Shown here in pieces: positions 1 to 64,000 of a stretch of DNA of 64,000 nt (position 1 is the first letter of the stretch; each line of letters begins with the position of its first letter). The position numbers were made by a program, and so were the translations under genes. A model generated the notes under the pieces. That model worked only from the letters and a program-made list of their open reading frames with translations, was not told the DNA's origin and did no database searches. Source of the stretch: Salisediminibacterium beveridgei (GTDB lineage: Bacteria > Bacillota > Bacilli > Bacillales > Salisediminibacteriaceae); contig NZ_CP012502.1 in NCBI RefSeq assembly GCF_001721685.1, positions 2,852,001-2,916,000 of the forward strand, written 5' to 3'.

Positions 1-6
1 TTAGAA

Positions 7-717
7 TTATACAGTTGTCTGTTCCACTACACGTGGGAAAAGGATATTGTTCTCTAAATGAATGTGTTGGAACGTATCTGATTCAATCGCTTCGAGCCGC
101 TGGAACGTTCGCCGGAACGTCATGCATGAAGATTCCGGAGTGATATAATCGTTCGCTGTTTCGCGAATTTCTCTCAGCAGATCACCTGCGGCGCTGTGCT
201 CGTCTTCGAATCCCTGAACCTGATCTGCAACTGCCTGATAGGCCTCAGCGGTTTTCGTCTCTTCATAGCGGATGATTGCCGGGAAAAGCAGTTCTTCTTC
301 ATTTTTCACATGCTCAAGCATTTCCTGCTTCAGCAGTTGAAACAGCTCATGCACTTTGATCAGGTTGGGTTGATCCCCGCCGTGTACTTTTGCAATTTTC
401 GTCACGTAGAACTCCAGCTCTTTAAATTCTTCCCGGAGAAAATCGTGATGATGGAACACAATGTGATCAATCAGCTTTTCAGTTCGGATATCTTCCCATG
501 CAAAGTTTGTTGCAGCTTGCCGCTTTGCTGCCTGGTTCTGTAAATCACTCAGACGGTTCATCAACTCCGCAATATCCACCTCTTTTTCGGCCGCTGCTTC
601 ATTCAAGGGGCGGTTGCCGTTGCAACAGAAATCGATGCGGTTGTGTTTAAATAAGTCATCTGCTCCCGGCACCTGTATGACGATGTCTTTGACGAGACTG
701 TTTTCCTGAATACTCAT
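7..717 (-). CDS. ric: Ric/ScdA-type iron-sulfur cluster repair di-iron protein
   Basis: 236 aa, normal for the ScdA/YtfE family, which repairs Fe-S clusters damaged by nitric oxide or oxidants in the cytoplasm. Residues 1-60 form the ScdA_N (DUF542) domain with the DFCCNGNR cysteine motif; the rest is a hemerythrin-like four-helix domain with the di-iron ligands visible in HHHDF (about 90), EHVKNEEELLFP (about 135), EDEH (about 172) and HIHLENNILFP near the C-terminus. The start is set by AAAGGAGG nine bases before the ATG. A perfect palindrome at 773-786 lies in its promoter region. Its neighbour is a second hemerythrin protein, which supports a role in NO or oxidative stress. Confidence 0.93.
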   Translation of the reverse strand: MSIQENSLVKDIVIQVPGADDLFKHNRIDFCCNGNRPLNEAAAEKEVDIAELMNRLSDLQNQAAKRQAATNFAWEDIRTEKLIDHIVFHHHDFLREEFKELEFYVTKIAKVHGGDQPNLIKVHELFQLLKQEMLEHVKNEEELLFPAIIRYEETKTAEAYQAVADQVQGFEDEHSAAGDLLREIRETANDYITPESSCMTFRRTFQRLEAIESDTFQHIHLENNILFPRVVEQTTV

Positions 718-772
718 AGTTGTCGTCCTCCTTTGTTTTGTAAAGCTTACCTTTTATGACAACATCCTGTCA

Positions 773-786
773 GTGATGCGCATCAC
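773..786. promoter_or_regulatory. FNR/DNR-like palindromic operator upstream of ric
   Basis: GTGATGCGCATCAC is a perfect 14-bp palindrome of form GTGAT-N4-ATCAC, 56 bp upstream of the ric start codon. The core TGAT-N4-ATCA is the half-site pattern bound by Crp/Fnr-family regulators (Fnr, Dnr, NnrR). The same architecture occurs at 2349-2362 in front of the neighbouring hemerythrin operon. The identity of the regulator is inference. Confidence 0.6.
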
Positions 787-788
787 CT

Positions 789-2033
789 TCAGCTCATCAA
801 CCGTTTTTCACCGGTGATTTCCTGAAGGGGGGCAATGTCCTGCTTCATTTCCAATGTGCCACGATAAGTCCCGTCCTCATCGCGGACCGCAAAGTAACGG
901 ATGTGAATATAGCGGCCTCTGAACGAAATCCAGAAATCTTCTTCCTCTTTTTTCCCTGACTTGAATGCGTCCAGCAGGTCTTCCACAAGATGCGCACTTT
1001 TTGGCGGGTGACAGTTCTGAACGGACCGGCCGATCACGGTTTTCGTCCGGGCGAAAATCGGATTTTTCCCGTGGGAATAATAACGCACGATATCATTTTC
1101 ATCAATGTATGTGATATCGAGCGGCAGGTGATTCATCATCATCTCCAGCTGATCGACTTTGAGAATGCCTGTCTCAAGCTGAATGGTTCCGTCTTTCAGA
1201 AAGTGTTCGCCACTGGTGAGGTCTGCCCGTTCAGGCAACCAGCGGACCGGCGGATCAATGAACATATAGCCGATGACGTTTCCTTCCCGTTCGATTTTGA
1301 GCCACTCATCTTCTGTCAGATGCTCCATGGCCATCGGAAAAAGTATGTTTTCTTCCTTGAAGATCATTTCGTTGATTTCATCGATGATGTACTGCAGTTT
1401 TTCGTCGAGATCTTCTGCATCCGGATGGTCGTTTTCCATCAGCAGTGCCCGCGCTTCCTTAACCGCTTCACGGATCCGGTCGTCCACGCCCCACATCACC
1501 TGCGTCGGGCCGTAAATTCCATACTGCTCAAGATAAGGAAACAAGAGATTTTCCTTTCGGCTGTAGTGGACATCGATGGCCAAAAGTTCCGTCAGATCAT
1601 CGATCAGCACCTGACGCTCTTCTTCTTCTTCTTCAGCCATCCTCATGTAACGGTCTTTATGCAGACTCAGCTGAAATGACACTTTGTGTTCAAGCTCCCG
1701 GTTTTCATGCATAAACGTATGCACCGGATGACCAGGTTCAAATGTCACGCCGTCAGTGCCATGAATCTCATCAATGGAGCCTTTGAATACTTCCGTGTGC
1801 ACCGAGCACAGACGCTGCACTTCAGAGACGGGGATCTGATCTTCCTCCATCAGGGCCTGTTCCATACGGGAAATTTCCGCCACGCTGATGTTCCCGACGG
1901 TTTCTTCAAATTCCCGCTTCACGTCCTCGACGCTCGCTCCGTCGTGCAATTTCCGGATGATCGCCTTCAACTTTTCCTGTTTATCCGTCCGCTCCACCGT
2001 CAATGTTTCGCGGTTATTAAGTACTTCACTCAT
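789..2033 (-). CDS. DUF438 - hemerythrin - PAS protein
   Basis: 414 aa with three parts: a DUF438 domain (about 18-85), a hemerythrin-like domain (about 100-245) with iron-ligand motifs HTFMHE, HYSRKENLLFP and FKEENILFP, and a C-terminal PAS domain (about 290-400) containing ITYIDENDIV and RYIHIRYFAVRD. Proteins of this build are found in anaerobes and facultative Bacillaceae near NO-detoxifying genes and are thought to sense or bind O2/NO; the exact activity is not established. Its ATG overlaps the stop of the upstream DUF1858 gene by 4 bp (ATGA), so the two are translationally coupled. Confidence 0.9.
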   Translation of the reverse strand: MSEVLNNRETLTVERTDKQEKLKAIIRKLHDGASVEDVKREFEETVGNISVAEISRMEQALMEEDQIPVSEVQRLCSVHTEVFKGSIDEIHGTDGVTFEPGHPVHTFMHENRELEHKVSFQLSLHKDRYMRMAEEEEEERQVLIDDLTELLAIDVHYSRKENLLFPYLEQYGIYGPTQVMWGVDDRIREAVKEARALLMENDHPDAEDLDEKLQYIIDEINEMIFKEENILFPMAMEHLTEDEWLKIEREGNVIGYMFIDPPVRWLPERADLTSGEHFLKDGTIQLETGILKVDQLEMMMNHLPLDITYIDENDIVRYYSHGKNPIFARTKTVIGRSVQNCHPPKSAHLVEDLLDAFKSGKKEEEDFWISFRGRYIHIRYFAVRDEDGTYRGTLEMKQDIAPLQEITGEKRLMS

Positions 2034-2281
2034 GACAGTACCTCCTTTGTGGAATCGCTGACTGTATAACCCATATCCCTCAACTGCTCTTTGACGTCTT
2101 CAAGATCCTTTCCCTTGGCACGACACCCTTTCGGAATCGTCATGATCCGACCCATCGACTGGAGCATGCCGGGTTTTGTGATCTGATCGAACCCTAGTGT
2201 TTTCATCGTTTCGGGAAACGCCTCATGCTCTTCGCACAGTTCCAAAACGGTTTTAGATAAATCCACGGTTCCTTTTGCCAT
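2030..2281 (-). CDS. DUF1858 domain protein
   Basis: 83 aa from the chosen ATG, which has GGAGG at 2290-2294 eight bases upstream; a start five codons further out would place this ribosome site inside the gene. Most of the protein is a DUF1858 domain (about residues 5-60), with the family's TVLELCEEH start and GM.QSMGRIMTI centre. DUF1858 domains commonly accompany DUF438/hemerythrin proteins and Ric, either fused or as neighbours, and resemble the ScdA_N domain; the role is unknown, possibly a redox or cluster-binding partner. First gene of a two-gene operon with the DUF438 protein. Confidence 0.85.
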   Translation of the reverse strand: MAKGTVDLSKTVLELCEEHEAFPETMKTLGFDQITKPGMLQSMGRIMTIPKGCRAKGKDLEDVKEQLRDMGYTVSDSTKEVLS

Positions 2282-2348
2282 TTGAATCGCCTCCATTTGC
2301 CTTTTTCTGATCTGATTCTCATTCTAACAACGCCATTCTCAATTAGAG

Positions 2349-2362
2349 GTGATGTATATCAC
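2349..2362. promoter_or_regulatory. FNR/DNR-like palindromic operator in divergent promoter
   Basis: GTGATGTATATCAC has form GTGAT-N4-ATCAC, identical in its half-sites to 773-786. It sits 68 bp upstream of the DUF1858 start and 121 bp upstream of the divergent alcohol dehydrogenase start, so it could control either or both. Confidence 0.6.
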
Positions 2363-2483
2363 GATCAGTCCAATGTCATGATTTTGTCACATCTTCACAG
2401 TGCGAAGTTATTTTGCAATTCCATCCACTTGTCACATGATGAATGGTAAAATTAAGTTATCTATCCAAGAAGAGGTGAGGAAT

Positions 2484-3686
2484 ATGATCTATGAAGCAGC
2501 GTGCAGAACGGTACAATATTCGCTCAAAACCGTTTCACCGGTGATGCCCTGGCGGGAACCGGAACTGATGATCGGCGAAAATGCGCTGGATCAGTTGCCG
2601 AGGCGCGTCGCACAGGAAGGCATCACGAAGGTTCTGGTCGTGACGGATGAAGGCATAATGACTACCGGGATGGTAGAACGGCTCTGCTCCGGTCTGTCTG
2701 TTCACAATGTAGCATCGCGCATTTTTTCCGGTACCGTCCCGAATCCGACAATCACAAATGTTGAGGAAGCAAGAGATGCCTATGTCAATGGAGGCTGTGA
2801 GGGAATCATCGCCATTGGCGGCGGCTCCCCGATCGACTGTGCCAAAGCCGTCGGAGCAAGGGTTGCCTGGCCGAAAAGGAGCATCCCTTCCATGAAAGGG
2901 TTATTGAAAATCTGGAAGTCGACCCCGTTTACCGCCGTGGTTCCCACCACTGCGGGGACCGGAAGTGAAGCGACCATCGCTTCAGTCATCTCCAACCCGG
3001 AAACCCATGAGAAATATGCCTTGATGGATTATGCCCTGCTTCCGGATGTTGCCGTTCTCGACCCGCTTCTCACAACCGGACTGCCTGGATCGATTACGGC
3101 GATGACTGGAATGGACGCCCTGACACACGCAGTGGAAGCGCATTTGAACCGGGGTGTACCTGACGAAGTGCGCGCCACTGCACTTGAAGCCATCGATCTG
3201 ATCTTCAACTATCTTCCGGTTGCTTATGAGGACGGTGGCAATGTATTCGCCCGTAAACAGATGCAGTATGCAGCCTATCTTGCAGGAAATGCTTTTACAA
3301 AAGCTTACGTAGGTTATGTTCATGCACTTGCACATCCACTGAGCGGTTATTACAATGTACCGCACGGCCTGGCCAATGCGATCATTCTTCCCCACGTCCT
3401 TCGCTATTACGGCACGCATGCCGAGAGCCGGCTTGCTGAAATCAGCAACTTCACCGGTCTGATGGATGAGAGTGCCACAGACAGGGAGAAGGCGAAAGCC
3501 GTCATCCGGCATATTGAAAAGCTGAAGCAGGCGATGGCGATCCCGGTCAGCACTTCGGTCATTCAGGATCAGGATTTGCCGGACATGGTGAAACGTGCAG
3601 TCGCGGAAGCCAATCCACTGTATCCCGTTCCCGTGATTCTTCGTGAAAAAGAGTTGACTGAACTGTACAACCTCATCCGGGCGTGA
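2484..3686 (+). CDS. iron-containing alcohol dehydrogenase
   Basis: 400 aa type III (Fe-dependent) alcohol dehydrogenase, catalysing NAD(P)-linked alcohol/aldehyde interconversion. Visible are the nucleotide-binding GGGSPIDCAKA, the TTAGTGSE motif and metal-ligand histidines in MDALTHAVEAH and HALAHPLSG..NVPHG. The ATG at 2484 is chosen because GAGGTGAGG lies just before it; 28 in-frame codons upstream have no ribosome site and no family resemblance. Transcribed away from the hemerythrin operon with a GTGAT-N4-ATCAC site in the shared promoter, which suggests anaerobic induction. Substrate unknown. Confidence 0.9.
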   Translation: MIYEAACRTVQYSLKTVSPVMPWREPELMIGENALDQLPRRVAQEGITKVLVVTDEGIMTTGMVERLCSGLSVHNVASRIFSGTVPNPTITNVEEARDAYVNGGCEGIIAIGGGSPIDCAKAVGARVAWPKRSIPSMKGLLKIWKSTPFTAVVPTTAGTGSEATIASVISNPETHEKYALMDYALLPDVAVLDPLLTTGLPGSITAMTGMDALTHAVEAHLNRGVPDEVRATALEAIDLIFNYLPVAYEDGGNVFARKQMQYAAYLAGNAFTKAYVGYVHALAHPLSGYYNVPHGLANAIILPHVLRYYGTHAESRLAEISNFTGLMDESATDREKAKAVIRHIEKLKQAMAIPVSTSVIQDQDLPDMVKRAVAEANPLYPVPVILREKELTELYNLIRA

Positions 3687-3730
3687 ACACCCGCATGATG
3701 CTTTGGCCAAATAACGACTCTGAAACGTTG

Positions 3731-3868
3731 TTTGGCGTAAACGGCACCGATGCCCGCCAAATATCCGGTTTTATCTTTTATCTGGCTACTATTTTCTTTA
3801 ATCGTCCATTTCCAACCCAAAGAGAGTCTCAAAACGGCATAAAATCCGTCTTGAGACTCTTCTTTTTA
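3731..3868 (+). terminator. intrinsic terminator after alcohol dehydrogenase
   Basis: The main hairpin pairs 3823-3837 with 3846-3860 (15 bp, one mismatch) and is followed by TTCTTTTTAT. A weaker nested hairpin, TTTGGCG (3731-3737) with CGCCAAA (3755-3761), precedes it. No gene is seen between 3687 and 3880. Confidence 0.8.
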
Positions 3869-3880
3869 TCACGTATTCGG

Positions 3881-5098
3881 TTATTCATCGTTCCAGCTTA
3901 ATCGTAAGATCCGGTCATCATTGGCTGCAGGATCTCCACGACCATCCGTATTGTTCGTGATCAGATAAATGTGCTCATCTTCCACATACACATCGCGAAG
4001 GCGTCCCTCCCCGCCATAGATCTCACGAAGCTCTTCGGCTTCTTCATCATAGACATACAGGGCACTGCCTCTTAGACCCGTCACGAGCAGATGATCATCA
4101 TACACCGCTGTTCCTGAGGGGGCCCATGTCTCTGAGCCACTGTGAATCGCCGGATCTTCCATGCCGTCTCTCGATTCATCGCCTTCGATCTCTGGCCAGC
4201 CGTAATTCAACCCAGGTTCAATGATATTGATTTCATCCTGTGCCGTTGGACCGTGCTCTGAGCTGTACATCGTGCCATCGCTTGCCCAGGACAGGCCTTG
4301 CGGATTCCGGTGTCCTGTCGAGTATACAAACGAACCATCAAACGGATTATCGTCGGGTACTTCACCGCCCTGTGTCATCCGGAGTATCTTTCCGGCAAGG
4401 TTCTCTTCGTCCTGTGACAATGACGGAACGTTGGCATCCCCGGTGGTGACATACAAATAATCGTCAGGTCCAATGGCCAGTCTGCCGCCGTTATGAATCC
4501 GGTCTCCGGGAATCTCATCGAGGAGAATAGCCGTTTCCTGCCAGCTGCCGTTGTCATGCGACACCTGGATCACGCGGTTCTGAAGAGCCGACTGCCCCAT
4601 ATACGTGTAATAGGCAAACGCTTCTTTGGATTCATCGAAATCATCCGCCAGTAAAAAACCAAGGAGGCCACCCTCCCCCTCATGCGCTACAGGATCGGAC
4701 GTTTCGAGCTCAAAGCGCTCCACATCCCCGTTTTCCACTTCCAGAATGTGACCATCCCGGTCGGTTAAATAAAACGTATGGCCGGATTTCTGAAGGGACC
4801 ATGGCACTTCCAGATTCTCGGCGACTGTCTCCACTGACCAGTCACCCGTTGTCATCTCAAGAATCGGGATGCTTGATTCGTCATCTGCGCTATTCTCCTG
4901 GTGATTATTTTCTGCATCCTCGTTCTCATTCTCCCCTTCGTGATTGTCCATTTCGGTTTCCTCGTTATTAGTTTCAGGATCTGTTTCCTGAACGCTGTCA
5001 GGTTCTGCAGTAGTGTTGTTGGCTGGTTGACAACCTGCCATGAAGAGCATGAGTCCGATCAGCAAAGCGGTGATCCCGTACAATTGATGGTTCATCAT
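3881..5098 (-). CDS. PQQ-dependent sugar dehydrogenase-like lipoprotein
   Basis: 405 aa. A lipoprotein signal with lipobox FMAGC anchors it outside the membrane; it is followed by a linker of about 50 residues rich in Asp, Glu and Asn, then a GSDH-type six-bladed beta-propeller domain (family of soluble aldose sugar dehydrogenase / YliI). Typical family pieces are EVPWSL, EGGLLGF, HNGGRLAIGPDDYLYV, GHRNPQGLSW, EHGPTAQDEIN and NYGWPE. These enzymes oxidise sugars using PQQ, but no PQQ synthesis genes are in the window, so activity is uncertain. The start is the ATG five bases after GAGGGG; a GTG two codons upstream is too close to that site. Confidence 0.88.
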   Translation of the reverse strand: MMNHQLYGITALLIGLMLFMAGCQPANNTTAEPDSVQETDPETNNEETEMDNHEGENENEDAENNHQENSADDESSIPILEMTTGDWSVETVAENLEVPWSLQKSGHTFYLTDRDGHILEVENGDVERFELETSDPVAHEGEGGLLGFLLADDFDESKEAFAYYTYMGQSALQNRVIQVSHDNGSWQETAILLDEIPGDRIHNGGRLAIGPDDYLYVTTGDANVPSLSQDEENLAGKILRMTQGGEVPDDNPFDGSFVYSTGHRNPQGLSWASDGTMYSSEHGPTAQDEINIIEPGLNYGWPEIEGDESRDGMEDPAIHSGSETWAPSGTAVYDDHLLVTGLRGSALYVYDEEAEELREIYGGEGRLRDVYVEDEHIYLITNNTDGRGDPAANDDRILRLSWNDE

Positions 5099-5153
5099 GC
5101 GCACCCCTCATTTCGAGAATCATTCGTGCTTAGCTTATACCCGATTTTTCCAA

Positions 5154-5687
5154 TTATGAATCGCTGGTGACAAGGAAACCGGCCTGTTCAAGTGCTTTAG
5201 CGGCTGCATCGAAATCATCCTCTGAGTCCGCTTCAAGGGTGTGCATATGAATGCCATCGGTCAGTTCAGATAAATAAGACGCCTGGGCGCTGTTCATCTG
5301 ACTGACGAAGCGCTCCACATCTTTTCTTGATTTCACCATGAGTTGCCCCGTCAATTCACCGTAAACCGGATGTTCAATCATGACGTCCTTCACCGTAATG
5401 CCGTGGTCCACAAGCAGGGTCAGTTCCTGTTCAGATTCCTCCGGCCGGTGCTGACAAACGACAATCCGTTCATACTGCTGATTGTTTGGTGCTCCCCGCC
5501 AGACATACCCTTGACTTGTGGCAAGCACAGGATGACCTCCTGCTTTCAAAAGTGACATGTCCTGCACAACCACTTGACGGCTGACACTGAAATGATTGGC
5601 CAGCTGACTGCCTGAAATCGGTGCTTCCTTCTGTTTTTGCAAGAGACGGATCATGTCATTTCGTCGTTCCCTGGCTGTTAATTTCAT
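5154..5687 (-). CDS. niaR: NiaR (YrxA) niacin-responsive repressor
   Basis: 177 aa. N-terminal helix-turn-helix (residues 5-60, SGSQLANHFSVSRQVVVQD) and a C-terminal 3H domain that binds niacin through conserved histidines (CQHRPEE, IEHPVYG, IHMHTLEA). It represses NAD biosynthesis and niacin uptake genes when niacin is available. Its ATG overlaps the stop of the upstream nifS by 4 bp. The arrangement niaR-nifS divergent from nadB-nadC-nadA is the same as in B. subtilis, which makes the assignment firm. Probable operators lie at 6865-6887. Confidence 0.95.
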   Translation of the reverse strand: MKLTARERRNDMIRLLQKQKEAPISGSQLANHFSVSRQVVVQDMSLLKAGGHPVLATSQGYVWRGAPNNQQYERIVVCQHRPEESEQELTLLVDHGITVKDVMIEHPVYGELTGQLMVKSRKDVERFVSQMNSAQASYLSELTDGIHMHTLEADSEDDFDAAAKALEQAGFLVTSDS

Positions 5688-6805
5688 GATTGAAACCCTC
5701 CTTCTTCTAAAATACGCTCTGCTGCGAATGCCAAATCAGCCATCGCTGTATCAGAATCAAATGAAATGCGGATAAAACGGGTCCGTTTGTCAAGGTCTTC
5801 AGGATACAACGCCTGCATCATAACAGAACCATCAGTCTTCCCTGCCTGACACGCACTCCCAGTGGCAATGGCAATCCCGTACCGGTCCAGCGCCGTTAAG
5901 AGTTTTTGTCCCTGTAAGCCGGCAATGTGCATACCGATCACTGTGGGCAGTTGCCATTCATCCTCTGTACCTTCCACGCCAAGACGGTCTCCGAAAGGAG
6001 CCAGTTGCTCAAGAAAAGCCTCCCGTTTCTGCCGATTCATGCTCAGTCTGCGTTGTATTTCCCCTGGTTCAAGATAAGGTGAAATGGCCTCTGCCAAAGC
6101 TGCAGCGCCTGCAATATTGACTGTTCCCTGTACCAGTTTCTGACCTTCACTGTCTATCATCCAGAGGCACCCCGTCCCTTTCGGACCGTGAATCTTATGA
6201 GCCGAAACCGACAGACTGTCGCATACGGGGTCCCCTTTTGACACATCGAGCGGAATTTTCCCAAAAGCCTGAACTGCATCGACATGAAAAGCAATCTGTT
6301 GATTGTGAAGAAGTTGGCCGATCTCCCTAACCGGCTGCATGATGCCTGTTTCTGCTTGCACGAGATGAACAGAAACGAGCAGGGTCCGATCGGTCAAAGC
6401 AGCCTGCACCGCTTCGGGCGTAATCCGTCCGGATTGATCCGGGTTGAGCCAGGTCACTGCCACACCCTCTCTCTCTTTTTCCTGGAAAAAACGCGATACA
6501 GAAGGATGTTCCACGGTGGTTGTGATAAGGTGCGGTGTCTGAAAACGTGCTTTTCTTTTCAGCCAGTGATGCCTGAGCGCGATGCCGTTCGCTTCTGTGC
6601 CTCCGCTGGTGAGATGGCAACACCCCGGTTCAGCCCCCAGCAATGAGGCAATCCGTGACATGGATGAAGTGAGAATCTGTTTCGCTTCATCACCTGGTTC
6701 GTGCAGGCTGTTACTGTTGGCAAAGGCGTGACGCTGCACGTAAAGCCAGGCTTCCATGGCGTCGTTCGTCATTTGCGTCGTAGCCGCACAGTCGAGATAG
6801 ATCAT
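5684..6805 (-). CDS. nifS: NifS-like cysteine desulfurase for NAD synthesis
   Basis: 373 aa PLP enzyme that releases sulfur from cysteine; in Bacillus the copy beside nad genes supplies the [4Fe-4S] cluster of NadA. The PLP lysine is in SAHKIHGPKG (about 205) and the catalytic cysteine in GSACQAGKTDG (about 325); the N-terminus YLDCAATT is typical. The start ATG at 6805 has GGAG nine bases upstream; the GTG directly before it is also possible. Overlaps niaR by 4 bp and is divergent from nadB. Confidence 0.93.
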   Translation of the reverse strand: MIYLDCAATTQMTNDAMEAWLYVQRHAFANSNSLHEPGDEAKQILTSSMSRIASLLGAEPGCCHLTSGGTEANGIALRHHWLKRKARFQTPHLITTTVEHPSVSRFFQEKEREGVAVTWLNPDQSGRITPEAVQAALTDRTLLVSVHLVQAETGIMQPVREIGQLLHNQQIAFHVDAVQAFGKIPLDVSKGDPVCDSLSVSAHKIHGPKGTGCLWMIDSEGQKLVQGTVNIAGAAALAEAISPYLEPGEIQRRLSMNRQKREAFLEQLAPFGDRLGVEGTEDEWQLPTVIGMHIAGLQGQKLLTALDRYGIAIATGSACQAGKTDGSVMMQALYPEDLDKRTRFIRISFDSDTAMADLAFAAERILEEGGFQS

Positions 6806-6864
6806 CACTTATCACTCCAAAAAAAGTATTGAACAAAGTATAGAAATATGCAAACATATATGTC

Positions 6865-6887
6865 AAGACAAATGTAAAGACAGGTGT
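6865..6887. promoter_or_regulatory. probable NiaR operator, tandem repeat
   Basis: AAGACAAATGT (6865-6875) is repeated as AAGACAGGTGT (6877-6887) with a 12-bp period, directly before the nadB start codon and overlapping its weak AGGTG ribosome site. It lies in the divergent promoter between nifS and nadB, where NiaR acts in B. subtilis. The repeat is seen; binding is inferred. Confidence 0.55.
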
Positions 6888-6893
6888 GAAGTT

Positions 6894-8420
6894 ATGGACA
6901 CGATAATTGAGAGAGAATGCATCATCTGTGGCAGTGGCCTTGCCGGTCTTATGACAGCGTATCACCTGAAAGACATGAACGGACTGGCGCTTCTTTCTGC
7001 GGGCACCCCGGAAGAAACCAATTCCTTCCGGGCACAGGGCGGTATTGCCTGTGTGACCGATCCAGCCGACAATCTCGAGAGTCATGTTCATGACACCATG
7101 TCGGCAGGTCACTTCCTCAATGACCCTTCTGCCGTTAATTGTCTGGTAGAGGAAGGGGTTCAGGAAGTCCGGGAATGGATCCGCCTTGGACTGCCCTTGG
7201 ATCAGGACCGGTTCGGCAGATTTATTACCGGACAAGAAGGTGCGCACAGTTTCAAGCGAATTCTGCATGCAGGGGGTGACCAAACAGGAAAAGTCTTCAC
7301 GCGCTACCTGGCCTCGTTGCTTGACGGTGAAGTTGAAACCCTCCACCAGATGAAACTCATCGATGCGACGATCGAACCGGACGGACAGTTGCTGCTTGAT
7401 ATTCGCGGACCTCTCGGCCGGATGCTTCAAATCCGCACCCGCTACCTGATTCTCGCCACAGGTGGGATCGGCGGGCTCTTCGAACAGTCCAGTAACCACC
7501 CTGATATGACCGGAACTGCCATTGCCATCGCCAAGAGGCTTGGCCTTCGAACCCGGGATCTCCACCTGATTCAATATCATCCGACACTTCTTCGGGGAAC
7601 AGACGGCACTGCCAAAGGACTCGTCAGTGAAGCGGTTCGCGGAGAAGGTGCACGGATTGTCACTGAAGACGGTACGCAGGTCATGACGGACATTCATCCC
7701 CTGTTGGATCTTGCCCCAAGAGACATCGTGGCAGGAGCGATGTACGAAAAAGAACGGCAAGGACACAAGCTGTTTCTTGATATCACCATGATTAAGAATT
7801 TCAAGCAACTCTTTCCTCAAGTATACAGGATTTGCAAGGAAGCCGGTACCCATCCGGAGAATGGTTTCCTGCCCGTGATGACGGGGGTTCATTTTCACAT
7901 GGGTGGTATCAGGACCGATCTCGATGGTCATACTGCAATTCCGGGAATTTATGCCGTCGGTGAGACTGCCAGCAGCGGCGTTCACGGCGCCAACCGGCTG
8001 GCCAGTAACGCTTTGCTGGAATGTATGGTTTTTGCGAAACGGGTTGCCACTCATCTTCAGCTTGCAACAGATTCTTCCATTGACAGACGCTCACTTCAAA
8101 AACAAGAACGAACACCGCTGTCTCCTCAGGTTGATTTGCCGGATCTCTTCAAACTCAAACGGTTGATGACAACGTCTCTGGGTATTCATCACCGTCATGA
8201 ACAGATACATTATGCACTCAAAGAATTGCGTGCTCTCGACTTGTACAAACTGACAAACGTGTCATTGCAAGGCGTCGACGCCCATTCGTGCGACCTTATC
8301 AATCAGTGGACTGCAGCCTGTGAAATACTGCAAGCAGCCCTTGATGCATATGAAAGCGACCAGACCAAGACAGCGAACGACACATACAGGAGGCAAAACC
8401 ATGAATCCGTTGTTACTTGA
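6894..8420 (+). CDS. nadB: L-aspartate oxidase
   Basis: 508 aa flavoprotein that oxidises L-aspartate to iminoaspartate, the first step of NAD synthesis, with O2 or fumarate as acceptor. Visible are the FAD-binding CGSGLAGLMTA (about 13-23), RAQGGIA (about 45), HPTLL, SEAVRGEGA, GVHFHMGGI and NRLASNALLE. It belongs to the succinate dehydrogenase flavoprotein family; length and the nadC-nadA neighbours decide for NadB. It overlaps nadC by 20 bp. Confidence 0.96.
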   Translation: MDTIIERECIICGSGLAGLMTAYHLKDMNGLALLSAGTPEETNSFRAQGGIACVTDPADNLESHVHDTMSAGHFLNDPSAVNCLVEEGVQEVREWIRLGLPLDQDRFGRFITGQEGAHSFKRILHAGGDQTGKVFTRYLASLLDGEVETLHQMKLIDATIEPDGQLLLDIRGPLGRMLQIRTRYLILATGGIGGLFEQSSNHPDMTGTAIAIAKRLGLRTRDLHLIQYHPTLLRGTDGTAKGLVSEAVRGEGARIVTEDGTQVMTDIHPLLDLAPRDIVAGAMYEKERQGHKLFLDITMIKNFKQLFPQVYRICKEAGTHPENGFLPVMTGVHFHMGGIRTDLDGHTAIPGIYAVGETASSGVHGANRLASNALLECMVFAKRVATHLQLATDSSIDRRSLQKQERTPLSPQVDLPDLFKLKRLMTTSLGIHHRHEQIHYALKELRALDLYKLTNVSLQGVDAHSCDLINQWTAACEILQAALDAYESDQTKTANDTYRRQNHESVVT

Positions 8421-9249
8421 AGAGCAATTGCGCCAATTTTACACCGAGGATCTAGGTTTCGGTGACGTCACCACCCGGGCGATTTTCAAAGAAACTGATT
8501 TGGCAAACGGATCAGTTTATTCAAAAGCGAACGGTGTTTTTTGCGGAACGGCGGTTGTCAGGGCCTGTTATCGCCTCTTTGATCCGGCGATTCATCCCGT
8601 CTTTTATAAACATGACGGGGATACAATTCGACCGGGAGAAGAGATTTTCCGCACAGAGGGCCACATCTCTGATCTTCTTGCCGCTGAACGGGTCATGCTG
8701 AATATCCTTCAGCACCTTTCGGGTATCGCCACTCGGACCCGCAGGATGGTCCGGATTCTCGAAGGAACCGGCGTGGAGATTGCCGACACCAGGAAAACCA
8801 CCCCGGGACTTCGAATGCTTGAGAAATATGCCGTCAAAACCGGCGGTGGTAATAATCACCGCCTGCGTCTGGACGACGCTGCCATGATCAAAGATACCCA
8901 TGTCGCAGCTGCCGGCAGTATCACCCGTGCGGTTGAATTTGTGAAACAGGCTACAGGTCATATGACCAGAATCGAAGTGGAAGTCGAATCATTTGCTCAG
9001 TTTCTCGAGGCCATTCATGCAAACGCGGACGTGATTATGATTGACAATACACCGCCAGACATCGCCAAATCATGGCTGCAATCAAAACCGGAAAACATCA
9101 CCATTGAGTATTCCGGGAATGTCACCGAAGACACCTTATCGGCGATAGCGAAGTCCGGTGTGGATGTGATTTCTGCGGGCTGTCTGACGCACACTGTGAC
9201 ACCGGTGGATATGAGCTTCACACTGCAAGAACAAAAGGAGGATGTTTGA
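8401..9249 (+). CDS. nadC: nicotinate-nucleotide pyrophosphorylase (carboxylating)
   Basis: 282 aa. Converts quinolinate and PRPP to nicotinate mononucleotide. Motifs: GDVTTRAI near the N-terminus, RKTTPGLR (about 138), KTGGGNNHRLRLDDAAMIKDTH, EVEVES and IMIDN. The ATG at 8401 follows AGGAGG, inside the 3' end of nadB, so the two are coupled. Confidence 0.96.
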   Translation: MNPLLLEEQLRQFYTEDLGFGDVTTRAIFKETDLANGSVYSKANGVFCGTAVVRACYRLFDPAIHPVFYKHDGDTIRPGEEIFRTEGHISDLLAAERVMLNILQHLSGIATRTRRMVRILEGTGVEIADTRKTTPGLRMLEKYAVKTGGGNNHRLRLDDAAMIKDTHVAAAGSITRAVEFVKQATGHMTRIEVEVESFAQFLEAIHANADVIMIDNTPPDIAKSWLQSKPENITIEYSGNVTEDTLSAIAKSGVDVISAGCLTHTVTPVDMSFTLQEQKEDV

Positions 9250-9250
9250 T

Positions 9251-10348
9251 ATGACACTCGACTGGCTCACTGAAACCAAAAGCGGTATTCCTGCCTGGTA
9301 CAAGGAACAATCGGATACCGCACTTTCAGAACGGATTCATCAGGTTAAAAAACAGATGGGGCAGGATCTGTTCATCCCTGGTCACCACTATCAGCGCGAT
9401 GAGGTCATTCAGTTCGCGGATGCCACCGGCGATTCCCTTCAACTGGCCAGACTGTCGGCAGATCAGCATGCTCGCTTCATCGTTTTTTGCGGCGTGCACT
9501 TCATGGCGGAAACCGCGGATATACTCACATCCGATGAGACCGAGGTCATTCTTCCCGACTTAAGAGCCGGCTGCTCCATGGCTGATATGGCCACCAGTGA
9601 ACAACTGCAGCGCGGCTGGCACAAGCTTCTGCCGCTTTTAGGCGATGCGCCTCTGCCCATCACATATGTCAATTCCTCTGCCGCAGTCAAAGCGTTTGTC
9701 GGGCAACACGGGGGGATGACGGTGACTTCTTCCAACGCCGCTAAGGTCATGGATCAAGCCCGCCGGACGGGCAAACGGATTTTATTTCTCCCGGATCAGC
9801 ATTTGGGCCGTAACACCGGTTACGATTTGGGCGTTCCCCTTCAGCACATGGGTGTATGGGATCCTGTTGCAGATGAACTGCAGGCAGAAACTGATCCACA
9901 GATATTGGAAGTCGTTCTTTGGAAAGGGCACTGTTCGGTACATGAAAATTTCCGTATGGATCATGTCGATGCCTTTCGTAAAGAGGAACCCGACCGTCAG
10001 ATCATTGTTCATCCCGAATGCACGTGGGAGGTGACGCAGGCTGCGGACCTCAATGGCTCCACCCGGAAGATCATCGAAACCATTGAAAACAGTCCTGCAG
10101 GAAGCAGGTGGGCCATCGGAACGGAAATGAATCTGGTGAACCGGCTCATTCAGGAAAACTCACATCTCGATATCGTTTCACTGAACCCTGACTTTTGTCC
10201 GTGTCTCACGATGAACCGGATTGATCTTCCCCATCTGGCCTGGGTGCTGGACGAACTGGCATCCGGGACGGTTCATAACCGGATCAAGGTGACCGGTGAC
10301 ACCCAAAGGCATTCCCGGTTAGCCATCGAGCGCATGCTGGCGTTGTAA
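9251..10348 (+). CDS. nadA: quinolinate synthase
   Basis: 365 aa [4Fe-4S] enzyme condensing iminoaspartate with dihydroxyacetone phosphate to quinolinate. Seen: HHYQRDEVIQFADATGDS, VFCGVHFMAETAD, LRAGCSMAD, HPECTWEV and NPDFCPCLTMN, which together supply the cluster cysteines of the long Bacillus-type NadA. The ATG at 9251 lies nine bases after GGAGG; an ATG three codons earlier abuts the ribosome site and is unlikely. Its start is 1 bp after the nadC stop. Confidence 0.96.
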   Translation: MTLDWLTETKSGIPAWYKEQSDTALSERIHQVKKQMGQDLFIPGHHYQRDEVIQFADATGDSLQLARLSADQHARFIVFCGVHFMAETADILTSDETEVILPDLRAGCSMADMATSEQLQRGWHKLLPLLGDAPLPITYVNSSAAVKAFVGQHGGMTVTSSNAAKVMDQARRTGKRILFLPDQHLGRNTGYDLGVPLQHMGVWDPVADELQAETDPQILEVVLWKGHCSVHENFRMDHVDAFRKEEPDRQIIVHPECTWEVTQAADLNGSTRKIIETIENSPAGSRWAIGTEMNLVNRLIQENSHLDIVSLNPDFCPCLTMNRIDLPHLAWVLDELASGTVHNRIKVTGDTQRHSRLAIERMLAL

Positions 10349-10407
10349 TGTCAGTTGTTGAAATCATCATTTTCACAGGAACAAGCTGGGCGAAAGTAGT
10401 TATAAGC

Positions 10408-10539
10408 CAGGCTCTGTTATCGTTCATAGTTGATTTCACTCGCTTTGTGAATAGTGAATTTCAAACTTCGCTTCTCCCTCGGGGGTCGCCTGTTGCGCAT
10501 TCAGTGCCATGATCAACAATGAACTTTGACAGAGCCCTG
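10408..10539. mobile_element. MITE-like element or IS remnant
   Basis: About 132 bp bounded by imperfect terminal inverted repeats of about 28 bp: the left end begins CAGGCTCTGTTATCGTTCAT and the reverse complement of the right end begins CAGGGCTCTGTCAAAGTTCA, and both continue to TTGAT. The interior is noncoding. No clear target-site duplication was found. It lies in the otherwise empty 290-bp gap between nadA and aroK; no transposase is present, so movement would need one elsewhere. Confidence 0.5.
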
Positions 10540-10544
10540 CAGCA

Positions 10545-10585
10545 CAAAAAATCCGAACACTATCATCATAGATACGTTCGGATTT
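10545..10585 (-). terminator. intrinsic terminator of aroQ-aroK
   Basis: Read on the minus strand: AAATCCGAAC (10585-10576) pairs with GTTCGGATTT (10558-10549) around a 17-base loop and runs into a TTTTT tract. It lies 54 bp downstream of aroK. Confidence 0.75.
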
Positions 10586-10638
10586 CCTACTATACGAGCA
10601 CCTGTTTTTCAAGATCTCTATGGCCTGCTTGATGCTGT

Positions 10639-11178
10639 TTATCGATCCAGCTTCTCCAATGATTGAAAAATTTGTTCAGCTGCTTCTTCGGGTGTGATTT
10701 CGTCTGTCAAAACCCGGATGTGATGAGCGTCGTACAATGAACGACGCTCAGCAAACAGGGTTTCAATTTCCGCCATCGACTTTGTTTGCAGAAGGGGCCG
10801 GCTGCTGATCAATTCCGGGAACCGTTCCTTCCACGCGGCAAATGTCATATCCAGAAAAATCACGACTGCCTCTTCCAGACATTTCTGCCTGACCGCTTCT
10901 TGCATAAAGGCTCCGCCACCTAAAGAGAGTACCTGTTTTTCTGCATCAATCAATTGCAGGATCGTTTCTTTTTCCTTGTTGCGAAAAGCCTGTTCCCCGT
11001 ATGTATGAAAAATCTCCGGAATTGTCATCTCATCAAATGCTTTCACGATTTCTTCATCTGAATCCTTAAAAGGAACATCCAGCCTGTCAGCAACCAGCTC
11101 TCCGACAGTTGTTTTGCCGACACCCATAAATCCGATGAAGACCAGCGTCCGGCCCAGTGATTCATGATCGACTTTCAT
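10639..11178 (-). CDS. aroK: shikimate kinase
   Basis: 179 aa. Phosphorylates shikimate at the 3-OH in aromatic amino acid synthesis. P-loop FMGVGKTT (about 17-24), the Asp in FKDSDEEI, the arginine in EQAFRNKE, LSLGGGAF, and the lid arginine in SSRPLL are all present. The start follows GGGGGAG. It begins 2 bp after aroQ, so both are one transcript. Confidence 0.94.
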   Translation of the reverse strand: MKVDHESLGRTLVFIGFMGVGKTTVGELVADRLDVPFKDSDEEIVKAFDEMTIPEIFHTYGEQAFRNKEKETILQLIDAEKQVLSLGGGAFMQEAVRQKCLEEAVVIFLDMTFAAWKERFPELISSRPLLQTKSMAEIETLFAERRSLYDAHHIRVLTDEITPEEAAEQIFQSLEKLDR

Positions 11179-11180
11179 AA

Positions 11181-11633
11181 CTAAGACTCCCCCTTCTGCT
11201 CCAGCTCCCGGTGCAACGCTTGTAAACCGAGTAAATAACTATCCACACCAAATCCTGCAATCTGTCCCTTCGCAATCTCTGCGATGACAGAATGATGGCG
11301 GAATGCATCCCTGGCATGAATGTTCGACATATGCACTTCAATGACGGGAACCTCGAGGATATCCAATGCATCGCGGATCGCATAGCTGTAGTGGGTCCAT
11401 GCTCCGGCGTTGATCAACACACCCTCCACTTTGTCCTCAAAGGCCTGGTGAATTCGCTCCACCATCTCTCCTTCATGATTGGTCTGGAACGTTTCCACCT
11501 CGGTTTGTAATTCCTGTCCGAACGCCTTCAGCTGCTCGTCAATTTCAGCCAAGGTCACTGTGCCGTAAACATCGGGGTTTCGTTTTCCGAACATATTTAA
11601 ATTTACGCCATGTAATACCACCAGTCGTTTCAT
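11181..11633 (-). CDS. aroQ: 3-dehydroquinate dehydratase, type II
   Basis: 150 aa, normal for the dodecameric type II enzyme that dehydrates 3-dehydroquinate to 3-dehydroshikimate. Signature HGVNLNMFGKRNPDVYG at the N-terminus with the catalytic tyrosine (VYGT), INAGAWTHYSYA (about 75) and EVHMSNIHARDAFRHHS. The ATG at 11633 is eight bases after GGAGG; a GTG nine bases upstream overlaps the ribosome site. It precedes aroK, which acts two steps later in the shikimate pathway. Confidence 0.94.
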   Translation of the reverse strand: MKRLVVLHGVNLNMFGKRNPDVYGTVTLAEIDEQLKAFGQELQTEVETFQTNHEGEMVERIHQAFEDKVEGVLINAGAWTHYSYAIRDALDILEVPVIEVHMSNIHARDAFRHHSVIAEIAKGQIAGFGVDSYLLGLQALHRELEQKGES

Positions 11634-11700
11634 GACATCCACCTCCCTATCTCCTCTGATTATAGCGGAATCTGGCTTTGAGTGCGAGGTGCTTGCCGGA

Positions 11701-12855
11701 TTATTCCTTCTGCTGTTTTTTCAATTCTTTTAACGGATAAAACGTCCCCCGCCATACGATGCCGCCACGGATTACTGTCAAAAGCACCGAGCGGAGGATT
11801 GTGAACATGAAGAGCACGGCACTGAATGGAAAAACCAAAAACGTTTTGAGTACTTTTGGCCAGGGATGAAAGGCCGTTCGCACATAAATCACGAGGAGAA
11901 TCACAATCACAGCACTATAGAGCCCCTGGGTCACTCCCGTCGTGATGAACAGTGCGATAAACGGAAACACTTGTGAGATAAACACTCCAGCCAGCGCAAA
12001 CAGCACCATGAACCAGGAATAGTGCAAACCCGCAAACGTGTTTTTCTCCAACCCTTTAACCGCCTCTTTCAATGAAGGATACCATTCCACGGCCAATCCG
12101 CCCGTTCCTTCAATCACCCGTTGACGAAGCCCCGCTTCTTTCACTTTCAGACCAAGCATCAGGTCATCATCCGGACGCATACGGATGGCTTCATGGGTAC
12201 CGATGGTGTCATAGGCATCACGCCGGATCAGGTTAAAGGCCCCGATCCCCAGCGCATGTTTACTGTTGTCATCATTCGCTTTCCAGGGCCGCTTATAATA
12301 GGAGAAACCAAATAAAAAGAAATGAACAAAGGCCTGTGTCCAGAACGTCTTCACCGTCATCTCCGGCGTCATTGTCACATGGGCTGCATCGGTATCTGCC
12401 ATATATGCCATGGCTCCGCTTACCGTATGCGGTTTGAAATAAACATCCGCATCCGCAAACACCAGATAATCCCCACTTGCCTTCTGGACGCCCCGGTGAA
12501 GGGCATGATTTTTACCGAGCCAGCCAGCCGGCAAGTCGGTTAAATGAACCGCTCTCACCCGCGGATCCTGTTCTGCCAGCTGATCAAAGCAGCTGCCCGT
12601 GTCGTCTGAGGAGCGGTCATTGACGAGAATCCATTCGATGTTACGATAAGACTGCTTCAATTGACTGGCGATGCTGTCAAGCACACCGCTCCCTTCATCC
12701 CGCGCGGCAATGATGACGGAGACCAAGGGTTCATCCTCATCGAATGAACGGGCATTGCGGTATTCTTCAAGCTTAGGAAACTTCCGAAAGCCCACCAGTG
12801 TATCGATTAAGATCCCCGCCCAAATGATGAGCGTCACTATCGCCAAGTAAATCAT
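11701..12855 (-). CDS. family 2 glycosyltransferase, membrane-bound (CrtQ/HpnB-like)
   Basis: 384 aa. One N-terminal membrane segment (1-22), a GT2 catalytic domain (about 45-270) with SVIIAARDE, the DxD-type FADADVYF, and MRPDDDLMLG, then three to four C-terminal membrane helices. The closest families I recognise are diaponeurosporenoate glycosyltransferase CrtQ and HpnB-like enzymes that glycosylate membrane terpenoids; no carotenoid genes lie beside it, so the acceptor is not known. The start follows GAGGAG. Transcribed alone, divergent from the apbE cluster. Confidence 0.8.
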   Translation of the reverse strand: MIYLAIVTLIIWAGILIDTLVGFRKFPKLEEYRNARSFDEDEPLVSVIIAARDEGSGVLDSIASQLKQSYRNIEWILVNDRSSDDTGSCFDQLAEQDPRVRAVHLTDLPAGWLGKNHALHRGVQKASGDYLVFADADVYFKPHTVSGAMAYMADTDAAHVTMTPEMTVKTFWTQAFVHFFLFGFSYYKRPWKANDDNSKHALGIGAFNLIRRDAYDTIGTHEAIRMRPDDDLMLGLKVKEAGLRQRVIEGTGGLAVEWYPSLKEAVKGLEKNTFAGLHYSWFMVLFALAGVFISQVFPFIALFITTGVTQGLYSAVIVILLVIYVRTAFHPWPKVLKTFLVFPFSAVLFMFTILRSVLLTVIRGGIVWRGTFYPLKELKKQQKE

Positions 12856-12988
12856 TCTGTCTCCTCACTTTCTACAAATTTCACATTTCTGTGGCGGTTT
12901 GGATAAAATCATATATTCCAAACGAATTATACCTTATACTGAACGTGCATACTTTAGATACTACTTACTTTATAAATGAGGGATTACC

Positions 12989-14050
12989 ATGAAGAAAATA
13001 ATGGCAGGCTTCACCGCATTCGTTATCACTGCCGGCTGCAGCGCCGGGGCAAGTGAATCCTATGACGATTATGAACGTCATTCAGAGCACCTGTTTGATT
13101 ACTTTGATACGGTGGTGCAGGTGATTGGTTATACTGAATCCGCTGAAGACTTTTATGAATATGTGGATCACGTTGAAGAACGGTACCGTTACTTCCATAA
13201 ACTGTTCGACTATTACAATGAATACGATGACTTTACCAATGTCTCCACCATAAATGCAAATGCCGGGATTGAACCCGTGACCGTCGACGATGAACTGTTC
13301 GAAATTATCGCATTCTCAAAGGAATGGCATGAACAGACGGAAGGGAAGATGAATATTGCCGTCGGCAGTCTCGTTGAACTTTGGACAGACGTTATGAACG
13401 AGGCGAAGGAAAATCCTGACAATGTATCTTTACCCGACTCGGCCATGATCGAACAGGCACAGGCACATACATCGATGGATCAGATCATTCTGGATGAAGA
13501 AGCCTCCACCGTTTACCTCGAGGATGAGCAGATGAGCCTCGATCTCGGAGCCATCGCCAAAGGTTTTGCCGCAGACATTGTCGGTACCGAACTGATTGAG
13601 ATGGGCTTTGAATCCGGTGTCATTATGTCCGGTGGCAACTGGCAGATACTTGGCCCTCCGATGGAAGAAAACAGGGATTATTGGATCGTAGGGGTACAGG
13701 ATCCTGATCAGCCCCACATGGCTTCTGAAGATGCGGTTCTTGAACGCATTCAACTTCAGGATCAGTCGATCGATACAAGCGGCGATTATGAACGTTATGT
13801 AATGATTGACGACAAAAGAATTCATCATATCATTGATGTAGAAACCGGTATGCCCGCAGAACACCATCGCGGCATATCAGTTGTTGCAGACAGCGCGGTC
13901 GTTACAGAATACCTCACTACCGAATTGTTTCTTCTCCCCTTTGAAGACGGCTTGTCCCTTGTGGAGAGTCTCGAAAATGTGGAAGCCCTATGGGTCGGAG
14001 ATAATAAAGATATCCGCAAGAGTTCAGGTATGGAAGATATAATTCAGTAA
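12989..14050 (+). CDS. apbE: FAD:protein FMN transferase (ApbE/FmnB), lipoprotein
   Basis: 353 aa. It covalently attaches FMN to threonine or serine of exported flavoproteins, using FAD. N-terminal lipoprotein signal with Cys in ITAGC, so it acts on the outer face. ApbE motifs: NIAVGSLVELW (about 115), LDLGAIAKGFAAD (about 185), MSGGNWQILG (about 213) and the metal-site HHIIDVETGMPA. It heads a cluster with EetA-, EetB- and EcfT-like genes, the setting of FmnB in Listeria extracellular electron transfer. No protein with an obvious FMN-acceptor D..SGA[TS] motif for export was found in the window. Confidence 0.93.
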   Translation: MKKIMAGFTAFVITAGCSAGASESYDDYERHSEHLFDYFDTVVQVIGYTESAEDFYEYVDHVEERYRYFHKLFDYYNEYDDFTNVSTINANAGIEPVTVDDELFEIIAFSKEWHEQTEGKMNIAVGSLVELWTDVMNEAKENPDNVSLPDSAMIEQAQAHTSMDQIILDEEASTVYLEDEQMSLDLGAIAKGFAADIVGTELIEMGFESGVIMSGGNWQILGPPMEENRDYWIVGVQDPDQPHMASEDAVLERIQLQDQSIDTSGDYERYVMIDDKRIHHIIDVETGMPAEHHRGISVVADSAVVTEYLTTELFLLPFEDGLSLVESLENVEALWVGDNKDIRKSSGMEDIIQ

Positions 14051-14076
14051 TACAGATCAGCAGGAGGCATGCAACC

Positions 14077-14454
14077 ATGAATGAAAAGAAAAAAATGAAA
14101 CGCGGGGATTTCATTATGCTGATGGGGGCAGGCGTTGTCGCTGGCGGCTTGTTTCTCTGGACAGGCAGCACCGATCTGTTTCGCCGGATGACCCGCTCGG
14201 ATGACGATCCACTCATGGCCAAAATCGAACAAAACGGATCAGTCACTCATGAAATTGATCTGACAACGATATCCGAAGAAGAGCGTATTGCATTGGAAAA
14301 TGATTTAAATGTCATAATCGAAGTTCAGCCTGGTCAGATCCGTTTTCAACACTCTGACTGCCCGGATAATATCTGTGTCAATACCGGCTGGCTGACAAGG
14401 GAGGGACACAATGCCGTCTGTTTACCAGCCCGAACCGTCGTCTCCGTCGGATAA
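14077..14454 (+). CDS. eetA: NusG domain II protein, EetA-like
   Basis: 125 aa. One N-terminal membrane segment (about 12-30, LMGAGVVAGGLFLW), then an extracytoplasmic NusG domain II ending in a cysteine-containing core, SDCPDNICV..GW...AVCLPAR, typical of this small family. Such proteins pair with Gx-type membrane proteins; in Listeria the pair is EetA/EetB, which passes electrons from quinol to extracellular flavins. The start follows GGAGG by nine bases. It overlaps the next gene by 44 bp. Confidence 0.8.
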   Translation: MNEKKKMKRGDFIMLMGAGVVAGGLFLWTGSTDLFRRMTRSDDDPLMAKIEQNGSVTHEIDLTTISEEERIALENDLNVIIEVQPGQIRFQHSDCPDNICVNTGWLTREGHNAVCLPARTVVSVG

Positions 14455-15007
14455 TCAAGAGGGAAAGACCATCCCGGCATTGGACCGGCCGATGGGCAAA
14501 CATAAACGAAATGCAATCATTGTCATTCTTGTGACCAATGCCATACTGATTTCCCTGCTCGAGTTCTTTGTGTTTATTCCATTACCGATTCCAGGGATCA
14601 AACTGGGGCTTGCGAATATCATTACACTGCTCGCCATCGCGTCGCTGAGTTTTCGACACGTCGTTTCAATCGTTGTCATCCGGTGCCTTGTTGTAGCTGT
14701 TTTGACCCGGGGTATTCTTACTCTGGCCTTCAGCCTGACAGGCGGGATTATAAGTGCTCTACTCATGGCCGTCATGTATAAAAAGTTCTCGAATCTGTTC
14801 AGTATTAAAGGAATCAGCATAGCCGGAGCATTGGTGCATAACTCCGCACAAATTACCGTGGCAGCGTTTATTCTCGGCGAGGTTGTCATTTTCTATTACC
14901 TGCCAATTCTGCTCGTTTCTGCTGTCATTACAGGTTATATCACAGGTAGCATTGGAGAGAGGGTTATTTATGAAATGGAGAAAAAAGGGGTTCTGGCCAA
15001 TCGATAG
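14411..15007 (+). CDS. eetB: Gx transporter family protein, EetB-like
   Basis: 198 aa integral membrane protein, about five helices, with the family segment PIPGIKLGLANIITLLA (about 57-73). Often annotated as heptaprenyl diphosphate synthase component I, but that name comes from neighbourhood only. In Listeria the homologue EetB works with EetA in flavin-based extracellular electron transfer. The first 30 residues are hydrophilic and Pro/Ser-rich, an extension upstream of the usual start; GGGAGGG before the ATG at 14411 supports this start. Overlaps both neighbours. Confidence 0.8.
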   Translation: MPSVYQPEPSSPSDNQEGKTIPALDRPMGKHKRNAIIVILVTNAILISLLEFFVFIPLPIPGIKLGLANIITLLAIASLSFRHVVSIVVIRCLVVAVLTRGILTLAFSLTGGIISALLMAVMYKKFSNLFSIKGISIAGALVHNSAQITVAAFILGEVVIFYYLPILLVSAVITGYITGSIGERVIYEMEKKGVLANR

Positions 15008-15731
15008 TGGCTATAAATTCATCATCGCCCTGATCCTTGGGATTATTCCTTTTTTCCTGGATCATCAATTGAGTTTTGTTTTACTTGCCATTTATCTCCT
15101 CATCAGCACTTTCTTGTATGGTGCAAGATTGAAAGATATGTTTAAGAGCATGGCCGCTTATTTGATCATTATTTTATTCCCCTACCTTTTCGGACTGGGG
15201 ATGGCAGCGATCGTATCTGCCTTTTCCGCGACAGACTTCGGTATGGTCTACGGATCCTTCGAAGATGTTACACTGAGGCTGATCCAGTTGTTCTTGCTCT
15301 GGTACGCTACCAGCCTTTTTTTCTTCTCTACCGGAACGGAAGAAATCGTCGGTGTCTTTGATTTCATGCTGACGCCCCTTAAGAAATTAGGTGTCCCAGT
15401 TGAAGATTTCCTCAAAGTCATCATGTGTGTGGTCAACGAGTTAAAACAGCTGGGACCTTCCGTTAAAAAGAGCTTTGCCTCCAGTATGAAAGGCTTCAGT
15501 GAAAACGAAACCTGGCGGGCTAAAATTGCTCAAATCAGCGATGTCCTGGTCGCTTTCATCGTCGACTCGTTTCAGCGTCTGGACGAAGTGGAACAGTACG
15601 TGAATGAAGTGGATGCAAAAGCCCTGTTTACGTACCGGGCCATGCTGTCAAAGTCTGAAATTGTATTATTCATCAGTTTCATTGGATTAATATACATCAT
15701 AGCCACATTAGAGCAAGCGATTCTGATATAA
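14970..15731 (+). CDS. EcfT-like energy-coupling transmembrane protein
   Basis: 253 aa, four to five membrane helices in the N-terminal half and a cytoplasmic C-terminal half resembling EcfT/CbiQ, including FIVDSFQRLDEVEQYV in place of the coupling-helix region. EcfT proteins couple ATPases to substrate-binding membrane subunits; in extracellular electron transfer loci the EcfT-like gene is linked to flavin delivery to ApbE. No ATPase (EcfA) is adjacent, so it would have to share one. The ATG at 14970 follows GGAGAGAGGG and overlaps eetB by 38 bp. Last gene of the cluster; a terminator follows. Confidence 0.75.
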   Translation: MKWRKKGFWPIDSGYKFIIALILGIIPFFLDHQLSFVLLAIYLLISTFLYGARLKDMFKSMAAYLIIILFPYLFGLGMAAIVSAFSATDFGMVYGSFEDVTLRLIQLFLLWYATSLFFFSTGTEEIVGVFDFMLTPLKKLGVPVEDFLKVIMCVVNELKQLGPSVKKSFASSMKGFSENETWRAKIAQISDVLVAFIVDSFQRLDEVEQYVNEVDAKALFTYRAMLSKSEIVLFISFIGLIYIIATLEQAILI

Positions 15732-15734
15732 AAG

Positions 15735-15783
15735 AAAACAGCCGTTTTCGGTTTCCAGCCGGAATCGGCTGTTTTATTTTTTG
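15735..15783 (+). terminator. intrinsic terminator after EcfT-like gene
   Basis: AAAACAGCCG (15735-15744) pairs with CGGCTGTTTT (15766-15775), followed by ATTTTTTG. It ends the apbE-eetA-eetB-ecfT transcript. Confidence 0.85.
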
Positions 15784-15861
15784 ATTGATTCATTGCTCAT
15801 TAACACTATTGAAGTAGTTTTATGTCTGTTAAGTGATCAAATTGTGAGGATTTTAAAACAC

Positions 15862-15885
15862 TTCACAGACTTCACACATTTGACA
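15862..15885. promoter_or_regulatory. triple direct repeat TTCACA in psrBC promoter region
   Basis: TTCACA-gac-TTCACA-cat-TTGACA, a 9-bp period, followed about 30 bp later by possible -10 sequences TATGAT/TATACT (15914-15924) with no good -35, as at activator-dependent promoters. The reverse complement core TGTGAA resembles the half-site reported for the anaerobic regulator ResD in Bacillus. The rest of the 304-bp gap (15732-16035) holds only the upstream terminator and a GGGACAAATGTCCC palindrome at 15990-16003. Confidence 0.45.
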
Positions 15886-16035
15886 TATTATTTCTCTTTC
15901 CCGAAAAAAATCCTATGATATACTCGATTTAATTAGTTAATAATTATTCAATATCGCCGTATCCAGTTAACACAAAACCACAAATAACAGGGACAAATGT
16001 CCCGTAACTCGAAATTCAGAAGGAGGACAATGATT

Positions 16036-16713
16036 ATGAATCAGGAAGTATCAAGACGCTCATTTTTGAAACGGTCAGCCACCCTCGTGTCCGGTGTTAC
16101 ACTCTTATCAAGCGGTGCTTTCGCAATGGGAAATATGGCCGGTGCAACGGAAGAAACCGGACGAAACGTCCGCTACGGTATGGTTATCGACAACATTAAA
16201 TGTATCGCCTGTGGTCAGTGCCAGGCCGGTTGTAAGGAACGTCACGGATTGCCGGAGGATGAAGATTACATCAAACTGTACAAGGATTTCGAGACTGGCA
16301 ATGCACCAAATATCAAGATTGAGAATTTCACCGCTCAGTGCAATCACTGTGACAACGCACCCTGTGCACGGATCTGTCCGACGCAAGCCACGTACCTGAA
16401 CGAAGACGGTATCATGATCATGGATCACGATAAATGCATCGGCTGTAAAGGCTGTGTAGCAGCGTGTCCTTACAATGCCCGTATCTGGAGCGAAGCCAAA
16501 CAAACACCTGAGAAGTGTAACTTCTGTGACGGTTACGTACAAGCTGGCGAACAGCCCGCCTGCGTGGAAGCCTGTCCGGTGGATGCACGACACTTCGGTG
16601 ATCTGAATGATCCGGAAAGCGAAGTTTCCCAAATGGTTGCAGAACGTCGTTTGAATACACTGCGTGCCGATCTCGGTACGAATCCAAAAATCTACTATGT
16701 GAGACAACAGTAA
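16036..16713 (+). CDS. four-cluster ferredoxin subunit, PsrB/TtrB/NrfC type
   Basis: 225 aa. A twin-arginine signal (SRRSFLK, residues 5-11) sends the folded protein across the membrane. Four [4Fe-4S] motifs follow: CIACGQCQAGC, CNHCDNAPCARIC, CIGCKGCVAAC and CNFC..CVEAC. In polysulfide, tetrathionate and related reductases this subunit carries electrons between an NrfD-type quinol-oxidising membrane protein and a molybdenum catalytic subunit. Here only the NrfD partner follows (13 bp downstream) and no catalytic gene is present. The ATG at 16036 is nine bases after AGGAGG; an in-frame ATG two codons earlier is too close. Confidence 0.92.
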   Translation: MNQEVSRRSFLKRSATLVSGVTLLSSGAFAMGNMAGATEETGRNVRYGMVIDNIKCIACGQCQAGCKERHGLPEDEDYIKLYKDFETGNAPNIKIENFTAQCNHCDNAPCARICPTQATYLNEDGIMIMDHDKCIGCKGCVAACPYNARIWSEAKQTPEKCNFCDGYVQAGEQPACVEACPVDARHFGDLNDPESEVSQMVAERRLNTLRADLGTNPKIYYVRQQ

Positions 16714-16726
16714 AGGAGGGGTATCC

Positions 16727-17932
16727 ATGAGTGAATTGATTAATGATCAATCAAGCATTCGCCAACATAAAACGTTCCGGATCGTTGTTGTGGCAGCGAT
16801 TGGTGTCCTGGTGGCATTGTTTGCCTACGGGGCTGTCGTCACACTGCTTCAAGGTCACGATGCCTGGGGCACCACCGATGAATTTTCCTGGGGTATCCTG
16901 ATTTCCGCCTATGTCTTCTTTGCAGTAGGCTGTACAGGGATCTGTCTCTTATCCACACTGGGCCACCGGGACTGGATTTTGAAACTCGTATTCGGTGATA
17001 CGAAATTCACCAACACTGCAGAATTCGAAAGCATGGGCATCAAGCCGATCGTCCTTGCCATTTCCTTTATGCTGACGGCTTTCACCGTTCTGTTTTTCGA
17101 ACTGAAATATCCATTGAATCTTGCCATCTATGCTGTATTGTCACCGAACTTTCAATCCGCCTTTATCTGGATGGGCTTTCTGTACGGCATTTATTTACTC
17201 TTCCTGATTCTTGAAGTGGTCTTCTACTTGCGTAAAAGTCCAAAGGCTTTGAAAATCGCTTCCTTCCTGGCTATTACAACCGGAATCATCGCAACCAGTA
17301 ACCTCGGCGCTGTTTTTGGCACCATGCCGGGACGGGCCTACTGGACCGCACCCTATTTACCGATTTTCTTCATCTTTACTGCCCTGTTAACCGGTGCCGC
17401 CGCATTAATGGTTCTGTATTACTTCCATAACCAGAAGACCAGAGAAGAGATTGTACCGTATATGAGTAAACTGCTCGTTTTGTTCATCATCGTCGTCGGT
17501 ATCATGACCGTCTGGAACCTCGTCAGCGGTTTCATCGGGCAGTATCCGGAACGTTATGAGGCGACCATGAACCTGTTATTCGGTGATCTGGCCATCAGTT
17601 TCTGGGTGTTTGAACTCGGTATCGGGTTATTGATCCCGCTAGCGATCGTATTGTTGACCCGTTCACCGAAACTGCTGTTGGCTGCGGCCGTGATGGCCCT
17701 TGTCGGCATGATGTTCGCCCGGCATAACCTTGTTACCGCAGGCCAAACCGTTCTTTTACAGCCGGACGCTTCCACTCAGGTTTACCTGATGAGTTACGTA
17801 CCGACATTTGTTGAAATGAGCATGACGATTGGAGCACTGGGCGTGCTGTTGGCCTTCTACTTCATTATGACAAGGCTCCTCAACAAGCTGGAAAAGAAAG
17901 AAAAACCATCGGAAGCTCAAAAAGCCAGCTGA
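16727..17932 (+). CDS. NrfD/PsrC-family quinol-oxidising membrane subunit
   Basis: 401 aa with about ten predicted helices. Early SWGILISAYVFFAVGCTG is the NrfD-type motif for the quinol site region. NrfD proteins carry no cofactor and pass electrons between menaquinol and a partner ferredoxin subunit. Starts 13 bp after the ferredoxin gene (ribosome site AAAGGAGG). The pair is complete as a quinol:ferredoxin unit, but the final acceptor or donor is not encoded nearby. Confidence 0.92.
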   Translation: MSELINDQSSIRQHKTFRIVVVAAIGVLVALFAYGAVVTLLQGHDAWGTTDEFSWGILISAYVFFAVGCTGICLLSTLGHRDWILKLVFGDTKFTNTAEFESMGIKPIVLAISFMLTAFTVLFFELKYPLNLAIYAVLSPNFQSAFIWMGFLYGIYLLFLILEVVFYLRKSPKALKIASFLAITTGIIATSNLGAVFGTMPGRAYWTAPYLPIFFIFTALLTGAAALMVLYYFHNQKTREEIVPYMSKLLVLFIIVVGIMTVWNLVSGFIGQYPERYEATMNLLFGDLAISFWVFELGIGLLIPLAIVLLTRSPKLLLAAAVMALVGMMFARHNLVTAGQTVLLQPDASTQVYLMSYVPTFVEMSMTIGALGVLLAFYFIMTRLLNKLEKKEKPSEAQKAS

Positions 17933-17965
17933 TTCTAAATCTGTGCATTACCCCCTTTTCATAAT

Positions 17966-17997
17966 GACGGACCCGCTCACTTCCGAGCGGGTCCGTC
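17966..17997. terminator. hairpin between convergent genes
   Basis: GACGGACCCGCTC (17966-17978) pairs perfectly with GAGCGGGTCCGTC (17985-17997) around a six-base loop. Lies between the NrfD gene and pucG, which converge. There is no strong T tract on either side, so efficiency is uncertain. Confidence 0.6.
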
Positions 17998-18002
17998 TGC
18001 AT

Positions 18003-19259
18003 TCATGATGACAACAGTGATTTTGCTGCTGTTTTTGACTGGTTTTGGTACACACTCAGTGCAGCCTGAACCCCATTCCCCCGGGTCACGGTTACGCCTT
18101 GCCAGATCAGGACACTTTCCAGCGCATTCAGGACAGCTAACACATTCCGCTTTTGACAGCTGTAACCCATGGTGCCGATTCGCCAGATTTTTCCGTGCAG
18201 TGGTCCGAATGAGCTGGCAATCTCAATCCCGAAATCATCGAGCAATTGCTTACGAACCGCATCACCGTCCACACCCGGCGGTATCTTCACACACGTGACG
18301 GTAGTCAGTTTTGCTGCCGGGTCTCCAAACAGTTCAAGCCCCATTCCTTCAATGCCTGCCACGAGTGCTGCTTCGTTTTCTTTGTGACGGGCAAATCTCG
18401 CAGGGAGTGTTTCTTCAAGAATGACCCGAAGACCTTCATATAATCCGTAAATCATCGACGTCGCTTCGGTATGATGATTCAAGCGTTTTGGAGACCAGTA
18501 ATCCTGCAGCTGACTGAGATCCAGATAATTGCTGCGCACCCGCCGGTCCATCCCTCTCGGATCCTCTGAGGATGCGATGCCTTCTTCCACCGATTTCCGT
18601 TCCTGCAGGACCGCTTCAATCCGGTGGTTATACGTTAACGGAGCTAGACCTGAAGGAATCGACAGGCATTTCTGCGTCCCCGTAATCAGGCCATCAATAT
18701 ACCACTCATCTGGCAGCACATCCATACCGGCAACAGTCGCCACTGCATCGACGATGAACAGCGCATCGTTTTCCCTGCAGGCATGGCCGATCGCTTTTAA
18801 CGGATGCACCCGTCCTGTGGATGTATCACCGTGGACCATGGCGACCACCTTGGGTTTCCAATCGCGGATGACCTGGGTGACTTCATCCTCCTCAAATACT
18901 TCGCCCCAGTCGCAGGTGATCAATTTTACATCGCCCCCGACACGCTCACATATTTCTTTTAATAAATATCCAAATCGGCCGAAACCGGGAACGAGTACTT
19001 TATCACCGTCTTCAATGATACTCCCCAGCATCGCTTCGATACCTGCTCTCGATGTCCCGTCGACTGGGAAGGCCCAGTGATTTTCAGTCTGCAGGACTTC
19101 TCTGAGCATTGTCATGACATCATTCATGATCGCAGTGAAATCCGGATCAAACTGTCCGAGGACTGAGGAAGACATCGCCCGCAATACGCTCGGTTCTGCT
19201 TCCACAGGACCCGGTGTCATGATCGTTCTCGGTGGAATCGTTAAGGGTTTCTCCATCAT
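18003..19259 (-). CDS. pucG: (S)-ureidoglycine--glyoxylate aminotransferase
   Basis: 418 aa class V PLP aminotransferase. The N-terminus has MTPGPVEAEPSV, the PLP lysine lies in GTQKCLSIPSGLAP (about 208), and DAVATVAGMDV and HGDTSTGR are typical of the alanine-glyoxylate/PucG group. It moves the amino group of ureidoglycine to glyoxylate, recovering nitrogen as glycine late in purine breakdown. The context (allantoate amidohydrolase upstream, overlapping by 4 bp) favours PucG over a general alanine:glyoxylate enzyme. Last gene of the minus-strand operon from 23746. Confidence 0.88.
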   Translation of the reverse strand: MMEKPLTIPPRTIMTPGPVEAEPSVLRAMSSSVLGQFDPDFTAIMNDVMTMLREVLQTENHWAFPVDGTSRAGIEAMLGSIIEDGDKVLVPGFGRFGYLLKEICERVGGDVKLITCDWGEVFEEDEVTQVIRDWKPKVVAMVHGDTSTGRVHPLKAIGHACRENDALFIVDAVATVAGMDVLPDEWYIDGLITGTQKCLSIPSGLAPLTYNHRIEAVLQERKSVEEGIASSEDPRGMDRRVRSNYLDLSQLQDYWSPKRLNHHTEATSMIYGLYEGLRVILEETLPARFARHKENEAALVAGIEGMGLELFGDPAAKLTTVTCVKIPPGVDGDAVRKQLLDDFGIEIASSFGPLHGKIWRIGTMGYSCQKRNVLAVLNALESVLIWQGVTVTRGNGVQAALSVYQNQSKTAAKSLLSS

Positions 19260-20539
19260 ACATCACGCTCCATTTCTCCGTGTGCCAATTTCTGCAACGT
19301 ACGCAGAAGTAAGTTGGTTCCAGTGGCGCAATCCTCTGCTGTCGTCCATTCCTTTGGATTATGGCTGATCCCATTTTCCGAACGGACGAGGATCATGCCC
19401 ATTTTCGAGACGGTGGACATGATCAATGCATCATGCCCTGCCCCGCAAGGCATTGGAGTAGATCCGATTCCACATTCATCCGCAGCTTCATCTAAAACCG
19501 TTTGAATTTCGGAAGAACAGACAGCGGGCGCTTCTTCTTTTGTGATTTCACTGACGAAGCTGACACCCCGTGCTGATTCGATTGAATGGAACGCTGCATA
19601 GAGATCACGAAGCATGCTGCTTCTTGCTTCTTCACTGCCGTGACGAAGGTCAATTGTAAATTCAGCCTCACCTGGAATGATATTTACGCCCCCGGGTGTC
19701 ACATTCAATTTCCCGACGGTTCCCACGCCTTCATACGTTACTGCAACCCGTTCCACAGCGAGCATCGTTTCTGCCATGGCCAGAGATGCATCTTTTCGGA
19801 TCGCCATCGGCGTTGCTCCCGCGTGATCTGCCGCACCTTGAATCTTGACTTTCAGCCAAAGGGGTCCCTGAATCGAAGTGACGATCCCGACAGGCACATC
19901 GGCTTCTTCAAGTACTCTTCCTTGTTCAATATGCATTTCCACAAAGGCTTCGATCTCTTCCTGGCTTCGGGCTGCTTCGATATAACGCCCAGGATCAAAC
20001 CCTGCCGACAAAAGGGCCTCTTTATACGTAAAGCCCTCTTTATCCGTCAATTGCAGGAATCCCGGTTTCAGCTGTCCTGTCAAAGCTTTACTGCCCAAAT
20101 AGCCTGCACCGAAACGGGTCCCTTCTTCGTCAGAGAAACTGACGACTTCAATGGTCCGTTTTGGCTGTTCGCTATGTTCTATCATGGTTCTCACAGCTTC
20201 AATGGCTCCAAGGACGCCAAGTGATCCATCGAAGGGCCCTCCCTGAATGACGGTATCCACATGAGACCCTGTCATAATTACCGGAAGTTCAGGATTTGTC
20301 CCTTCTAACCGGCCAAGAACATTCCCGACTGCATCCATCTTTACGTCGAGCCCCACTTCTTCCATGAGACGGATAATATACTTTTTCGCTTCAATCTCAG
20401 GCGGTGTAAAAGATAACCGGGTTATGCCCTCAGATTCATGCTCACCTGCTCCAATTTCACGCAACTTCATCAGATGACCCCAAAGCCGCTGCTGATTTAT
20501 ACCTGCCGTTGTCTGCAAATTACTCACCTCTTCACTCAT
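19256..20539 (-). CDS. pucF: allantoate amidohydrolase (M20 family)
   Basis: 427 aa di-metal hydrolase that splits allantoate to ureidoglycine, CO2 and ammonia. Metal ligands show in GSHVDTV and FDGSLG (about 80-92), SFSDEEGTRF (about 125), MHIEQG (about 190) and the C-terminal ISHNPKE. Related enzymes are N-carbamoyl amino acid hydrolases and ureidoglycolate hydrolases, so the substrate rests on context. The ATG at 20539 follows GGGAG by eight bases; it begins 4 bp after the pucM stop. Confidence 0.88.
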   Translation of the reverse strand: MSEEVSNLQTTAGINQQRLWGHLMKLREIGAGEHESEGITRLSFTPPEIEAKKYIIRLMEEVGLDVKMDAVGNVLGRLEGTNPELPVIMTGSHVDTVIQGGPFDGSLGVLGAIEAVRTMIEHSEQPKRTIEVVSFSDEEGTRFGAGYLGSKALTGQLKPGFLQLTDKEGFTYKEALLSAGFDPGRYIEAARSQEEIEAFVEMHIEQGRVLEEADVPVGIVTSIQGPLWLKVKIQGAADHAGATPMAIRKDASLAMAETMLAVERVAVTYEGVGTVGKLNVTPGGVNIIPGEAEFTIDLRHGSEEARSSMLRDLYAAFHSIESARGVSFVSEITKEEAPAVCSSEIQTVLDEAADECGIGSTPMPCGAGHDALIMSTVSKMGMILVRSENGISHNPKEWTTAEDCATGTNLLLRTLQKLAHGEMERDV

Positions 20540-20543
20540 CGAT

Positions 20544-20906
20544 TCAGCTCCCACGATATGTGGTATAGCCGTATGGTGTAACCAGAAGGGGCACATGATA
20601 ATGGGCCTCTGAATCATTCACTGTAAAGCGGACCGGAACCTGATCGAGAAACAGGGAATCCTCTGGCTGATCCTGCTCATTCCGGTAATATTCTCCCACG
20701 TGAAAGAGCAGTTCATACTGCGCTGCTTTGAACGCCGTGTCTTCAAGGAGAGGCGAATGGATGCGACCGTCTTCATTTGTCGCAAACGTTTCGATTTCAC
20801 GAAATGCTTCTGTTTCGTCGTCGAAACGGCTCAACGTAATCCGCATGCCCGCAGCGGGGTGACCTGCTGCGGTATTCAAGACATGAGTGGTCAATTTTCC
20901 GCTCAT
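20544..20906 (-). CDS. pucM: 5-hydroxyisourate hydrolase
   Basis: 120 aa transthyretin-like protein that opens the ring of 5-hydroxyisourate, the product of uricase. N-terminal LTTHVLNTAAGHPAAGM and the C-terminal YRGS tetrapeptide are the family hallmarks; the catalytic His, Arg and His are in THVL, VPVRF and HYHVPLL. It overlaps uricase by 4 bp (ATGA). Confidence 0.95.
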   Translation of the reverse strand: MSGKLTTHVLNTAAGHPAAGMRITLSRFDDETEAFREIETFATNEDGRIHSPLLEDTAFKAAQYELLFHVGEYYRNEQDQPEDSLFLDQVPVRFTVNDSEAHYHVPLLVTPYGYTTYRGS

Positions 20907-21859
20907 GACCTTCCCTCCTCGCGCCTAACGTCTTCTTGCAGGACAGTGAATTTCTGGAATCCATAAGGCGGGCGTGGATCGGTAAAGACCTTCCCTTCCT
21001 TTGATGCCGGGATCTCATCACGAATCGTCTCCCAAGTCCGGTTATTGGATTCAAAGGACACGGTCTCCAGCTGTGGAAACCGCTGCATCACCCGGATCCC
21101 GATATCGTAAATCAGCTTCTGGATCGAGGGGGAGGCTTCCTGATGGAAAAGCGTCTGGGCAATGTGTTTGACCTGCTCAGCGGCAACATATAACTCCGGT
21201 TGATCACCGAAAGCGTCATCCATATTTTTGTAAGTCCAGCTGATGTTCAGGTAAATAAACAGCGGTCGGTCTTTTGTTTCCGGGAGCTTTGTGTATTCAT
21301 CGCGAATAAAGCCTGCAAAGCTGCTGCCCTTCACCTTAATGAGATGCAGATCGTGCACACTGCACTCAAGGGCGTTGAGTTTCGCTTCACCCGATTCACT
21401 CCGGCCTGTGGAAAGGGTTACGCCCGGCTTCTCCAGGACCCCTTCCCTGAAAACTGTCTCACTTTCCTGAACACCGGCATCACTGCCAACCATTGCAGCT
21501 TCGAAAGGAAACTGCTTCCCGCTCATATCCACTGAACTGATATGGTCGTACTTTTTTAAAAATTGAGCGCTGACATAGGCAAGAAAGCCTTCCATCGTGC
21601 TGCCGGTATATTCTCCTGCGTGGTGTAAAATGAAATTCTTCATGGAATCTGTCGCAACAACTTTGCTGTTGTCCCCTTCAGTAAATGATGTGAAAAAGGC
21701 TTCCCCGGCTAAGGAGACCTGAATATCCATGCCAAGAATCGTGTTGGAACGACCCTTGAAATCTGATTCCGGGATCATAGCGATTCCTGTTAACGGTGTG
21801 GCATAGGTGCGATAGACAAATACATCGCCTTTTCCGTAAAGCATTGTACGTTCAGTCAT
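20903..21859 (-). CDS. pucL: uricase (urate oxidase)
   Basis: 318 aa cofactor-free oxidase converting urate to 5-hydroxyisourate. Shows the T-fold repeats with YGKGDVFVYRTY near the N-terminus, the catalytic-threonine region VVATDSMKNF (about 70) and GSSFAGFIRDEYTKLPE (about 178). In B. subtilis the PucL protein fuses a UraD domain to uricase; here they are separate genes that overlap by 8 bp. Urate oxidation needs O2, so this branch works aerobically. The start follows AAGGAGGAG. Confidence 0.94.
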   Translation of the reverse strand: MTERTMLYGKGDVFVYRTYATPLTGIAMIPESDFKGRSNTILGMDIQVSLAGEAFFTSFTEGDNSKVVATDSMKNFILHHAGEYTGSTMEGFLAYVSAQFLKKYDHISSVDMSGKQFPFEAAMVGSDAGVQESETVFREGVLEKPGVTLSTGRSESGEAKLNALECSVHDLHLIKVKGSSFAGFIRDEYTKLPETKDRPLFIYLNISWTYKNMDDAFGDQPELYVAAEQVKHIAQTLFHQEASPSIQKLIYDIGIRVMQRFPQLETVSFESNNRTWETIRDEIPASKEGKVFTDPRPPYGFQKFTVLQEDVRREEGRS

Positions 21860-22382
21860 GACTGATCTCCTCCTTCGTCTTCATCCCTGTAATCAAATCG
21901 TGTAACCGGAAACCGGCGATTTTGCCGACTTCATGCAGGGCCGTGGCAAATTCTTTTTCTTTCGTATGATGAATCCGCTCTTTCAGATTGGTAATGATTT
22001 CTTCTTTTGTCTTCCCTTTCACTGCGAGAATGAAGGGAAAACCAAACTTCTCCGTGTATAATGTATTCAGCTCCTGAAGTGTCTGATACTCTTCTGCCGA
22101 AAGTTGATCGAGTCCGGCACCTTTTTGTTCTGCGACAGATGCCTCTGTCATTTGAATGCGGCCGCCAAGATCCGGATGAGCCCGGAGTAAGCTGAGCTTT
22201 TGTTCTTCACTGCCCGCGTGCATGGCAGTGAGCATACGCCTGTAAACATCGTCCGTGGACAGAAATGGCCCGCCCTGATCGTAGGCGGACTCAGCCACCC
22301 ATGGGGAATGTTCAAACACATGCCCCACGTCGCGAATAAATGCCTCTCTCGATAAACGTCTGATATCATCCATTGTCATCAT
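21852..22382 (-). CDS. uraD: OHCU decarboxylase
   Basis: 176 aa. Decarboxylates 2-oxo-4-hydroxy-4-carboxy-5-ureidoimidazoline to S-allantoin. Family motifs: FEHSPWVAESAY (catalytic His), LLRAHPDLGG and GFPFILAVKGKTKEEI. The ATG at 22382 is placed nine bases after AAGGAG and matches the short N-terminus of the B. subtilis PucL UraD part; a GTG at 22403 that overlaps the upstream stop is the alternative. Confidence 0.92.
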   Translation of the reverse strand: MMTMDDIRRLSREAFIRDVGHVFEHSPWVAESAYDQGGPFLSTDDVYRRMLTAMHAGSEEQKLSLLRAHPDLGGRIQMTEASVAEQKGAGLDQLSAEEYQTLQELNTLYTEKFGFPFILAVKGKTKEEIITNLKERIHHTKEKEFATALHEVGKIAGFRLHDLITGMKTKEEISHD

Positions 22383-22399
22383 GGTTCTCATCTCCTTGT

Positions 22400-23746
22400 T
22401 CACCTTGGATCCCCTGTCAGTGAGGTCCTTCTGATCAGCCGTTTAATGGCCGTATTCGAATCCCGCATGACTTCTTCTTTGTTCATCGTTGTGAGAATCC
22501 GGTTTCGCATCACGATCTTGCCATGGATGATGGTTGTTTCCACATCCGCCCGTGTGGCAGAATAGACAATTCTTGAAATGGTATCCACGTCATAGGAAGG
22601 GTACATATGCAGATCATTCAAATTCAAGATGGCCAGATCTGCTTTTTTCCCCGGCTCAATGCTGCCAATCTGATCTTCCATGCCCATCGCCTTTGCACCA
22701 CCGATGGTCGCCATTTGAAATACTTTTTTGGCATCCATGGCGGTCGGGCCGTTTTCAGGTTTATGAATCAAAGCGGCAAGGCGCATTTCGTTGAACATAT
22801 CTAAATTGTTGTTACACGGTGCACCGTCAGCCCCCAGGCTGACACACACGTGGGCATCCAACAGCTGAGGAATTTCTGCCCGTCCGGAAGCCAGTTTTAA
22901 ATTACTCCCTGGACAATGGGTCACTTTCACCTGCTTGTCCCGGATGATCTCCTTTTCCCGATCACTGAGCCAGATGCAGTGCGCCAGAATCAAGCGCTCA
23001 TTCGCAAGCCCGAGTGCATCCAGATATTCCACGTTTCGCATGCCGGTATCACGTTCCACAATGGCAATTTCGCCTTGATTTTCTGCAGCATGAGTATGCA
23101 CCCTGACCTGATACTCTTTCGAGAGAAGGGCAGTTTCCTTTAACAGGTTCTCCGTACACGACACGACGAACCTCGGTGAATACGCGTACTGCAATCGGCC
23201 TTGATCATAGCCATGCCATTTTTCAAGAAGGTCTGTACTTTCTTTCAGAGAGGTCATCGTATCTTCCTGTAAAGGAAGGGGTACGTCCTCGCCCTGATCC
23301 ATCATCACTTTACCGGAAAGGGCCCGGATACCGGACCTTGCCATGCCTTCGAATGCTTCGTTCGTATGATGAACCGTCTCCATATCGACGATCGAAGTGG
23401 TCCCGCTTTGAATCAGTTCGCCTGTTCCAAGCATGGCGGAATAATAGATGGATTCAGGATCATGGGCTGCTTCAAGGGGCCAGATCCGGCCTTTCAGCCA
23501 ATCCATCAGTTCCAGATCGTCTCCCCTGCCGCGAAAAATCGTTTGACAGAGATGAATATGCGTTTGAATAAACCCGGGAATCACAACCCGGCCGGTGCCA
23601 TCAATTACTTCTGCATCCGTTGGGCATGGAAGGTGCTCCCCGACTGCCAGGATATCCGTTCCTTCGATTAAAATATCACCCGTCAGCTGTTCTCGTTTTT
23701 CGTTCATCGTGATGATTTCAGCATTTCGAATCAATATGCTTCCCAT
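22400..23746 (-). CDS. amidohydrolase, probable guanine (or 8-oxoguanine) deaminase
   Basis: 448 aa metal-dependent deaminase of the AtzB/TrzA/guanine deaminase group. Metal ligands: HIHLCQ (about 63), HTHAAENQGE (about 215), LAHCIWL (about 252) and GADGAPCNNN (about 305). At the head of the uraD-uricase operon the likely job is to feed guanine, or another aminopurine, into xanthine. Other members of the family act on S-adenosylhomocysteine or triazines, so the substrate is inference. The start follows AGGAGGG. It differs from the cytidine deaminase-fold GuaD of B. subtilis. Confidence 0.8.
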   Translation of the reverse strand: MGSILIRNAEIITMNEKREQLTGDILIEGTDILAVGEHLPCPTDAEVIDGTGRVVIPGFIQTHIHLCQTIFRGRGDDLELMDWLKGRIWPLEAAHDPESIYYSAMLGTGELIQSGTTSIVDMETVHHTNEAFEGMARSGIRALSGKVMMDQGEDVPLPLQEDTMTSLKESTDLLEKWHGYDQGRLQYAYSPRFVVSCTENLLKETALLSKEYQVRVHTHAAENQGEIAIVERDTGMRNVEYLDALGLANERLILAHCIWLSDREKEIIRDKQVKVTHCPGSNLKLASGRAEIPQLLDAHVCVSLGADGAPCNNNLDMFNEMRLAALIHKPENGPTAMDAKKVFQMATIGGAKAMGMEDQIGSIEPGKKADLAILNLNDLHMYPSYDVDTISRIVYSATRADVETTIIHGKIVMRNRILTTMNKEEVMRDSNTAIKRLIRRTSLTGDPR

Positions 23747-23878
23747 CAGGGTCCCTCCTGTGCTCGTTCTTATTTCGCAGTCAGGATCTGTCGGTTCCTG
23801 GCAGGACCCTCAAACCATCATTTTGAGGTTGTGCGATTGATTTAATTTTTTGCCTGTGTTATTCAATCACTTTCTGCT

Positions 23879-24045
23879 GACTTTTGATGAAAGTTCTTAT
23901 TGAAATCGTACCCTCCGGGACGCTTCAGGCCGATGCTTTCCCAAGGTCTTGTCCTCTGCTACCTTTTGCTTTGCAAAAGTGGATCTTCGGACTGCGCTTC
24001 ATCCTCCGGGAGTCACGGGCTGTGCATCCCTATGGGTACTCCTTC
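23879..24045 (-). repeat. Bacillaceae-type intergenic repeat
   Basis: On the minus strand this stretch contains GTGACTCCCGGAGGATGAAGC, a TTTTGCAAAGCAAAAG palindrome, GGGAAAGCATCGGCCTGAAG, and ends in AACTTTCATCAAAAGTC. I recognise this order as resembling a family of long noncoding repeats common in Bacillaceae genomes; identity is from memory, not a search. It fills most of the 322-bp gap 23747-24068 between pucB and the guanine deaminase gene, which also holds a small CCTCAAA/TTTGAGG hairpin and must include the promoter of the downstream operon. Confidence 0.45.
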
Positions 24046-24068
24046 AAAAACAGCTCATATCCAGTCAA

Positions 24069-24713
24069 TCAGTTTTTCAATGTTTCAGAAGAAGCTGCTT
24101 TTATGAGTTCTTTTGCTTTCTCATAGGCCTTTGGTGTATCCACATCAAACGTGATCAAGGGGTCATTCACCGGTGTATGCAAAGACAGAACCTGGTTGTT
24201 GAGACGCTTACCGCCTTCATCGCCCGGCAATTTCAGGCACATGAGGTTCAGCATGTACGGTCTGCCGAAAAACACCGGATGCCCCTGTCGTCCATGAAAG
24301 ATCGGACGGACCGTATACGGCTTTCGACTCGCTTTCATCGACAGCCCTTCATCATAAACAGCCTGATAGGTTTCTTCCGAAATACACGGCTGATCGGCCA
24401 GCATCACGAGCGCATGGGCTCCTCTTGATTGCGCATAGCACAATCCTTTTTTCAGAGAGGTTGCCTGTCCGGTTTCATGGACCGGATTATGAACGAATTG
24501 AATCCGTGAATCTGTCACCGTAACGGCGTCCATCACTGCATCTGCATGTGCTCCGGTGACAATCACGATGCGCTCCACGGGGAGTTTTGCAGCTTGCATG
24601 ACTGTGTGGTCGATCATGGAGTATCCTTCAATCTCAAGCGTCTGTTTCACAGCACCCATACGGGTGGAAGCACCACCAGCAAGAATGATCGCATGTACGG
24701 TATTCGAAAACAT
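24069..24713 (-). CDS. pucB: molybdenum cofactor cytidylyltransferase (MocA/PucB)
   Basis: 214 aa nucleotidyltransferase with the N-terminal AIILAGGASTRMG signature, and DQPCIS and RPIFHGRQGHPVFF typical of MocA. It adds CMP to molybdopterin for xanthine dehydrogenase. The start is 1 bp after the pucA stop. Last gene of the pucC-D-E-A-B operon. Confidence 0.92.
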   Translation of the reverse strand: MFSNTVHAIILAGGASTRMGAVKQTLEIEGYSMIDHTVMQAAKLPVERIVIVTGAHADAVMDAVTVTDSRIQFVHNPVHETGQATSLKKGLCYAQSRGAHALVMLADQPCISEETYQAVYDEGLSMKASRKPYTVRPIFHGRQGHPVFFGRPYMLNLMCLKLPGDEGGKRLNNQVLSLHTPVNDPLITFDVDTPKAYEKAKELIKAASSETLKN

Positions 24714-24714
24714 G

Positions 24715-25773
24715 TTACATCACCGCCTTTTCAGAATTGGTCAAGACCCTTTGTTGTCGTCTGACTTGAATCAGTTCCGCCACAATGCTGATGGCGATTT
24801 CCTCGGCACCTTCCGCACCGATATCGAGTCCCACCGGCGAGTGAACGGCATTAGGAATCCTGCCGGAAGACAGGAGCCTGCGAGTGCGTTTCTTCGGACC
24901 GAGTACACCGATATATGCCAACTGCTTCTGTTTCTTTACCAGTTCATTCAAAATGATCAAGTCATCCTGAAACTTGTGCGTCATCACCAGTGCGTAGCTT
25001 CCTTCGGGCATGGTCTCCACCTGAAAAAAATCGTCCGGTGTCAGCCATCTGAAGCCTGCAGCTTCAGGGAATATCTCCTCATTGAGCCGTTCTTTCACGG
25101 TGTCCACCACAACCGGATTGAATTCCAACGAGCCAAGATGCTTCACCAGTGGTTCTGCATCCATGCCTGCACCAAATACGTATACAACCGGCTTTGGTTC
25201 AATCCGTTCAACGAGCACCCTGTCATATGCACTGCTGGTCAGAAACACTGGCGCTTTCCTTTGATCTTGAAAAGATCGGATGATATCGTCATCCAAAGCA
25301 GTGGACTCTTCAGTCAGCCCCTTACCTGATGAAAAATAATAATCAGGTGATTTTGTCACTGGATCGTCCAGACCCGCAACCCGGAACAGCGTCTCACCTT
25401 TCTGGACGTGGCGTAAGGCTTCAGCCATGATATCCCTTGTTTTTTCATGGTTGAGATCCATTGGCTCAATGCTTACATATACTTTTCCGTTGCAGCCGGC
25501 GCCTTTTCCCCAGCCGAGATCGTCTTCAGCGCGCATATCGTAATTCACGATCGTGCTCGTCATCGTCTGAATGGCAGAACGGGCCCGAATCATCAGGTCC
25601 TCTTCCAGACAGCCGCCGCTGATCATGCCGCTGCAATTCCCCTTTGCTCCAATAATCATCTGCGCCCCCTGGTGACGATAGGCCGATCCTTCCACATGAA
25701 TCACAGAGGCAATGGCAACCTGCTTTTCATCACATGCATACATCCACTCGAGTAATTTATGCTGTTCTGACAT
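24715..25773 (-). CDS. pucA: XdhC-family xanthine dehydrogenase maturation factor
   Basis: 352 aa. N-terminal XdhC/CoxI domain with EGSAYRHQGAQM and SGGCLEEDL (about 54-62), then a Rossmann-type domain with VYVFGAGMDAEPL (about 198). XdhC proteins bind the molybdenum cofactor, assist its sulfuration and hand it to the large subunit. Overlaps pucE by 1 bp (TGATG). Confidence 0.93.
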   Translation of the reverse strand: MSEQHKLLEWMYACDEKQVAIASVIHVEGSAYRHQGAQMIIGAKGNCSGMISGGCLEEDLMIRARSAIQTMTSTIVNYDMRAEDDLGWGKGAGCNGKVYVSIEPMDLNHEKTRDIMAEALRHVQKGETLFRVAGLDDPVTKSPDYYFSSGKGLTEESTALDDDIIRSFQDQRKAPVFLTSSAYDRVLVERIEPKPVVYVFGAGMDAEPLVKHLGSLEFNPVVVDTVKERLNEEIFPEAAGFRWLTPDDFFQVETMPEGSYALVMTHKFQDDLIILNELVKKQKQLAYIGVLGPKKRTRRLLSSGRIPNAVHSPVGLDIGAEGAEEIAISIVAELIQVRRQQRVLTNSEKAVM

Positions 25774-26303
25774 CAGGTTTTCCCCTCCTTTTTCCAGGAT
25801 CCATCAGCAATCTGTTCAAGCACACGGTGGATCCCGCCGTAGCCTGTGCAGCGGCAGAGATTCCCGGACAGCGCATCTTTCAGATCTTCATGACTCGGAT
25901 CTGACTTTTTCTTCAAGTATCCGCTTAAGGATACGATCATGCCCGGTGTGCAATACCCGCATTGCAGAGCCCCTTCTTCAAGGAACAGCTGTTGAATGTG
26001 ATTGACTTGGCTGTCCTTCTCTGAGAGACCTTCGATGGTGTCAATTCTGCGACCATCAATCTGATAAGCCATTAACAGGCAGCTGTTCATCGGCCGCCCA
26101 TCCACGAGCACCATACACGCACCACATCGACCGACTTCGCAGGACACCTTCGTGCCCGTCAATCCGCAATCTGACCGGATCAGGTCGACTACCCGTCTTT
26201 CCGGAGGCAATTTCTGCTCCACCTCCTCACCATTCAATGTAAACTGAACAGTCATTCCTTGATCTTCTTCTTTGTGATGCAAGGTTTTCGTGACGGGTTT
26301 CAT
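25773..26303 (-). CDS. pucE: xanthine dehydrogenase [2Fe-2S] subunit
   Basis: 176 aa. Two [2Fe-2S] clusters: plant-type CEVGRCGACMVL with a later Cys (MNSCL), and the helical-domain ALQCGYCTPGM and GNLCRCTGYGGI. Carries electrons from the molybdenum site to the FAD subunit. The start follows AAAAGGAGG and overlaps pucD by 4 bp. Confidence 0.96.
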   Translation of the reverse strand: MKPVTKTLHHKEEDQGMTVQFTLNGEEVEQKLPPERRVVDLIRSDCGLTGTKVSCEVGRCGACMVLVDGRPMNSCLLMAYQIDGRRIDTIEGLSEKDSQVNHIQQLFLEEGALQCGYCTPGMIVSLSGYLKKKSDPSHEDLKDALSGNLCRCTGYGGIHRVLEQIADGSWKKEGKT

Positions 26304-28591
26304 CGTGTTCCCTCCTTTTCTGTTGGCGTAAGCCAGGCCAAATCTTCCGTCTCTTCCAAAATGCGTTCCGGTGTAACCGGAAGAATCGTGTGCCAGCTGC
26401 CTGTTGCCTCCCGAATGGCTTTGACGATGGCCGGCGCCAGTGCCACAGATCCGATTTCACCTACACCCCTTGGTCCAAAGCTGTCTCCTTCAGGCAATGT
26501 TTCATTGGCTGTCACCTGTTGCTGGTGGGGCACATCTTTAATCGTTGGCACCAGGTAACTGTCAAGATTTCTGGTTGCATAGCGTCCTTCTGTCATGACA
26601 GCATCTTCGCTCAATGTAAAGCCCAGAGCCATGATGCTTCCGCCTTCGATTTGACCGAGATACCCGAGAGGATTCATCACTTCTCCTGCGGATACTGCAT
26701 GATCCACCCGGGTGACAGCTACCTTTCCGTTCAGCGTATTGACCTCTACTTCGGCCATTACTGCCGTGGAGCCGTAGAGATAATGGCCACCCAATACAGG
26801 GTCCGGCGTCACGGGAAAATGATGTTCGGTAGATGCGTAAATCATTTCGGCGCTCTTGTTCTCAAGATCCTGGTAAGGTAAAACCAGCGATTGTTCCGTC
26901 TTGTGCCAGATCCCTCCGGTTCCGGTGATCAACTCCTCCTCGTCAAGGCCTGTCTGCTTCGCAGCTTCTTCCAATAGCGCTTTTCGAAAAGGTCCGCGCA
27001 TCCGTTGAATGCTTTGCCAAACCATGTTGGTAGTCCTTGAAGCTGTGGAAGATCCGCTTGCAGGAACTTGTGCGGTATCGCCGATTTGAATCTGAATATC
27101 TTCTTTACTGCATGAGAAAGCTTCTGTCAACATCACTCCAAGTGTACCAATGAGTCCTTGTCCGAATTCTTCATGGCCAAAAGCAGCGAGGATTTTTCCT
27201 TCTGGAGTGAGCTTTAATTCACCACCCGCAGGGTCCGGTATCCCGTAACCAAGCCCGGAACCATGAAAAGCCAGTGCCATGCCGCGTCCGATTTTGATCC
27301 ATGGTTCTGTCGGGTGCGTTTCAGATGCTGCCAATTCAGAGAGTGGCGATTTCAGAATGTCGTTCAGAACCTGACGCGGGCCATCATTTGGTGCCACAAC
27401 TTGCGCCATTGGCCCAGGGTCCTTCTCATTTCGGATATTAAGATGCCTCAATTCCCATGGATCCAAACCGCTTTCCTCTGACAGCCTGTCGAGCTGCCCT
27501 TCAAGAGCAAAAGTGGCCTGATTGCCGCCAAAGCCCCTGAATTCTCCGGACACGCCGTTATTTGTGTACACCGCACGTCCAGCCAATGAAACGTGAGGGA
27601 TCTGGTAAGGCCCTACCGTATGCTCCACAGCGAAATTCAATACCGGCCCGCCTAATGTGGCGTAGGCACCTGTATCAGAAATGATTTCAGCAGCGTGAGC
27701 AATGAGTTTTCCTTCCTTTGTCATACCGGTCTTCATCGTAATGACCATGGGATGACGCTTGATCCCTGCTATGACGGACTCCCCACGGCTGAAATGCATT
27801 TTAACCGGCCGTTGTGTGAAAACCGCGAGCAACGCCCCGTAAGGTTGAGCGTTCAGTTCGTCCTTCCCGCCGAAAGATCCGCCAATGGGACTCGAGATCA
27901 CCCGGATCTTCTCTTCATCCATATCCAGAATCCGTGCCAGTTGCATACGATCCTTGTAGCCATGCTGGGTGGCTGCTTTGACGGTTAATCCCCCGTCTTC
28001 TTCCGGGATGAAAAGGCCCCCCTCTGTCTCCATAAATACATGCATCTGTCTCGGGGTTTCGTAGGTTGTTTCAACGATATAGGCAGCTTCACTGAATGCT
28101 CCTTCAGCGTCTCCCCGCCGATAGGTTCGTTCATGGAGCACATTACCCTCGGGATGAAGCTTTGTTGCCCCTTTATCAAGGGCTTTCTCAGGTGTATCGA
28201 GAACAGGCAGCAACTCATAATCCAGTGTAATGACTGATGCTGCATGCTCAGCTGCTTCTTTTGATTCTGCAGCGATGGCTGCGACAGCGTCTCCTTCATA
28301 GCGGATATGGTCCGAGCAGAAAACGGGCTGGTTCGGATCAGCAATACCGAATCCGTTCAAACCGGGGACATCTTCTGCTGTGATGACGGCGATCACACCG
28401 GGTACTGCCTTTGCTGCTTTCGTGTGAACTTCTTTTAGCCTGGCATGAGGAATATGACTTCGCACCACTTTGCCATGGAGCATGTCATTGTCCATCAAGT
28501 CCGTCAGATACTGCAGCTTACCGGTTGTCTTATCTTTGCCGTCAGGACGAATCTGCCAGCCTCTTCCTGCCTTTCGGTCATTCAGCAGCAT
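26300..28591 (-). CDS. pucD: xanthine dehydrogenase molybdopterin subunit
   Basis: 763 aa large subunit that hydroxylates hypoxanthine and xanthine to urate. N-terminal Ald_Xan_dh_C domain, then two cofactor-binding domains with GGSFGGKDE, GEFRGFGGNQ (substrate arginine) and the catalytic glutamate in RGVGEIGSVALAPA near the C-terminus. The ATG at 28591 is eight bases after GAGGG; a GTG three codons earlier touches that site. Overlaps pucC by 14 bp. Confidence 0.95.
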   Translation of the reverse strand: MLLNDRKAGRGWQIRPDGKDKTTGKLQYLTDLMDNDMLHGKVVRSHIPHARLKEVHTKAAKAVPGVIAVITAEDVPGLNGFGIADPNQPVFCSDHIRYEGDAVAAIAAESKEAAEHAASVITLDYELLPVLDTPEKALDKGATKLHPEGNVLHERTYRRGDAEGAFSEAAYIVETTYETPRQMHVFMETEGGLFIPEEDGGLTVKAATQHGYKDRMQLARILDMDEEKIRVISSPIGGSFGGKDELNAQPYGALLAVFTQRPVKMHFSRGESVIAGIKRHPMVITMKTGMTKEGKLIAHAAEIISDTGAYATLGGPVLNFAVEHTVGPYQIPHVSLAGRAVYTNNGVSGEFRGFGGNQATFALEGQLDRLSEESGLDPWELRHLNIRNEKDPGPMAQVVAPNDGPRQVLNDILKSPLSELAASETHPTEPWIKIGRGMALAFHGSGLGYGIPDPAGGELKLTPEGKILAAFGHEEFGQGLIGTLGVMLTEAFSCSKEDIQIQIGDTAQVPASGSSTASRTTNMVWQSIQRMRGPFRKALLEEAAKQTGLDEEELITGTGGIWHKTEQSLVLPYQDLENKSAEMIYASTEHHFPVTPDPVLGGHYLYGSTAVMAEVEVNTLNGKVAVTRVDHAVSAGEVMNPLGYLGQIEGGSIMALGFTLSEDAVMTEGRYATRNLDSYLVPTIKDVPHQQQVTANETLPEGDSFGPRGVGEIGSVALAPAIVKAIREATGSWHTILPVTPERILEETEDLAWLTPTEKEGTR

Positions 28592-29444
28592 AGTGATCAC
28601 CCTCTATATATGAATGAATATTCTGAATAATTAAATTGGAAGCCACCCGCTGTTTGTAGCTCTTTGACAGGAAAGGATCTTCAGGGGGTGAATAGTCTTT
28701 TAATATTTGTTCTTGCAAAAGCCTGTAATGTTTCCCTTCAACCAACGGAACCGCCATCAGCGACTGTTCCAACTGTTTCAACCTGACGGGTTCCATTGTT
28801 CCTCCAGCCGCAGCTGCCCGGATGTGAGAAAATGTTCCGCTTTTTTTGTTTAACCGTCCACTGATTGCTACTGTCACTGCAGATGGGATGAACGCTTCCC
28901 GCCTGCCTGTTTTTTCATAGAACGTAAGAGAAAGATTCTCCTCTGTTTTTGGGAGGATCAGTTCCACGATTAATCCGGGGCATCCCTCTTGAAGCCAATC
29001 TGTTAAGAGGAGCTCCCGTCGTTTCAGATGATCGTCGTAACTGATACGTGCATCCAATGCAATGAGAGCCGGCAGACTGTCACCAATCCCTGTAGCGATA
29101 TTTCCACCGATGGTCGCCTGCTCCCGAATGGAAGGTGCAGCGATTTGCTTAATGGCCTTCGAGAAAATCGGTGCTTTTTCTCGTATTCTTTCATCCTCTT
29201 CCAATTCTGCAAAAGTGGTCATCGATGAAATGCGAAGCTCTTCTTCTGCCAGGTGGATCCCCTGATTCAATTCGGGAATCCTGTCCAGCCGGATCCACTG
29301 TTTGGCATCGTTCAATTGCCCCGCTTCCCACTGTGTTCGAAGCCAGGTCGTTCCTGAGAGCCAGAGACTGTCATCAGGAGCATTGTCTTTACAGAACCAG
29401 GCTTCTTCCAATGACTCGGGAGCCTGAATGGTTTTCATCGGCAT
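28578..29444 (-). CDS. pucC: xanthine dehydrogenase FAD subunit
   Basis: 288 aa. FAD_binding_5 domain with the FAD motif TIGGNIATGIGDSLPAL (about 107) and a CO dehydrogenase flavoprotein C-terminal domain (about 175-280). Passes electrons to NAD. First gene of the pucC-D-E-A-B operon; the ATG at 29444 follows GGAGGGAG. The 280-bp divergent region to allB (29445-29724) has a TTGACA at 29639 pointing right, but no clear -10 or recognisable PucR box. Confidence 0.92.
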   Translation of the reverse strand: MPMKTIQAPESLEEAWFCKDNAPDDSLWLSGTTWLRTQWEAGQLNDAKQWIRLDRIPELNQGIHLAEEELRISSMTTFAELEEDERIREKAPIFSKAIKQIAAPSIREQATIGGNIATGIGDSLPALIALDARISYDDHLKRRELLLTDWLQEGCPGLIVELILPKTEENLSLTFYEKTGRREAFIPSAVTVAISGRLNKKSGTFSHIRAAAAGGTMEPVRLKQLEQSLMAVPLVEGKHYRLLQEQILKDYSPPEDPFLSKSYKQRVASNLIIQNIHSYIEGDHYAAE

Positions 29445-29724
29445 TTCTGCTCCCTCCTCTGCATTGCCCTTTGATTTCATTCATTCTATTCTTTATCCAT
29501 TTCAGGGTCATTGTGTATCCTCTACAAAATCAGCATGTTTTTTTGGGCACGATAACCGGGCAATTGTTCTTCACCGCGCTGACCTGCCTGAAGGTTTACA
29601 AACTACCTTATCGGAAATCACGTTTTGATAAAAGAATGTTGACAGATTAACTGACAAACTTTCCACATTCCGTCTTTAAAACATGCACAATGGATGGAAG
29701 ATGATGCAGGAGGTGTATCTATTT

Positions 29725-31110
29725 ATGCATACCATCATTCAAAAAGGTTCGGTCTGGACAGAGAACGGTTTTATCCAGAAGGATCTTTTGATCATAGACG
29801 GAATCATTCAGCGTATCGCTGAGTCCATCCCGGTTCAGGGGAATGCTGAGATCATAGACGCAGGCGGAAATTGGATTGTACCGGGTTTCATTGATCCCCA
29901 TGTCCATTTTAATGAACCGGGACGAACAGAGTGGGAAGGGATTCGCAGCGGTTCCGCCGCTGCTGCTGCAGGAGGGATCACCACGATCGTGGACATGCCG
30001 CTGAATTCCCACCCTTCCGTCACCACCGGTCAGCTGGCATTGGCTAAAAAGTCTTCCTTAGAGGGGAGATCTTATGTGGATTACGGTTTGTGGGGCGGGA
30101 TCACCGCTGACAATTGCAGGAATTACACGGAGCTGAACAATCAGCTGAGTCACGGTGTGATTGGATTCAAAGGGTTTATGTCCAACAGTGGGATCCATGA
30201 CTTCCCTTATCTGGACCGGTCAGATTTAAGAGAAGCGATGGCTTTCTGTGCTGAAAAGCAGGTCATTCTGGCACTGCATGCCGAAGCGGAAGAAGAATTG
30301 GCAAAAACGGCACACCGGCAGGGACCAGGCAGGCGTTCATTCCTTGATTCCCGACCGGTTGAAGCAGAACTCGTGGCGCTTGAGTGGATCATTGAAGACG
30401 CACTCCGATACGGGACGGCAGTTCATGTTGTCCACGTCAGTTCTGCAGACGGCGTCCTGATGCTGAATGAAGCGAAACGTTCCGGTGCAGATATTACCAT
30501 CGAGACATGCCCCCATTACCTGCTCTTCACAGATGAGGATTTCATCAATCAGGGGCCTCTATTAAAATGCGCGCCCCCTCTTCGTTCAGATGAAGTTCGC
30601 GAAGAACTTTGGGACGTGCTCTCAAAAGGAATGATTGATACGATAGGCAGTGACCATTCGCCTTGCCCGATACCTATGAAAGAGGCAGGGAATGAAGATA
30701 TCCGAGAAGCCTGGGGCGGGATACAAGGCGTTCAATTCGGACACCGTGCGCTGTTATCGGAAGGATTGAAACGGGGCCTTACCTTTGAAACCCTTTTGCC
30801 GATGATGACACGAAATCCGGCGAAACGATTTTTACCCGACGGTGCAGGCGGGACGATTGCTCCAGGAACACCCGCAAATTTGACCCTGATGAAAGACAAA
30901 GAAACGACCATTCACAATACAGAAATTCTGTTCAAACATAAACGTTCCCCTTATGCAGGGATGCAGGTTCAGCTTGATGTCGACCGGGTCCTGCTGCGGG
31001 GGAAATCCATCTATCTGGGCGGTGCCTGGGTAACAGGCCCGCCAACAGGCAAATGTTTGACATGGGGAGGTATGCAAGATGATCAAGGAACATTACGGCG
31101 CATTTATTGA
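29725..31110 (+). CDS. allB: allantoinase
   Basis: 461 aa cyclic amidohydrolase opening allantoin to allantoate. Metal motifs: DPHVHFNEPGR (about 55), the lysine region VIGFKGFMSNSG (about 148), LHAEAE, VVHVSS and GSDHSPCP (about 315). The ATG at 29725 fits the family start and follows AGGAGG by 11 bases; in-frame ATGs 21-24 bases upstream are possible. It overlaps the amidase by 32 bp. Divergent from the xanthine dehydrogenase operon. Confidence 0.92.
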   Translation: MHTIIQKGSVWTENGFIQKDLLIIDGIIQRIAESIPVQGNAEIIDAGGNWIVPGFIDPHVHFNEPGRTEWEGIRSGSAAAAAGGITTIVDMPLNSHPSVTTGQLALAKKSSLEGRSYVDYGLWGGITADNCRNYTELNNQLSHGVIGFKGFMSNSGIHDFPYLDRSDLREAMAFCAEKQVILALHAEAEEELAKTAHRQGPGRRSFLDSRPVEAELVALEWIIEDALRYGTAVHVVHVSSADGVLMLNEAKRSGADITIETCPHYLLFTDEDFINQGPLLKCAPPLRSDEVREELWDVLSKGMIDTIGSDHSPCPIPMKEAGNEDIREAWGGIQGVQFGHRALLSEGLKRGLTFETLLPMMTRNPAKRFLPDGAGGTIAPGTPANLTLMKDKETTIHNTEILFKHKRSPYAGMQVQLDVDRVLLRGKSIYLGGAWVTGPPTGKCLTWGGMQDDQGTLRRIY

Positions 31111-32254
31111 TGAAGAATTAACCGTTGCACCATATAAAAGCGGCATTCTCCACGGCAAGAGCTTTGCGGTGAAAGACGTAATTCACGTCGCCGGTCACAA
31201 AAACAGCGCAGGAAATCCGGATTGGTTCAAAACACATGAAGCCGCAGAGGAAACTGCTCCTGCCATTCAGAAATTATTATCTTCAGGTGCAACACTTAAG
31301 GGGATGACAGTAACCGATGAGATGATGTACAGTCTCCACGGTGAAAATATCCACTACGGAACACCAGCGAATCCCGTATCCAAAAAACTGATTCCAGGAG
31401 GCTCATCCAGTGGATCGGCGGTTGCCGTCGCATCCGGTCTGAGAGATTTCGCCATCGGTACCGACACCGGCGGTTCCGTTCGTATTCCTGCCGCTTACTG
31501 CGGATTATTCGGATTCCGTCCCAGTCACGGTTTGATTTCTCTGGAAGGTGTCATTCCTCTGGCTGAGACCTTCGATACCGTCGGCTGGTTCACGAGAAAA
31601 GCGGCCCTCCTTGAAGATATCGGGGAGGTACTCCTTCCTGATCCGCCAAAGGCTGCTCCGCCGTTCAAACGGGCCGTAGTGGCAGCGGATGCGTTTCAGT
31701 TACTCACTGATTCTCAGAAAAACGCTTTGATGTCTGCCATCATCAGTTGTTCCAGCAAGGTGAGCACCCGCGAGGAACAACCTGTCACTTCAGACGATTT
31801 ATCCAATTGGGTGGACGTCTTCAGAGTCATCCAAGGGTATGAAATCTGGCAAAATCACGGTGAGTGGGTCAGTCAGCATGAACCCGCATTCGGTCCCGGG
31901 ATCCGTGAACGGTTCCGCATGGCCTCAACGATCACTGAAGAGGATGTGGCTGAAGCCCGCAGGCGACAGCTGATGATCCAGGATGCTGTCAGTGATTTGA
32001 TGCAAGAAGATACGTTGCTCATTTTGCCGACTATTGCAGGAGAAGCACCTGAAATCGGCCTGGCTCCTGAAGAGGTTGATCAGATCCGTCAACGGACGAT
32101 GCAGTTAACCTGCATTGCCGGGTTAAACGGCCTGCCGCAAGTCACGCTTCCTGTAAAACAAGGTGGTGGATTAGCACCACTGGCGATCTCCATCATCGCT
32201 CCCCGTGGGCGGGATCGGGATCTCTTAACCTTCGTCACTTCGTTATGTGATTGA
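31079..32254 (+). CDS. amidase signature family hydrolase
   Basis: 391 aa, a short member of the family. The catalytic triad is visible: Lys in FAVKDVI (about 30), cis-Ser in PGGSSSGSAV (about 107) and nucleophile Ser in DTGGSVRIP (about 131). It hydrolyses an amide of unknown nature. Coupling to allB (32-bp overlap, GGGGAGG ribosome site inside allB) points to a late allantoin catabolite such as a ureido or oxamate compound, but this is inference; relatives include allophanate hydrolase and AMI1. Confidence 0.85.
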   Translation: MIKEHYGAFIDEELTVAPYKSGILHGKSFAVKDVIHVAGHKNSAGNPDWFKTHEAAEETAPAIQKLLSSGATLKGMTVTDEMMYSLHGENIHYGTPANPVSKKLIPGGSSSGSAVAVASGLRDFAIGTDTGGSVRIPAAYCGLFGFRPSHGLISLEGVIPLAETFDTVGWFTRKAALLEDIGEVLLPDPPKAAPPFKRAVVAADAFQLLTDSQKNALMSAIISCSSKVSTREEQPVTSDDLSNWVDVFRVIQGYEIWQNHGEWVSQHEPAFGPGIRERFRMASTITEEDVAEARRRQLMIQDAVSDLMQEDTLLILPTIAGEAPEIGLAPEEVDQIRQRTMQLTCIAGLNGLPQVTLPVKQGGGLAPLAISIIAPRGRDRDLLTFVTSLCD

Positions 32255-32262
32255 ATGATTCT

Positions 32263-32312
32263 AACCAAAAATGACCCCCGCGCTGTTAACAGCGCGGGGG
32301 TCATTTTTGGTT
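32263..32312. terminator. perfect 50-bp palindromic bidirectional terminator
   Basis: Two perfectly complementary 25-base arms meet at 32287/32288 with GC-rich centre CCCCCGCGCTG/CAGCGCGGGGG and outer AACCAAAAA/TTTTTGGTT. It separates the convergent allB-amidase and creatininase operons; its right end overlaps the creatininase-family stop codon. Confidence 0.85.
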
Positions 32313-33126
32313 ATGTGGTTGTTTTTAACAGGTTGTCCAGTTCAAAGGCTGCCATTTCTTCCAATGCTTCGGCCATTTCTTCAGCGGATCGGAGATAGAC
32401 TGTATCTCCCTTTTCAGAAGTAGCCTTCGTGGCGTCTCCTGCAGTCCCACCATAGGATAGCTCGTTCACTTTCCAGGCCAGACGTGCTTTGGCACCAATG
32501 AGGCCAATGTGCTTTGTATCCCTTATAGGCGGGAATTCGCACACTGCCTTGTCCATATGCACCCACTCGGGCTTCATCGCCATTACCATGCTCGTTTCAA
32601 CATCGCCGCCATGGATGCCCCATTTCAACTCTTCTTCTGTAAAGACATCTTTCACATTTCCTGTACCCGAAGAAGTAACAAAGACCGTCATACCGGTTTT
32701 TACATGAATTTCTCTGGCCATAACATTTAACAAATCCACGTTGCCTCCGTGGGAATTGTACAGAGCCAATTTCTTAAATCCGCTCCGGGCAAGGCTGTCT
32801 CCGATGTCTTCAAGAACAGCCTGCAACGTCTTCGCCGTCAAGGTAAGGGTACCTGGGAAATCGATATGTTCATTGCTCTTCCCATAAGATAAAGGGGGAA
32901 TGAGCCAGATATTGCTGCCGGGTGCCAATGCTTCAAAAGCTTTTGTGATCGATGCCTCACCAATCAGCATATCCGTTGCCACAGGTAAATGGGCACCATG
33001 CTGTTCCACTGCGCCAATCGGCAAAACCACCAGCGCATCTTCCTTATTCAAAGCCTTCACTTCCTGATAGGTGAGCCTGGGTAGAAAATGCTGATCCCAG
33101 GCTTTCCCTTCATAACGTGTAAACAT
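32311..33126 (-). CDS. creatininase family amidohydrolase
   Basis: 271 aa. Metal and catalytic motifs of the creatininase fold: GAVEQHGAHLPVATD (about 37-51), YNSHGGNVD (about 122) and HGGDVETS (about 173). Known family activities include creatinine amidohydrolase, cyclic amide hydrolases and deformylases, so the substrate is open. The ATG at 33126 follows GGAGATGAGG; a TTG seven codons earlier is less likely. Last gene of the seven-gene ABC/deaminase operon (39937 to 32311). Confidence 0.88.
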   Translation of the reverse strand: MFTRYEGKAWDQHFLPRLTYQEVKALNKEDALVVLPIGAVEQHGAHLPVATDMLIGEASITKAFEALAPGSNIWLIPPLSYGKSNEHIDFPGTLTLTAKTLQAVLEDIGDSLARSGFKKLALYNSHGGNVDLLNVMAREIHVKTGMTVFVTSSGTGNVKDVFTEEELKWGIHGGDVETSMVMAMKPEWVHMDKAVCEFPPIRDTKHIGLIGAKARLAWKVNELSYGGTAGDATKATSEKGDTVYLRSAEEMAEALEEMAAFELDNLLKTTT

Positions 33127-33149
33127 GACCTCATCTCCATTCCTCAAAA

Positions 33150-34208
33150 CTATTGTGGCAGAAATTCCGTGTTGAACGCTTCTGTAACATCCTGCTCTTC
33201 AGTTAATAGATCAATATCCAACAAGATTTTCATAACCGACTGCCAGCGTTCTTCCGTCATGTAACCTACACCATGGTCTTCAGCATCGTACTCATACACT
33301 AATGGTTGCAAGGCTTCTGCACTGTAGGCAAGCTGTTCCGTACTCATCTCTGGGTTGTACTCCTGAATGAAGGATTGTACTTCTTCATGGTTATCCTTGT
33401 AATATTCCCAACCGGCAACAGATGCTTCAACATAGGCCTGAACCACTTCCGGTTGCTCTTCAATCATTTCCTCGGTGGTGAATAACAGATTTCCATATAC
33501 CTCAAAACCTGATTCACCGTTCAGTAACCAGTCCACTTCCACCCCTTGCTGTTCGAGACCGTATGGTTCACTGGTCATATAGGACTGGGACACGGCTTCT
33601 TCATTTTCCATGAACATGGTGCTGTCTCCGGTGTAACTGTATTCATTCACATCCAGATCGAATTCTCCCTTCATGAATTCCCAAAAACCTGCACCTGGTG
33701 AAACATAAACATCCCGACCGTTCAAATCGGTAAAGTCCTCAATGTCCTGACCTTTATGAAACATTAACGCTTGAGGACTCTGCTGGAAAATACCTGCGAT
33801 GGCCACGAGGGGAATGCCATCTTCACGGGCCAAAAGGATTTCATCCGAGGAACCCATACCGAAATCTTGCTGACCCGAAGCAACCAGCTGGGTATTGGAT
33901 ACCCCGCCGCCACCTGCCTGAATGGTCATATCAAGACCCTCGTCTTCATAAAAACCCATCATATGAGCCGCGAACTGCCCCCCTTGTTCTGCCTGGGCGT
34001 ACCAGTTCGTCACCTGGCCCACTTCGATCAACTCCTCATTTCCGGAGTTCTCTTCATTTACTTCATTCGCTTCATCGGATTCATTGTTCCCGTTGACAGT
34101 CGTCGCTTCCACATTCTCATTCGCCGGTTCTTCTCCACAGGCTGAAAGTAATACCAATCCTGCCATAGCTGTCATTCCTGCACCTTTAATCATGTACGAT
34201 TTTTTCAT
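33150..34208 (-). CDS. ABC transporter substrate-binding lipoprotein, NMT1/ThiY type
   Basis: 352 aa. Lipoprotein signal with LLSACG at residues 20-25, an Asn/Glu-rich linker (to about 60), then an NMT1/THI5-like periplasmic-binding fold: TNWYAQAEQGGQFAA, AGGGGVSNTQLVASGQQDFGM and VYVSPGAG. Family members bind aromatic or pyrimidine ligands (HMP precursors, riboflavin, sulfonates, cyclic ureides). Partner of the permease at 35579 and ATPase at 37871. The ligand is unknown; the setting suggests a nitrogen heterocycle. Confidence 0.88.
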   Translation of the reverse strand: MKKSYMIKGAGMTAMAGLVLLSACGEEPANENVEATTVNGNNESDEANEVNEENSGNEELIEVGQVTNWYAQAEQGGQFAAHMMGFYEDEGLDMTIQAGGGGVSNTQLVASGQQDFGMGSSDEILLAREDGIPLVAIAGIFQQSPQALMFHKGQDIEDFTDLNGRDVYVSPGAGFWEFMKGEFDLDVNEYSYTGDSTMFMENEEAVSQSYMTSEPYGLEQQGVEVDWLLNGESGFEVYGNLLFTTEEMIEEQPEVVQAYVEASVAGWEYYKDNHEEVQSFIQEYNPEMSTEQLAYSAEALQPLVYEYDAEDHGVGYMTEERWQSVMKILLDIDLLTEEQDVTEAFNTEFLPQ

Positions 34209-34222
34209 GTGATCGTCACTCC

Positions 34223-35554
34223 TTAATTTTTTGTATGCTCATCATCGCTGTGCACATGACAGTCAGATGCATCAAACCAATGGACCGAACGCTTTGTTTT
34301 CGATAACAGCCTTCCACTTCGTATCACCAGTCGATCCGGCGAAAGATCCGCCAATAACCCGCTCACCGTTTCATTATTCGTGACAACGCAATTGGCCGGT
34401 GCTCCTTCAGAAAAACCGTACGTACCACTGTGATACCCTAACGCTTTTGCAGGATGCTCCGTAATCATCGCCAACGTGTTCAGCCGATCGGACTCACTGT
34501 TCATATGAGCAGCGTAGGTGGACAATCGTGCGATTTCCAACAGATCACCCTGACCGAATGGATGGAATGGATCCTGAATGTTATCACTGGCTACAGCTAC
34601 ATTTACACCCAGTTCATGCAGTTCTTTCACCCGTGTGACACCCCTTCGAATCAAACCTCTGTCTGAACGGCCCTGCAAATACATATTTGCACCCGGGAGC
34701 GTCATGACATGGATTCCTGCGTCCTTTATCACATGCATGGTCTGATCTGCTTTGGCCTGATCCATCGCTGACAGCGAACATAAGTGACCCACGGTGACTT
34801 GATGTTCCATGCCCCGATTCAGCACTTCCGTTGCAATCATCGAAACGGTATTGACACTCGGATCGTCCGTTTCATCCGAGTGGAGATCCAGCGGTTTGCC
34901 AGTCTTTTCACTGAACTCGAACAATGCTCTGACGGAAGCTTGAAAATCCAAAGACAAATGCGGTGCTCCCCCGATGCCGTCAATGCCGGCAGCAAGTCCT
35001 TCTTGAAGCAAACCTTTAAACGAATCATCCAAGGTGACTGGATCGCTCATGATATAAAGCTGCAGATCCATGATGTCCTGCACTTCTTTTTTCACCTCGA
35101 GGGCCGCTTCTATCGTACGCTTTGCCACGGTACCGTCATCCGCTGTAAAAAAATCGAGATGCGTACGCATGGCTGTCGTGCCGAATGCGGCTGAATCGAG
35201 CACCGTTCGCTTCATCCGCTGCTTCACATTCTCCTTTGATATACCAGGCGCTTGTTCGCGGTAGTTCTGAATGGCTTCCATCAGCGTTCCACTTTCATTC
35301 CCCGCAATGGCCAGCGTATGAGCTTTATCCAAATGCACATGACCATCCACCAGTCCGGGCAACACGATCCGGTTACCAGCATCAATTCGTCTGACCTGCG
35401 TGGCATTCGCCTGCTCGGAAGAGGTCAAAAATGACGCTGACCAAAGCGTATTCTGTTTTGAGATCTGAATCCATTTCCCGTCTTCGGCGATCAGATGATA
35501 CCGGTCCGTGTCATTCTGTAACGGCAACTTTGCATTCATGATTTCAAGTCTCAC
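34223..35554 (-). CDS. CodA-like metal-dependent deaminase/amidohydrolase
   Basis: 443 aa, related to cytosine deaminase. Metal motifs: GHVHLDKAH (about 70), LHSDETDDP (about 225), TVGHLCSLS (about 257) and ASDNIQDPF (about 325). The family deaminates cytosine, isoguanine, creatinine and similar rings; LDKA after the HxH, instead of the usual LDT, separates it from true CodA. The start used is a GTG with GAGGTGG upstream; an ATG at 35569 with a weak site is possible. Second such enzyme in this operon. Confidence 0.83.
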   Translation of the reverse strand: MRLEIMNAKLPLQNDTDRYHLIAEDGKWIQISKQNTLWSASFLTSSEQANATQVRRIDAGNRIVLPGLVDGHVHLDKAHTLAIAGNESGTLMEAIQNYREQAPGISKENVKQRMKRTVLDSAAFGTTAMRTHLDFFTADDGTVAKRTIEAALEVKKEVQDIMDLQLYIMSDPVTLDDSFKGLLQEGLAAGIDGIGGAPHLSLDFQASVRALFEFSEKTGKPLDLHSDETDDPSVNTVSMIATEVLNRGMEHQVTVGHLCSLSAMDQAKADQTMHVIKDAGIHVMTLPGANMYLQGRSDRGLIRRGVTRVKELHELGVNVAVASDNIQDPFHPFGQGDLLEIARLSTYAAHMNSESDRLNTLAMITEHPAKALGYHSGTYGFSEGAPANCVVTNNETVSGLLADLSPDRLVIRSGRLLSKTKRSVHWFDASDCHVHSDDEHTKN

Positions 35555-35578
35555 CGCCCACCACCTCATTTCTCATCA

Positions 35579-36433
35579 TCAATGATTCATCTCAGACTCA
35601 TGCCAGGAACGCAAGAGCAGTTTGGAAATATAGTTAATTAACAAAAAGAAGGTAATACCAAGAACCGATGCTGCCAGCCCAAGAGAGAACAGATACGCCG
35701 TCTGGATATTCGAAGATGCGACTGTTATCGCATAGCCCAATCCGCCCCGGCCACCGCCGATTCCGGCGATATACTCCCCGGCAATAACACCGATGGTCGC
35801 AAGCGTACACGAAATCTTCAAACCGGCTACTATATAAGGAAGCGCAGCCGGCAGTCGTAAACGCCACATCGTCTGAAACTTGGATGCATGATACAGTTTA
35901 AACAGGTCCATCAGATTTTTGTCCGTTGAATTCAGTCCCACCAGTGTGTTTGAAAGCATTGGAAAGAATCCGATCAAGAACGCGATAATGACGATAGCAT
36001 TTGTCCCGGCACCGAACCAGATCACGATAATCGGCGCCACTGCGATAATTGGAATGGTCTGAAGCAGCACCACATAAGGATAAAATGCTTTTTCCACCCA
36101 TTTCGATGAGGCCAGCGCGATCGCTCCGGCTATCCCAAAAATCACACTGAGGGCAAAGCCCATCACCGCTGATGTAATGGTGCGCCATACAGCTGCCAGG
36201 AGATTCTCATAGTTGGCAACCGTCGCCGCGTATATATCTGTTGGAGCCGGCAAAATGTAATGCGGCATATCCATGACAATGGTCAAAAGTTGCCAGCTGC
36301 CGAGAAAAACCGCCAACACAGCCAATGGTAAAATCGACTGTTTTAAAAAGCCTGTCACTTTCCCTGACCATTCAAATGATGCTTTTTTCTCTTGAGTATG
36401 TTCCACCGGAAGTGCCGGACTTTTCATTGCCAT
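35579..36433 (-). CDS. ABC transporter permease, SsuC/ThiX type
   Basis: 284 aa, six to seven membrane helices with the cytoplasmic coupling segment LYHASKFQTMWRLRLPAALP (about 185-204), typical of the BPD permease family serving NMT1-type binding proteins. Likely dimeric, working with the ATPase at 37871. The ATG at 36433 lies nine bases after GGAG. The N-terminal 25 residues are hydrophilic. Confidence 0.9.
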   Translation of the reverse strand: MAMKSPALPVEHTQEKKASFEWSGKVTGFLKQSILPLAVLAVFLGSWQLLTIVMDMPHYILPAPTDIYAATVANYENLLAAVWRTITSAVMGFALSVIFGIAGAIALASSKWVEKAFYPYVVLLQTIPIIAVAPIIVIWFGAGTNAIVIIAFLIGFFPMLSNTLVGLNSTDKNLMDLFKLYHASKFQTMWRLRLPAALPYIVAGLKISCTLATIGVIAGEYIAGIGGGRGGLGYAITVASSNIQTAYLFSLGLAASVLGITFFLLINYISKLLLRSWHESEMNH

Positions 36434-36479
36434 AAAGCATCTCTCCTTTTTTCTCAATGTGTTCGTCTTCTGTAATTCT

Positions 36480-37826
36480 TCAGCCTGCCTGCCGGGCCTT
36501 TTTCAATTCAGGAAGCTTCCCGGGATTCAACAATCCTTTCGGATCATTCAGAGCCTTTGCCTCAAGGATCTGTTCGAAGCGGCCCTTGTTATCGATCGGC
36601 AGCAAGAATGTATGCGGATCATTGACGCTGACGCCGATGGATTCAAAGTAATCAATAATCTCATACAGCCTTTCCCTGGACTGATACTCGATTACCGGTA
36701 AAGAACCGATCTGAATGTCTCCGTCACCCCGGACCCACTCGACGTGCAAATGCACTTCATCCGGATACCGCTGTTTAATGTTTCGCATCTGATCAAGATA
36801 ATGGTGGGTGGAAAACCCGCTTTGTAAATAGGTTAACGTCGGGTCCGTCTTCAGTGCCCATAATGTTGTATGATTCCATGTGAAGTCTGACAGACTCATT
36901 TCTTTATGATAGCGATCCGCCGGAATCACCCGGGTAATCTGTCCATGATGACTGGACGAGAGTTCTTTCAGTCTGCTGTCATCTCCAGCTTCTATCTCTA
37001 TGAGAGCCACAGCCTTACCTTCTTCGATATATGGAGCCAATGGAACGAAATAGGTGGGAATCGGCGTTTCATGTCCGCTGACAAGACGCTTTCGTATCTC
37101 GTCGTCGTATGCAAGGGACTCTGTAAAAGCCAGCATGTCTTCCCCTTCATCGAACTGGACGATGACCTGTTCCCAATCCACGGCTTCTGCTGTGCGGATC
37201 GTCAGTTGAACCATGATGCCGGATGTGCCGTAATTATGGATATACCGGTTTAATTCATCGCCCTTTACCGTCAGGATTCGGGGCTCTTCTTCCATCGTCA
37301 GAATGTGGGCTTCCAAAAGATTCCCATCCCAGACGTTACCCCAGGCAATCGATCCGATGCCGCCGCTTCCACCTGAGAAGAAGCCGCCTACTGTCGCTTT
37401 CATGTAGGTACTTGGATAAATGCACAATTCACTTCCTGCTTCCCGCAATTCCTTCTCCAAACGGCCCAGCTTCACACCAGCTTGCACGGTTACCTGACCA
37501 GGCTCCATCGCGATGATTTTGTTCAATCCGCTTAAGTCCAGGACCAGTCCGCCATATGAAGGTATGCCCTGACCGTAGTTTCCTGTTCCGGCTCCCCGGG
37601 TTGTAACCGGAATATCGTGGGTATAACAGGCTTTCAAAACAGCCAGTGCCTGTTCAACCGTTTCCGGTTTCGCCACCCCGTCCGCCACTTTATCTGCCAG
37701 TTCGGCAGCGAGTACCGGCGAATACCAGTAGTAATCCTTGGATAATTTGTTTGTCTCCTGTTCTTCTGTAATGACCGTTGACCCCATTTCTTCTTCAAAA
37801 CGTTCCCAATTTGGTTGTGTTTTCAT
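36480..37826 (-). CDS. FAD-linked oxidase (PCMH-type)
   Basis: 448 aa. PCMH FAD-binding domain (about 50-230) with TTRGAGTGNYGQG as phosphate loop and ATVGGFFSGGSGG; the C-terminal half resembles the GlcD/D-lactate dehydrogenase group. No signal peptide or membrane segment. Placed inside an ABC importer operon between permease and ATPase genes, it most likely oxidises the imported compound or a product of it; no substrate can be named. The ATG at 37826 follows GGAGGG by six bases. Confidence 0.83.
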   Translation of the reverse strand: MKTQPNWERFEEEMGSTVITEEQETNKLSKDYYWYSPVLAAELADKVADGVAKPETVEQALAVLKACYTHDIPVTTRGAGTGNYGQGIPSYGGLVLDLSGLNKIIAMEPGQVTVQAGVKLGRLEKELREAGSELCIYPSTYMKATVGGFFSGGSGGIGSIAWGNVWDGNLLEAHILTMEEEPRILTVKGDELNRYIHNYGTSGIMVQLTIRTAEAVDWEQVIVQFDEGEDMLAFTESLAYDDEIRKRLVSGHETPIPTYFVPLAPYIEEGKAVALIEIEAGDDSRLKELSSSHHGQITRVIPADRYHKEMSLSDFTWNHTTLWALKTDPTLTYLQSGFSTHHYLDQMRNIKQRYPDEVHLHVEWVRGDGDIQIGSLPVIEYQSRERLYEIIDYFESIGVSVNDPHTFLLPIDNKGRFEQILEAKALNDPKGLLNPGKLPELKKARQAG

Positions 37827-37870
37827 CATCAGCCCTCCATTTTTTATGCACTTCGGATTTATCACAATAA

Positions 37871-38644
37871 TTAATGGTTTAAAATACCTGAAACCTTGCC
37901 GACCAGCTGACCGAATTCCTGACTGGAACGAAACTGATCGCCTCTTGGGTACCCTGCATCAATATCCAGAATGGAAGACACCTTTCCGGGTCCCGGGGTC
38001 ATGACCGCCAGTTTTGAGGACAAGTAAACCGCTTCGAATACATTGTGTGTAATGAACAGCACCGTCATTTTCGGATCCTGCTGCCAAATTTTAAGAAGCT
38101 CCTGTTGCAGTGACTGCCTCGTGATTTCATCCAATGCGCCGAACGGTTCATCCATCAACAGGAGTTTCGGCCGTGTGACAAGCGCACGGGCTATGGATAC
38201 CCGCATCTTCATACCACCGGATAATTCACGTTGCAGCATATCCTTGGTATGTGCCAAGCCGACCAGTTCTAGAACACGATCCACTTCCTCATACCGCTTC
38301 TCTTTGCTGACGCCTTTCAGTTCAAGAGGAAGGGCCACATTATCCTTGACCTTACGCCAGGGAAGCAAGGTGTGATCCTGAAAAACAAAGGCCACTTCAT
38401 TTTCTTTGCGTGCATTTGCCGGGGATTTTCCGAAAATCTCAATTTCCCCCTCTGTTGCCTCTTCCAGTCCGGTAATCATCTTGAATACTGTCGATTTCCC
38501 GCAGCCTGAAGGGCCAACGAAGCAGATGAATTCACCTTCCGGAATGTCCATGTTCACATTACGGACAGCGACGGTACCATTTGGATATACTTTCCCAAGT
38601 CGATTCATCTTTACGAGGACTTCTTTTTTCGTTGCCACTGTCAT
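37871..38644 (-). CDS. ABC transporter ATPase, SsuB/TauB/ThiZ type
   Basis: 257 aa. Walker A GPSGCGKST (about 45), Q-loop FVFQDHTLLPW, signature LSGGMKMRVSIARAL (about 143), Walker B LLLMDEPFGALDE and switch His in FITHNVFEA. Energises the permease and NMT1-like binding protein of the same operon. Confidence 0.94.
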   Translation of the reverse strand: MTVATKKEVLVKMNRLGKVYPNGTVAVRNVNMDIPEGEFICFVGPSGCGKSTVFKMITGLEEATEGEIEIFGKSPANARKENEVAFVFQDHTLLPWRKVKDNVALPLELKGVSKEKRYEEVDRVLELVGLAHTKDMLQRELSGGMKMRVSIARALVTRPKLLLMDEPFGALDEITRQSLQQELLKIWQQDPKMTVLFITHNVFEAVYLSSKLAVMTPGPGKVSSILDIDAGYPRGDQFRSSQEFGQLVGKVSGILNH

Positions 38645-38668
38645 TTTTTCATCACCTCTATGGTCAGT

Positions 38669-39937
38669 TTAGATTTCTATGATGTCAGCCGTCTTTGGGA
38701 CGGTCATCTTCAGTTCGGACGTCACCTGCGGTGTATAAGAGAGGATTCGACCTCTCCGGAACACATAGCGCGGTGCCTGTGCATGACCGATCCATTCTTC
38801 CGGCGCTTCACCTTCCAGTAAAATCAGATTGGCGTGCTCTCCCTCAGCGATGGATGTCTCGGAAAGACCCATCAGCTTTCTCGGAACAGGCCCGATCATT
38901 GCCATGACTTTCTGAAGTTCTTCCTTCGCCGTCAGCTGCCCGAGGTGAACCAGAAGATTCGCGGATTTTAAAAGCGATCCCGTTCCCAAAGGGTAGAAAG
39001 GACTTCGATAGTCATCATGGGCACAGGCAACAGGAATGTTTGCCTTCATTAATTCTTTCACCCGCATGATGCCCCTTCCTTTCGGTGAAGTCCGGGTTCG
39101 CCCATTCATGACGCTGTTGACTGTCGGGCAGGTCACAAGATGAATGCCCGAGGAAATCAGTGCCTCCAGCAACTTCACCATATCCGTTTCACTCGCATAT
39201 TCCATCGCATTGGCATGACTCACAGCCGTCCGGTTCTCCCATCCATATCTTTGAGCAACTTTTGCGACTTGTTCGGTAAATCTCGAATCCGACTCGTCCG
39301 TTTCATCTGCAAAGATATGAACTGTTGCATCTTCTGATACAGCCAGATCAAAACACTGTTTTATGGAGTCAGAACCTTTCTTTCTCGTTTCCTCCAAATG
39401 AGGCACAGCGCTTATGCCATCAGCGCCAATTTCCAGCGCCTCTTTCATATGTCTTATGCCATCATCTCCTGAACAAATCCCGTTTTGCGGAAAGGCAATC
39501 AATTGAAGGTCAAAGAGCTCTCTGCCCGCTTCTCTCATTTGAACCAGTGCACGCATCGCTGTGAGTTGGCCACCGGAGACATCCACCATCACCCGAAAGC
39601 TCTGGACACCTTCCGTAAGCATTTTGCCCAGCACCCGCTCGGCCTTTTCCTGAACGAGGGATTCTGTCAACCTCGGCCTCAGCTTTTGCCAGATCGCAAT
39701 GCCCTCATCCAGGGTACCGGACTGATTCTCCATTTCATCAGCACAAAACGCTGTATCCAAATGAATGTGCGCTTCCGCAAAAGGAGGCATTACCGTCAAT
39801 CCGCTCCCATCGATCCGTTCTGCTTCAGAACAGTGGATTTCAGGAGCGATCTCTGCGATCAGTCCATGGTGTAACCGGATATCAACAGGGTCATCTTCTC
39901 CAGGCATCTTTACAGATTTAATCAAGATCGGTCTCAT
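38669..39937 (-). CDS. CodA-like deaminase/amidohydrolase, second copy
   Basis: 422 aa. Metal motifs AHIHLDTAF (about 55), IFADETDESDSRF (about 210), VSHANAMEY (about 240) and CAHDDYRSPFYPLG (about 310). Closer to classical cytosine deaminase than the copy at 34223, which has diverged motifs; the two may act on successive ring intermediates. First gene of the operon; the ATG at 39937 follows GGAGGTG. Confidence 0.83.
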   Translation of the reverse strand: MRPILIKSVKMPGEDDPVDIRLHHGLIAEIAPEIHCSEAERIDGSGLTVMPPFAEAHIHLDTAFCADEMENQSGTLDEGIAIWQKLRPRLTESLVQEKAERVLGKMLTEGVQSFRVMVDVSGGQLTAMRALVQMREAGRELFDLQLIAFPQNGICSGDDGIRHMKEALEIGADGISAVPHLEETRKKGSDSIKQCFDLAVSEDATVHIFADETDESDSRFTEQVAKVAQRYGWENRTAVSHANAMEYASETDMVKLLEALISSGIHLVTCPTVNSVMNGRTRTSPKGRGIMRVKELMKANIPVACAHDDYRSPFYPLGTGSLLKSANLLVHLGQLTAKEELQKVMAMIGPVPRKLMGLSETSIAEGEHANLILLEGEAPEEWIGHAQAPRYVFRRGRILSYTPQVTSELKMTVPKTADIIEI

Positions 39938-40194
39938 CGTGCACCTCCAATGGCTGATCAGAACAGTAACAATAAGCACTGCTTCGATGTATTGACCACA
40001 TCTTACCGCCTTGTGCCTTGCACGTCATTGTGTTCACTGGCTAAAATTCATCCCGCATTTTAGCCGCTGACTCTGAAAAAATCCGGATGTTTTTCAGAAA
40101 AGTCTGTTAATTTGTTCGTGTCTGAGGATTGACAGTTTTATGTTCATACCTGTTTACTCACCCCTTTAAACGCTTTCATCCCTCCATAAAAAGA
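39938..40194. other. leader/promoter region with two hairpins
   Basis: Noncoding gap upstream of the ABC/deaminase operon (part of the 316-bp gap 39938-40253). It holds GGCTAAAAT (40039-40047) pairing with ATTTTAGCC (40057-40065), and CTGAAAAA (40073-40080) pairing with TTTTTCAG (40090-40097), extended by CTGAC/GTCTG outer bases. They could be regulator sites or an RNA leader; no riboswitch class that I know was recognised. Confidence 0.4.
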
Positions 40195-40236
40195 AGGAAG
40201 AAGATCTGACAACTTCTCTTGTCAGATCTTCTTCCT
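40195..40236. terminator. terminator of the PucR-family gene
   Basis: A perfect 18-bp stem (40195-40212 with 40219-40236) around a CTTCTC loop; on the minus strand it runs into TTCTTTTTATGG. Lies 17 bp after the regulator's stop codon and separates it from the ABC/deaminase operon. Confidence 0.8.
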
Positions 40237-40253
40237 GTTGTTTCATTTGTAAA

Positions 40254-41897
40254 TCAATCAATCATTTGCCTTACGAGGAGTGCTGTCCTTAATTTGTGAA
40301 TATCCTCGGCATTCTTCAAATCCACATGTAATTTTTCCTCACATTTTTTCAATCTGTAAATCACCGTATTCCGGTGAACAAATAATGCTTTTGCGGTATC
40401 GGCAATCTGTCCATTGTTCTCAATGTAAATGGTCAACGTCTCTATCAGATCTTCATCTTCTTTCTTTTTTGACTCAGCCAAAGACCTCAAAGTGGACTGA
40501 TAAAATTCCCGCAGCTTTTTCGGTGACACGGTTCGAAGGAGTTCCATCACGCCGCGCGTATCTGTCCATTTCACGAAACCTTTTTTGCCCATACGGTATC
40601 CGGATGTCAATGCTTCGAGTGCCTCTGTGTAAGAGTCCGGTATTTGGAGCAGTGCAGTGGCCGGATTCCCCACACCGAAAGAGATCGACAAATACAGAAA
40701 TTCTTCCATTTCCTTCTGAATAGTTTTGAGTCCTTTTAAAAGCCAGTCCTCCATCTCCGGCTCCGGTCTCGGGATCAGCGTGATATAAATATCCCCTTTG
40801 GAAAAAAAGACCACATCATCGAAGTAATAGCCCATCCACATCTGCAGCTGTTCATAAATGGAATCTTTATACAGCCTGCGTTCAGACTCCGGAGCAGGAC
40901 CAAGACCATGGTAGAGATCCTCCTCATCATCAAGCCGGCAGACTGCGCAGACATAAGTCCGGTCAAGCCGAAGTCCGTAGCTCTCTCCACGTCTGGCAAT
41001 ATCTTTTTCTGATGTGTAATGCCCTTCAGCGAACTCCGTCAGAAATTCATTCTTCTGCAACCTCGACTGTTGTTCGACAGCATGCAGTTTCATGAGTTCA
41101 AAGGAGATGACATTCATGGCCTGTTCCACCGCAAGCTTTTCGGAATCGCCTGCATCTGCCATATCCATCATCAAAATCAGATACCCTTTCTGATACAGGT
41201 TCATCTGCACAGGATAGAAAGAAGCTGTATGTTCATGGTCGTCATGGGGATAGCGGATAGCCAATTTCTGTTCAGCCCCGTTGTCCGGATCTTCATCTCG
41301 AATGGTGTCACTGATCTGGTAAGCAAGATCATAATAAAATTGTTCATCAAACTTCCTGGACGTCTCCAACAGATTCAAGCGGTAATCCAAAAGCATCACG
41401 GGCGCATTGATCCGCTTGGCCAGTTGATCCACCACCTCAAAGAGTCCTTTCCCCGAAATAATCAGATCCGTAAATTTTCTGTGAATCTCCATCGCTTCTG
41501 TCAGCTGATCCGTACTTTCCTGAAGAATCACCTTCAGCACTTCATTCACAATTTCCCCAAGAGAAGGCTCCATCGGCAGTTCAATAATGGGAAACTTTAA
41601 TTGCTCGGCTTTTTCAAGCACCGAAGGAGGGATGGTTTTCAGAAAACGGTGCGTTTTAAGAGCCAGACCTGCGCAGCCCCTTTCAGCCATTTTACTGACG
41701 ATATCAGACAGAATCTCCGGACGGTGCTGAATATTATAGCCCGTTGTCAACAGTAACTGATTTTTCTTGACATAATCGATGATGTCCGGTGCGTCCATCA
41801 TATTCACAGACGTCACCTGATTCAAAGTTCCTTCCGCTCCTGCAACGACAACGGCATTCTTAAGCACCGGCTCGTTTAATAGCGCTCTCAGCTGCAT
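40254..41897 (-). CDS. pucR: PucR-family transcriptional regulator
   Basis: 547 aa. N-terminal PucR domain (about 5-125; NMMDAPDIIDYVKKN, LLLTTGY), a central CdaR GGDEF-like region (about 290-415), and a C-terminal PucR HTH (about 480-540; GQIADTAKALFVHRNTVIYRLKK). In B. subtilis PucR activates puc genes in response to allantoin-type inducers. Position between the ABC operon and the FAH/YunD genes, near the puc cluster, suggests control of this whole region. The ATG at 41897 is eight bases after GGAGG. The gene symbol rests on family and context. Confidence 0.85.
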   Translation of the reverse strand: MQLRALLNEPVLKNAVVVAGAEGTLNQVTSVNMMDAPDIIDYVKKNQLLLTTGYNIQHRPEILSDIVSKMAERGCAGLALKTHRFLKTIPPSVLEKAEQLKFPIIELPMEPSLGEIVNEVLKVILQESTDQLTEAMEIHRKFTDLIISGKGLFEVVDQLAKRINAPVMLLDYRLNLLETSRKFDEQFYYDLAYQISDTIRDEDPDNGAEQKLAIRYPHDDHEHTASFYPVQMNLYQKGYLILMMDMADAGDSEKLAVEQAMNVISFELMKLHAVEQQSRLQKNEFLTEFAEGHYTSEKDIARRGESYGLRLDRTYVCAVCRLDDEEDLYHGLGPAPESERRLYKDSIYEQLQMWMGYYFDDVVFFSKGDIYITLIPRPEPEMEDWLLKGLKTIQKEMEEFLYLSISFGVGNPATALLQIPDSYTEALEALTSGYRMGKKGFVKWTDTRGVMELLRTVSPKKLREFYQSTLRSLAESKKKEDEDLIETLTIYIENNGQIADTAKALFVHRNTVIYRLKKCEEKLHVDLKNAEDIHKLRTALLVRQMID

Positions 41898-41997
41898 CTG
41901 TTCCACCTCCGGATATTCAGTCTTTCCTTTTACATTAAATGAAAATCAGCTTATCTTGAAGATTTCCGTCAGTAAATCTCACAGAAAAAACGATTTC

Positions 41998-42016
41998 TTT
42001 GGCAATTCGGTCCAAA
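41998..42016. promoter_or_regulatory. inverted repeat in regulator/FAH divergent promoter
   Basis: TTTGG (41998-42002) and CCAAA (42012-42016), spaced by nine bases, lie 34 bp before the FAH-family start. The left part, TTTCTTTGG, fits the first half of the PucR box reported in B. subtilis (WWWCNTTGGTTAA), but the second half does not match. Confidence 0.35.
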
Positions 42017-42050
42017 ATGGAAACAACAGCAGCAAAAGGAGGACATATAA

Positions 42051-42926
42051 ATGGAACTAACCATGATCGAAAAAGACAATCAGCCGATGGCAGCAATAAT
42101 CCGGGAGAATCAGGTGTATACCATTAACAGCATTAACCGGTTCTGTGAAACGGGCTGGCCATTGGTCATACAGGACATCATTGAAAATCGGGTAATTGAT
42201 TTATTGTCCGACTGGTATGAAAACACTCCCTCCGGCATCTGGGAGAGTATTCCGTCAATACCCTTCGAGTTTGTGAACCCGGCAGATCTCTTTCAATCAC
42301 CGAGAGGAATCTGGGGCATCGGCTTCAATTATCAACCTGAAGATGATTCAATGCCAAAAGAGATTCCTGATCACCCGGTAAGCTTTGTCAAGCCTTGGAA
42401 TACAATCTGTTCTGTGAATCAATCCATAGCCATACCTGCTCACAGTCAGGAAACAAATGGCGAAGGGGAAATCGCCCTCATCATCGGTAAGAAGTGCAAA
42501 AACGTGTCACTGACTGATGCAATGAGTTTCATTGCCGGGTATACAACTGCACTGGACATGACCGAAGCAGCCATTCACAGGGAAAATCCCCGCTTTCTGG
42601 CCAGAGCGAAAAGCTTCGATACGTTTTGTGCTCTTGGAACAACATTGCAGACTGCACACAGTTTTTCGCCGGTAAATCGCACCATTCAAACAAAACTGAA
42701 CAACAGGATCATCAGTGAAAATACAACAGAGCGGATGCTGATGAACTTCGAAGAGATTGTCCATTATTTCTCCAAAGAAACAACCTTGTATCCTGGTGAT
42801 GTGATTCTGACAGGAACACCAGGACCGGTCAGAATCCGTGACGGGGATACCCTCACCGCTGAAGTGGATGGGCTCAGAACATTGACCAAGATAGTTGTCC
42901 AGGAGTCAGAACATGCTGCCCGCTGA
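42051..42926 (+). CDS. fumarylacetoacetate hydrolase family protein
   Basis: 291 aa. FAH fold domain in the C-terminal two thirds, with acidic metal ligands in GEGEIALIIGKKC (about 138) and TALDMTEA (about 168), a lysine in RAKSFDTF and TGTPGPV near the end. Members hydrolyse or decarboxylate small dicarboxylic oxo acids (FAH, YisK-type decarboxylase, hydratases). No substrate can be assigned; position opposite the PucR regulator suggests a late catabolic step. Overlaps the next gene by 14 bp. Confidence 0.83.
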   Translation: MELTMIEKDNQPMAAIIRENQVYTINSINRFCETGWPLVIQDIIENRVIDLLSDWYENTPSGIWESIPSIPFEFVNPADLFQSPRGIWGIGFNYQPEDDSMPKEIPDHPVSFVKPWNTICSVNQSIAIPAHSQETNGEGEIALIIGKKCKNVSLTDAMSFIAGYTTALDMTEAAIHRENPRFLARAKSFDTFCALGTTLQTAHSFSPVNRTIQTKLNNRIISENTTERMLMNFEEIVHYFSKETTLYPGDVILTGTPGPVRIRDGDTLTAEVDGLRTLTKIVVQESEHAAR

Positions 42927-44463
42927 AAAAAAAGTCATTATTCTCTATACAAGCGATCTGCACGGAGCCATCGCCGATGGGGATCTGGCCTCCGGCAATC
43001 CTGGAGGACTTGCCCGTATCCGGACCGCCATTGAGGACATCCGGTCGAAGCATGAACATGTACTGCTCATTGATAATGGGGATCTCCTGCAAGGCACCCC
43101 TCTGGCTCACCTAGGTTACCGAACTCCCGAACACACTCATCCCTTACTGAAGCTGATGGGGCCATGTGATTTCGACTTCGCCGTCATCGGCAATCACGAT
43201 CTGGATTATGGTCGGGAAGGACTTGAACAAATCATCCGTGATGCGCCCATGCGTTTTATCACCGCGAATATCCTGTCTTCATCTGCAGGTGACTCCGCTT
43301 TCGGTCCGGGCTATGCCATCCGTTCATGTTCTGACATCACTTTGGCCATCATCGGACTCACTTCCACGGTTCTGACCAGCACCGCCACTCAAAAAGCACA
43401 GAACGGCCTTTTGGTAACGGATCCAGTTGAGTCCTTGCAGGCCATTATGCCGGAAGTCAATCAACATGAACCTGATCTGATTATCGTCGCTTATCACGGC
43501 GGTGTTGAAAAACATCCTCAGTCTGGTGAACCCTATAATGCGTTGCCGTGCGAGAACCAGGGATTGGCGATTCTTCATGCTTTTCCAGAAGTGAATGTGC
43601 TCCTCGCTGGCCATCAGCACCTCGTCATGAATGAAACACTGCCATCAGGCCAGGTAATACTCCAACCCGGATATCAGGGCCGTTTTCTGGGCAAACTGGA
43701 GATTGAGAAGCCTGTAAATTCTTCAGAAAATATCCGTTTCACTCCAGGGCTGATCCCTGTTGAATCAGTGACGCCTCATCCTGAAACGATCAGAGATCAT
43801 GATAAGCTCCTGTCTGTCTATCAGCAATCCTTATCCGCTGCTGTTGTACCTTTATCAGAGCCTCTCGAAGTCAAGGATCCTTTGCAAGACGTCTGGCTCA
43901 CAAAACATCCGCTGATTCAGGGTATACACCAGGCACTTCAGGAGTTCACAGGTGTCGACGTCACCACCACACCGTTTCTGTATAATGCCCCATTTTCCAT
44001 TAAAGAGCGCCTGACTGAAGAAATGATTCACACCCTTTATCCTTTCCCAAACCAGGTTGTCATCCTGTCGCTATCCGGATTGAACATTAAAATGGCTTTG
44101 GAACATGGGGCCACGCTCTTTGAACATACATCAACCGGCATTCGAATCAGTCCGGCATGGGCATCCCAATCCTTTCATTATGAGATGTGGGATGGCATCG
44201 ATTACGATTTCGATGTCTCGATGTCACCCGGCTTCAGGGTTACGGATGTCCGTTATCAGGGATTTCCGATTGATGACCATGAACGAATCCGGGTTGCAAC
44301 CACCAGCTACCGGGCAAGTGGCGCAGGAGGCTACAGTATGCTTCATTCCGACCAGATTGTTCAGTCATATACTGAACTGATACCGGACCTTCTGATCCGA
44401 ATTTGGGGCGGCTGGGAAACGTTCCCGACTGCCGTTCGACATAATTGGCGAATCTCCTCATAA
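42913..44463 (+). CDS. yunD: 5'-nucleotidase-like metallophosphoesterase, YunD type
   Basis: 516 aa. Calcineurin-like metallophosphatase domain with TSDLHGA, DNGDLLQGTP, IGNHDLDYG, AYHGG and LAGHQH, then a 5'-nucleotidase C-terminal domain (about 330-500). No signal peptide, so unlike exported UshA-type enzymes it is cytoplasmic, as B. subtilis YunD, whose gene lies near the puc genes. Probably releases nucleosides from nucleotides. The ATG at 42913 follows AGGAG by seven bases. Confidence 0.85.
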   Translation: MLPAEKKVIILYTSDLHGAIADGDLASGNPGGLARIRTAIEDIRSKHEHVLLIDNGDLLQGTPLAHLGYRTPEHTHPLLKLMGPCDFDFAVIGNHDLDYGREGLEQIIRDAPMRFITANILSSSAGDSAFGPGYAIRSCSDITLAIIGLTSTVLTSTATQKAQNGLLVTDPVESLQAIMPEVNQHEPDLIIVAYHGGVEKHPQSGEPYNALPCENQGLAILHAFPEVNVLLAGHQHLVMNETLPSGQVILQPGYQGRFLGKLEIEKPVNSSENIRFTPGLIPVESVTPHPETIRDHDKLLSVYQQSLSAAVVPLSEPLEVKDPLQDVWLTKHPLIQGIHQALQEFTGVDVTTTPFLYNAPFSIKERLTEEMIHTLYPFPNQVVILSLSGLNIKMALEHGATLFEHTSTGIRISPAWASQSFHYEMWDGIDYDFDVSMSPGFRVTDVRYQGFPIDDHERIRVATTSYRASGAGGYSMLHSDQIVQSYTELIPDLLIRIWGGWETFPTAVRHNWRISS

Positions 44464-44532
44464 AATCCATTCATTCTCCCCCTCCTCTGTCACCCTCCCG
44501 GGTACTTAATCGGCGAAAGGGAGGTGATGACG

Positions 44533-44745
44533 ATGGCTGACATGATGAATTCGCGGTTATCGTTAACGTTTGCAGATGGAGAAGATGAGTTCGGAGAGGA
44601 AATCACCAGTGTGAGGCATTTCAACAATGTGAAAACCGCTTCATCCAATGAAGCGCTGACGGTCGTCGCAGAGGCGATCGCCCAGCTGCAGACCCGACCG
44701 TTGATCGAACTGAACCGCAGCAACACGTACCAGTTGAATCAGTAA
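44533..44745 (+). CDS. DUF1659 domain protein
   Basis: 70 aa small cytoplasmic protein, DUF1659 family (SRLSLTFADGEDEFGEEI, SVRHFNNVK). The ATG at 44533 is eight bases after GGAGG; an ATG two codons earlier is too close. Forms the usual pair with the DUF2922 gene 47 bp downstream; function unknown. The third frequent partner, a YvrJ-like peptide, is not present. Confidence 0.85.
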   Translation: MADMMNSRLSLTFADGEDEFGEEITSVRHFNNVKTASSNEALTVVAEAIAQLQTRPLIELNRSNTYQLNQ

Positions 44746-44792
44746 TCAGCATCACCTGAAAACTGCCCGATAACGAAAAGGAGGACGAACAC

Positions 44793-45011
44793 ATGACAAA
44801 ACAATTGCAGCTTGGCTTCAGAACCGCAGAGGGTGGTTCCATGACCCTGAACATTGATCACCCGGTGGAACCGGCAAATGCTGAACAGGTATCGCTTGTC
44901 ATGGATACGATCATTGAAGAAGAGGTCTTCTTCACGTCAACAGGAGCTCCGCTTGAAAAGCGCAGCGCCCGGCTGGTTGAACGGCACGTCGAAGACATTG
45001 AACTGATCTGA
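44793..45011 (+). CDS. DUF2922 domain protein
   Basis: 72 aa, DUF2922 family (LQLGFRTAEGGSMTLNID, ARLVERHVEDIELI), with AAGGAGG before the ATG. Function unknown; always seen beside DUF1659 proteins in Bacillaceae. Confidence 0.85.
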   Translation: MTKQLQLGFRTAEGGSMTLNIDHPVEPANAEQVSLVMDTIIEEEVFFTSTGAPLEKRSARLVERHVEDIELI

Positions 45012-45025
45012 CCTGAGTAATAACA

Positions 45026-45064
45026 AAAACCACCTGAGCCCTTTTTAAGCTCAGGTGGTTTTTC
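45026..45064. terminator. bidirectional terminator
   Basis: AAAACCACCTGAGC (45026-45039) pairs with GCTCAGGTGGTTTT (45049-45062), followed by T on the plus strand and preceded by A on the minus reading. Serves the DUF2922 gene and the converging methyltransferase. Confidence 0.85.
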
Positions 45065-45071
45065 GGTTCAC

Positions 45072-45682
45072 TCACTTCGTGAGCACGAGGCGGCGCATGA
45101 TGGTCCCCATCACGCGGTACTCCTCTGTCACTGAGAGCCCTGCTTTTTCGATATTGTCCATCGTTCTCCGGTTAATGTTAGCCCCCCAGAGTCTCACGAC
45201 CAGCGGATTCACCACGTCCATCAAACCGCCGATAACCGGCTGTTCACTGCGCATATGTTCGAGCATCAGAATTCTCCCGCCCGGTTTCAAAACCCGTTTC
45301 ATCTCCTTGAGACCTTTCACCGGATCCGGAACCGAACAGAATACACAGCTCGTAACAATGGCATCGAACGTATCCGAATCGAATGTCATTGCTTCTGCAT
45401 TCATCTCGAGCAGAGTGACGCGCTCACGGAGACCAAGCGTTTCACACGCTCCAGTGCTTTTTGCAGCATCCGCTCACTGAAATCGATCCCCGTAATTCTC
45501 ACACCAGCAGGATAATAAGGGAGGTTCATCCCCGTCCCTATCCCTACTTCGAGTACGTCACCCGCTACTTTTTGAAGCAGTTTTTTCCGCTCCTTTGCAC
45601 TCATCATCCGGTCAACCTTGTCGTAGATTATCGCATTGCGATTGTAGCGTTTTTTGATGCGCTCTGTCGTTTTTGGATCCAT
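45072..45682 (-). pseudogene. class I SAM-dependent methyltransferase, frameshifted
   Basis: Two adjoining reading frames make one methyltransferase of about 200 aa. The first part carries the SAM motif VLEVGIGTGMNLPYY and TGIDFSERML; the second continues with MNAEAM, FDAIVTSCVFCSVPDP and KPGGRILMLEH. Near 45437 the frame breaks: restoring one base after CG would read KRLGLRERVTLLEMNAE across the joint, so the likely event is a 1-bp deletion. Resembles UbiE/phospholipid methyltransferases. A sequencing error cannot be excluded. The start ATG at 45682 follows AGGAGG by nine bases. Confidence 0.75.
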
Positions 45683-45810
45683 TCTTCCTATCCTCCTGGT
45701 CATCAAGTGTCATGTGAGTCTATCCCCTGCAGACTCTCATTCAAAACACACATGATGGAAGCGGTATGCTATAATTTCAACAGCAAATCGACAGACAGGG
45801 GGATATCAGG

Positions 45811-47301
45811 ATGTCACTACTTAAACAGTTTCATAAACGCATGCTGATAAACTACATCAGCGGCTCCATGATTGCTGTATTTGGTGTAGGAAGCGTTTTT
45901 ATTTTTCACACATTAACCCTTTCAGGGTCTGAAGTGCTGGTTCTTCTCGGAATCATGGTTATTTCAGGAAGCGTGATGATCAGTCTGGAATTATGGATGT
46001 ATTTACGAGACATCCGTCCCTTGAAGCAATTTTTCTTTGCCGGCGAGCGACCTCAGGAGGCATTTATAAGAGCCCATTCGTTTCCTTTATTAACCGTGAG
46101 GCGAATCCTTGGCCCCCATTTATTCGGCTTGTCCATACCAGCTACAGGACTCGCTCTGACAGCCATCTACACGGAGCATTTGTCACTGCCCTATGTGTAC
46201 GTTGGGTATGCCTGGATGGGTGCACTGTTAATTGCTGCCTTGCATGCGATGATCGAGTATTTTCTGACATCACGGGCCATTCAACCATTAATTGGACCGA
46301 TTATGCAGGCGAGTGCGACCAAACTGAAGCTCGATGGCGCGGCACTGATGTCCATGAAGTGGAAGCTGTTACTCAGTATGCTCTTAATTGCCCTGTTTCC
46401 CATTGCTCTCTTCCTTCTTGCCGGTCAGATCCGGGAAACAGCCACTGGGACTGCCGCTTATTGGAACTGGGCCTCACTGATCATTTTCGTCATCCTGTTC
46501 CTCAGTATTGCCGGAGCGATTGTATTATACCGGAACATGGAGCAGCCGATTGTGGAGCTTCGGCACAATCTCGAACAGGTCCAGCAGGGACAGTTCGAGG
46601 AAATGGAGAATTATTACTCCGACGAGTTCGCCACGCTCACCGATGGTTTTAATGCGATGGTGCAGGGGATCAAAGCGAGGGATGCCGAAAATGAGCGGCT
46701 CCTCGAGAGTTTTTTCACCGTATTTGCAGCGACCCTTGACGCACGGGACTCCTATACCGCAGGTCATACCAGCCGGGTCGCTGACTACTCCACCCAAATC
46801 GCCATCAGAGCCGGATTAACCGGAGATCACCTCGATCTGCTCCGAAAATCTGCTCTCCTGCATGATATCGGCAAGATCGGTATCCCCGATGCGGTGCTGT
46901 TAAAAGACGGCCGACTGACAGATGAAGAATTCGCTACCATCAAAAAGCACCCGGTGATTGGCGCCATGATTTTGGAAAAAGTGAACCTTCCTGAGCATCT
47001 GGTTCCCCTTCTTGACGGCGTCAGACACCATCATGAACGGTTCGACGGAAACGGCTATCCCGACGGTCTTTCCGGGAGTGCAATTCCTGAATTCGGCCGC
47101 ATCATCGCCGTGGCGGATGCCTTTGATGCGATGACCTCCAACCGTCCTTATCGTGACGCCATGCCCTATGCCAAAGCGAGGGATATTCTGATTAATGGCC
47201 GGGGAACACAGTGGGATGCAGCCTACGTCGATCAGTTTCTTGATTTTTACGAAGAACGATTTGGGAAAACCCGGGATCAAAAAAGCTCCCTCAATGGATA
47301 A
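45811..47301 (+). CDS. membrane HD-GYP domain protein (c-di-GMP phosphodiesterase)
   Basis: 496 aa. Six or so membrane helices in the first 240 residues, a HAMP-like segment (about 245-295), then an HD-GYP domain with HTSRVADYS, LLHDIGKIGIPD (about 355) and HHERFDGNGYPDGLSG (about 405). All metal-ligand motifs are intact, so it should hydrolyse cyclic di-GMP. The N-terminal part is not a known sensor domain to me. Stands alone. Confidence 0.9.
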   Translation: MSLLKQFHKRMLINYISGSMIAVFGVGSVFIFHTLTLSGSEVLVLLGIMVISGSVMISLELWMYLRDIRPLKQFFFAGERPQEAFIRAHSFPLLTVRRILGPHLFGLSIPATGLALTAIYTEHLSLPYVYVGYAWMGALLIAALHAMIEYFLTSRAIQPLIGPIMQASATKLKLDGAALMSMKWKLLLSMLLIALFPIALFLLAGQIRETATGTAAYWNWASLIIFVILFLSIAGAIVLYRNMEQPIVELRHNLEQVQQGQFEEMENYYSDEFATLTDGFNAMVQGIKARDAENERLLESFFTVFAATLDARDSYTAGHTSRVADYSTQIAIRAGLTGDHLDLLRKSALLHDIGKIGIPDAVLLKDGRLTDEEFATIKKHPVIGAMILEKVNLPEHLVPLLDGVRHHHERFDGNGYPDGLSGSAIPEFGRIIAVADAFDAMTSNRPYRDAMPYAKARDILINGRGTQWDAAYVDQFLDFYEERFGKTRDQKSSLNG

Positions 47302-47367
47302 AGCTCTTTCACATGACGTCCGGCGCAGTTTCCGTTATGATACAAAAAAGAAAGGACGTGATCACCT

Positions 47368-48189
47368 GTGCCAGAAGGACCGGAAATTCGCATTGCTGCA
47401 GACCAAGTTGAAAAAGCCGTCATCATGAAGCCGTTATTGGAAGTGAGCTTCGGGCTCCCTGAATTGAAAGGGTATGATGAATGGTTTACCGGACAAGCCG
47501 TCAGTGCCATTCAGACGAAAGGCAAGGCGCTGTTGACCCATTTCGATAACGGCTTTACCATCTATTCCCACAACCAGCTTTACGGTAAATGGTACGTCAC
47601 GGACAGTTTCACCTATCCGAAGACGAACCGGCAGCTGAGGCTCGCTCTTCATACCGAAGATAAATCCGCCCTGTTGTACAGTGCGTCAGATATTCAGGTA
47701 TTAAAGACCGAAGATGTACCGATGCACCCGTTTGTCAAAAAAGTCGGGCCGGATATCCTCAGTGAGGACGTCACAGCAAATGACCTGCAGTTCCATATGG
47801 AAGATAAACGCTTCTTCAGACGTAACCTGGGTGGGCTCCTTCTGGATCAGGCATTCGTTGCCGGGATCGGTAACTACCTGAGAACAGAGATCCTTTTCGT
47901 CACCGGTATCCACCCGTCGAAACGCCCTTGCGACCTGACTGCCGAAAAGCGGCAGGATCTGGCGAAAGCCGTGATTCAGCTTATGGAACGCGCCTACCGG
48001 ACGAAGGGCATTACACTGGACCCGGAAATTGTCACCAGAAAAAAGGCCGCAGGTGAACCCCGCAGCCAGTACCGTCATTTTGCCTTCGATCGTCATATGG
48101 AGCCTTGCTATCAGTGCGGTGGGCCCATCGAAAAAATCAATGTGGCGAGCCGCCGGCTGTATGTCTGTCCCCGCTGTCAGCCGAATTGA
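47368..48189 (+). CDS. nei: endonuclease VIII/Fpg-family DNA glycosylase
   Basis: 273 aa. Starts at a GTG so that mature Pro2-Glu3 (PEGPEIRIAADQ) is the catalytic N-terminus; PEGPEI favours Nei over Fpg. A helix-two-turn-helix follows LLDQAFVAGIGNYLRTE, and a zinc finger CYQC...CPRC closes the protein. It removes oxidised bases from DNA. The gene converges with ung, with one base between the stops. Confidence 0.92.
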   Translation: MPEGPEIRIAADQVEKAVIMKPLLEVSFGLPELKGYDEWFTGQAVSAIQTKGKALLTHFDNGFTIYSHNQLYGKWYVTDSFTYPKTNRQLRLALHTEDKSALLYSASDIQVLKTEDVPMHPFVKKVGPDILSEDVTANDLQFHMEDKRFFRRNLGGLLLDQAFVAGIGNYLRTEILFVTGIHPSKRPCDLTAEKRQDLAKAVIQLMERAYRTKGITLDPEIVTRKKAAGEPRSQYRHFAFDRHMEPCYQCGGPIEKINVASRRLYVCPRCQPN

Positions 48190-48190
48190 G

Positions 48191-48874
48191 TCAAAGATTC
48201 GGTAAACACCAGTCCACCGGTCCGCGGCCAGCTTCTTTCAGAAAAGCATTGGCCTGTGAAAAAGGCCGGCTCCCAAAGAAACCCCGGTAAGCGGACAATG
48301 GACTCGGGTGCGGACTCGTCAGAGCAAGATGCTTCTTCGTATTGATCATCGCCATTTTCTTCTTCGCAGAAGCCCCCCATAAGAGAAAGACGACGGGGTC
48401 CTCTTTCTCATTAACTGCCTCAATGACCCGGTTTGTGAAGGTTTCCCAGCCCTTGCCCTGATGGGAATTGGCTTCCCCGCCCCTGACCGTGAGGACGGCA
48501 TTCAATAACAGGACGCCTTCTTCCGCCCATTTCGTCAGATGCCCGTGATCCGGAACCGGACAGCCGATATCCTCTTGTAATTCCTTATACATGTTCCGAA
48601 GAGACGGCGGGACCGCGACACCCGGCTTCACGGAAAAACTTAACCCGTGAGCCTGACCTGCGTTGAAATACGGATCCTGTCCGAGGATCACCACCTTCAC
48701 GTTCGCATACGGTGTATGATGCAACGCATTAAAGATGTCATGCATCTCCGGATAAACAGCGTCCGTTGCATACTCCTTTTTTAAGAATTCCCGCAGCTTC
48801 AGATAGTACGGTTTCGTCAGTTCCTCCCCAATCACGTCTTTCCAGTCGTTTGACAGGATTCGTTCCTTATTCAT
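48191..48874 (-). CDS. ung: uracil-DNA glycosylase, family 1
   Basis: 227 aa. Removes uracil from DNA. Water-activating motif GQDPYF (about 52) and the C-terminal HPSPLSAYRGFFG are clear. The first motif normally reads GQDPYH; here His is Phe, while Asp and Tyr are kept. The ATG at 48874 overlaps the upstream GNAT gene by 8 bp. Confidence 0.93.
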   Translation of the reverse strand: MNKERILSNDWKDVIGEELTKPYYLKLREFLKKEYATDAVYPEMHDIFNALHHTPYANVKVVILGQDPYFNAGQAHGLSFSVKPGVAVPPSLRNMYKELQEDIGCPVPDHGHLTKWAEEGVLLLNAVLTVRGGEANSHQGKGWETFTNRVIEAVNEKEDPVVFLLWGASAKKKMAMINTKKHLALTSPHPSPLSAYRGFFGSRPFSQANAFLKEAGRGPVDWCLPNL

Positions 48875-49931
48875 CGGCACCACGCCCCCATTCAAAAAGC
48901 AGCACATCAAATAACGATCTTTCGGGCTTTTGTTTACCGATTCGGATTTCCATCACACCCGGAAACGATTCAATTGTGACATAACCGTTCGGGATTTTAA
49001 AGATCAGTGTGCATAGATAACCCTGATCCCCTTCCAAAAATCCGTAGCCTGTGATTTGTTCAATCTCCCCGTCCCCAAAACTGTATTCGGAGACTAAATG
49101 AATGATCCTGTTCGGAGACTCGATATCCGTGACGTATGGCAGCGGATCAGGGGTGTCCTGAAACTGAACCTGAAGTTCATCCTCACCGGATTCATGTTCA
49201 TACCAGTTCATCCGGAGGAATCCTTCTCTCTCGATAGCGTGATCCGCACGATCACGCGCCCAATGAAGTACCGGATCTCCGGTGAGGATCACATCCTGAT
49301 CCGGTGTTCCCCAATCCCGCTGAAAGATCAGCCGTTCACCGAGAATCGACCGGATGGAAGCACCGACGAATGGTTTGAACCCTTCCCATTGATGGGTCAG
49401 GTGTTTGGCCATCCAGTCCTCTTTCAGCATCGCCATCTCGATCAGATTCCAGCGCTCCTGGCCCACCTGACGAAAACTGCGCATCAGTCCTTCCTGGCGA
49501 AAGCCCACCCGCTCATAGGCCCTGACGGCAGCCGCATTGAAATCGAAAACACCCAGACTGATCCGCTCAAGCGACAGTTCTTCAAAGCCGATCCGGCAGA
49601 TGGCTGTGACCATCTGACCGGCAATCCCTTTGCCCCGGTGATCGGGATTGCCAACGAGCACTTTACCGATCCGCCCCGTTTTGTTCCCCCGATCCAGTTT
49701 CCCAAGAGAAATATGGCCCACGGTCTCCCCGGTTTCACCGTCCACTGCTTTAAAGATCAGCCGCTCGGGCTCTTCGCCGTCATTCTCTTTTATGTAGGTC
49801 TGCAGCTGCTCTTTTGTCAGCGGCCATTGAAAGGATGGCCCGCCCCACTGCATGCAAAACGCTGCGGAATCTATCCAGGACAGAAGCTGCGGAATATCAT
49901 TTTGGTGAAACCTTTTTAATTGGATTGTCAT
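48867..49931 (-). CDS. GNAT acetyltransferase with C-terminal extension
   Basis: 354 aa. Residues 1-170 are a RimJ-like GNAT domain with the acetyl-CoA loop PDHRGKGIAGQM and AVRAYERVGFRQEG. Residues about 185-350 form a second region that I do not recognise, rich in Asp/Glu and aromatic residues. No substrate can be named. Overlaps ung, perhaps cotranscribed. Confidence 0.82.
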   Translation of the reverse strand: MTIQLKRFHQNDIPQLLSWIDSAAFCMQWGGPSFQWPLTKEQLQTYIKENDGEEPERLIFKAVDGETGETVGHISLGKLDRGNKTGRIGKVLVGNPDHRGKGIAGQMVTAICRIGFEELSLERISLGVFDFNAAAVRAYERVGFRQEGLMRSFRQVGQERWNLIEMAMLKEDWMAKHLTHQWEGFKPFVGASIRSILGERLIFQRDWGTPDQDVILTGDPVLHWARDRADHAIEREGFLRMNWYEHESGEDELQVQFQDTPDPLPYVTDIESPNRIIHLVSEYSFGDGEIEQITGYGFLEGDQGYLCTLIFKIPNGYVTIESFPGVMEIRIGKQKPERSLFDVLLFEWGRGADE

Positions 49932-49953
49932 CTGTCATTCCTCCATTCTTTTT

Positions 49954-51120
49954 TCACTGCACCCCGACATAGCCCGAGTCTTCGATCAGCTGCTGTCCTT
50001 CTTCCGAAAGAATCCAGTCAATGAACGGCCGCAGTTCATCGTATTTGTCTTCCGTGGTTACCACGTAGAAATTGGAGGCAATGGGATACTCTCCGGAGCG
50101 GATCCCTTCTTCGTCAGGATAAACGCCGTTCACAGCCACATGCTTAATCCCCCGCTCTTCCACCAGTTCCGAGGAAAAATACCGAAACGAGAACCCGATG
50201 GCGCCCAGTGCATTTTCGTATCTCGCAGTCTCCGAAATAATCTGCCCCATGCCGCCAGGGACATCTTCTTCAGGCGGACTCATCAGGGTACGATCTTCCA
50301 TCAGGTTCTCCAACGCCGTTTGACTGCCGCTGTCCTCCGGCCGCTGGAAAGCCCGGATCGGCTCATCATCACCGCCCACGTCAGACCAGTTGGTGATCTC
50401 ACCTGCGTAAATGTCCTGAATTTCTTCGATGGTCAGTGCCTCCACCGGGTGATCTTCATGGACAAAAAACACGAAAGCTTCCTGACCAATCGGGATCTTT
50501 ACCAGGTCCACGTCCAGCCGTTCTGCTTCAGCCACCTGCCTGTCCGATGGACCCGCAGCAAAAATCATGTCTGTCTGTCCTTGAAACAACCGGCTGTATG
50601 CGTCCCCTGTTTTGGTCGAAACCACCTGGCTTTCATCGGCTAAGAAAGGAGGATAGTCCCCTTCCGGATAGACCGCTTCAACAAAGGCCGCATATACGGG
50701 ATACAGCGCCGTTGCGCCGTCGAGTTCCGGCAGTTCGTCCGCTTCATCATATGTAAACGTGGCATTCCCATCAAGTCGTGCTAAGCCATTGGAGCCCGCG
50801 TGCGGCTCATAGTCCGCCAGATCCACACCGCGCTCGGCGATGATCCTGTCCGCCTGAATATTCTCATAGACGAGATGACTGATCAGAACGATGGCGAAAA
50901 CGCCCACCACGGCCGCAGTTACGATCACCCGCCTTCGTCCTTTTGCCTTCGTAAATGCATGATAGATCAAGAGACCCGACAGGATCACGCCTCCCGATAC
51001 TGCCAGACCCACCTGAAAACCCGGTCCCTGATACATGAATACAAAAAAACTGAATGCCATCGTGAAAAAGCCAATGAGTAAAACACCCACCAATACGCCT
51101 GCTGCTTTTAACCACTGCAT
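49954..51120 (-). CDS. membrane-anchored PstS-like phosphate-binding protein
   Basis: 388 aa. Three N-terminal membrane helices (about 4-30, 37-55, 64-85) replace the usual lipoprotein signal, followed by an extracytoplasmic PBP-like domain (about 110-388) with FVFFVHEDHPVEALT, IQDIYAGEITNWSDVGG and EDSGSQTALE, which resembles PstS. No pst transport genes are adjacent. It may be a sensor rather than a transporter part. The ATG at 51120 follows GGAAGGG. Confidence 0.8.
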   Translation of the reverse strand: MQWLKAAGVLVGVLLIGFFTMAFSFFVFMYQGPGFQVGLAVSGGVILSGLLIYHAFTKAKGRRRVIVTAAVVGVFAIVLISHLVYENIQADRIIAERGVDLADYEPHAGSNGLARLDGNATFTYDEADELPELDGATALYPVYAAFVEAVYPEGDYPPFLADESQVVSTKTGDAYSRLFQGQTDMIFAAGPSDRQVAEAERLDVDLVKIPIGQEAFVFFVHEDHPVEALTIEEIQDIYAGEITNWSDVGGDDEPIRAFQRPEDSGSQTALENLMEDRTLMSPPEEDVPGGMGQIISETARYENALGAIGFSFRYFSSELVEERGIKHVAVNGVYPDEEGIRSGEYPIASNFYVVTTEDKYDELRPFIDWILSEEGQQLIEDSGYVGVQ

Positions 51121-51140
51121 GGAAACACCCTTCCCATTTT

Positions 51141-51425
51141 TCAAATGTACTTCCTGCACCGGTCGCAATAGGCGACGGTTTCACTCATTCGCACCTTTGT
51201 ACCGCAGGAACTGCACGTCACCGTGATTCCTTGCTGATTCCCTCTAAAACCGTTATACCGAGCCAACCCGCTACCGAGAATCCCACTTCCGATCATCGTA
51301 TATTTAAACATGAAAAACAACGCCATGGCAAAAACACCCAATAGAATCAGCAATGTCACAGTGAATCCCTCCCGGTTTCTGACTTCCTTAGTCTGTGTAC
51401 GTCCCATCAGGAAGAGAAGTTCCAT
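51141..51425 (-). CDS. small membrane protein with zinc ribbon
   Basis: 94 aa, not a family I can name. One or two membrane segments (about 20-52), then a C-terminal zinc ribbon CSSCGTKV..CDRC. It ends 20 bp before the PstS-like gene and may be its partner. No strong ribosome site is seen before the ATG, so the start is uncertain. Confidence 0.55.
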   Translation of the reverse strand: MELLFLMGRTQTKEVRNREGFTVTLLILLGVFAMALFFMFKYTMIGSGILGSGLARYNGFRGNQQGITVTCSSCGTKVRMSETVAYCDRCRKYI

Positions 51426-51553
51426 ATCATCGCCAATCGTGCATTATTATTGCGAAAAAGTATTTCCATTAATTTCAATAAACGTATTGCTTTTTTGTCT
51501 TTCATCCTCTACATTTGATCTACGCTCTTTACGCTTGAAAGGAGGGCATTTTC

Positions 51554-52486
51554 ATGAATCTATCCTTAAGCCAGCCTTGGGCCTACCTGTTCGTCATCCT
51601 TGGCGCTGCCTGCTGGGGAATGACCGGTATGTTTGTTCAGGAGTTATATTCATACGGTTTAACACCCTGGCAGGTCGTGACCCTTCGGTTGACCGCTTCA
51701 AGCCTGATCTTACTCGGGCTCCTTGGCATCTTCCATCCGGCAAAATTGAAGGTTCAGCTGAAGGATCTGCCTCACCTGTTTCTTCTCGGCATTGTCAGTA
51801 TCGCTTTTTTCAACCTGTTCTATTTTATTGTAATGGAAAGGGCCACCATCGCCATTGCCGTGGTCTTTATCTATACCTCACCGATTTTTGCATCACTGAT
51901 TGCACGCGTGCTGTTTGGGGAATCACTCACGTTCAGAAAAGGCATTGCCATTTTGTTGACGATCGTGGGCTGTGCGCTTTCCATCGGCCTGATTCCTGGC
52001 GGGGAGGCTAAAATCGGCATTTTCACCATCCTGATCGGCCTGTTATCCGGATTGTTCTGTGCATCCTACAGCCTCATCGGCAAGACCTTGGCAGGGAAAT
52101 ATCATCCATTCACCACCACTTTCTATGCCCTTGTCGGTGGCACGGCTGTTTCACTCCCAACAAGCGGGTTATACGAACACGGTCATGCCTTTATGATTCC
52201 AGCATTCTGGTTACCTGTGTTAGGTCTGTCCATCGTCTCGACGATCATGGGCTACATTCTCTTCACGATCGGCCTTTATTATGTGGAATCCAGTAAAGCT
52301 GTCATCCTTTCGTCTGTGGAACTGGTCGTCTCTGTATTGATCAGTGTCCTTGTTCTAAGTGAAGCCCTGTCCATCTGGCAAGGGCTTGGGGTCATCCTGA
52401 TCATCTTTTCCATCAGCCTGACGGTCATTTCATTCCGGCGCCGTGTCAAAAAAGCGTACCCGGATATGGAGATCAGTTGGCAATAA
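51554..52486 (+). CDS. EamA/DMT-family permease
   Basis: 310 aa with ten membrane helices in two EamA repeats (about 10-145 and 155-295); AACWGMTGMFVQE opens the first repeat. Exports or imports a small metabolite of unknown identity. AAAGGAGGG precedes the ATG. It stands alone, divergent from the zinc-ribbon gene. Confidence 0.88.
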   Translation: MNLSLSQPWAYLFVILGAACWGMTGMFVQELYSYGLTPWQVVTLRLTASSLILLGLLGIFHPAKLKVQLKDLPHLFLLGIVSIAFFNLFYFIVMERATIAIAVVFIYTSPIFASLIARVLFGESLTFRKGIAILLTIVGCALSIGLIPGGEAKIGIFTILIGLLSGLFCASYSLIGKTLAGKYHPFTTTFYALVGGTAVSLPTSGLYEHGHAFMIPAFWLPVLGLSIVSTIMGYILFTIGLYYVESSKAVILSSVELVVSVLISVLVLSEALSIWQGLGVILIIFSISLTVISFRRRVKKAYPDMEISWQ

Positions 52487-52620
52487 TAATTGCAGTTCTT
52501 CCAACTGTCTTTTCAGGGCAGCACCATGCAGCATTTCTGAGTATCCTGTGCAGGAAAACATCAGGTGCCCTTGACATGGCAGCTCTTCAGGCATGAGCTG
52601 ATCGATCATAATGACTGAAA

Positions 52621-52653
52621 AGCCATTGCAGGATTCAAACTCCTGCAATGGCT
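52621..52653 (-). terminator. terminator of the aspA-sdhCAB operon
   Basis: AGCCATTGCAGGA (52621-52633) pairs with TCCTGCAATGGCT (52641-52653). On the minus strand it follows the sdhB stop by 10 bp and runs into TTTTCAG. Confidence 0.7.
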
Positions 52654-52663
52654 TAAAATACTA

Positions 52664-53413
52664 CTATGATTGAAAAAAGCGTCTGAAAGAATAGAGTGTC
52701 GTCGATTTATTCAGATCTGCAATGGCGTGTGTTAATGGAATCTCCTTCGGACATACTTCCGCACAGTTTGCGGCATTTCCGCAAGAAGTCAAACCACCTT
52801 CATCCATAATTTGATCAAGGCGTTCACCAGCTTGCATCTTACCAGTCGGGTGTGTATTATGAAGGCGCACTTGCGCAAGTGGTGCCGGACCAACAAAAGA
52901 AGATTTCTCATTAACATTCGGACACGCTTCAAAGCATAAGCCGCACGTCATACATTTACTGAGCTCGTAAGCCCATCGCCTCTCTTTTTCGGCTATCCTC
53001 GGCCCTTCACCCATATCATACGTTCCATCGATTTCAATCCATGCTTTGACTTTCAGCAGAGCATCAAACATTTTTTGCCGGTTGACCATCAGATCACGCT
53101 CACACGGGAACGTCTCCAGAGGAGCCAAGGTAATGGGTTGTGCCAACGTATCAATCAGCGTAGAGCAGGCCTGGCGGGGTTTTCCATTCACGAGCATGGA
53201 GCAGGCTCCACACACCTCCTCAAGACAGACGGACTCCCACTGAACAGGTGTCGTTTCCTCGCCCTTTATGTTTACAGGGTTTCGTCTGACTTCCATCAGT
53301 GCAGAAATAATATTCATACTTGGTCGCCAAGGTATTTGAAATTCCTCAACATACGATTCAGATGATGGTCCATCCTGCCGAGTGATTTTCAGTTGAACGG
53401 TTTGGTTACTCAT
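52664..53413 (-). CDS. sdhB: succinate dehydrogenase/fumarate reductase iron-sulfur subunit
   Basis: 249 aa. [2Fe-2S] cluster cysteines in CLEEVCGACSMLVNGKPRQAC (the region 62-82), and [4Fe-4S]/[3Fe-4S] motifs CMTCGLCFEACP (about 153) and SCGNAANCAEVCP (about 213). Carries electrons between SdhA and the heme subunit. Overlaps sdhA by 4 bp. Confidence 0.95.
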   Translation of the reverse strand: MSNQTVQLKITRQDGPSSESYVEEFQIPWRPSMNIISALMEVRRNPVNIKGEETTPVQWESVCLEEVCGACSMLVNGKPRQACSTLIDTLAQPITLAPLETFPCERDLMVNRQKMFDALLKVKAWIEIDGTYDMGEGPRIAEKERRWAYELSKCMTCGLCFEACPNVNEKSSFVGPAPLAQVRLHNTHPTGKMQAGERLDQIMDEGGLTSCGNAANCAEVCPKEIPLTHAIADLNKSTTLYSFRRFFQS

Positions 53414-55179
53414 GCTTTTACACCTGCCTTTTTACTCTGGGTGTAATCCCGCTTTCGAGGTTCAATCATTGAGGTATCCACTTCTTTATAATTGAATACC
53501 GGTTCACGATGGAATGAGTCGAATGAGGCCATTGTTGTTTTCAGCCAATCTTCATCGTTTCGTTCTGGGAACTCAGGCTTATAATGAGCTCCGCGGCTTT
53601 CATTTCTTCGATAAGCTCCCTGTGTAATTACTTTTGCCAGGTCCATCATACCTCTTAACCCTCTTATGAAGGACACAGCGTGATTATGATATTTGACTGT
53701 ATCCTGAACATTTAATTGCTCGTAGCGTTCCATCATTTCGGATAGCTTTTGATCGGTTGAAATAAGATGATTATTATCCCTGACAACAGTAACGTTCTCC
53801 GTCATCAGCTCACCCATTTCGTGGTGAAGGCTGTATGGGTTCTCAGATCCATTCATTTTGAGAATGGCTGTGATTTCATCTTGATCCGCAGTCACCTGAT
53901 TTGTAAATATTTTTTCGTCTACACCATCTGTTGCTTTCATACTGTTCCGTGCATATTCAACAGCTTTTGGGCCTGCGACCATTCCGCCATAAACGGCGGA
54001 CAACAATGAATTCGCCCCCAAACGGTTAGCCCCGTGCTGCGAATAGTCGCACTCACCGGCTGCAAACAATCCCGGAATATTCGTCTCCTGACGTTCATCC
54101 ACCCATAATCCTCCCATGGAATAATGAACGCCGGGGAAGATTTTCATCGGCAGCTTTCTTGGGTCGTCACCCATGAATTTTTCATAAATCTCCAAAATGC
54201 CACCGAGACGGTTATTCAGCTTCTCTGTTTCGATATGGGAGACATCCAGATATACTTTATTTTCACCATCGATACCGAGCTTTTGATTGACACATACATC
54301 AAAAATTTCTCTCGTCGCTATATCGCGAGGGACCAGATTGCCATACGCAGGATATTTCTCCTCTAGAAAATACCACGGGTTCCCGTCTTTATATGTCCAG
54401 ACCCTTGCTCCCTCTCCTCGTGCAGATTCACTCATCAGGCGCAGTTTATCATCTCCTGGAATAGCTGTCGGGTGAATTTGAATAAATTCTCCGTTTGCAT
54501 AGATGGCACCTTGCCGGTACAGTTTCCCTGCGGCAGCTCCTGTATTAATCAGGGAATTTGTGGACCTCCCGAAAATCATACCTGGACCGCCTGATGCTAT
54601 AATCACCGCATCTGCTTTAAATGAATGGATCTCCATGGATATCATCTCTTGCGCTGTAACACCCCGACAGACTCCGGCATCATCCAGGATCGCTGAGACA
54701 AAATCCCAGCCTTCAAATTTACGCACCCTGCCTTCTGCCTCATACTTACGGACCTGTTCATCCAATGCATACAAAAGTTGTTGACCGGTTGTCGCGCCTG
54801 CAAATGCAGTTCTTCTATGCTGGGTTCCACCAAATCGCCGAAAATCCAACCGCCCTTCCGGCGTCCTGTTAAACATAACGCCCATACGATCAAAGAGATA
54901 AATAATTTCGGGCGCTTTCTGACACATCCCCCATACCTGAACCTGGTTGGCCAGGAAATCTCCGCCGTAAAGGGTATCATCGAAGTGTTCCCACGGTGAA
55001 TCATCTTCCCCCTTCATATTACATGCGCCGTTAATCCCACCTTGCGCACAAACAGAGTGTGAACGTTTGACTTTAACGATGGAAATAAGATCCACATCCA
55101 TACCCATCTCAACAATTTTCAGTGTAGCCATCAAACCGGCCAGTCCACCACCGACAACTGCAATTTTTTGTCTATTCAT
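53410..55179 (-). CDS. sdhA: succinate dehydrogenase/fumarate reductase flavoprotein subunit
   Basis: 589 aa. FAD motif VVGGGLAGLMAT near the N-terminus, the FAD-linking histidine region SVCAQGGINGA (about 42), HPTAIPGDDKL, SESARGEGARVW and HYSMGGLWVDE. Catalyses succinate/fumarate interconversion. The start follows GGAGG by nine bases, 25 bp after sdhC. In this operon beside aspA, fumarate reduction is the likely direction under anoxia. Confidence 0.95.
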   Translation of the reverse strand: MNRQKIAVVGGGLAGLMATLKIVEMGMDVDLISIVKVKRSHSVCAQGGINGACNMKGEDDSPWEHFDDTLYGGDFLANQVQVWGMCQKAPEIIYLFDRMGVMFNRTPEGRLDFRRFGGTQHRRTAFAGATTGQQLLYALDEQVRKYEAEGRVRKFEGWDFVSAILDDAGVCRGVTAQEMISMEIHSFKADAVIIASGGPGMIFGRSTNSLINTGAAAGKLYRQGAIYANGEFIQIHPTAIPGDDKLRLMSESARGEGARVWTYKDGNPWYFLEEKYPAYGNLVPRDIATREIFDVCVNQKLGIDGENKVYLDVSHIETEKLNNRLGGILEIYEKFMGDDPRKLPMKIFPGVHYSMGGLWVDERQETNIPGLFAAGECDYSQHGANRLGANSLLSAVYGGMVAGPKAVEYARNSMKATDGVDEKIFTNQVTADQDEITAILKMNGSENPYSLHHEMGELMTENVTVVRDNNHLISTDQKLSEMMERYEQLNVQDTVKYHNHAVSFIRGLRGMMDLAKVITQGAYRRNESRGAHYKPEFPERNDEDWLKTTMASFDSFHREPVFNYKEVDTSMIEPRKRDYTQSKKAGVKA

Positions 55180-55204
55180 ACGTATCTGCCTCCTGCATTA
55201 TCCT

Positions 55205-55813
55205 TTATACAAATGCGAATATAGCCGTCAATCCAATAAATGAAAGAACAACAAAGAGTAAAATACCAATCACTTTACCAAAATATTGGCTCTTTTGATT
55301 CACTGTGATCCCCCATGTAATCAGCATGGTTCTGAAACCATTACTGAAATGATAGGTGGTCATGAGAATTCCGATAATATAAAAAGCCAGATACACAGGA
55401 TTAGCAACCAGGTTCGCTACCATATCGAAGTTCACATCGGCACCGAATGCAGCCGGAATTCTCGTTGTTCCAACATGCCAGATCAAGAATAAAAATACGG
55501 CTACACCTGAAAAGCGTTGAAAATAGAAATACACATTTTTTTCGAATTTGTAAGCGCTGATATTGTTCTTCGCTTCCCTTGCAATGACAATTCCATAAAT
55601 GCCGTGAAACAAAAGTGGAATGAAAATGATGAATATCTCCATCACATAGCGAAACGGCAGATTCCCCATCATTTCAGCTGCCGTGTTGTATGCCTCTTCT
55701 CCATAAAACGCAGCATAATTGATTCCAAAATGAACGAAAAGAAATACGCCGATAGGGACCAGCCCTGATAATGAATGCAATTTTCTCCAGAAAAACGTTC
55801 GGTCATTTTTCAT
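55205..55813 (-). CDS. sdhC: succinate dehydrogenase cytochrome b558 subunit
   Basis: 202 aa with five membrane helices. From the chosen ATG the four heme-ligand histidines fall at 28, 70, 113 and 155, exactly as in the di-heme SdhC of B. subtilis (also 202 aa). It exchanges electrons with menaquinone. The ATG lies eight bases after GGAG; a GTG three codons earlier is rejected. Only 13 bp separate it from aspA. Confidence 0.95.
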   Translation of the reverse strand: MKNDRTFFWRKLHSLSGLVPIGVFLFVHFGINYAAFYGEEAYNTAAEMMGNLPFRYVMEIFIIFIPLLFHGIYGIVIAREAKNNISAYKFEKNVYFYFQRFSGVAVFLFLIWHVGTTRIPAAFGADVNFDMVANLVANPVYLAFYIIGILMTTYHFSNGFRTMLITWGITVNQKSQYFGKVIGILLFVVLSFIGLTAIFAFV

Positions 55814-55826
55814 GATGATCACTCCT

Positions 55827-57251
55827 TCAAATTTCCGTTAATGCTTTTCCTGAAATTCCTGGTTTTGTCATTTCATAAGGGTCCAGGATGACGCTCAAAT
55901 CATCTTCGGAAAGCACACCACGCTCAAGGCAAATCTCTCTTACCGGTCGCCCTGTTGAGATGGCTTCTTTCGCAATTGAAGAAGCCGTTTCATAGCCAAT
56001 ATGGGGGTTGATTGCTGTAATCACACCTACACTTTGATTGACGTATTGTTCCATCCTTTCTGTATGCGCCTGAATTCCCCGGATGCAATGTCGATCAAAA
56101 ACATCAATTACGTTGGTCATCATGCGAATGGAATCAAGAAGACTTGATACGAGTACTGGTTCCATAACGTTTAGTTCAAACTGTCCGGCTTCAGATGCGA
56201 GTGTAACAGTGACATCGTTTCCGATAACCTTAAATGCCACCTGATTGACTACTTCAGCCATGACAGGATTAACTTTACCCGGCATAATAGAAGAGCCCGG
56301 CTGTCTCGGCGGCAAAAGAATTTCGTTCAAGCCGGTCCGTGGTCCTGATGCCATCAAACGTAAATCATTAGCGATCTTGGATAGACTTGACATCACTGTT
56401 TTCAGCGTACCCGAGACAGTCACATATACATCTGTATTTTGTGTTCCATCAACCAGGTTCGGTGAAGTTGTCACAGGAAACCCTGTAATTTCCGCCAATT
56501 CATTTATGACAAATCGAATATAGTCAGGGTCTGCATTAAGACCTGTTCCTACTGCAGTGGCTCCCATATTCGTTTCATATAACGATTCCCTGACTTGGCG
56601 AACTGCTTCTATATTTCGATAAAGGACCGCTGCATATGCGCTGAATTCCTGACCGAGACGAATCGGTACAGCATCTTGCAAGTGGGTACGACCCATTTTC
56701 AGACAGTGTTCGAATTCAGATGCTTTTTCAGAAAACGAATGATGCAATGATTCCATTGCCGGCAAGAGCTGGTTCAAGCGATTTAGCAACGCCAATTTAA
56801 ATGCCGTAGGGAAGGCATCGTTGGTAGATTGAGACATGTTCACATGCGAATTTCCACTTAGTACCATGTAATTTCCCTTTTCTTCACCAAGAATCTCCAG
56901 TGCCCTGTTAGCTATCACTTCATTGGCATTCATATTTACAGATGTCCCAGCGCCTCCTTGAATTGGATCAACAATAAACTGGTCATTCCATTTACCGTCC
57001 ACTACTTCAAGAGCCGCCTGTTCTATCACTGCAGCAAGCTTCGGATTAAGCTGTCCTACTTTTTTATTCGCTCTTGCTGCTGCTATTTTCACCAGACCCA
57101 TACCACGAATTAGTTCTTCATCAATGTACTGTCCGGTAATCGGGAAATTTTCAACGGCCCGCAATGTTTGGATACCAAAGTAATTTTCATTATTTATCTT
57201 CATCTCGCCCAGGAAATCTTTTTCAATGCGATGGGTTTTATCGTCTAGCAT
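55827..57251 (-). CDS. aspA: aspartate ammonia-lyase
   Basis: 474 aa of the aspartase/fumarase superfamily, releasing ammonia from aspartate to give fumarate. Motifs: NSHVNMSQSTNDAFPTAF (about 140), MGRTHLQDAVP (about 188) and the catalytic-loop GSSIMPGKVNP (about 318). Length and context (asparaginase upstream, fumarate reductase downstream) favour aspartase over fumarase. The ATG at 57251 follows GAGTGAGG. Confidence 0.92.
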   Translation of the reverse strand: MLDDKTHRIEKDFLGEMKINNENYFGIQTLRAVENFPITGQYIDEELIRGMGLVKIAAARANKKVGQLNPKLAAVIEQAALEVVDGKWNDQFIVDPIQGGAGTSVNMNANEVIANRALEILGEEKGNYMVLSGNSHVNMSQSTNDAFPTAFKLALLNRLNQLLPAMESLHHSFSEKASEFEHCLKMGRTHLQDAVPIRLGQEFSAYAAVLYRNIEAVRQVRESLYETNMGATAVGTGLNADPDYIRFVINELAEITGFPVTTSPNLVDGTQNTDVYVTVSGTLKTVMSSLSKIANDLRLMASGPRTGLNEILLPPRQPGSSIMPGKVNPVMAEVVNQVAFKVIGNDVTVTLASEAGQFELNVMEPVLVSSLLDSIRMMTNVIDVFDRHCIRGIQAHTERMEQYVNQSVGVITAINPHIGYETASSIAKEAISTGRPVREICLERGVLSEDDLSVILDPYEMTKPGISGKALTEI

Positions 57252-57281
57252 CAGAACCTCACTCCAATTCCTGATTGATTT

Positions 57282-57331
57282 CATAATAAAAGCACAACAT
57301 GTGGTTTTATTAGCGTTATCCACATGTGTGC
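57282..57331 (-). terminator. terminator/attenuator between transporter and aspA
   Basis: On the minus strand, GCACACATGTGG (57331-57320) pairs with CCACATGTTGTGC (57304-57292), with one bulge, followed by TTTTATTATG. It lies in the 104-bp gap before aspA and may lower transcription from ansA-transporter into aspA-sdhCAB. Confidence 0.6.
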
Positions 57332-57355
57332 TCGGACAATGTCCCTCTTTGCTTT

Positions 57356-58624
57356 TTAATTAATAAACAACACTACGAAGAACAATACAGCCAACCCACC
57401 AAGTATCGATGGTCTTTGAAATTTATTCGCCAACTTGAGTTCCGAGTTCGGAACAACAGGAATAGTTGTCGCCAATGCTGCAACCGGCCCACCTGTCAAG
57501 TAATACTGCATGATTGCACAACCACCCGCTCCGGCTGCCGCTGCAGCTAATGGCGAAACATCGTATTGAAGAACGATTGTTAAAAACGGAATGACAATCG
57601 CTGCCGACGCAGCATTCGATTGAGTAACAAGTCCTGCCAATGCCGACACAGCCAACATGACCAACACTGGTGAATAAGCCAACAGCGGGTCAAACCAATT
57701 TGCCATGATATCGACAATACCAACATTCTGAATGACTGATGACATGAATAGAAAACCCAACGTTGCAATTAATGGAACCGCTACCCTTTTTACACCATCA
57801 AGCATCATTTCTTCAGCTTTTTTCAATGAAATTTTCGCAAAAATAGCAACCAGAATTGATGCTGCAACACCAACGATAAATACTGGGTAACCAACAGAAA
57901 AACCAATCACTAAAACAATAAATGGAATAATCGCTAAGGTGAAACTTCGCTCATTGTCTATATCTTGAAGGTCTTTTAAAATGCTGTTTACTTCCTGTTC
58001 AGTCAGTTTCACTTCGTTACTTTTCTCTTCCCGCTTTAAGCGGAGATAGCTTATTCCGATGATTGACATTGCTACAAAAGCACCGATTAAGTTAATCCAG
58101 CCAAAAGTTATACCTGCAGTTGCAATCACAGCAAGCAAAGTCGGGTGTGTAAAACCGCCAAAATTCCCTAAGTGCCCGGCGTGAGCCTGAATTCCGGCCA
58201 CTTTATTTGGATTGACGCCTAACTTGATTGCAGCTGGTCCAGTAATTACTGCTGTAATTGCCGGCTGAGTAAAGCCTGTTAACCCACCAATGACACCTGC
58301 TGCGGTACTTCCTGCACCTGCAATACCAGGTCCTCCTCCAATTTTACTTCCGATCAGAATGATTTTTCTGATGATTGCATTAAGAAAACCTGTTTTCTCC
58401 ATAACACCGATAAATAAGAGAACGCCTGCCATATCTGCAATAACCGGGTGTAAACTGTCATTAACAAGACTGAGTACTGTAATTTCCGCATCACCCGATA
58501 ACGGAAAACCTGCACTGATTGCTGCCAGTGTCGAACCAATAATTGCCGTCATGTATAAAGGTGTTTTCCCTGTTATCATCAGTATCAGGGTGATCAGCAT
58601 AATGATTTGAGCAATTAACATCAT
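57356..58624 (-). CDS. carboxylate/amino acid transporter (ion transporter superfamily)
   Basis: 422 aa, about 11-12 membrane helices, with repeated TGFTQPA (about 118) and LVTQSNAAS (about 330) hairpin motifs typical of the IT superfamily (DcuC, CitM, GntP relatives). Between ansA and aspA, it probably imports aspartate/asparagine or exchanges fumarate and succinate; not close enough to name. The start follows AAAGGAG. Confidence 0.75.
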   Translation of the reverse strand: MMLIAQIIMLITLILMITGKTPLYMTAIIGSTLAAISAGFPLSGDAEITVLSLVNDSLHPVIADMAGVLLFIGVMEKTGFLNAIIRKIILIGSKIGGGPGIAGAGSTAAGVIGGLTGFTQPAITAVITGPAAIKLGVNPNKVAGIQAHAGHLGNFGGFTHPTLLAVIATAGITFGWINLIGAFVAMSIIGISYLRLKREEKSNEVKLTEQEVNSILKDLQDIDNERSFTLAIIPFIVLVIGFSVGYPVFIVGVAASILVAIFAKISLKKAEEMMLDGVKRVAVPLIATLGFLFMSSVIQNVGIVDIMANWFDPLLAYSPVLVMLAVSALAGLVTQSNAASAAIVIPFLTIVLQYDVSPLAAAAAGAGGCAIMQYYLTGGPVAALATTIPVVPNSELKLANKFQRPSILGGLAVLFFVVLFIN

Positions 58625-58671
58625 AATAAAACATCTCCTTTAGTGAATAATTTCACAAGATTAGATAAAAA

Positions 58672-59634
58672 CTATTCTTCAAATCCTTCACGAACATCGG
58701 TATTCGATCGCAGTAATGCAATTAATTTCAACCTCGCTTTTTTGGAATTCATATCACTTCCCAAGATCACTCCATTTTTAAAAAGATGATGCGCACTTGC
58801 ATAATAGTCATATGTGACATCAACTCGCCCTTGCTCACTCGAAGTTGTTAAGACGAATGTTATACCCTGTTCGATGCCTCTGAGTACCGCGTTCATTTGT
58901 TCAGGCGCAATTTGCCCCCTTCCATTACCTTCTAAGACGATTCCTTCGACTTGATTATTGATACAGGTATCAATGAACGCGCCGTCTGCATCTAAATAAC
59001 ATTTAATAATTTCTACTTTGGGAATTTTTTTGAGTGTAGCTGGATAAACTTGCCTTTCTGCAGGTTTCTGATACAGTATTACTTTTTGTCCATCGATCGT
59101 ACCTAAATGGCCATATCCGAAAGATTCGAATCCCTGAAGATTATAAGCATGTTCTTTTTTCACGTACTTCGCAGAAAATATCCTTTCGTTAAAAACCACT
59201 ACAGTGCCAATATCGTTTAATTTTTCAGAGGCTGCTGCACAAATTGATTGGATCAGATTCGTATCCGCATCACTTCCTGAAGCCGCCGAAGAGCGCTGTG
59301 AACCAGTAACAACAACAGGATTTTTCCGTTTAATTATCAAGTCCAGATAATAAGCCGATTCTTCCAGCGAGTCCGTTCCGTGTGTTACAACTGCCCCGTG
59401 AAAACCTTCATCGAATAAATCGATAATTTTCCCGGCTATCTGGTTCAGATCGTTCAATGAAACGTGCATACTCGGTTTATTGATTAAAGGAAATATAATG
59501 ACTTCGATCCCAGCTGGTAACTCATCTAGATCACAGTAGTCTTCACTTGCTAAAGCACCTGACACTAACCTCCCTTCCTCATTTTCTCTACTGGCTATTG
59601 TGCCACCCGTTGTGATTAATGCTACCTTTTTCAT
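58672..59634 (-). CDS. ansA: L-asparaginase
   Basis: 320 aa. Hydrolyses asparagine to aspartate and ammonia. Active-site threonines lie in TTGGTIAS (about 8-15) and VTHGTDSLEESA (about 84). No signal peptide, so it is cytoplasmic. The ATG at 59634 is six bases after GGAGG. First gene of the asparagine module and divergent from the two-component genes, with phased repeats in the shared promoter. Confidence 0.93.
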   Translation of the reverse strand: MKKVALITTGGTIASRENEEGRLVSGALASEDYCDLDELPAGIEVIIFPLINKPSMHVSLNDLNQIAGKIIDLFDEGFHGAVVTHGTDSLEESAYYLDLIIKRKNPVVVTGSQRSSAASGSDADTNLIQSICAAASEKLNDIGTVVVFNERIFSAKYVKKEHAYNLQGFESFGYGHLGTIDGQKVILYQKPAERQVYPATLKKIPKVEIIKCYLDADGAFIDTCINNQVEGIVLEGNGRGQIAPEQMNAVLRGIEQGITFVLTTSSEQGRVDVTYDYYASAHHLFKNGVILGSDMNSKKARLKLIALLRSNTDVREGFEE

Positions 59635-59690
59635 CTGCATCCTCCCCTCGCATCTCTTGATATATATAATGTAAGCGACAACCTTCAAAT

Positions 59691-59746
59691 TTCTACAATG
59701 TTCTACACAACTTATTGTATTTGTCATATTTTCGACACAACCCATT
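59691..59746. promoter_or_regulatory. phased TTCTAC repeats, likely response regulator sites
   Basis: TTCTACAATG (59691), TTCTACACAACTTATT (59701) and TTCGACACAACCCATT (59731) lie at 10- and 30-bp intervals, one face of the helix. The first two have form TTCTAC-N4-TTCTAC, the same layout as the TTTTGT-N4-TTTTGT direct repeat reported for GlnL of B. subtilis, and a GlnL-like regulator is encoded next door. In the ansA/kinase divergent promoter, closer to ansA. Confidence 0.6.
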
Positions 59747-59814
59747 AATATTGCTCAGTATTTCACTGATAAGATTAATAGTATAAACATACTTGTATGA
59801 CTGTGGTGATTTGA

Positions 59815-61101
59815 TTGAATTACAGGAATTTCAATGTTGTATTCGTGTATATCGTTATGATTTGCTTAATCATTGTGTCAGATTTGTTTCATCTCGTCGA
59901 AATGGAATCTTCATTCTTTATCACATTAAGCGTCCCGGTGTTTTTATTGTTTCTGCTCTATTTCAATTTTTTGAAGCCTGTTTTTTCAGGCATTCTAGTT
60001 GGATTCGCAGTTTTCAGTTTCCGGACAACGTTATCTGTTATCGATCAAAATTCTTTACATGAGTCTATTTTATTACATTTCCCTGTCGTTGTATTCTTTG
60101 TCATATATGGCATTTTGTTTTGGCTGTTTTATCTTGAACGGTTTTACAGTAAACCAGGTTTCATTGGCATTTATGCGGTTATCCTGGATACAGCATCCTC
60201 CTTTTCCGAGTTAGCTGTGAGAAATTCATATGCACTGATTGACCCGTCTTTTTCTCTGATGTCAACAATTCTACTCCTTGCTATTCTTCGAAACTTCTTC
60301 GTTATGGGCTTCTTTATGCTGATACTTTACAACAAAGAACAAGCAAAATACGAAGAAGAGAAAAAACAAAGTGATCACATGTTTTTATTAATATCGGACT
60401 TATATGCTGAAAGCATCCAGCTCAAACAATCAATTGCAAGATCCGAAAAAATAACATCAAACCTCTATTATTTATCGAAAGAAATAAAGAACGATGTCTC
60501 TTTACCCTTATCAAAAAAAATATTGGAAATGGCCGGGGAGGTTCATGACTTCAAAAAAGATCATCAAAGAATTTTTGCTTCCCTGGAACAAATCATTAAA
60601 GACCAGAAAAAAACGGAACAGCTTAATGTATGTCAGTTATTAGAAATTTTAATTAAATCGAACGAAGCATACGCTTCATATTTAGAAAAAAATATTACGA
60701 TTTCTGTTTCGGTTTTGAATAAACAAGATATGATCCATTCGTTTCTTACGATGTCTGTGATTAATAATTTAATCAGTAATTCGATAGAATCAATCAATGG
60801 AACCGGCCATATCAATCTGAATATAGAGAATCCAGAAGGCTCAAAATTCATTTACTTTCAGGTTACTGACGACGGTCCCGGCATTAAAAAACAAGATCAA
60901 CCTTTAATATTTTCACCCGGTTTCACAACAAAATATAATAAAGAGGGAAATCCCTCGAATGGTATAGGGTTATCCTACATCAAACATTCACTTGAAAGTT
61001 TTAATGGAAGTATCACACTTGAAGAATCGACACCTCATATTCAAACCCGGTTTTCCGTCGTTCTTCCTCGAGAAATTGTAAACGATCATAAGGAGGTCTA
61101 A
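59815..61101 (+). CDS. glnK: sensor histidine kinase, GlnK (YcbA)-like
   Basis: 428 aa. Five to six membrane helices (about 8-185), no recognised extracytoplasmic sensor domain; then a linker, the likely phospho-acceptor histidine in AGEVHDFKKDH (about 243), N-box NNLISNSIES, and ATP-site TDDGPGI and GNPSNGIGLSYIKHS. Starts with TTG and a weak GGTG site, with no better ATG nearby. The membrane-embedded sensor, the following GlnL-like regulator and adjacent ansA suggest that it senses asparagine, aspartate or a related amino acid. Confidence 0.82.
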   Translation: MNYRNFNVVFVYIVMICLIIVSDLFHLVEMESSFFITLSVPVFLLFLLYFNFLKPVFSGILVGFAVFSFRTTLSVIDQNSLHESILLHFPVVVFFVIYGILFWLFYLERFYSKPGFIGIYAVILDTASSFSELAVRNSYALIDPSFSLMSTILLLAILRNFFVMGFFMLILYNKEQAKYEEEKKQSDHMFLLISDLYAESIQLKQSIARSEKITSNLYYLSKEIKNDVSLPLSKKILEMAGEVHDFKKDHQRIFASLEQIIKDQKKTEQLNVCQLLEILIKSNEAYASYLEKNITISVSVLNKQDMIHSFLTMSVINNLISNSIESINGTGHINLNIENPEGSKFIYFQVTDDGPGIKKQDQPLIFSPGFTTKYNKEGNPSNGIGLSYIKHSLESFNGSITLEESTPHIQTRFSVVLPREIVNDHKEV

Positions 61102-61102
61102 G

Positions 61103-62005
61103 ATGAATTATTTCATAGTTGACGACGATCCTGCAGTCAGAGGCATTTTAAAACATCTGATTGAAAGTGAACATGACCGTATAGTCGGTGAAGCAGATGA
61201 CGGTATTCACGTCTACTCTAATCAATTATTTCAAACCGACACCGATATATTAATCATCGATTTGTTAATGCCTGAAGAAGATGGAATCGAAACGATTAAA
61301 AGAATAAATAAAGATTTCAATGGGAAAATCGTAATGATATCTCAAGTAGAGACGAAAGAAATGATCGCTGAAGCCTATCAAAATCATGTAGAAGCTTATA
61401 TAACGAAGCCGGTGAACTCGTTGGAAGTATCATCCGTTTTAGAAAAAGTGTCTAAAAATCTTAAACTTGAACGTTCCATGAAACAAATCAAAAATTCTCT
61501 GGACCTGATTGGTGCTCAAGATCATATTGTTTCAGATGAAACTTCAGTTAAATCTGAGTTCACCAACACTGCTGAACTCATATTATCTGATTTAGGAATC
61601 CGTTACGAAAAAGGAGCAGAAGACCTTTTAGGAATTCTTTATGCTTTAGAGGGAAATGAGATCTCATCTGTTGCATCATTAAAAGACCTTTGGGAATCTT
61701 ACCTTATAATCAATTCTTATGAAGTGACAAATAAAAATATCAAGTCTACTGAACAACGAATCAGAAGAACTATTTTACAAGCTTTTAACCACATTTGCTC
61801 CCTTGGAGCAATGGATATTACGCACCCGAAATTCGAGTACTATGCCATGCGTTTTTTTGAAATGGACTCGATACAAAAAAGAATACATGAACTAAATACA
61901 AGTTATAATGGAGATCAGAGAATGTTTCAGCCTCGCATTAATGTTAAACGATTTATTTGGACACTTTATGATGAATGCAAAGAGAAAAATGCAGAAAAAA
62001 AGTAG
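61103..62005 (+). CDS. glnL: response regulator, GlnL (YcbB)-like
   Basis: 300 aa. Receiver domain (1-120) with acidic pocket VDDDPAV, phosphoacceptor Asp in IIDLLMPEEDG (about 54) and ITKPVNS; the C-terminal half (about 130-295) is the YcbB-type output domain of GlnL, including TEQRIRRTILQAFNHI. Starts 1 bp after the kinase stop, after AAGGAGG. Probably binds the repeats at 59691-59746. Both genes are visibly AT-richer than the left of the window. Confidence 0.85.
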   Translation: MNYFIVDDDPAVRGILKHLIESEHDRIVGEADDGIHVYSNQLFQTDTDILIIDLLMPEEDGIETIKRINKDFNGKIVMISQVETKEMIAEAYQNHVEAYITKPVNSLEVSSVLEKVSKNLKLERSMKQIKNSLDLIGAQDHIVSDETSVKSEFTNTAELILSDLGIRYEKGAEDLLGILYALEGNEISSVASLKDLWESYLIINSYEVTNKNIKSTEQRIRRTILQAFNHICSLGAMDITHPKFEYYAMRFFEMDSIQKRIHELNTSYNGDQRMFQPRINVKRFIWTLYDECKEKNAEKK

Positions 62006-62134
62006 ATAAATCGATTTCTGACTCTTCGAAAGCAGTTCAGAAGCATAGTCTTTATAAATTAAAATTTACATCTCATCTGGTATCATGTTATATCGCAAAT
62101 TAAACTATTTTAAAATATAACTAAACAAAATTCA

Positions 62135-62175
62135 AAAAAGGCTCCAGAAAGCTATGTCAGCATCTGGAACCTTTT
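62135..62175. terminator. bidirectional terminator
   Basis: AAAAGGCTCCAGA (62136-62148) pairs with TCTGGAACCTTTT (62163-62175), one mismatch, with T tracts on both strands (TTCC TTT and TTTTTTG). Separates the response regulator from the converging sortase gene. Confidence 0.8.
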
Positions 62176-62178
62176 CCT

Positions 62179-62787
62179 TTATTCATTATTTTTTAAAGCG
62201 ATTCTTGTCTCATCAATTAATTCTGCCTGAATAATATAACGATCCGGTGCTGCACCAAGAAGATGAAAGGGATAGCACGTGGAAAGCGTCAATGTCGCCG
62301 AGTCCTTTTCGACCACGACGGATTCGTCATCAGCGGACGTAATCCAGATATCATTAATGACATAGGTGTATTTGATGCCATCATATATCAGTACCATCTC
62401 ATCTCCTTCTTTAAGGTTTCCCAGTTCCCGGAAAACAGTATCCCGATGACCACTTAGCAGCGTATGCCCTTTTTCATCCGGGGTTGTCGTCCACTGACTG
62501 TCATGCATGCCTACGCCCTGATCAAGCGCATCATCATCCGTTCCCCAATAGGTCAGGTACTCTTTCTCAAGGGCAGGGATTTGCAAAGACGCAATTTCAT
62601 CCCCAGTTTCTACACGTTCCCAATCTAATTCCCGCAGAGCCGGGGAGCGTTCATTCGATTCATCGATTGCGAACACCCCACCTGTTGCGGATTCATATGA
62701 AACGTAAAAGAAACCGATGAGTCCAATGCCTGTCAGCAAAAACAATGTGGCAATAAACTTAATAACAAACCCTTCTTTTACGTTCAT
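62179..62787 (-). CDS. srtD: class D sortase
   Basis: 202 aa. N-terminal membrane anchor (about 8-28), then the sortase domain with catalytic His in LLSGHRDTVF (about 113), Cys in LSTCYPF (about 170) and Arg in APDRYII. It links LPxTA proteins to the cell wall. It begins 4 bp after the Cna-B protein gene, which makes that protein its substrate. Confidence 0.92.
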   Translation of the reverse strand: MNVKEGFVIKFIATLFLLTGIGLIGFFYVSYESATGGVFAIDESNERSPALRELDWERVETGDEIASLQIPALEKEYLTYWGTDDDALDQGVGMHDSQWTTTPDEKGHTLLSGHRDTVFRELGNLKEGDEMVLIYDGIKYTYVINDIWITSADDESVVVEKDSATLTLSTCYPFHLLGAAPDRYIIQAELIDETRIALKNNE

Positions 62788-62791
62788 CTCA

Positions 62792-64000
62792 TCATACCTT
62801 TCGCTGTTTTCTGCGGTTGATGAACAATAACGTTACACCAGTCAGAATGAACAGACCACCAGCCAGAAGATACATAAACAGATTGGTAGCTGTTGATGGA
62901 AGCGTGCCACCTTTTTCCTCAGACGGTTGTTCCTTTTCTTCTTCTGGTTCATCAGGCTCTTCAATCACCGGTTTTTCCGGTTCGTACGTATTGATCAAGT
63001 CATAACCACTCACTTCACCTGAATAATCCGGAACGTCAATCTCTTGAATCGAGTAGTCGTAGCGGACTCCCTGCTCATCAAATTCTGGAAGATGATTGAA
63101 CTCAAATGTCCAATCGTCATTTGTACTTACAGGGATCTGTTCATACAGTTCACCATTTTGGTAAAGCTGAACATCAATACTGTCGGGTCTTACATCCTGA
63201 TTATCATTTACCCATGTCTTTGTCCCGGTTACTGCCGTTTCCCCGACGCGAAGATTGGTGATACTGAATCCGTCAATCTGCGTCTCATATCCTTCAATTG
63301 CTTCCTCTTCGACGCTGTATGAAATCGCCTGACCCTGTTCATCATAGGCCTCAAGGTCTTCAAACACATACACCCAGCCGTCTTCTTCCGTTACATTCAC
63401 GGTTTCGTAAGCTTCACCGTTGGCCAGCAAAATGACTGTAATGTCCTCCGGACGATCCGGATTGTCGTCATCGAGCCAGCCTTTCGTCACTTCAATATCC
63501 CGCTGTTCGGAACGGGTATTCGTGATGTCATAGCCGTCGATTTCGACAGCATAGCCAGGCACGTCGTGTTCTGTAATCGCGTATTCATAGGTCTCGCCGT
63601 TTTCGTCAAACTCCGGCAGTTCCGTAAAGCTGTAGATCCAGTCGTCATCTTCAGTGACTTCCACCGAATCGATGACCGACTGATTTTGCAGGAGATTCAC
63701 CGTGATGCTGTCCGGACGATCACTTTCATTATCGTCCTGCCAGGATTTCTCCCCTTCTACTGCCACTTCCCCGGTTCGAAGATTGGTGATGGTATATCCT
63801 TCTTCTGCATCTCCAGCGATGCTTTCCAGCACGTAGCTTTCCGAGAGATCCCGTTCCATCACGGTATATTCGTACAACTGCCCTTCAGGATCATACTTTG
63901 ACAGGTTCTCAAAGACAGCTTGCCAATTCACGTCACCGTCTAATACCACTTCATCATAATGTTCACCATTTCGAAGCAGATCCACCGTAATCGCATCAGG
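62792..64000 (-). CDS. Cna-B repeat surface protein with LPSTA anchor (5' partial)
   Basis: At least 402 residues; the frame is open to the right edge, so the N-terminus lies outside. Four Cna-B repeats of about 86 residues are seen, the first cut by the edge. Each has an isopeptide-type Lys near its start (KSW, KGW, KTW), a Glu in the YxxxE strand (ITEHD, VEEEA, IQEID) and a closing Asn (TNLR, TNTR, INTY). Then a Pro/Glu-rich spacer, LPSTATN, a membrane helix and RRKQRKV tail: a standard sortase signal. Such proteins form stiff stalks for adhesion. Confidence 0.92.
   Translation of the reverse strand, partial: PDAITVDLLRNGEHYDEVVLDGDVNWQAVFENLSKYDPEGQLYEYTVMERDLSESYVLESIAGDAEEGYTITNLRTGEVAVEGEKSWQDDNESDRPDSITVNLLQNQSVIDSVEVTEDDDWIYSFTELPEFDENGETYEYAITEHDVPGYAVEIDGYDITNTRSEQRDIEVTKGWLDDDNPDRPEDITVILLANGEAYETVNVTEEDGWVYVFEDLEAYDEQGQAISYSVEEEAIEGYETQIDGFSITNLRVGETAVTGTKTWVNDNQDVRPDSIDVQLYQNGELYEQIPVSTNDDWTFEFNHLPEFDEQGVRYDYSIQEIDVPDYSGEVSGYDLINTYEPEKPVIEEPDEPEEEKEQPSEEKGGTLPSTATNLFMYLLAGGLFILTGVTLLFINRRKQRKV

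Follow-up and report, generated by a model that had tools for sequence, protein, structure and literature searches.

Variovorax sp. F1 degrades folic acid by means of carboxypeptidase G and pterin deaminase, and the abstract of the report on this strain describes the mechanism by which folic acid is broken down in the environment as not fully elucidated (PMC9513972). The gene-level map of microbial recycling of the pterin ring, from folate or from other pterins, is poor. PDB entries 6V42 and 6V43 were deposited as a flavin oxygenase of folate catabolism; a literature search for a paper on the 6V42 structure found none. Old biochemistry also describes a tetrahydroxypteridine cycloisomerase (EC 5.5.1.3).

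The locus analysed here lies in the window, i.e. the whole analysed stretch of 64,000 nucleotides from Salisediminibacterium beveridgei. Annotation by open reading frames (ORFs) and domain profiles placed seven genes, all on the minus strand, at 32311-39937, in the order given by an initial annotation made from the sequence alone. The adjoining genes named there, for a PucR-family regulator, an FAH protein and a 5'-nucleotidase-family (YunD) protein, were all present. The features are as follows.

18003..31110, no strand assigned: purine/urate degradation cluster, near-complete set
31079..32254, plus strand: amidase, possible accessory member (NF006169/PRK08310, 482 bits against a cut-off of 391)
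32265..32310, no strand assigned: two-way terminator between the operon and the amidase gene (inverted repeat with 21 perfect pairs and a 4-base loop)
32311..33126, minus strand: creatininase-superfamily hydrolase (PF02633, 231 bits; ORF open to TTG 33147)
33150..34208, minus strand: NMT1/THI5-type substrate-binding lipoprotein
34223..35569, minus strand: CodA2, CodA-family amidohydrolase (PF07969)
35579..36433, minus strand: ABC permease (PF00528; ORF open to TTG 36457)
36480..37829, minus strand: FAD oxidase/oxygenase, VAO/PCMH fold (PF01565; ORF open to GTG 37865)
37871..38644, minus strand: ABC ATPase, TauB/NrtD type (PF00005; TauB-like at 213 bits, below the cut-off of 357)
38669..39937, minus strand: CodA1, CodA-family amidohydrolase (ORF open to GTG 39979)
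40188..40243, no strand assigned: strong inverted repeat or terminator, separating the operon from pucR (pattern scan)
40254..41906, minus strand: PucR-family regulator, directly upstream (PF07905, PF13556, PF17853)
42051..42926, plus strand: FAH-superfamily protein, possible accessory member (PF01557)

The ATG of CodA1 at 39937 is preceded by GGAGG. With ATG starts, the intergenic gaps measured 9-46 bp (minimum 2 bp with the longest ORF starts), so that the range of 14-46 bp claimed earlier held at its upper end and failed at its lower end. The terminator expected at the end of the operon corresponds to the inverted repeat at 32265-32310, which was found by reading, with its pairs counted, and was absent from the pattern-scan output; it separates the operon from the convergent amidase gene. 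Relatives of the amidase (44-50% identity) were found at loci L006, L012, L048, L097, L098 and L099, and relatives of the FAH protein (36-39% identity) at loci L006, L012, L016, L048, L098 and L099.

Conservation was assessed by a genome-neighbourhood search, which retrieved 80 FAD-oxidase loci (55 non-cyanobacterial and 25 cyanobacterial). A creatininase-family gene was located near the FAD gene in 54 of the 55 non-cyanobacterial loci versus 2 of the 25 cyanobacterial ones, and an NMT1-type binding-protein gene in 51/55 versus 0/25. Carriers of the module among the retrieved FAD loci comprised Bacillota, Acidobacteriota, Verrucomicrobiota and rhizobia. Since the same genes recur at the FAD loci of several phyla, cyanobacteria excepted, their arrangement is not due to chance, and the seven-gene operon is the Bacillota form of a multi-phylum module. 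The initial proposal of a single operon for the import and stepwise attack of a nitrogen heterocycle is supported by this conservation. At the Paenibacillus loci L007, L008, L011 and L013, a gene of one shared cluster stands beside a guaD-like gene; the L011 member of this cluster is a VanA-type Rieske oxygenase.

The FAD oxidase is 37% identical to 6V42, with homology and fold over its full length, well above other VAO members. At the four rhizobial loci that harbour the closest retrieved relatives of 6V42, as in the window, creatininase-family, binding-protein, ATPase, permease and CodA genes were all present (4/4). The literature search, conducted mostly without subscription journals, recognised no description of the seven-gene operon; the earlier statement that no such system had been described was right in part, with 6V42 as a solved relative of the FAD oxidase whose title names folate catabolism. 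The membership of 6V42 in the family of the FAD oxidase favours a pteridine substrate; that the link to folate comes from a depositor's title for a 37% identical protein counts against one. We therefore lean slightly towards an operon that imports and degrades a pteridine, either feeding purine catabolism or running parallel to it. The candidate substrate, just on the probable side, would be a pterin or a 6-substituted pterin, e.g. a folate breakdown product. Against a pteridine, neither a carboxypeptidase G nor a p-aminobenzoate gene was identified among the annotated module neighbours, which are a part of all neighbours, and the cyanobacterial FAD gene lacks a neighbouring binding-protein gene and rarely adjoins a creatininase-family gene (0/25 and 2/25). 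Several modules also carry extra hydrolases (CocE-like, RutB/biuret-hydrolase-like, amidase and FAH) that have no place in a simple route to xanthine, a further point against.

The structures nearest to the binding protein also speak against a pteridine, as they bind thiamine compounds (thiamin and FAMP; aminopyrimidines) and not pterins. They would suit the salvage of thiamine pyrimidine (HMP/FAMP) by an operon with unrelated enzymes, and the ThiXYZ thiamine-precursor importer (3ix1) shares both the binding-protein family and the importer type. An Rfam search of window positions 16000-47500 returned no matches, hence no TPP riboswitch at the operon. Such a riboswitch is present at a different NMT1 importer of this genome. 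The operon importer is therefore probably not a thiamine-precursor importer, and the candidate function of thiamine-precursor uptake was weakened accordingly. Given, in addition, that binding protein and enzymes are linked in 51/55 non-cyanobacterial loci, thiamine-pyrimidine salvage appears very improbable.

Both CodA proteins belong to the same amidohydrolase subfamily as E. coli CodA (1k6w) and Klebsiella CodA (4r7w) and align with them over most of their length, but in each a residue used by E. coli CodA is missing. The metal ligands of E. coli CodA are HxH, H214 and D313. In CodA1, the position of the metal-ligand histidine on strand 5 is occupied by phenylalanine, with a histidine two residues earlier. 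Among 120 listed of 2063 homologues, 84 members form the CodA1 clade, with F (83) or L (1) at the H214 position; the remaining 36 listed keep H there. This clade is a natural experiment in relocating a metal ligand within a well-studied enzyme fold. CodA2 keeps the HxH, H214, H246 and D313 positions, with D-N where CodA has D-D, and lacks the glutamine of the FPQ motif, the cytosine-binding residue of cytosine deaminase; the glutamine is likewise absent from the aligned CodA2-type proteins, rhizobial CodA included. Both proteins missed the NCBIfam cytosine deaminase cut-offs (best scores 316 versus 438 for CodA1 and 272 versus 403 for CodA2). Deamination of cytosine or 5-methylcytosine was weakened as a candidate by these residue changes; rhizobial CodA, however, lies above the cut-off of the PRK07583 'cytosine deaminase' equivalog (665 versus 403 bits), which also counts against a pteridine. 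CodA2 is the proposed core deaminase of the module. Rhizobial and cyanobacterial CodA were called CodA2-type by motif and best match only, and a midpoint-rooted tree did not group them with Bacillota CodA2, a further point against a pteridine. The name of the pterin deaminase Arad3529 was absent among the PDB sequence matches.

The creatininase-family protein scored 106 bits against the creatininase equivalog (TIGR04448, cut-off 235) and 116 bits against the MftE equivalog (cut-off 172). It shares its superfamily and most metal positions with creatininase (1j2t, 3a6h) but has HGGN where creatininase has HYEN. EQH, D59, HGG and E184-T185 were invariant in 15 aligned sequences (the window protein and 14 of 38 clustered orthologues). 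Creatinine or hydantoin, suggested as substrates by the initial annotation, lost ground through this score, the absence of HYEN and the lack of one cytosine deaminase residue in each CodA protein. The broader alternative, that a pyrimidine, triazine or hydantoin-type ring (e.g. a cytosine derivative, creatinine, N-methylhydantoin or a vicine-type aminopyrimidine) is imported and opened independently of purines, draws on the known substrates of the CodA and creatininase superfamilies, on the rhizobial PRK07583 score, on RutB/biuret-hydrolase-like isochorismatases in some modules and on the aminopyrimidines bound by the nearest structures of the binding protein. It is opposed by the CodA residue changes and the sub-threshold creatininase score, leaves the co-occurrence with uricase and xanthine dehydrogenase (XDH) unexplained, and is quite unlikely in our view.

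This co-occurrence is evident from the genomic surroundings. The cluster at 18003-31110, which the initial annotation of the operon did not mention, comprises genes for a class V aminotransferase, an allantoate amidohydrolase-like protein, HIU hydrolase, uricase, OHCU decarboxylase, a COG0402-type amidohydrolase, MocA-like and XdhC-like proteins, XDH subunits and allantoinase. The operon adjoins this near-complete pathway, and in Salipaludibacillus keqinensis the module is located inside one. Uricase was found in 8 of 9 FAD-positive genomes versus 21 of 290 others, and both XDH and uricase were located near the FAD gene in the window, L006, L014, G083 and G015. Among 17 Bacillota loci, whose retrieved stretches in some cases end at contig ends, four contained XDH or uricase and 13 neither; within 10 kb of the rhizobial module, purine genes were found at 0/4 loci. 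The purine link is therefore not obligatory, which also weighs against the pteridine reading. Matches to the PucR-box consensus WWWCNTTGGTTAA with up to two mismatches were not enriched in the window (25 versus 30 expected); one match lies at 40241-40253, at the terminator edge, and none between there and CodA1. As for shared operator motifs, only a 10-mer recurred both upstream of CodA1 and between xdh and allB.

Alternatively, the operon might import a purine that is unusual or oxidised, such as isoguanine, an 8-oxopurine or a methylated purine, and pass it to the neighbouring urate pathway. In favour are the physical linkage of the module to XDH and uricase genes and its joint occurrence with them, the upstream PucR-family regulator and the guaD-like neighbour of the Rieske-oxygenase-cluster gene at Paenibacillus L007, L008, L011 and L013; the annotated window genes, which are a part of all, also included no identified purine permease. 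By family chemistry, however, one deaminase would be enough to convert isoguanine or 8-oxoguanine to xanthine or urate, leaving the FAD oxygenase and the cyclic amide hydrolase superfluous. With the 6V42 relation pointing to folate and linked purine genes in 0/4 rhizobial modules, a purine substrate seems unlikely.

For a pteridine, we infer the following substrate, order of steps and reaction of each enzyme. An aminopteridine would be taken up by the NMT1-type ABC importer, and CodA2 would remove the amino group of the ring by hydrolysis, yielding a lumazine, with CodA1 perhaps acting likewise on a second intermediate. XDH and/or the FAD oxygenase would oxygenate the pyrazine ring, and the creatininase-family enzyme would open the resulting cyclic amide. 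The product could then enter the neighbouring purine/urate pathway or undergo further breakdown, catalysed by the amidase and the FAH protein. In a more specific and distinctly tentative version, imported pterins would first be deaminated; oxygenation at C6/C7 would then yield 6,7-dihydroxylumazine, and the creatininase-family enzyme would contract the ring of this compound to give xanthine-8-carboxylate. Once the carboxyl group was lost, perhaps via the FAH protein, the product would enter the xanthine/urate pathway encoded next to the operon. CodA1 would, in this version, act as a deaminase with its strand-5 metal-ligand histidine shifted by two residues. The roles of the creatininase-family protein as tetrahydroxypteridine cycloisomerase and of the FAH protein as decarboxylase are assumed from family chemistry. 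If this version is true, a gene would be assigned to the old EC 5.5.1.3 activity. A pterin module could thus supply the sequence for an enzyme described in old biochemistry, and a portable set of importer, deaminase, flavin oxygenase and hydrolase would make pterin recycling directly testable.

Compared with known systems, the operon resembles a Bacillus-type puc cluster in adjoining XDH, uricase, allantoinase and a PucR-type regulator; the puc set of B. subtilis is not known to include its seven genes. With Variovorax sp. F1 it would share the deamination of a pterin ring by an amidohydrolase, the early step proposed here, but in the accessible part of that report no mention is made of an importer, a flavin oxygenase or a homologue of creatininase, and its main text does not contain the word 'transporter' (PMC9513972). 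Relative to 6V42/6V43, the FAD enzyme of the window is a distant Bacillota homologue whose operon encodes a second CodA-type protein; and whereas the four rhizobial loci with 6V42 relatives have no uricase pathway within 10 kb, the window places the module in a uricase-pathway neighbourhood.

The seven genes and their order proposed in the initial annotation were confirmed on the minus strand, running from 39937 to 32311: CodA1, ABC ATPase, FAD oxidase/oxygenase, permease, CodA2, NMT1-type binding protein and creatininase-family hydrolase. The intergenic gaps, counted from ATG starts, were 9–46 bp, and CodA1 starts at ATG 39937 with GGAGG just ahead. The seven genes look like a single operon bounded at each end, because inverted repeats are found at both borders:

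32265–32310, inverted repeat with 21 perfect pairs and a 4-base loop, absent from the pattern-scan output
40188–40243, strong inverted repeat between pucR and CodA1

A possible operator, an imperfect inverted repeat of 14 bp, precedes CodA1 at 40034–40070. An Rfam search of 16000–47500 returned zero matches. A second NMT1-type importer of the same genome (locus L107, 6742–9501) lies behind a TPP riboswitch. The GC content drops to about 0.40–0.41 at the right end of the window (56000–64000), compared with 0.45–0.52 elsewhere. A near-complete purine/urate route is encoded in 18003–31110, and further genes flank the operon (bit scores vs cut-offs in parentheses):

within 18003–31110, xanthine dehydrogenase (pucD equivalog, 816 vs 784)
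within 18003–31110, XdhC-like and MocA-like helpers
within 18003–31110, uricase (261 vs 168)
within 18003–31110, OHCU decarboxylase and HIU hydrolase
within 18003–31110, allantoinase AllB (450 vs 358)
within 18003–31110, allantoate amidohydrolase-like protein (453 vs 399)
within 18003–31110, class V aminotransferase (under the cut-offs shown)
within 18003–31110, amidohydrolase (715 vs 522, above the 5'-deoxyadenosine deaminase cut-off)
31079–32254, amidase gene, convergent with the operon
42051, FAH-family gene, beyond pucR

The window genes were compared by tblastn (E ≤ 1e-10; first look 1e-8) with FAD-protein loci, the best 80 of at least 589 that were confirmed, grouped by record titles.

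Genes in the fetched stretches of the best 80 loci (creatininase-family; NMT1-type binding protein; CodA2-type)
Bacillota: 17/17; 16/17; 16/17
Acidobacteriota: 18/18; 18/18; 0/18
Verrucomicrobiota: 13/14; 13/14; 1/14
Rhizobia: 4/4; 4/4; 4/4
Other: 2/2; 0/2; 2/2
Cyanobacteria: 2/25; 0/25; 3/25

A CodA1-type ORF was the best match in 12/17 Bacillota loci, and a PF00383 deaminase-like gene was present in 14 loci (10 Acidobacteriota, 4 Verrucomicrobiota). From these locus-by-locus counts, the module core is the FAD enzyme, the creatininase-family enzyme and the importer, with a varying deaminase family; this set recurs across phyla, cyanobacteria excepted. The FAD gene is present in two copies in L017 and three in L051. 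One FAD-family protein (P0057, 52% identical) is attributed to the oomycete Aphanomyces euteiches, probably through bacterial contamination.

On balance, we lean towards a pteridine as the substrate of the operon. Creatininase reversibly opens a cyclic amide, and work from the 1960s reportedly described the conversion of tetrahydroxypteridine to xanthine-8-carboxylate (EC 5.5.1.3), a step that a creatininase-family enzyme would suit. This step would also explain the purine genes beside the operon. Folate-degrading bacteria are reported to build up lumazine-6-carboxylate (PMC5919439) and deaminated folate and pteroate (PMC9513972), so a route that combines deamination and oxidation does exist; insect xanthine dehydrogenase is reported to act on pterins (PMC11121863). 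Gamma-glutamyltranspeptidase-family genes near the FAD gene in three loci (annotated in L040; same cluster in L028 and L048) may bear on glutamylated folates.

Other modules carry additional hydrolases, which speaks for another route in at least some versions. The accessory clusters, named after one or two annotated members apiece, comprised WrbA-like (9 loci), CocE/NonD hydrolase (28), RutB/biuret-hydrolase-like isochorismatase (5), cupin (5) and gamma-glutamyltranspeptidase (3) genes. A VanA-type Rieske oxygenase gene adjoins the module in L011 (3553–4638, annotated there), with the same cluster in L007, L008 and L013; a guaD-like amidohydrolase gene adjoins it in 4/4 of these loci. Against a pteridine substrate count the rhizobial CodA protein, which exceeds the PRK07583 ('cytosine deaminase') cut-off (665 vs 403), and the midpoint-rooted tree, in which rhizobial and cyanobacterial CodA did not join Bacillota CodA2; they have only motifs and best match in common with it.

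Bacillota CodA1 and CodA2 formed two separate groups in a FastTree tree, and neither window protein reached the NCBIfam cytosine deaminase cut-offs. In CodA2 the metal positions are intact, but the FPQ glutamine is missing and D-N stands in place of D-D. The E. coli motif D-V-H-C-D-E appears in CodA1 as H-[IVLF]-[F/L]-x-D-E, the remaining conserved stretches (HxHLD, FPQ, SH, HDD) being mostly kept. At the third-histidine position, which we take to be metal ligand H214, 83 of the 120 listed homologues (of 2063) had Phe, one had Leu and 36 had His. The 84 proteins without His here fell into a single clade (support 0.94); each of them carried His two residues before this position, where the other 36 had Asp:

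38669–39937, minus strand, CodA1 of the window; clade homologues P0121–P0205 (without P0197 and P0198) and P0210

Exceptions outside this list were L096 with N-V-F and the distant CodA1-like L065 and L094 with V at the position. Because strand residues i and i+2 point to the same side, the metal ligand of CodA1 may, judging from these alignments, have moved by two residues.

The FAD family was found in 9/299 Bacilli genomes (E ≤ 1e-60). Uricase occurred in 8/9 FAD-positive genomes vs 21/290 others (Fisher 2.5e-8), and pucD in 8/9 vs 25/290 over the cut-off (8e-8) or 55/290 at a looser E ≤ 1e-100 (2e-5). These genome-level p values are too strong because related genomes are counted, with four of the nine belonging to a single genus. 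By genus, the figures were 6/6 vs 7/113 for uricase (4.9e-7) and 5/6 vs 29/113 for pucD at E ≤ 1e-100 (0.007). The FAD gene and pucD shared a contig, about 16 kb or less apart, in 4/9 genomes (G000, G083, G057, G015). The remaining five had the two genes far apart or on separate contigs, or yielded no pucD. In L014 (Salipaludibacillus keqinensis), uricase flanks the operon on one side and pucF/pucG homologues on the other, all on one strand. Against a general purine link, xanthine dehydrogenase and uricase were absent from the fetched stretch in 13/17 Bacillota and 4/4 rhizobial loci, some stretches ending at contig ends.

The initial annotation's proposal of an undescribed system held in part: no description of the operon or its coupling to urate degradation was recognised in the literature searched, but this class of chemistry and one of the enzyme families were already known. 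Nor was a description of the CodA1 ligand shift recognised there, in searches not aimed at it as such.
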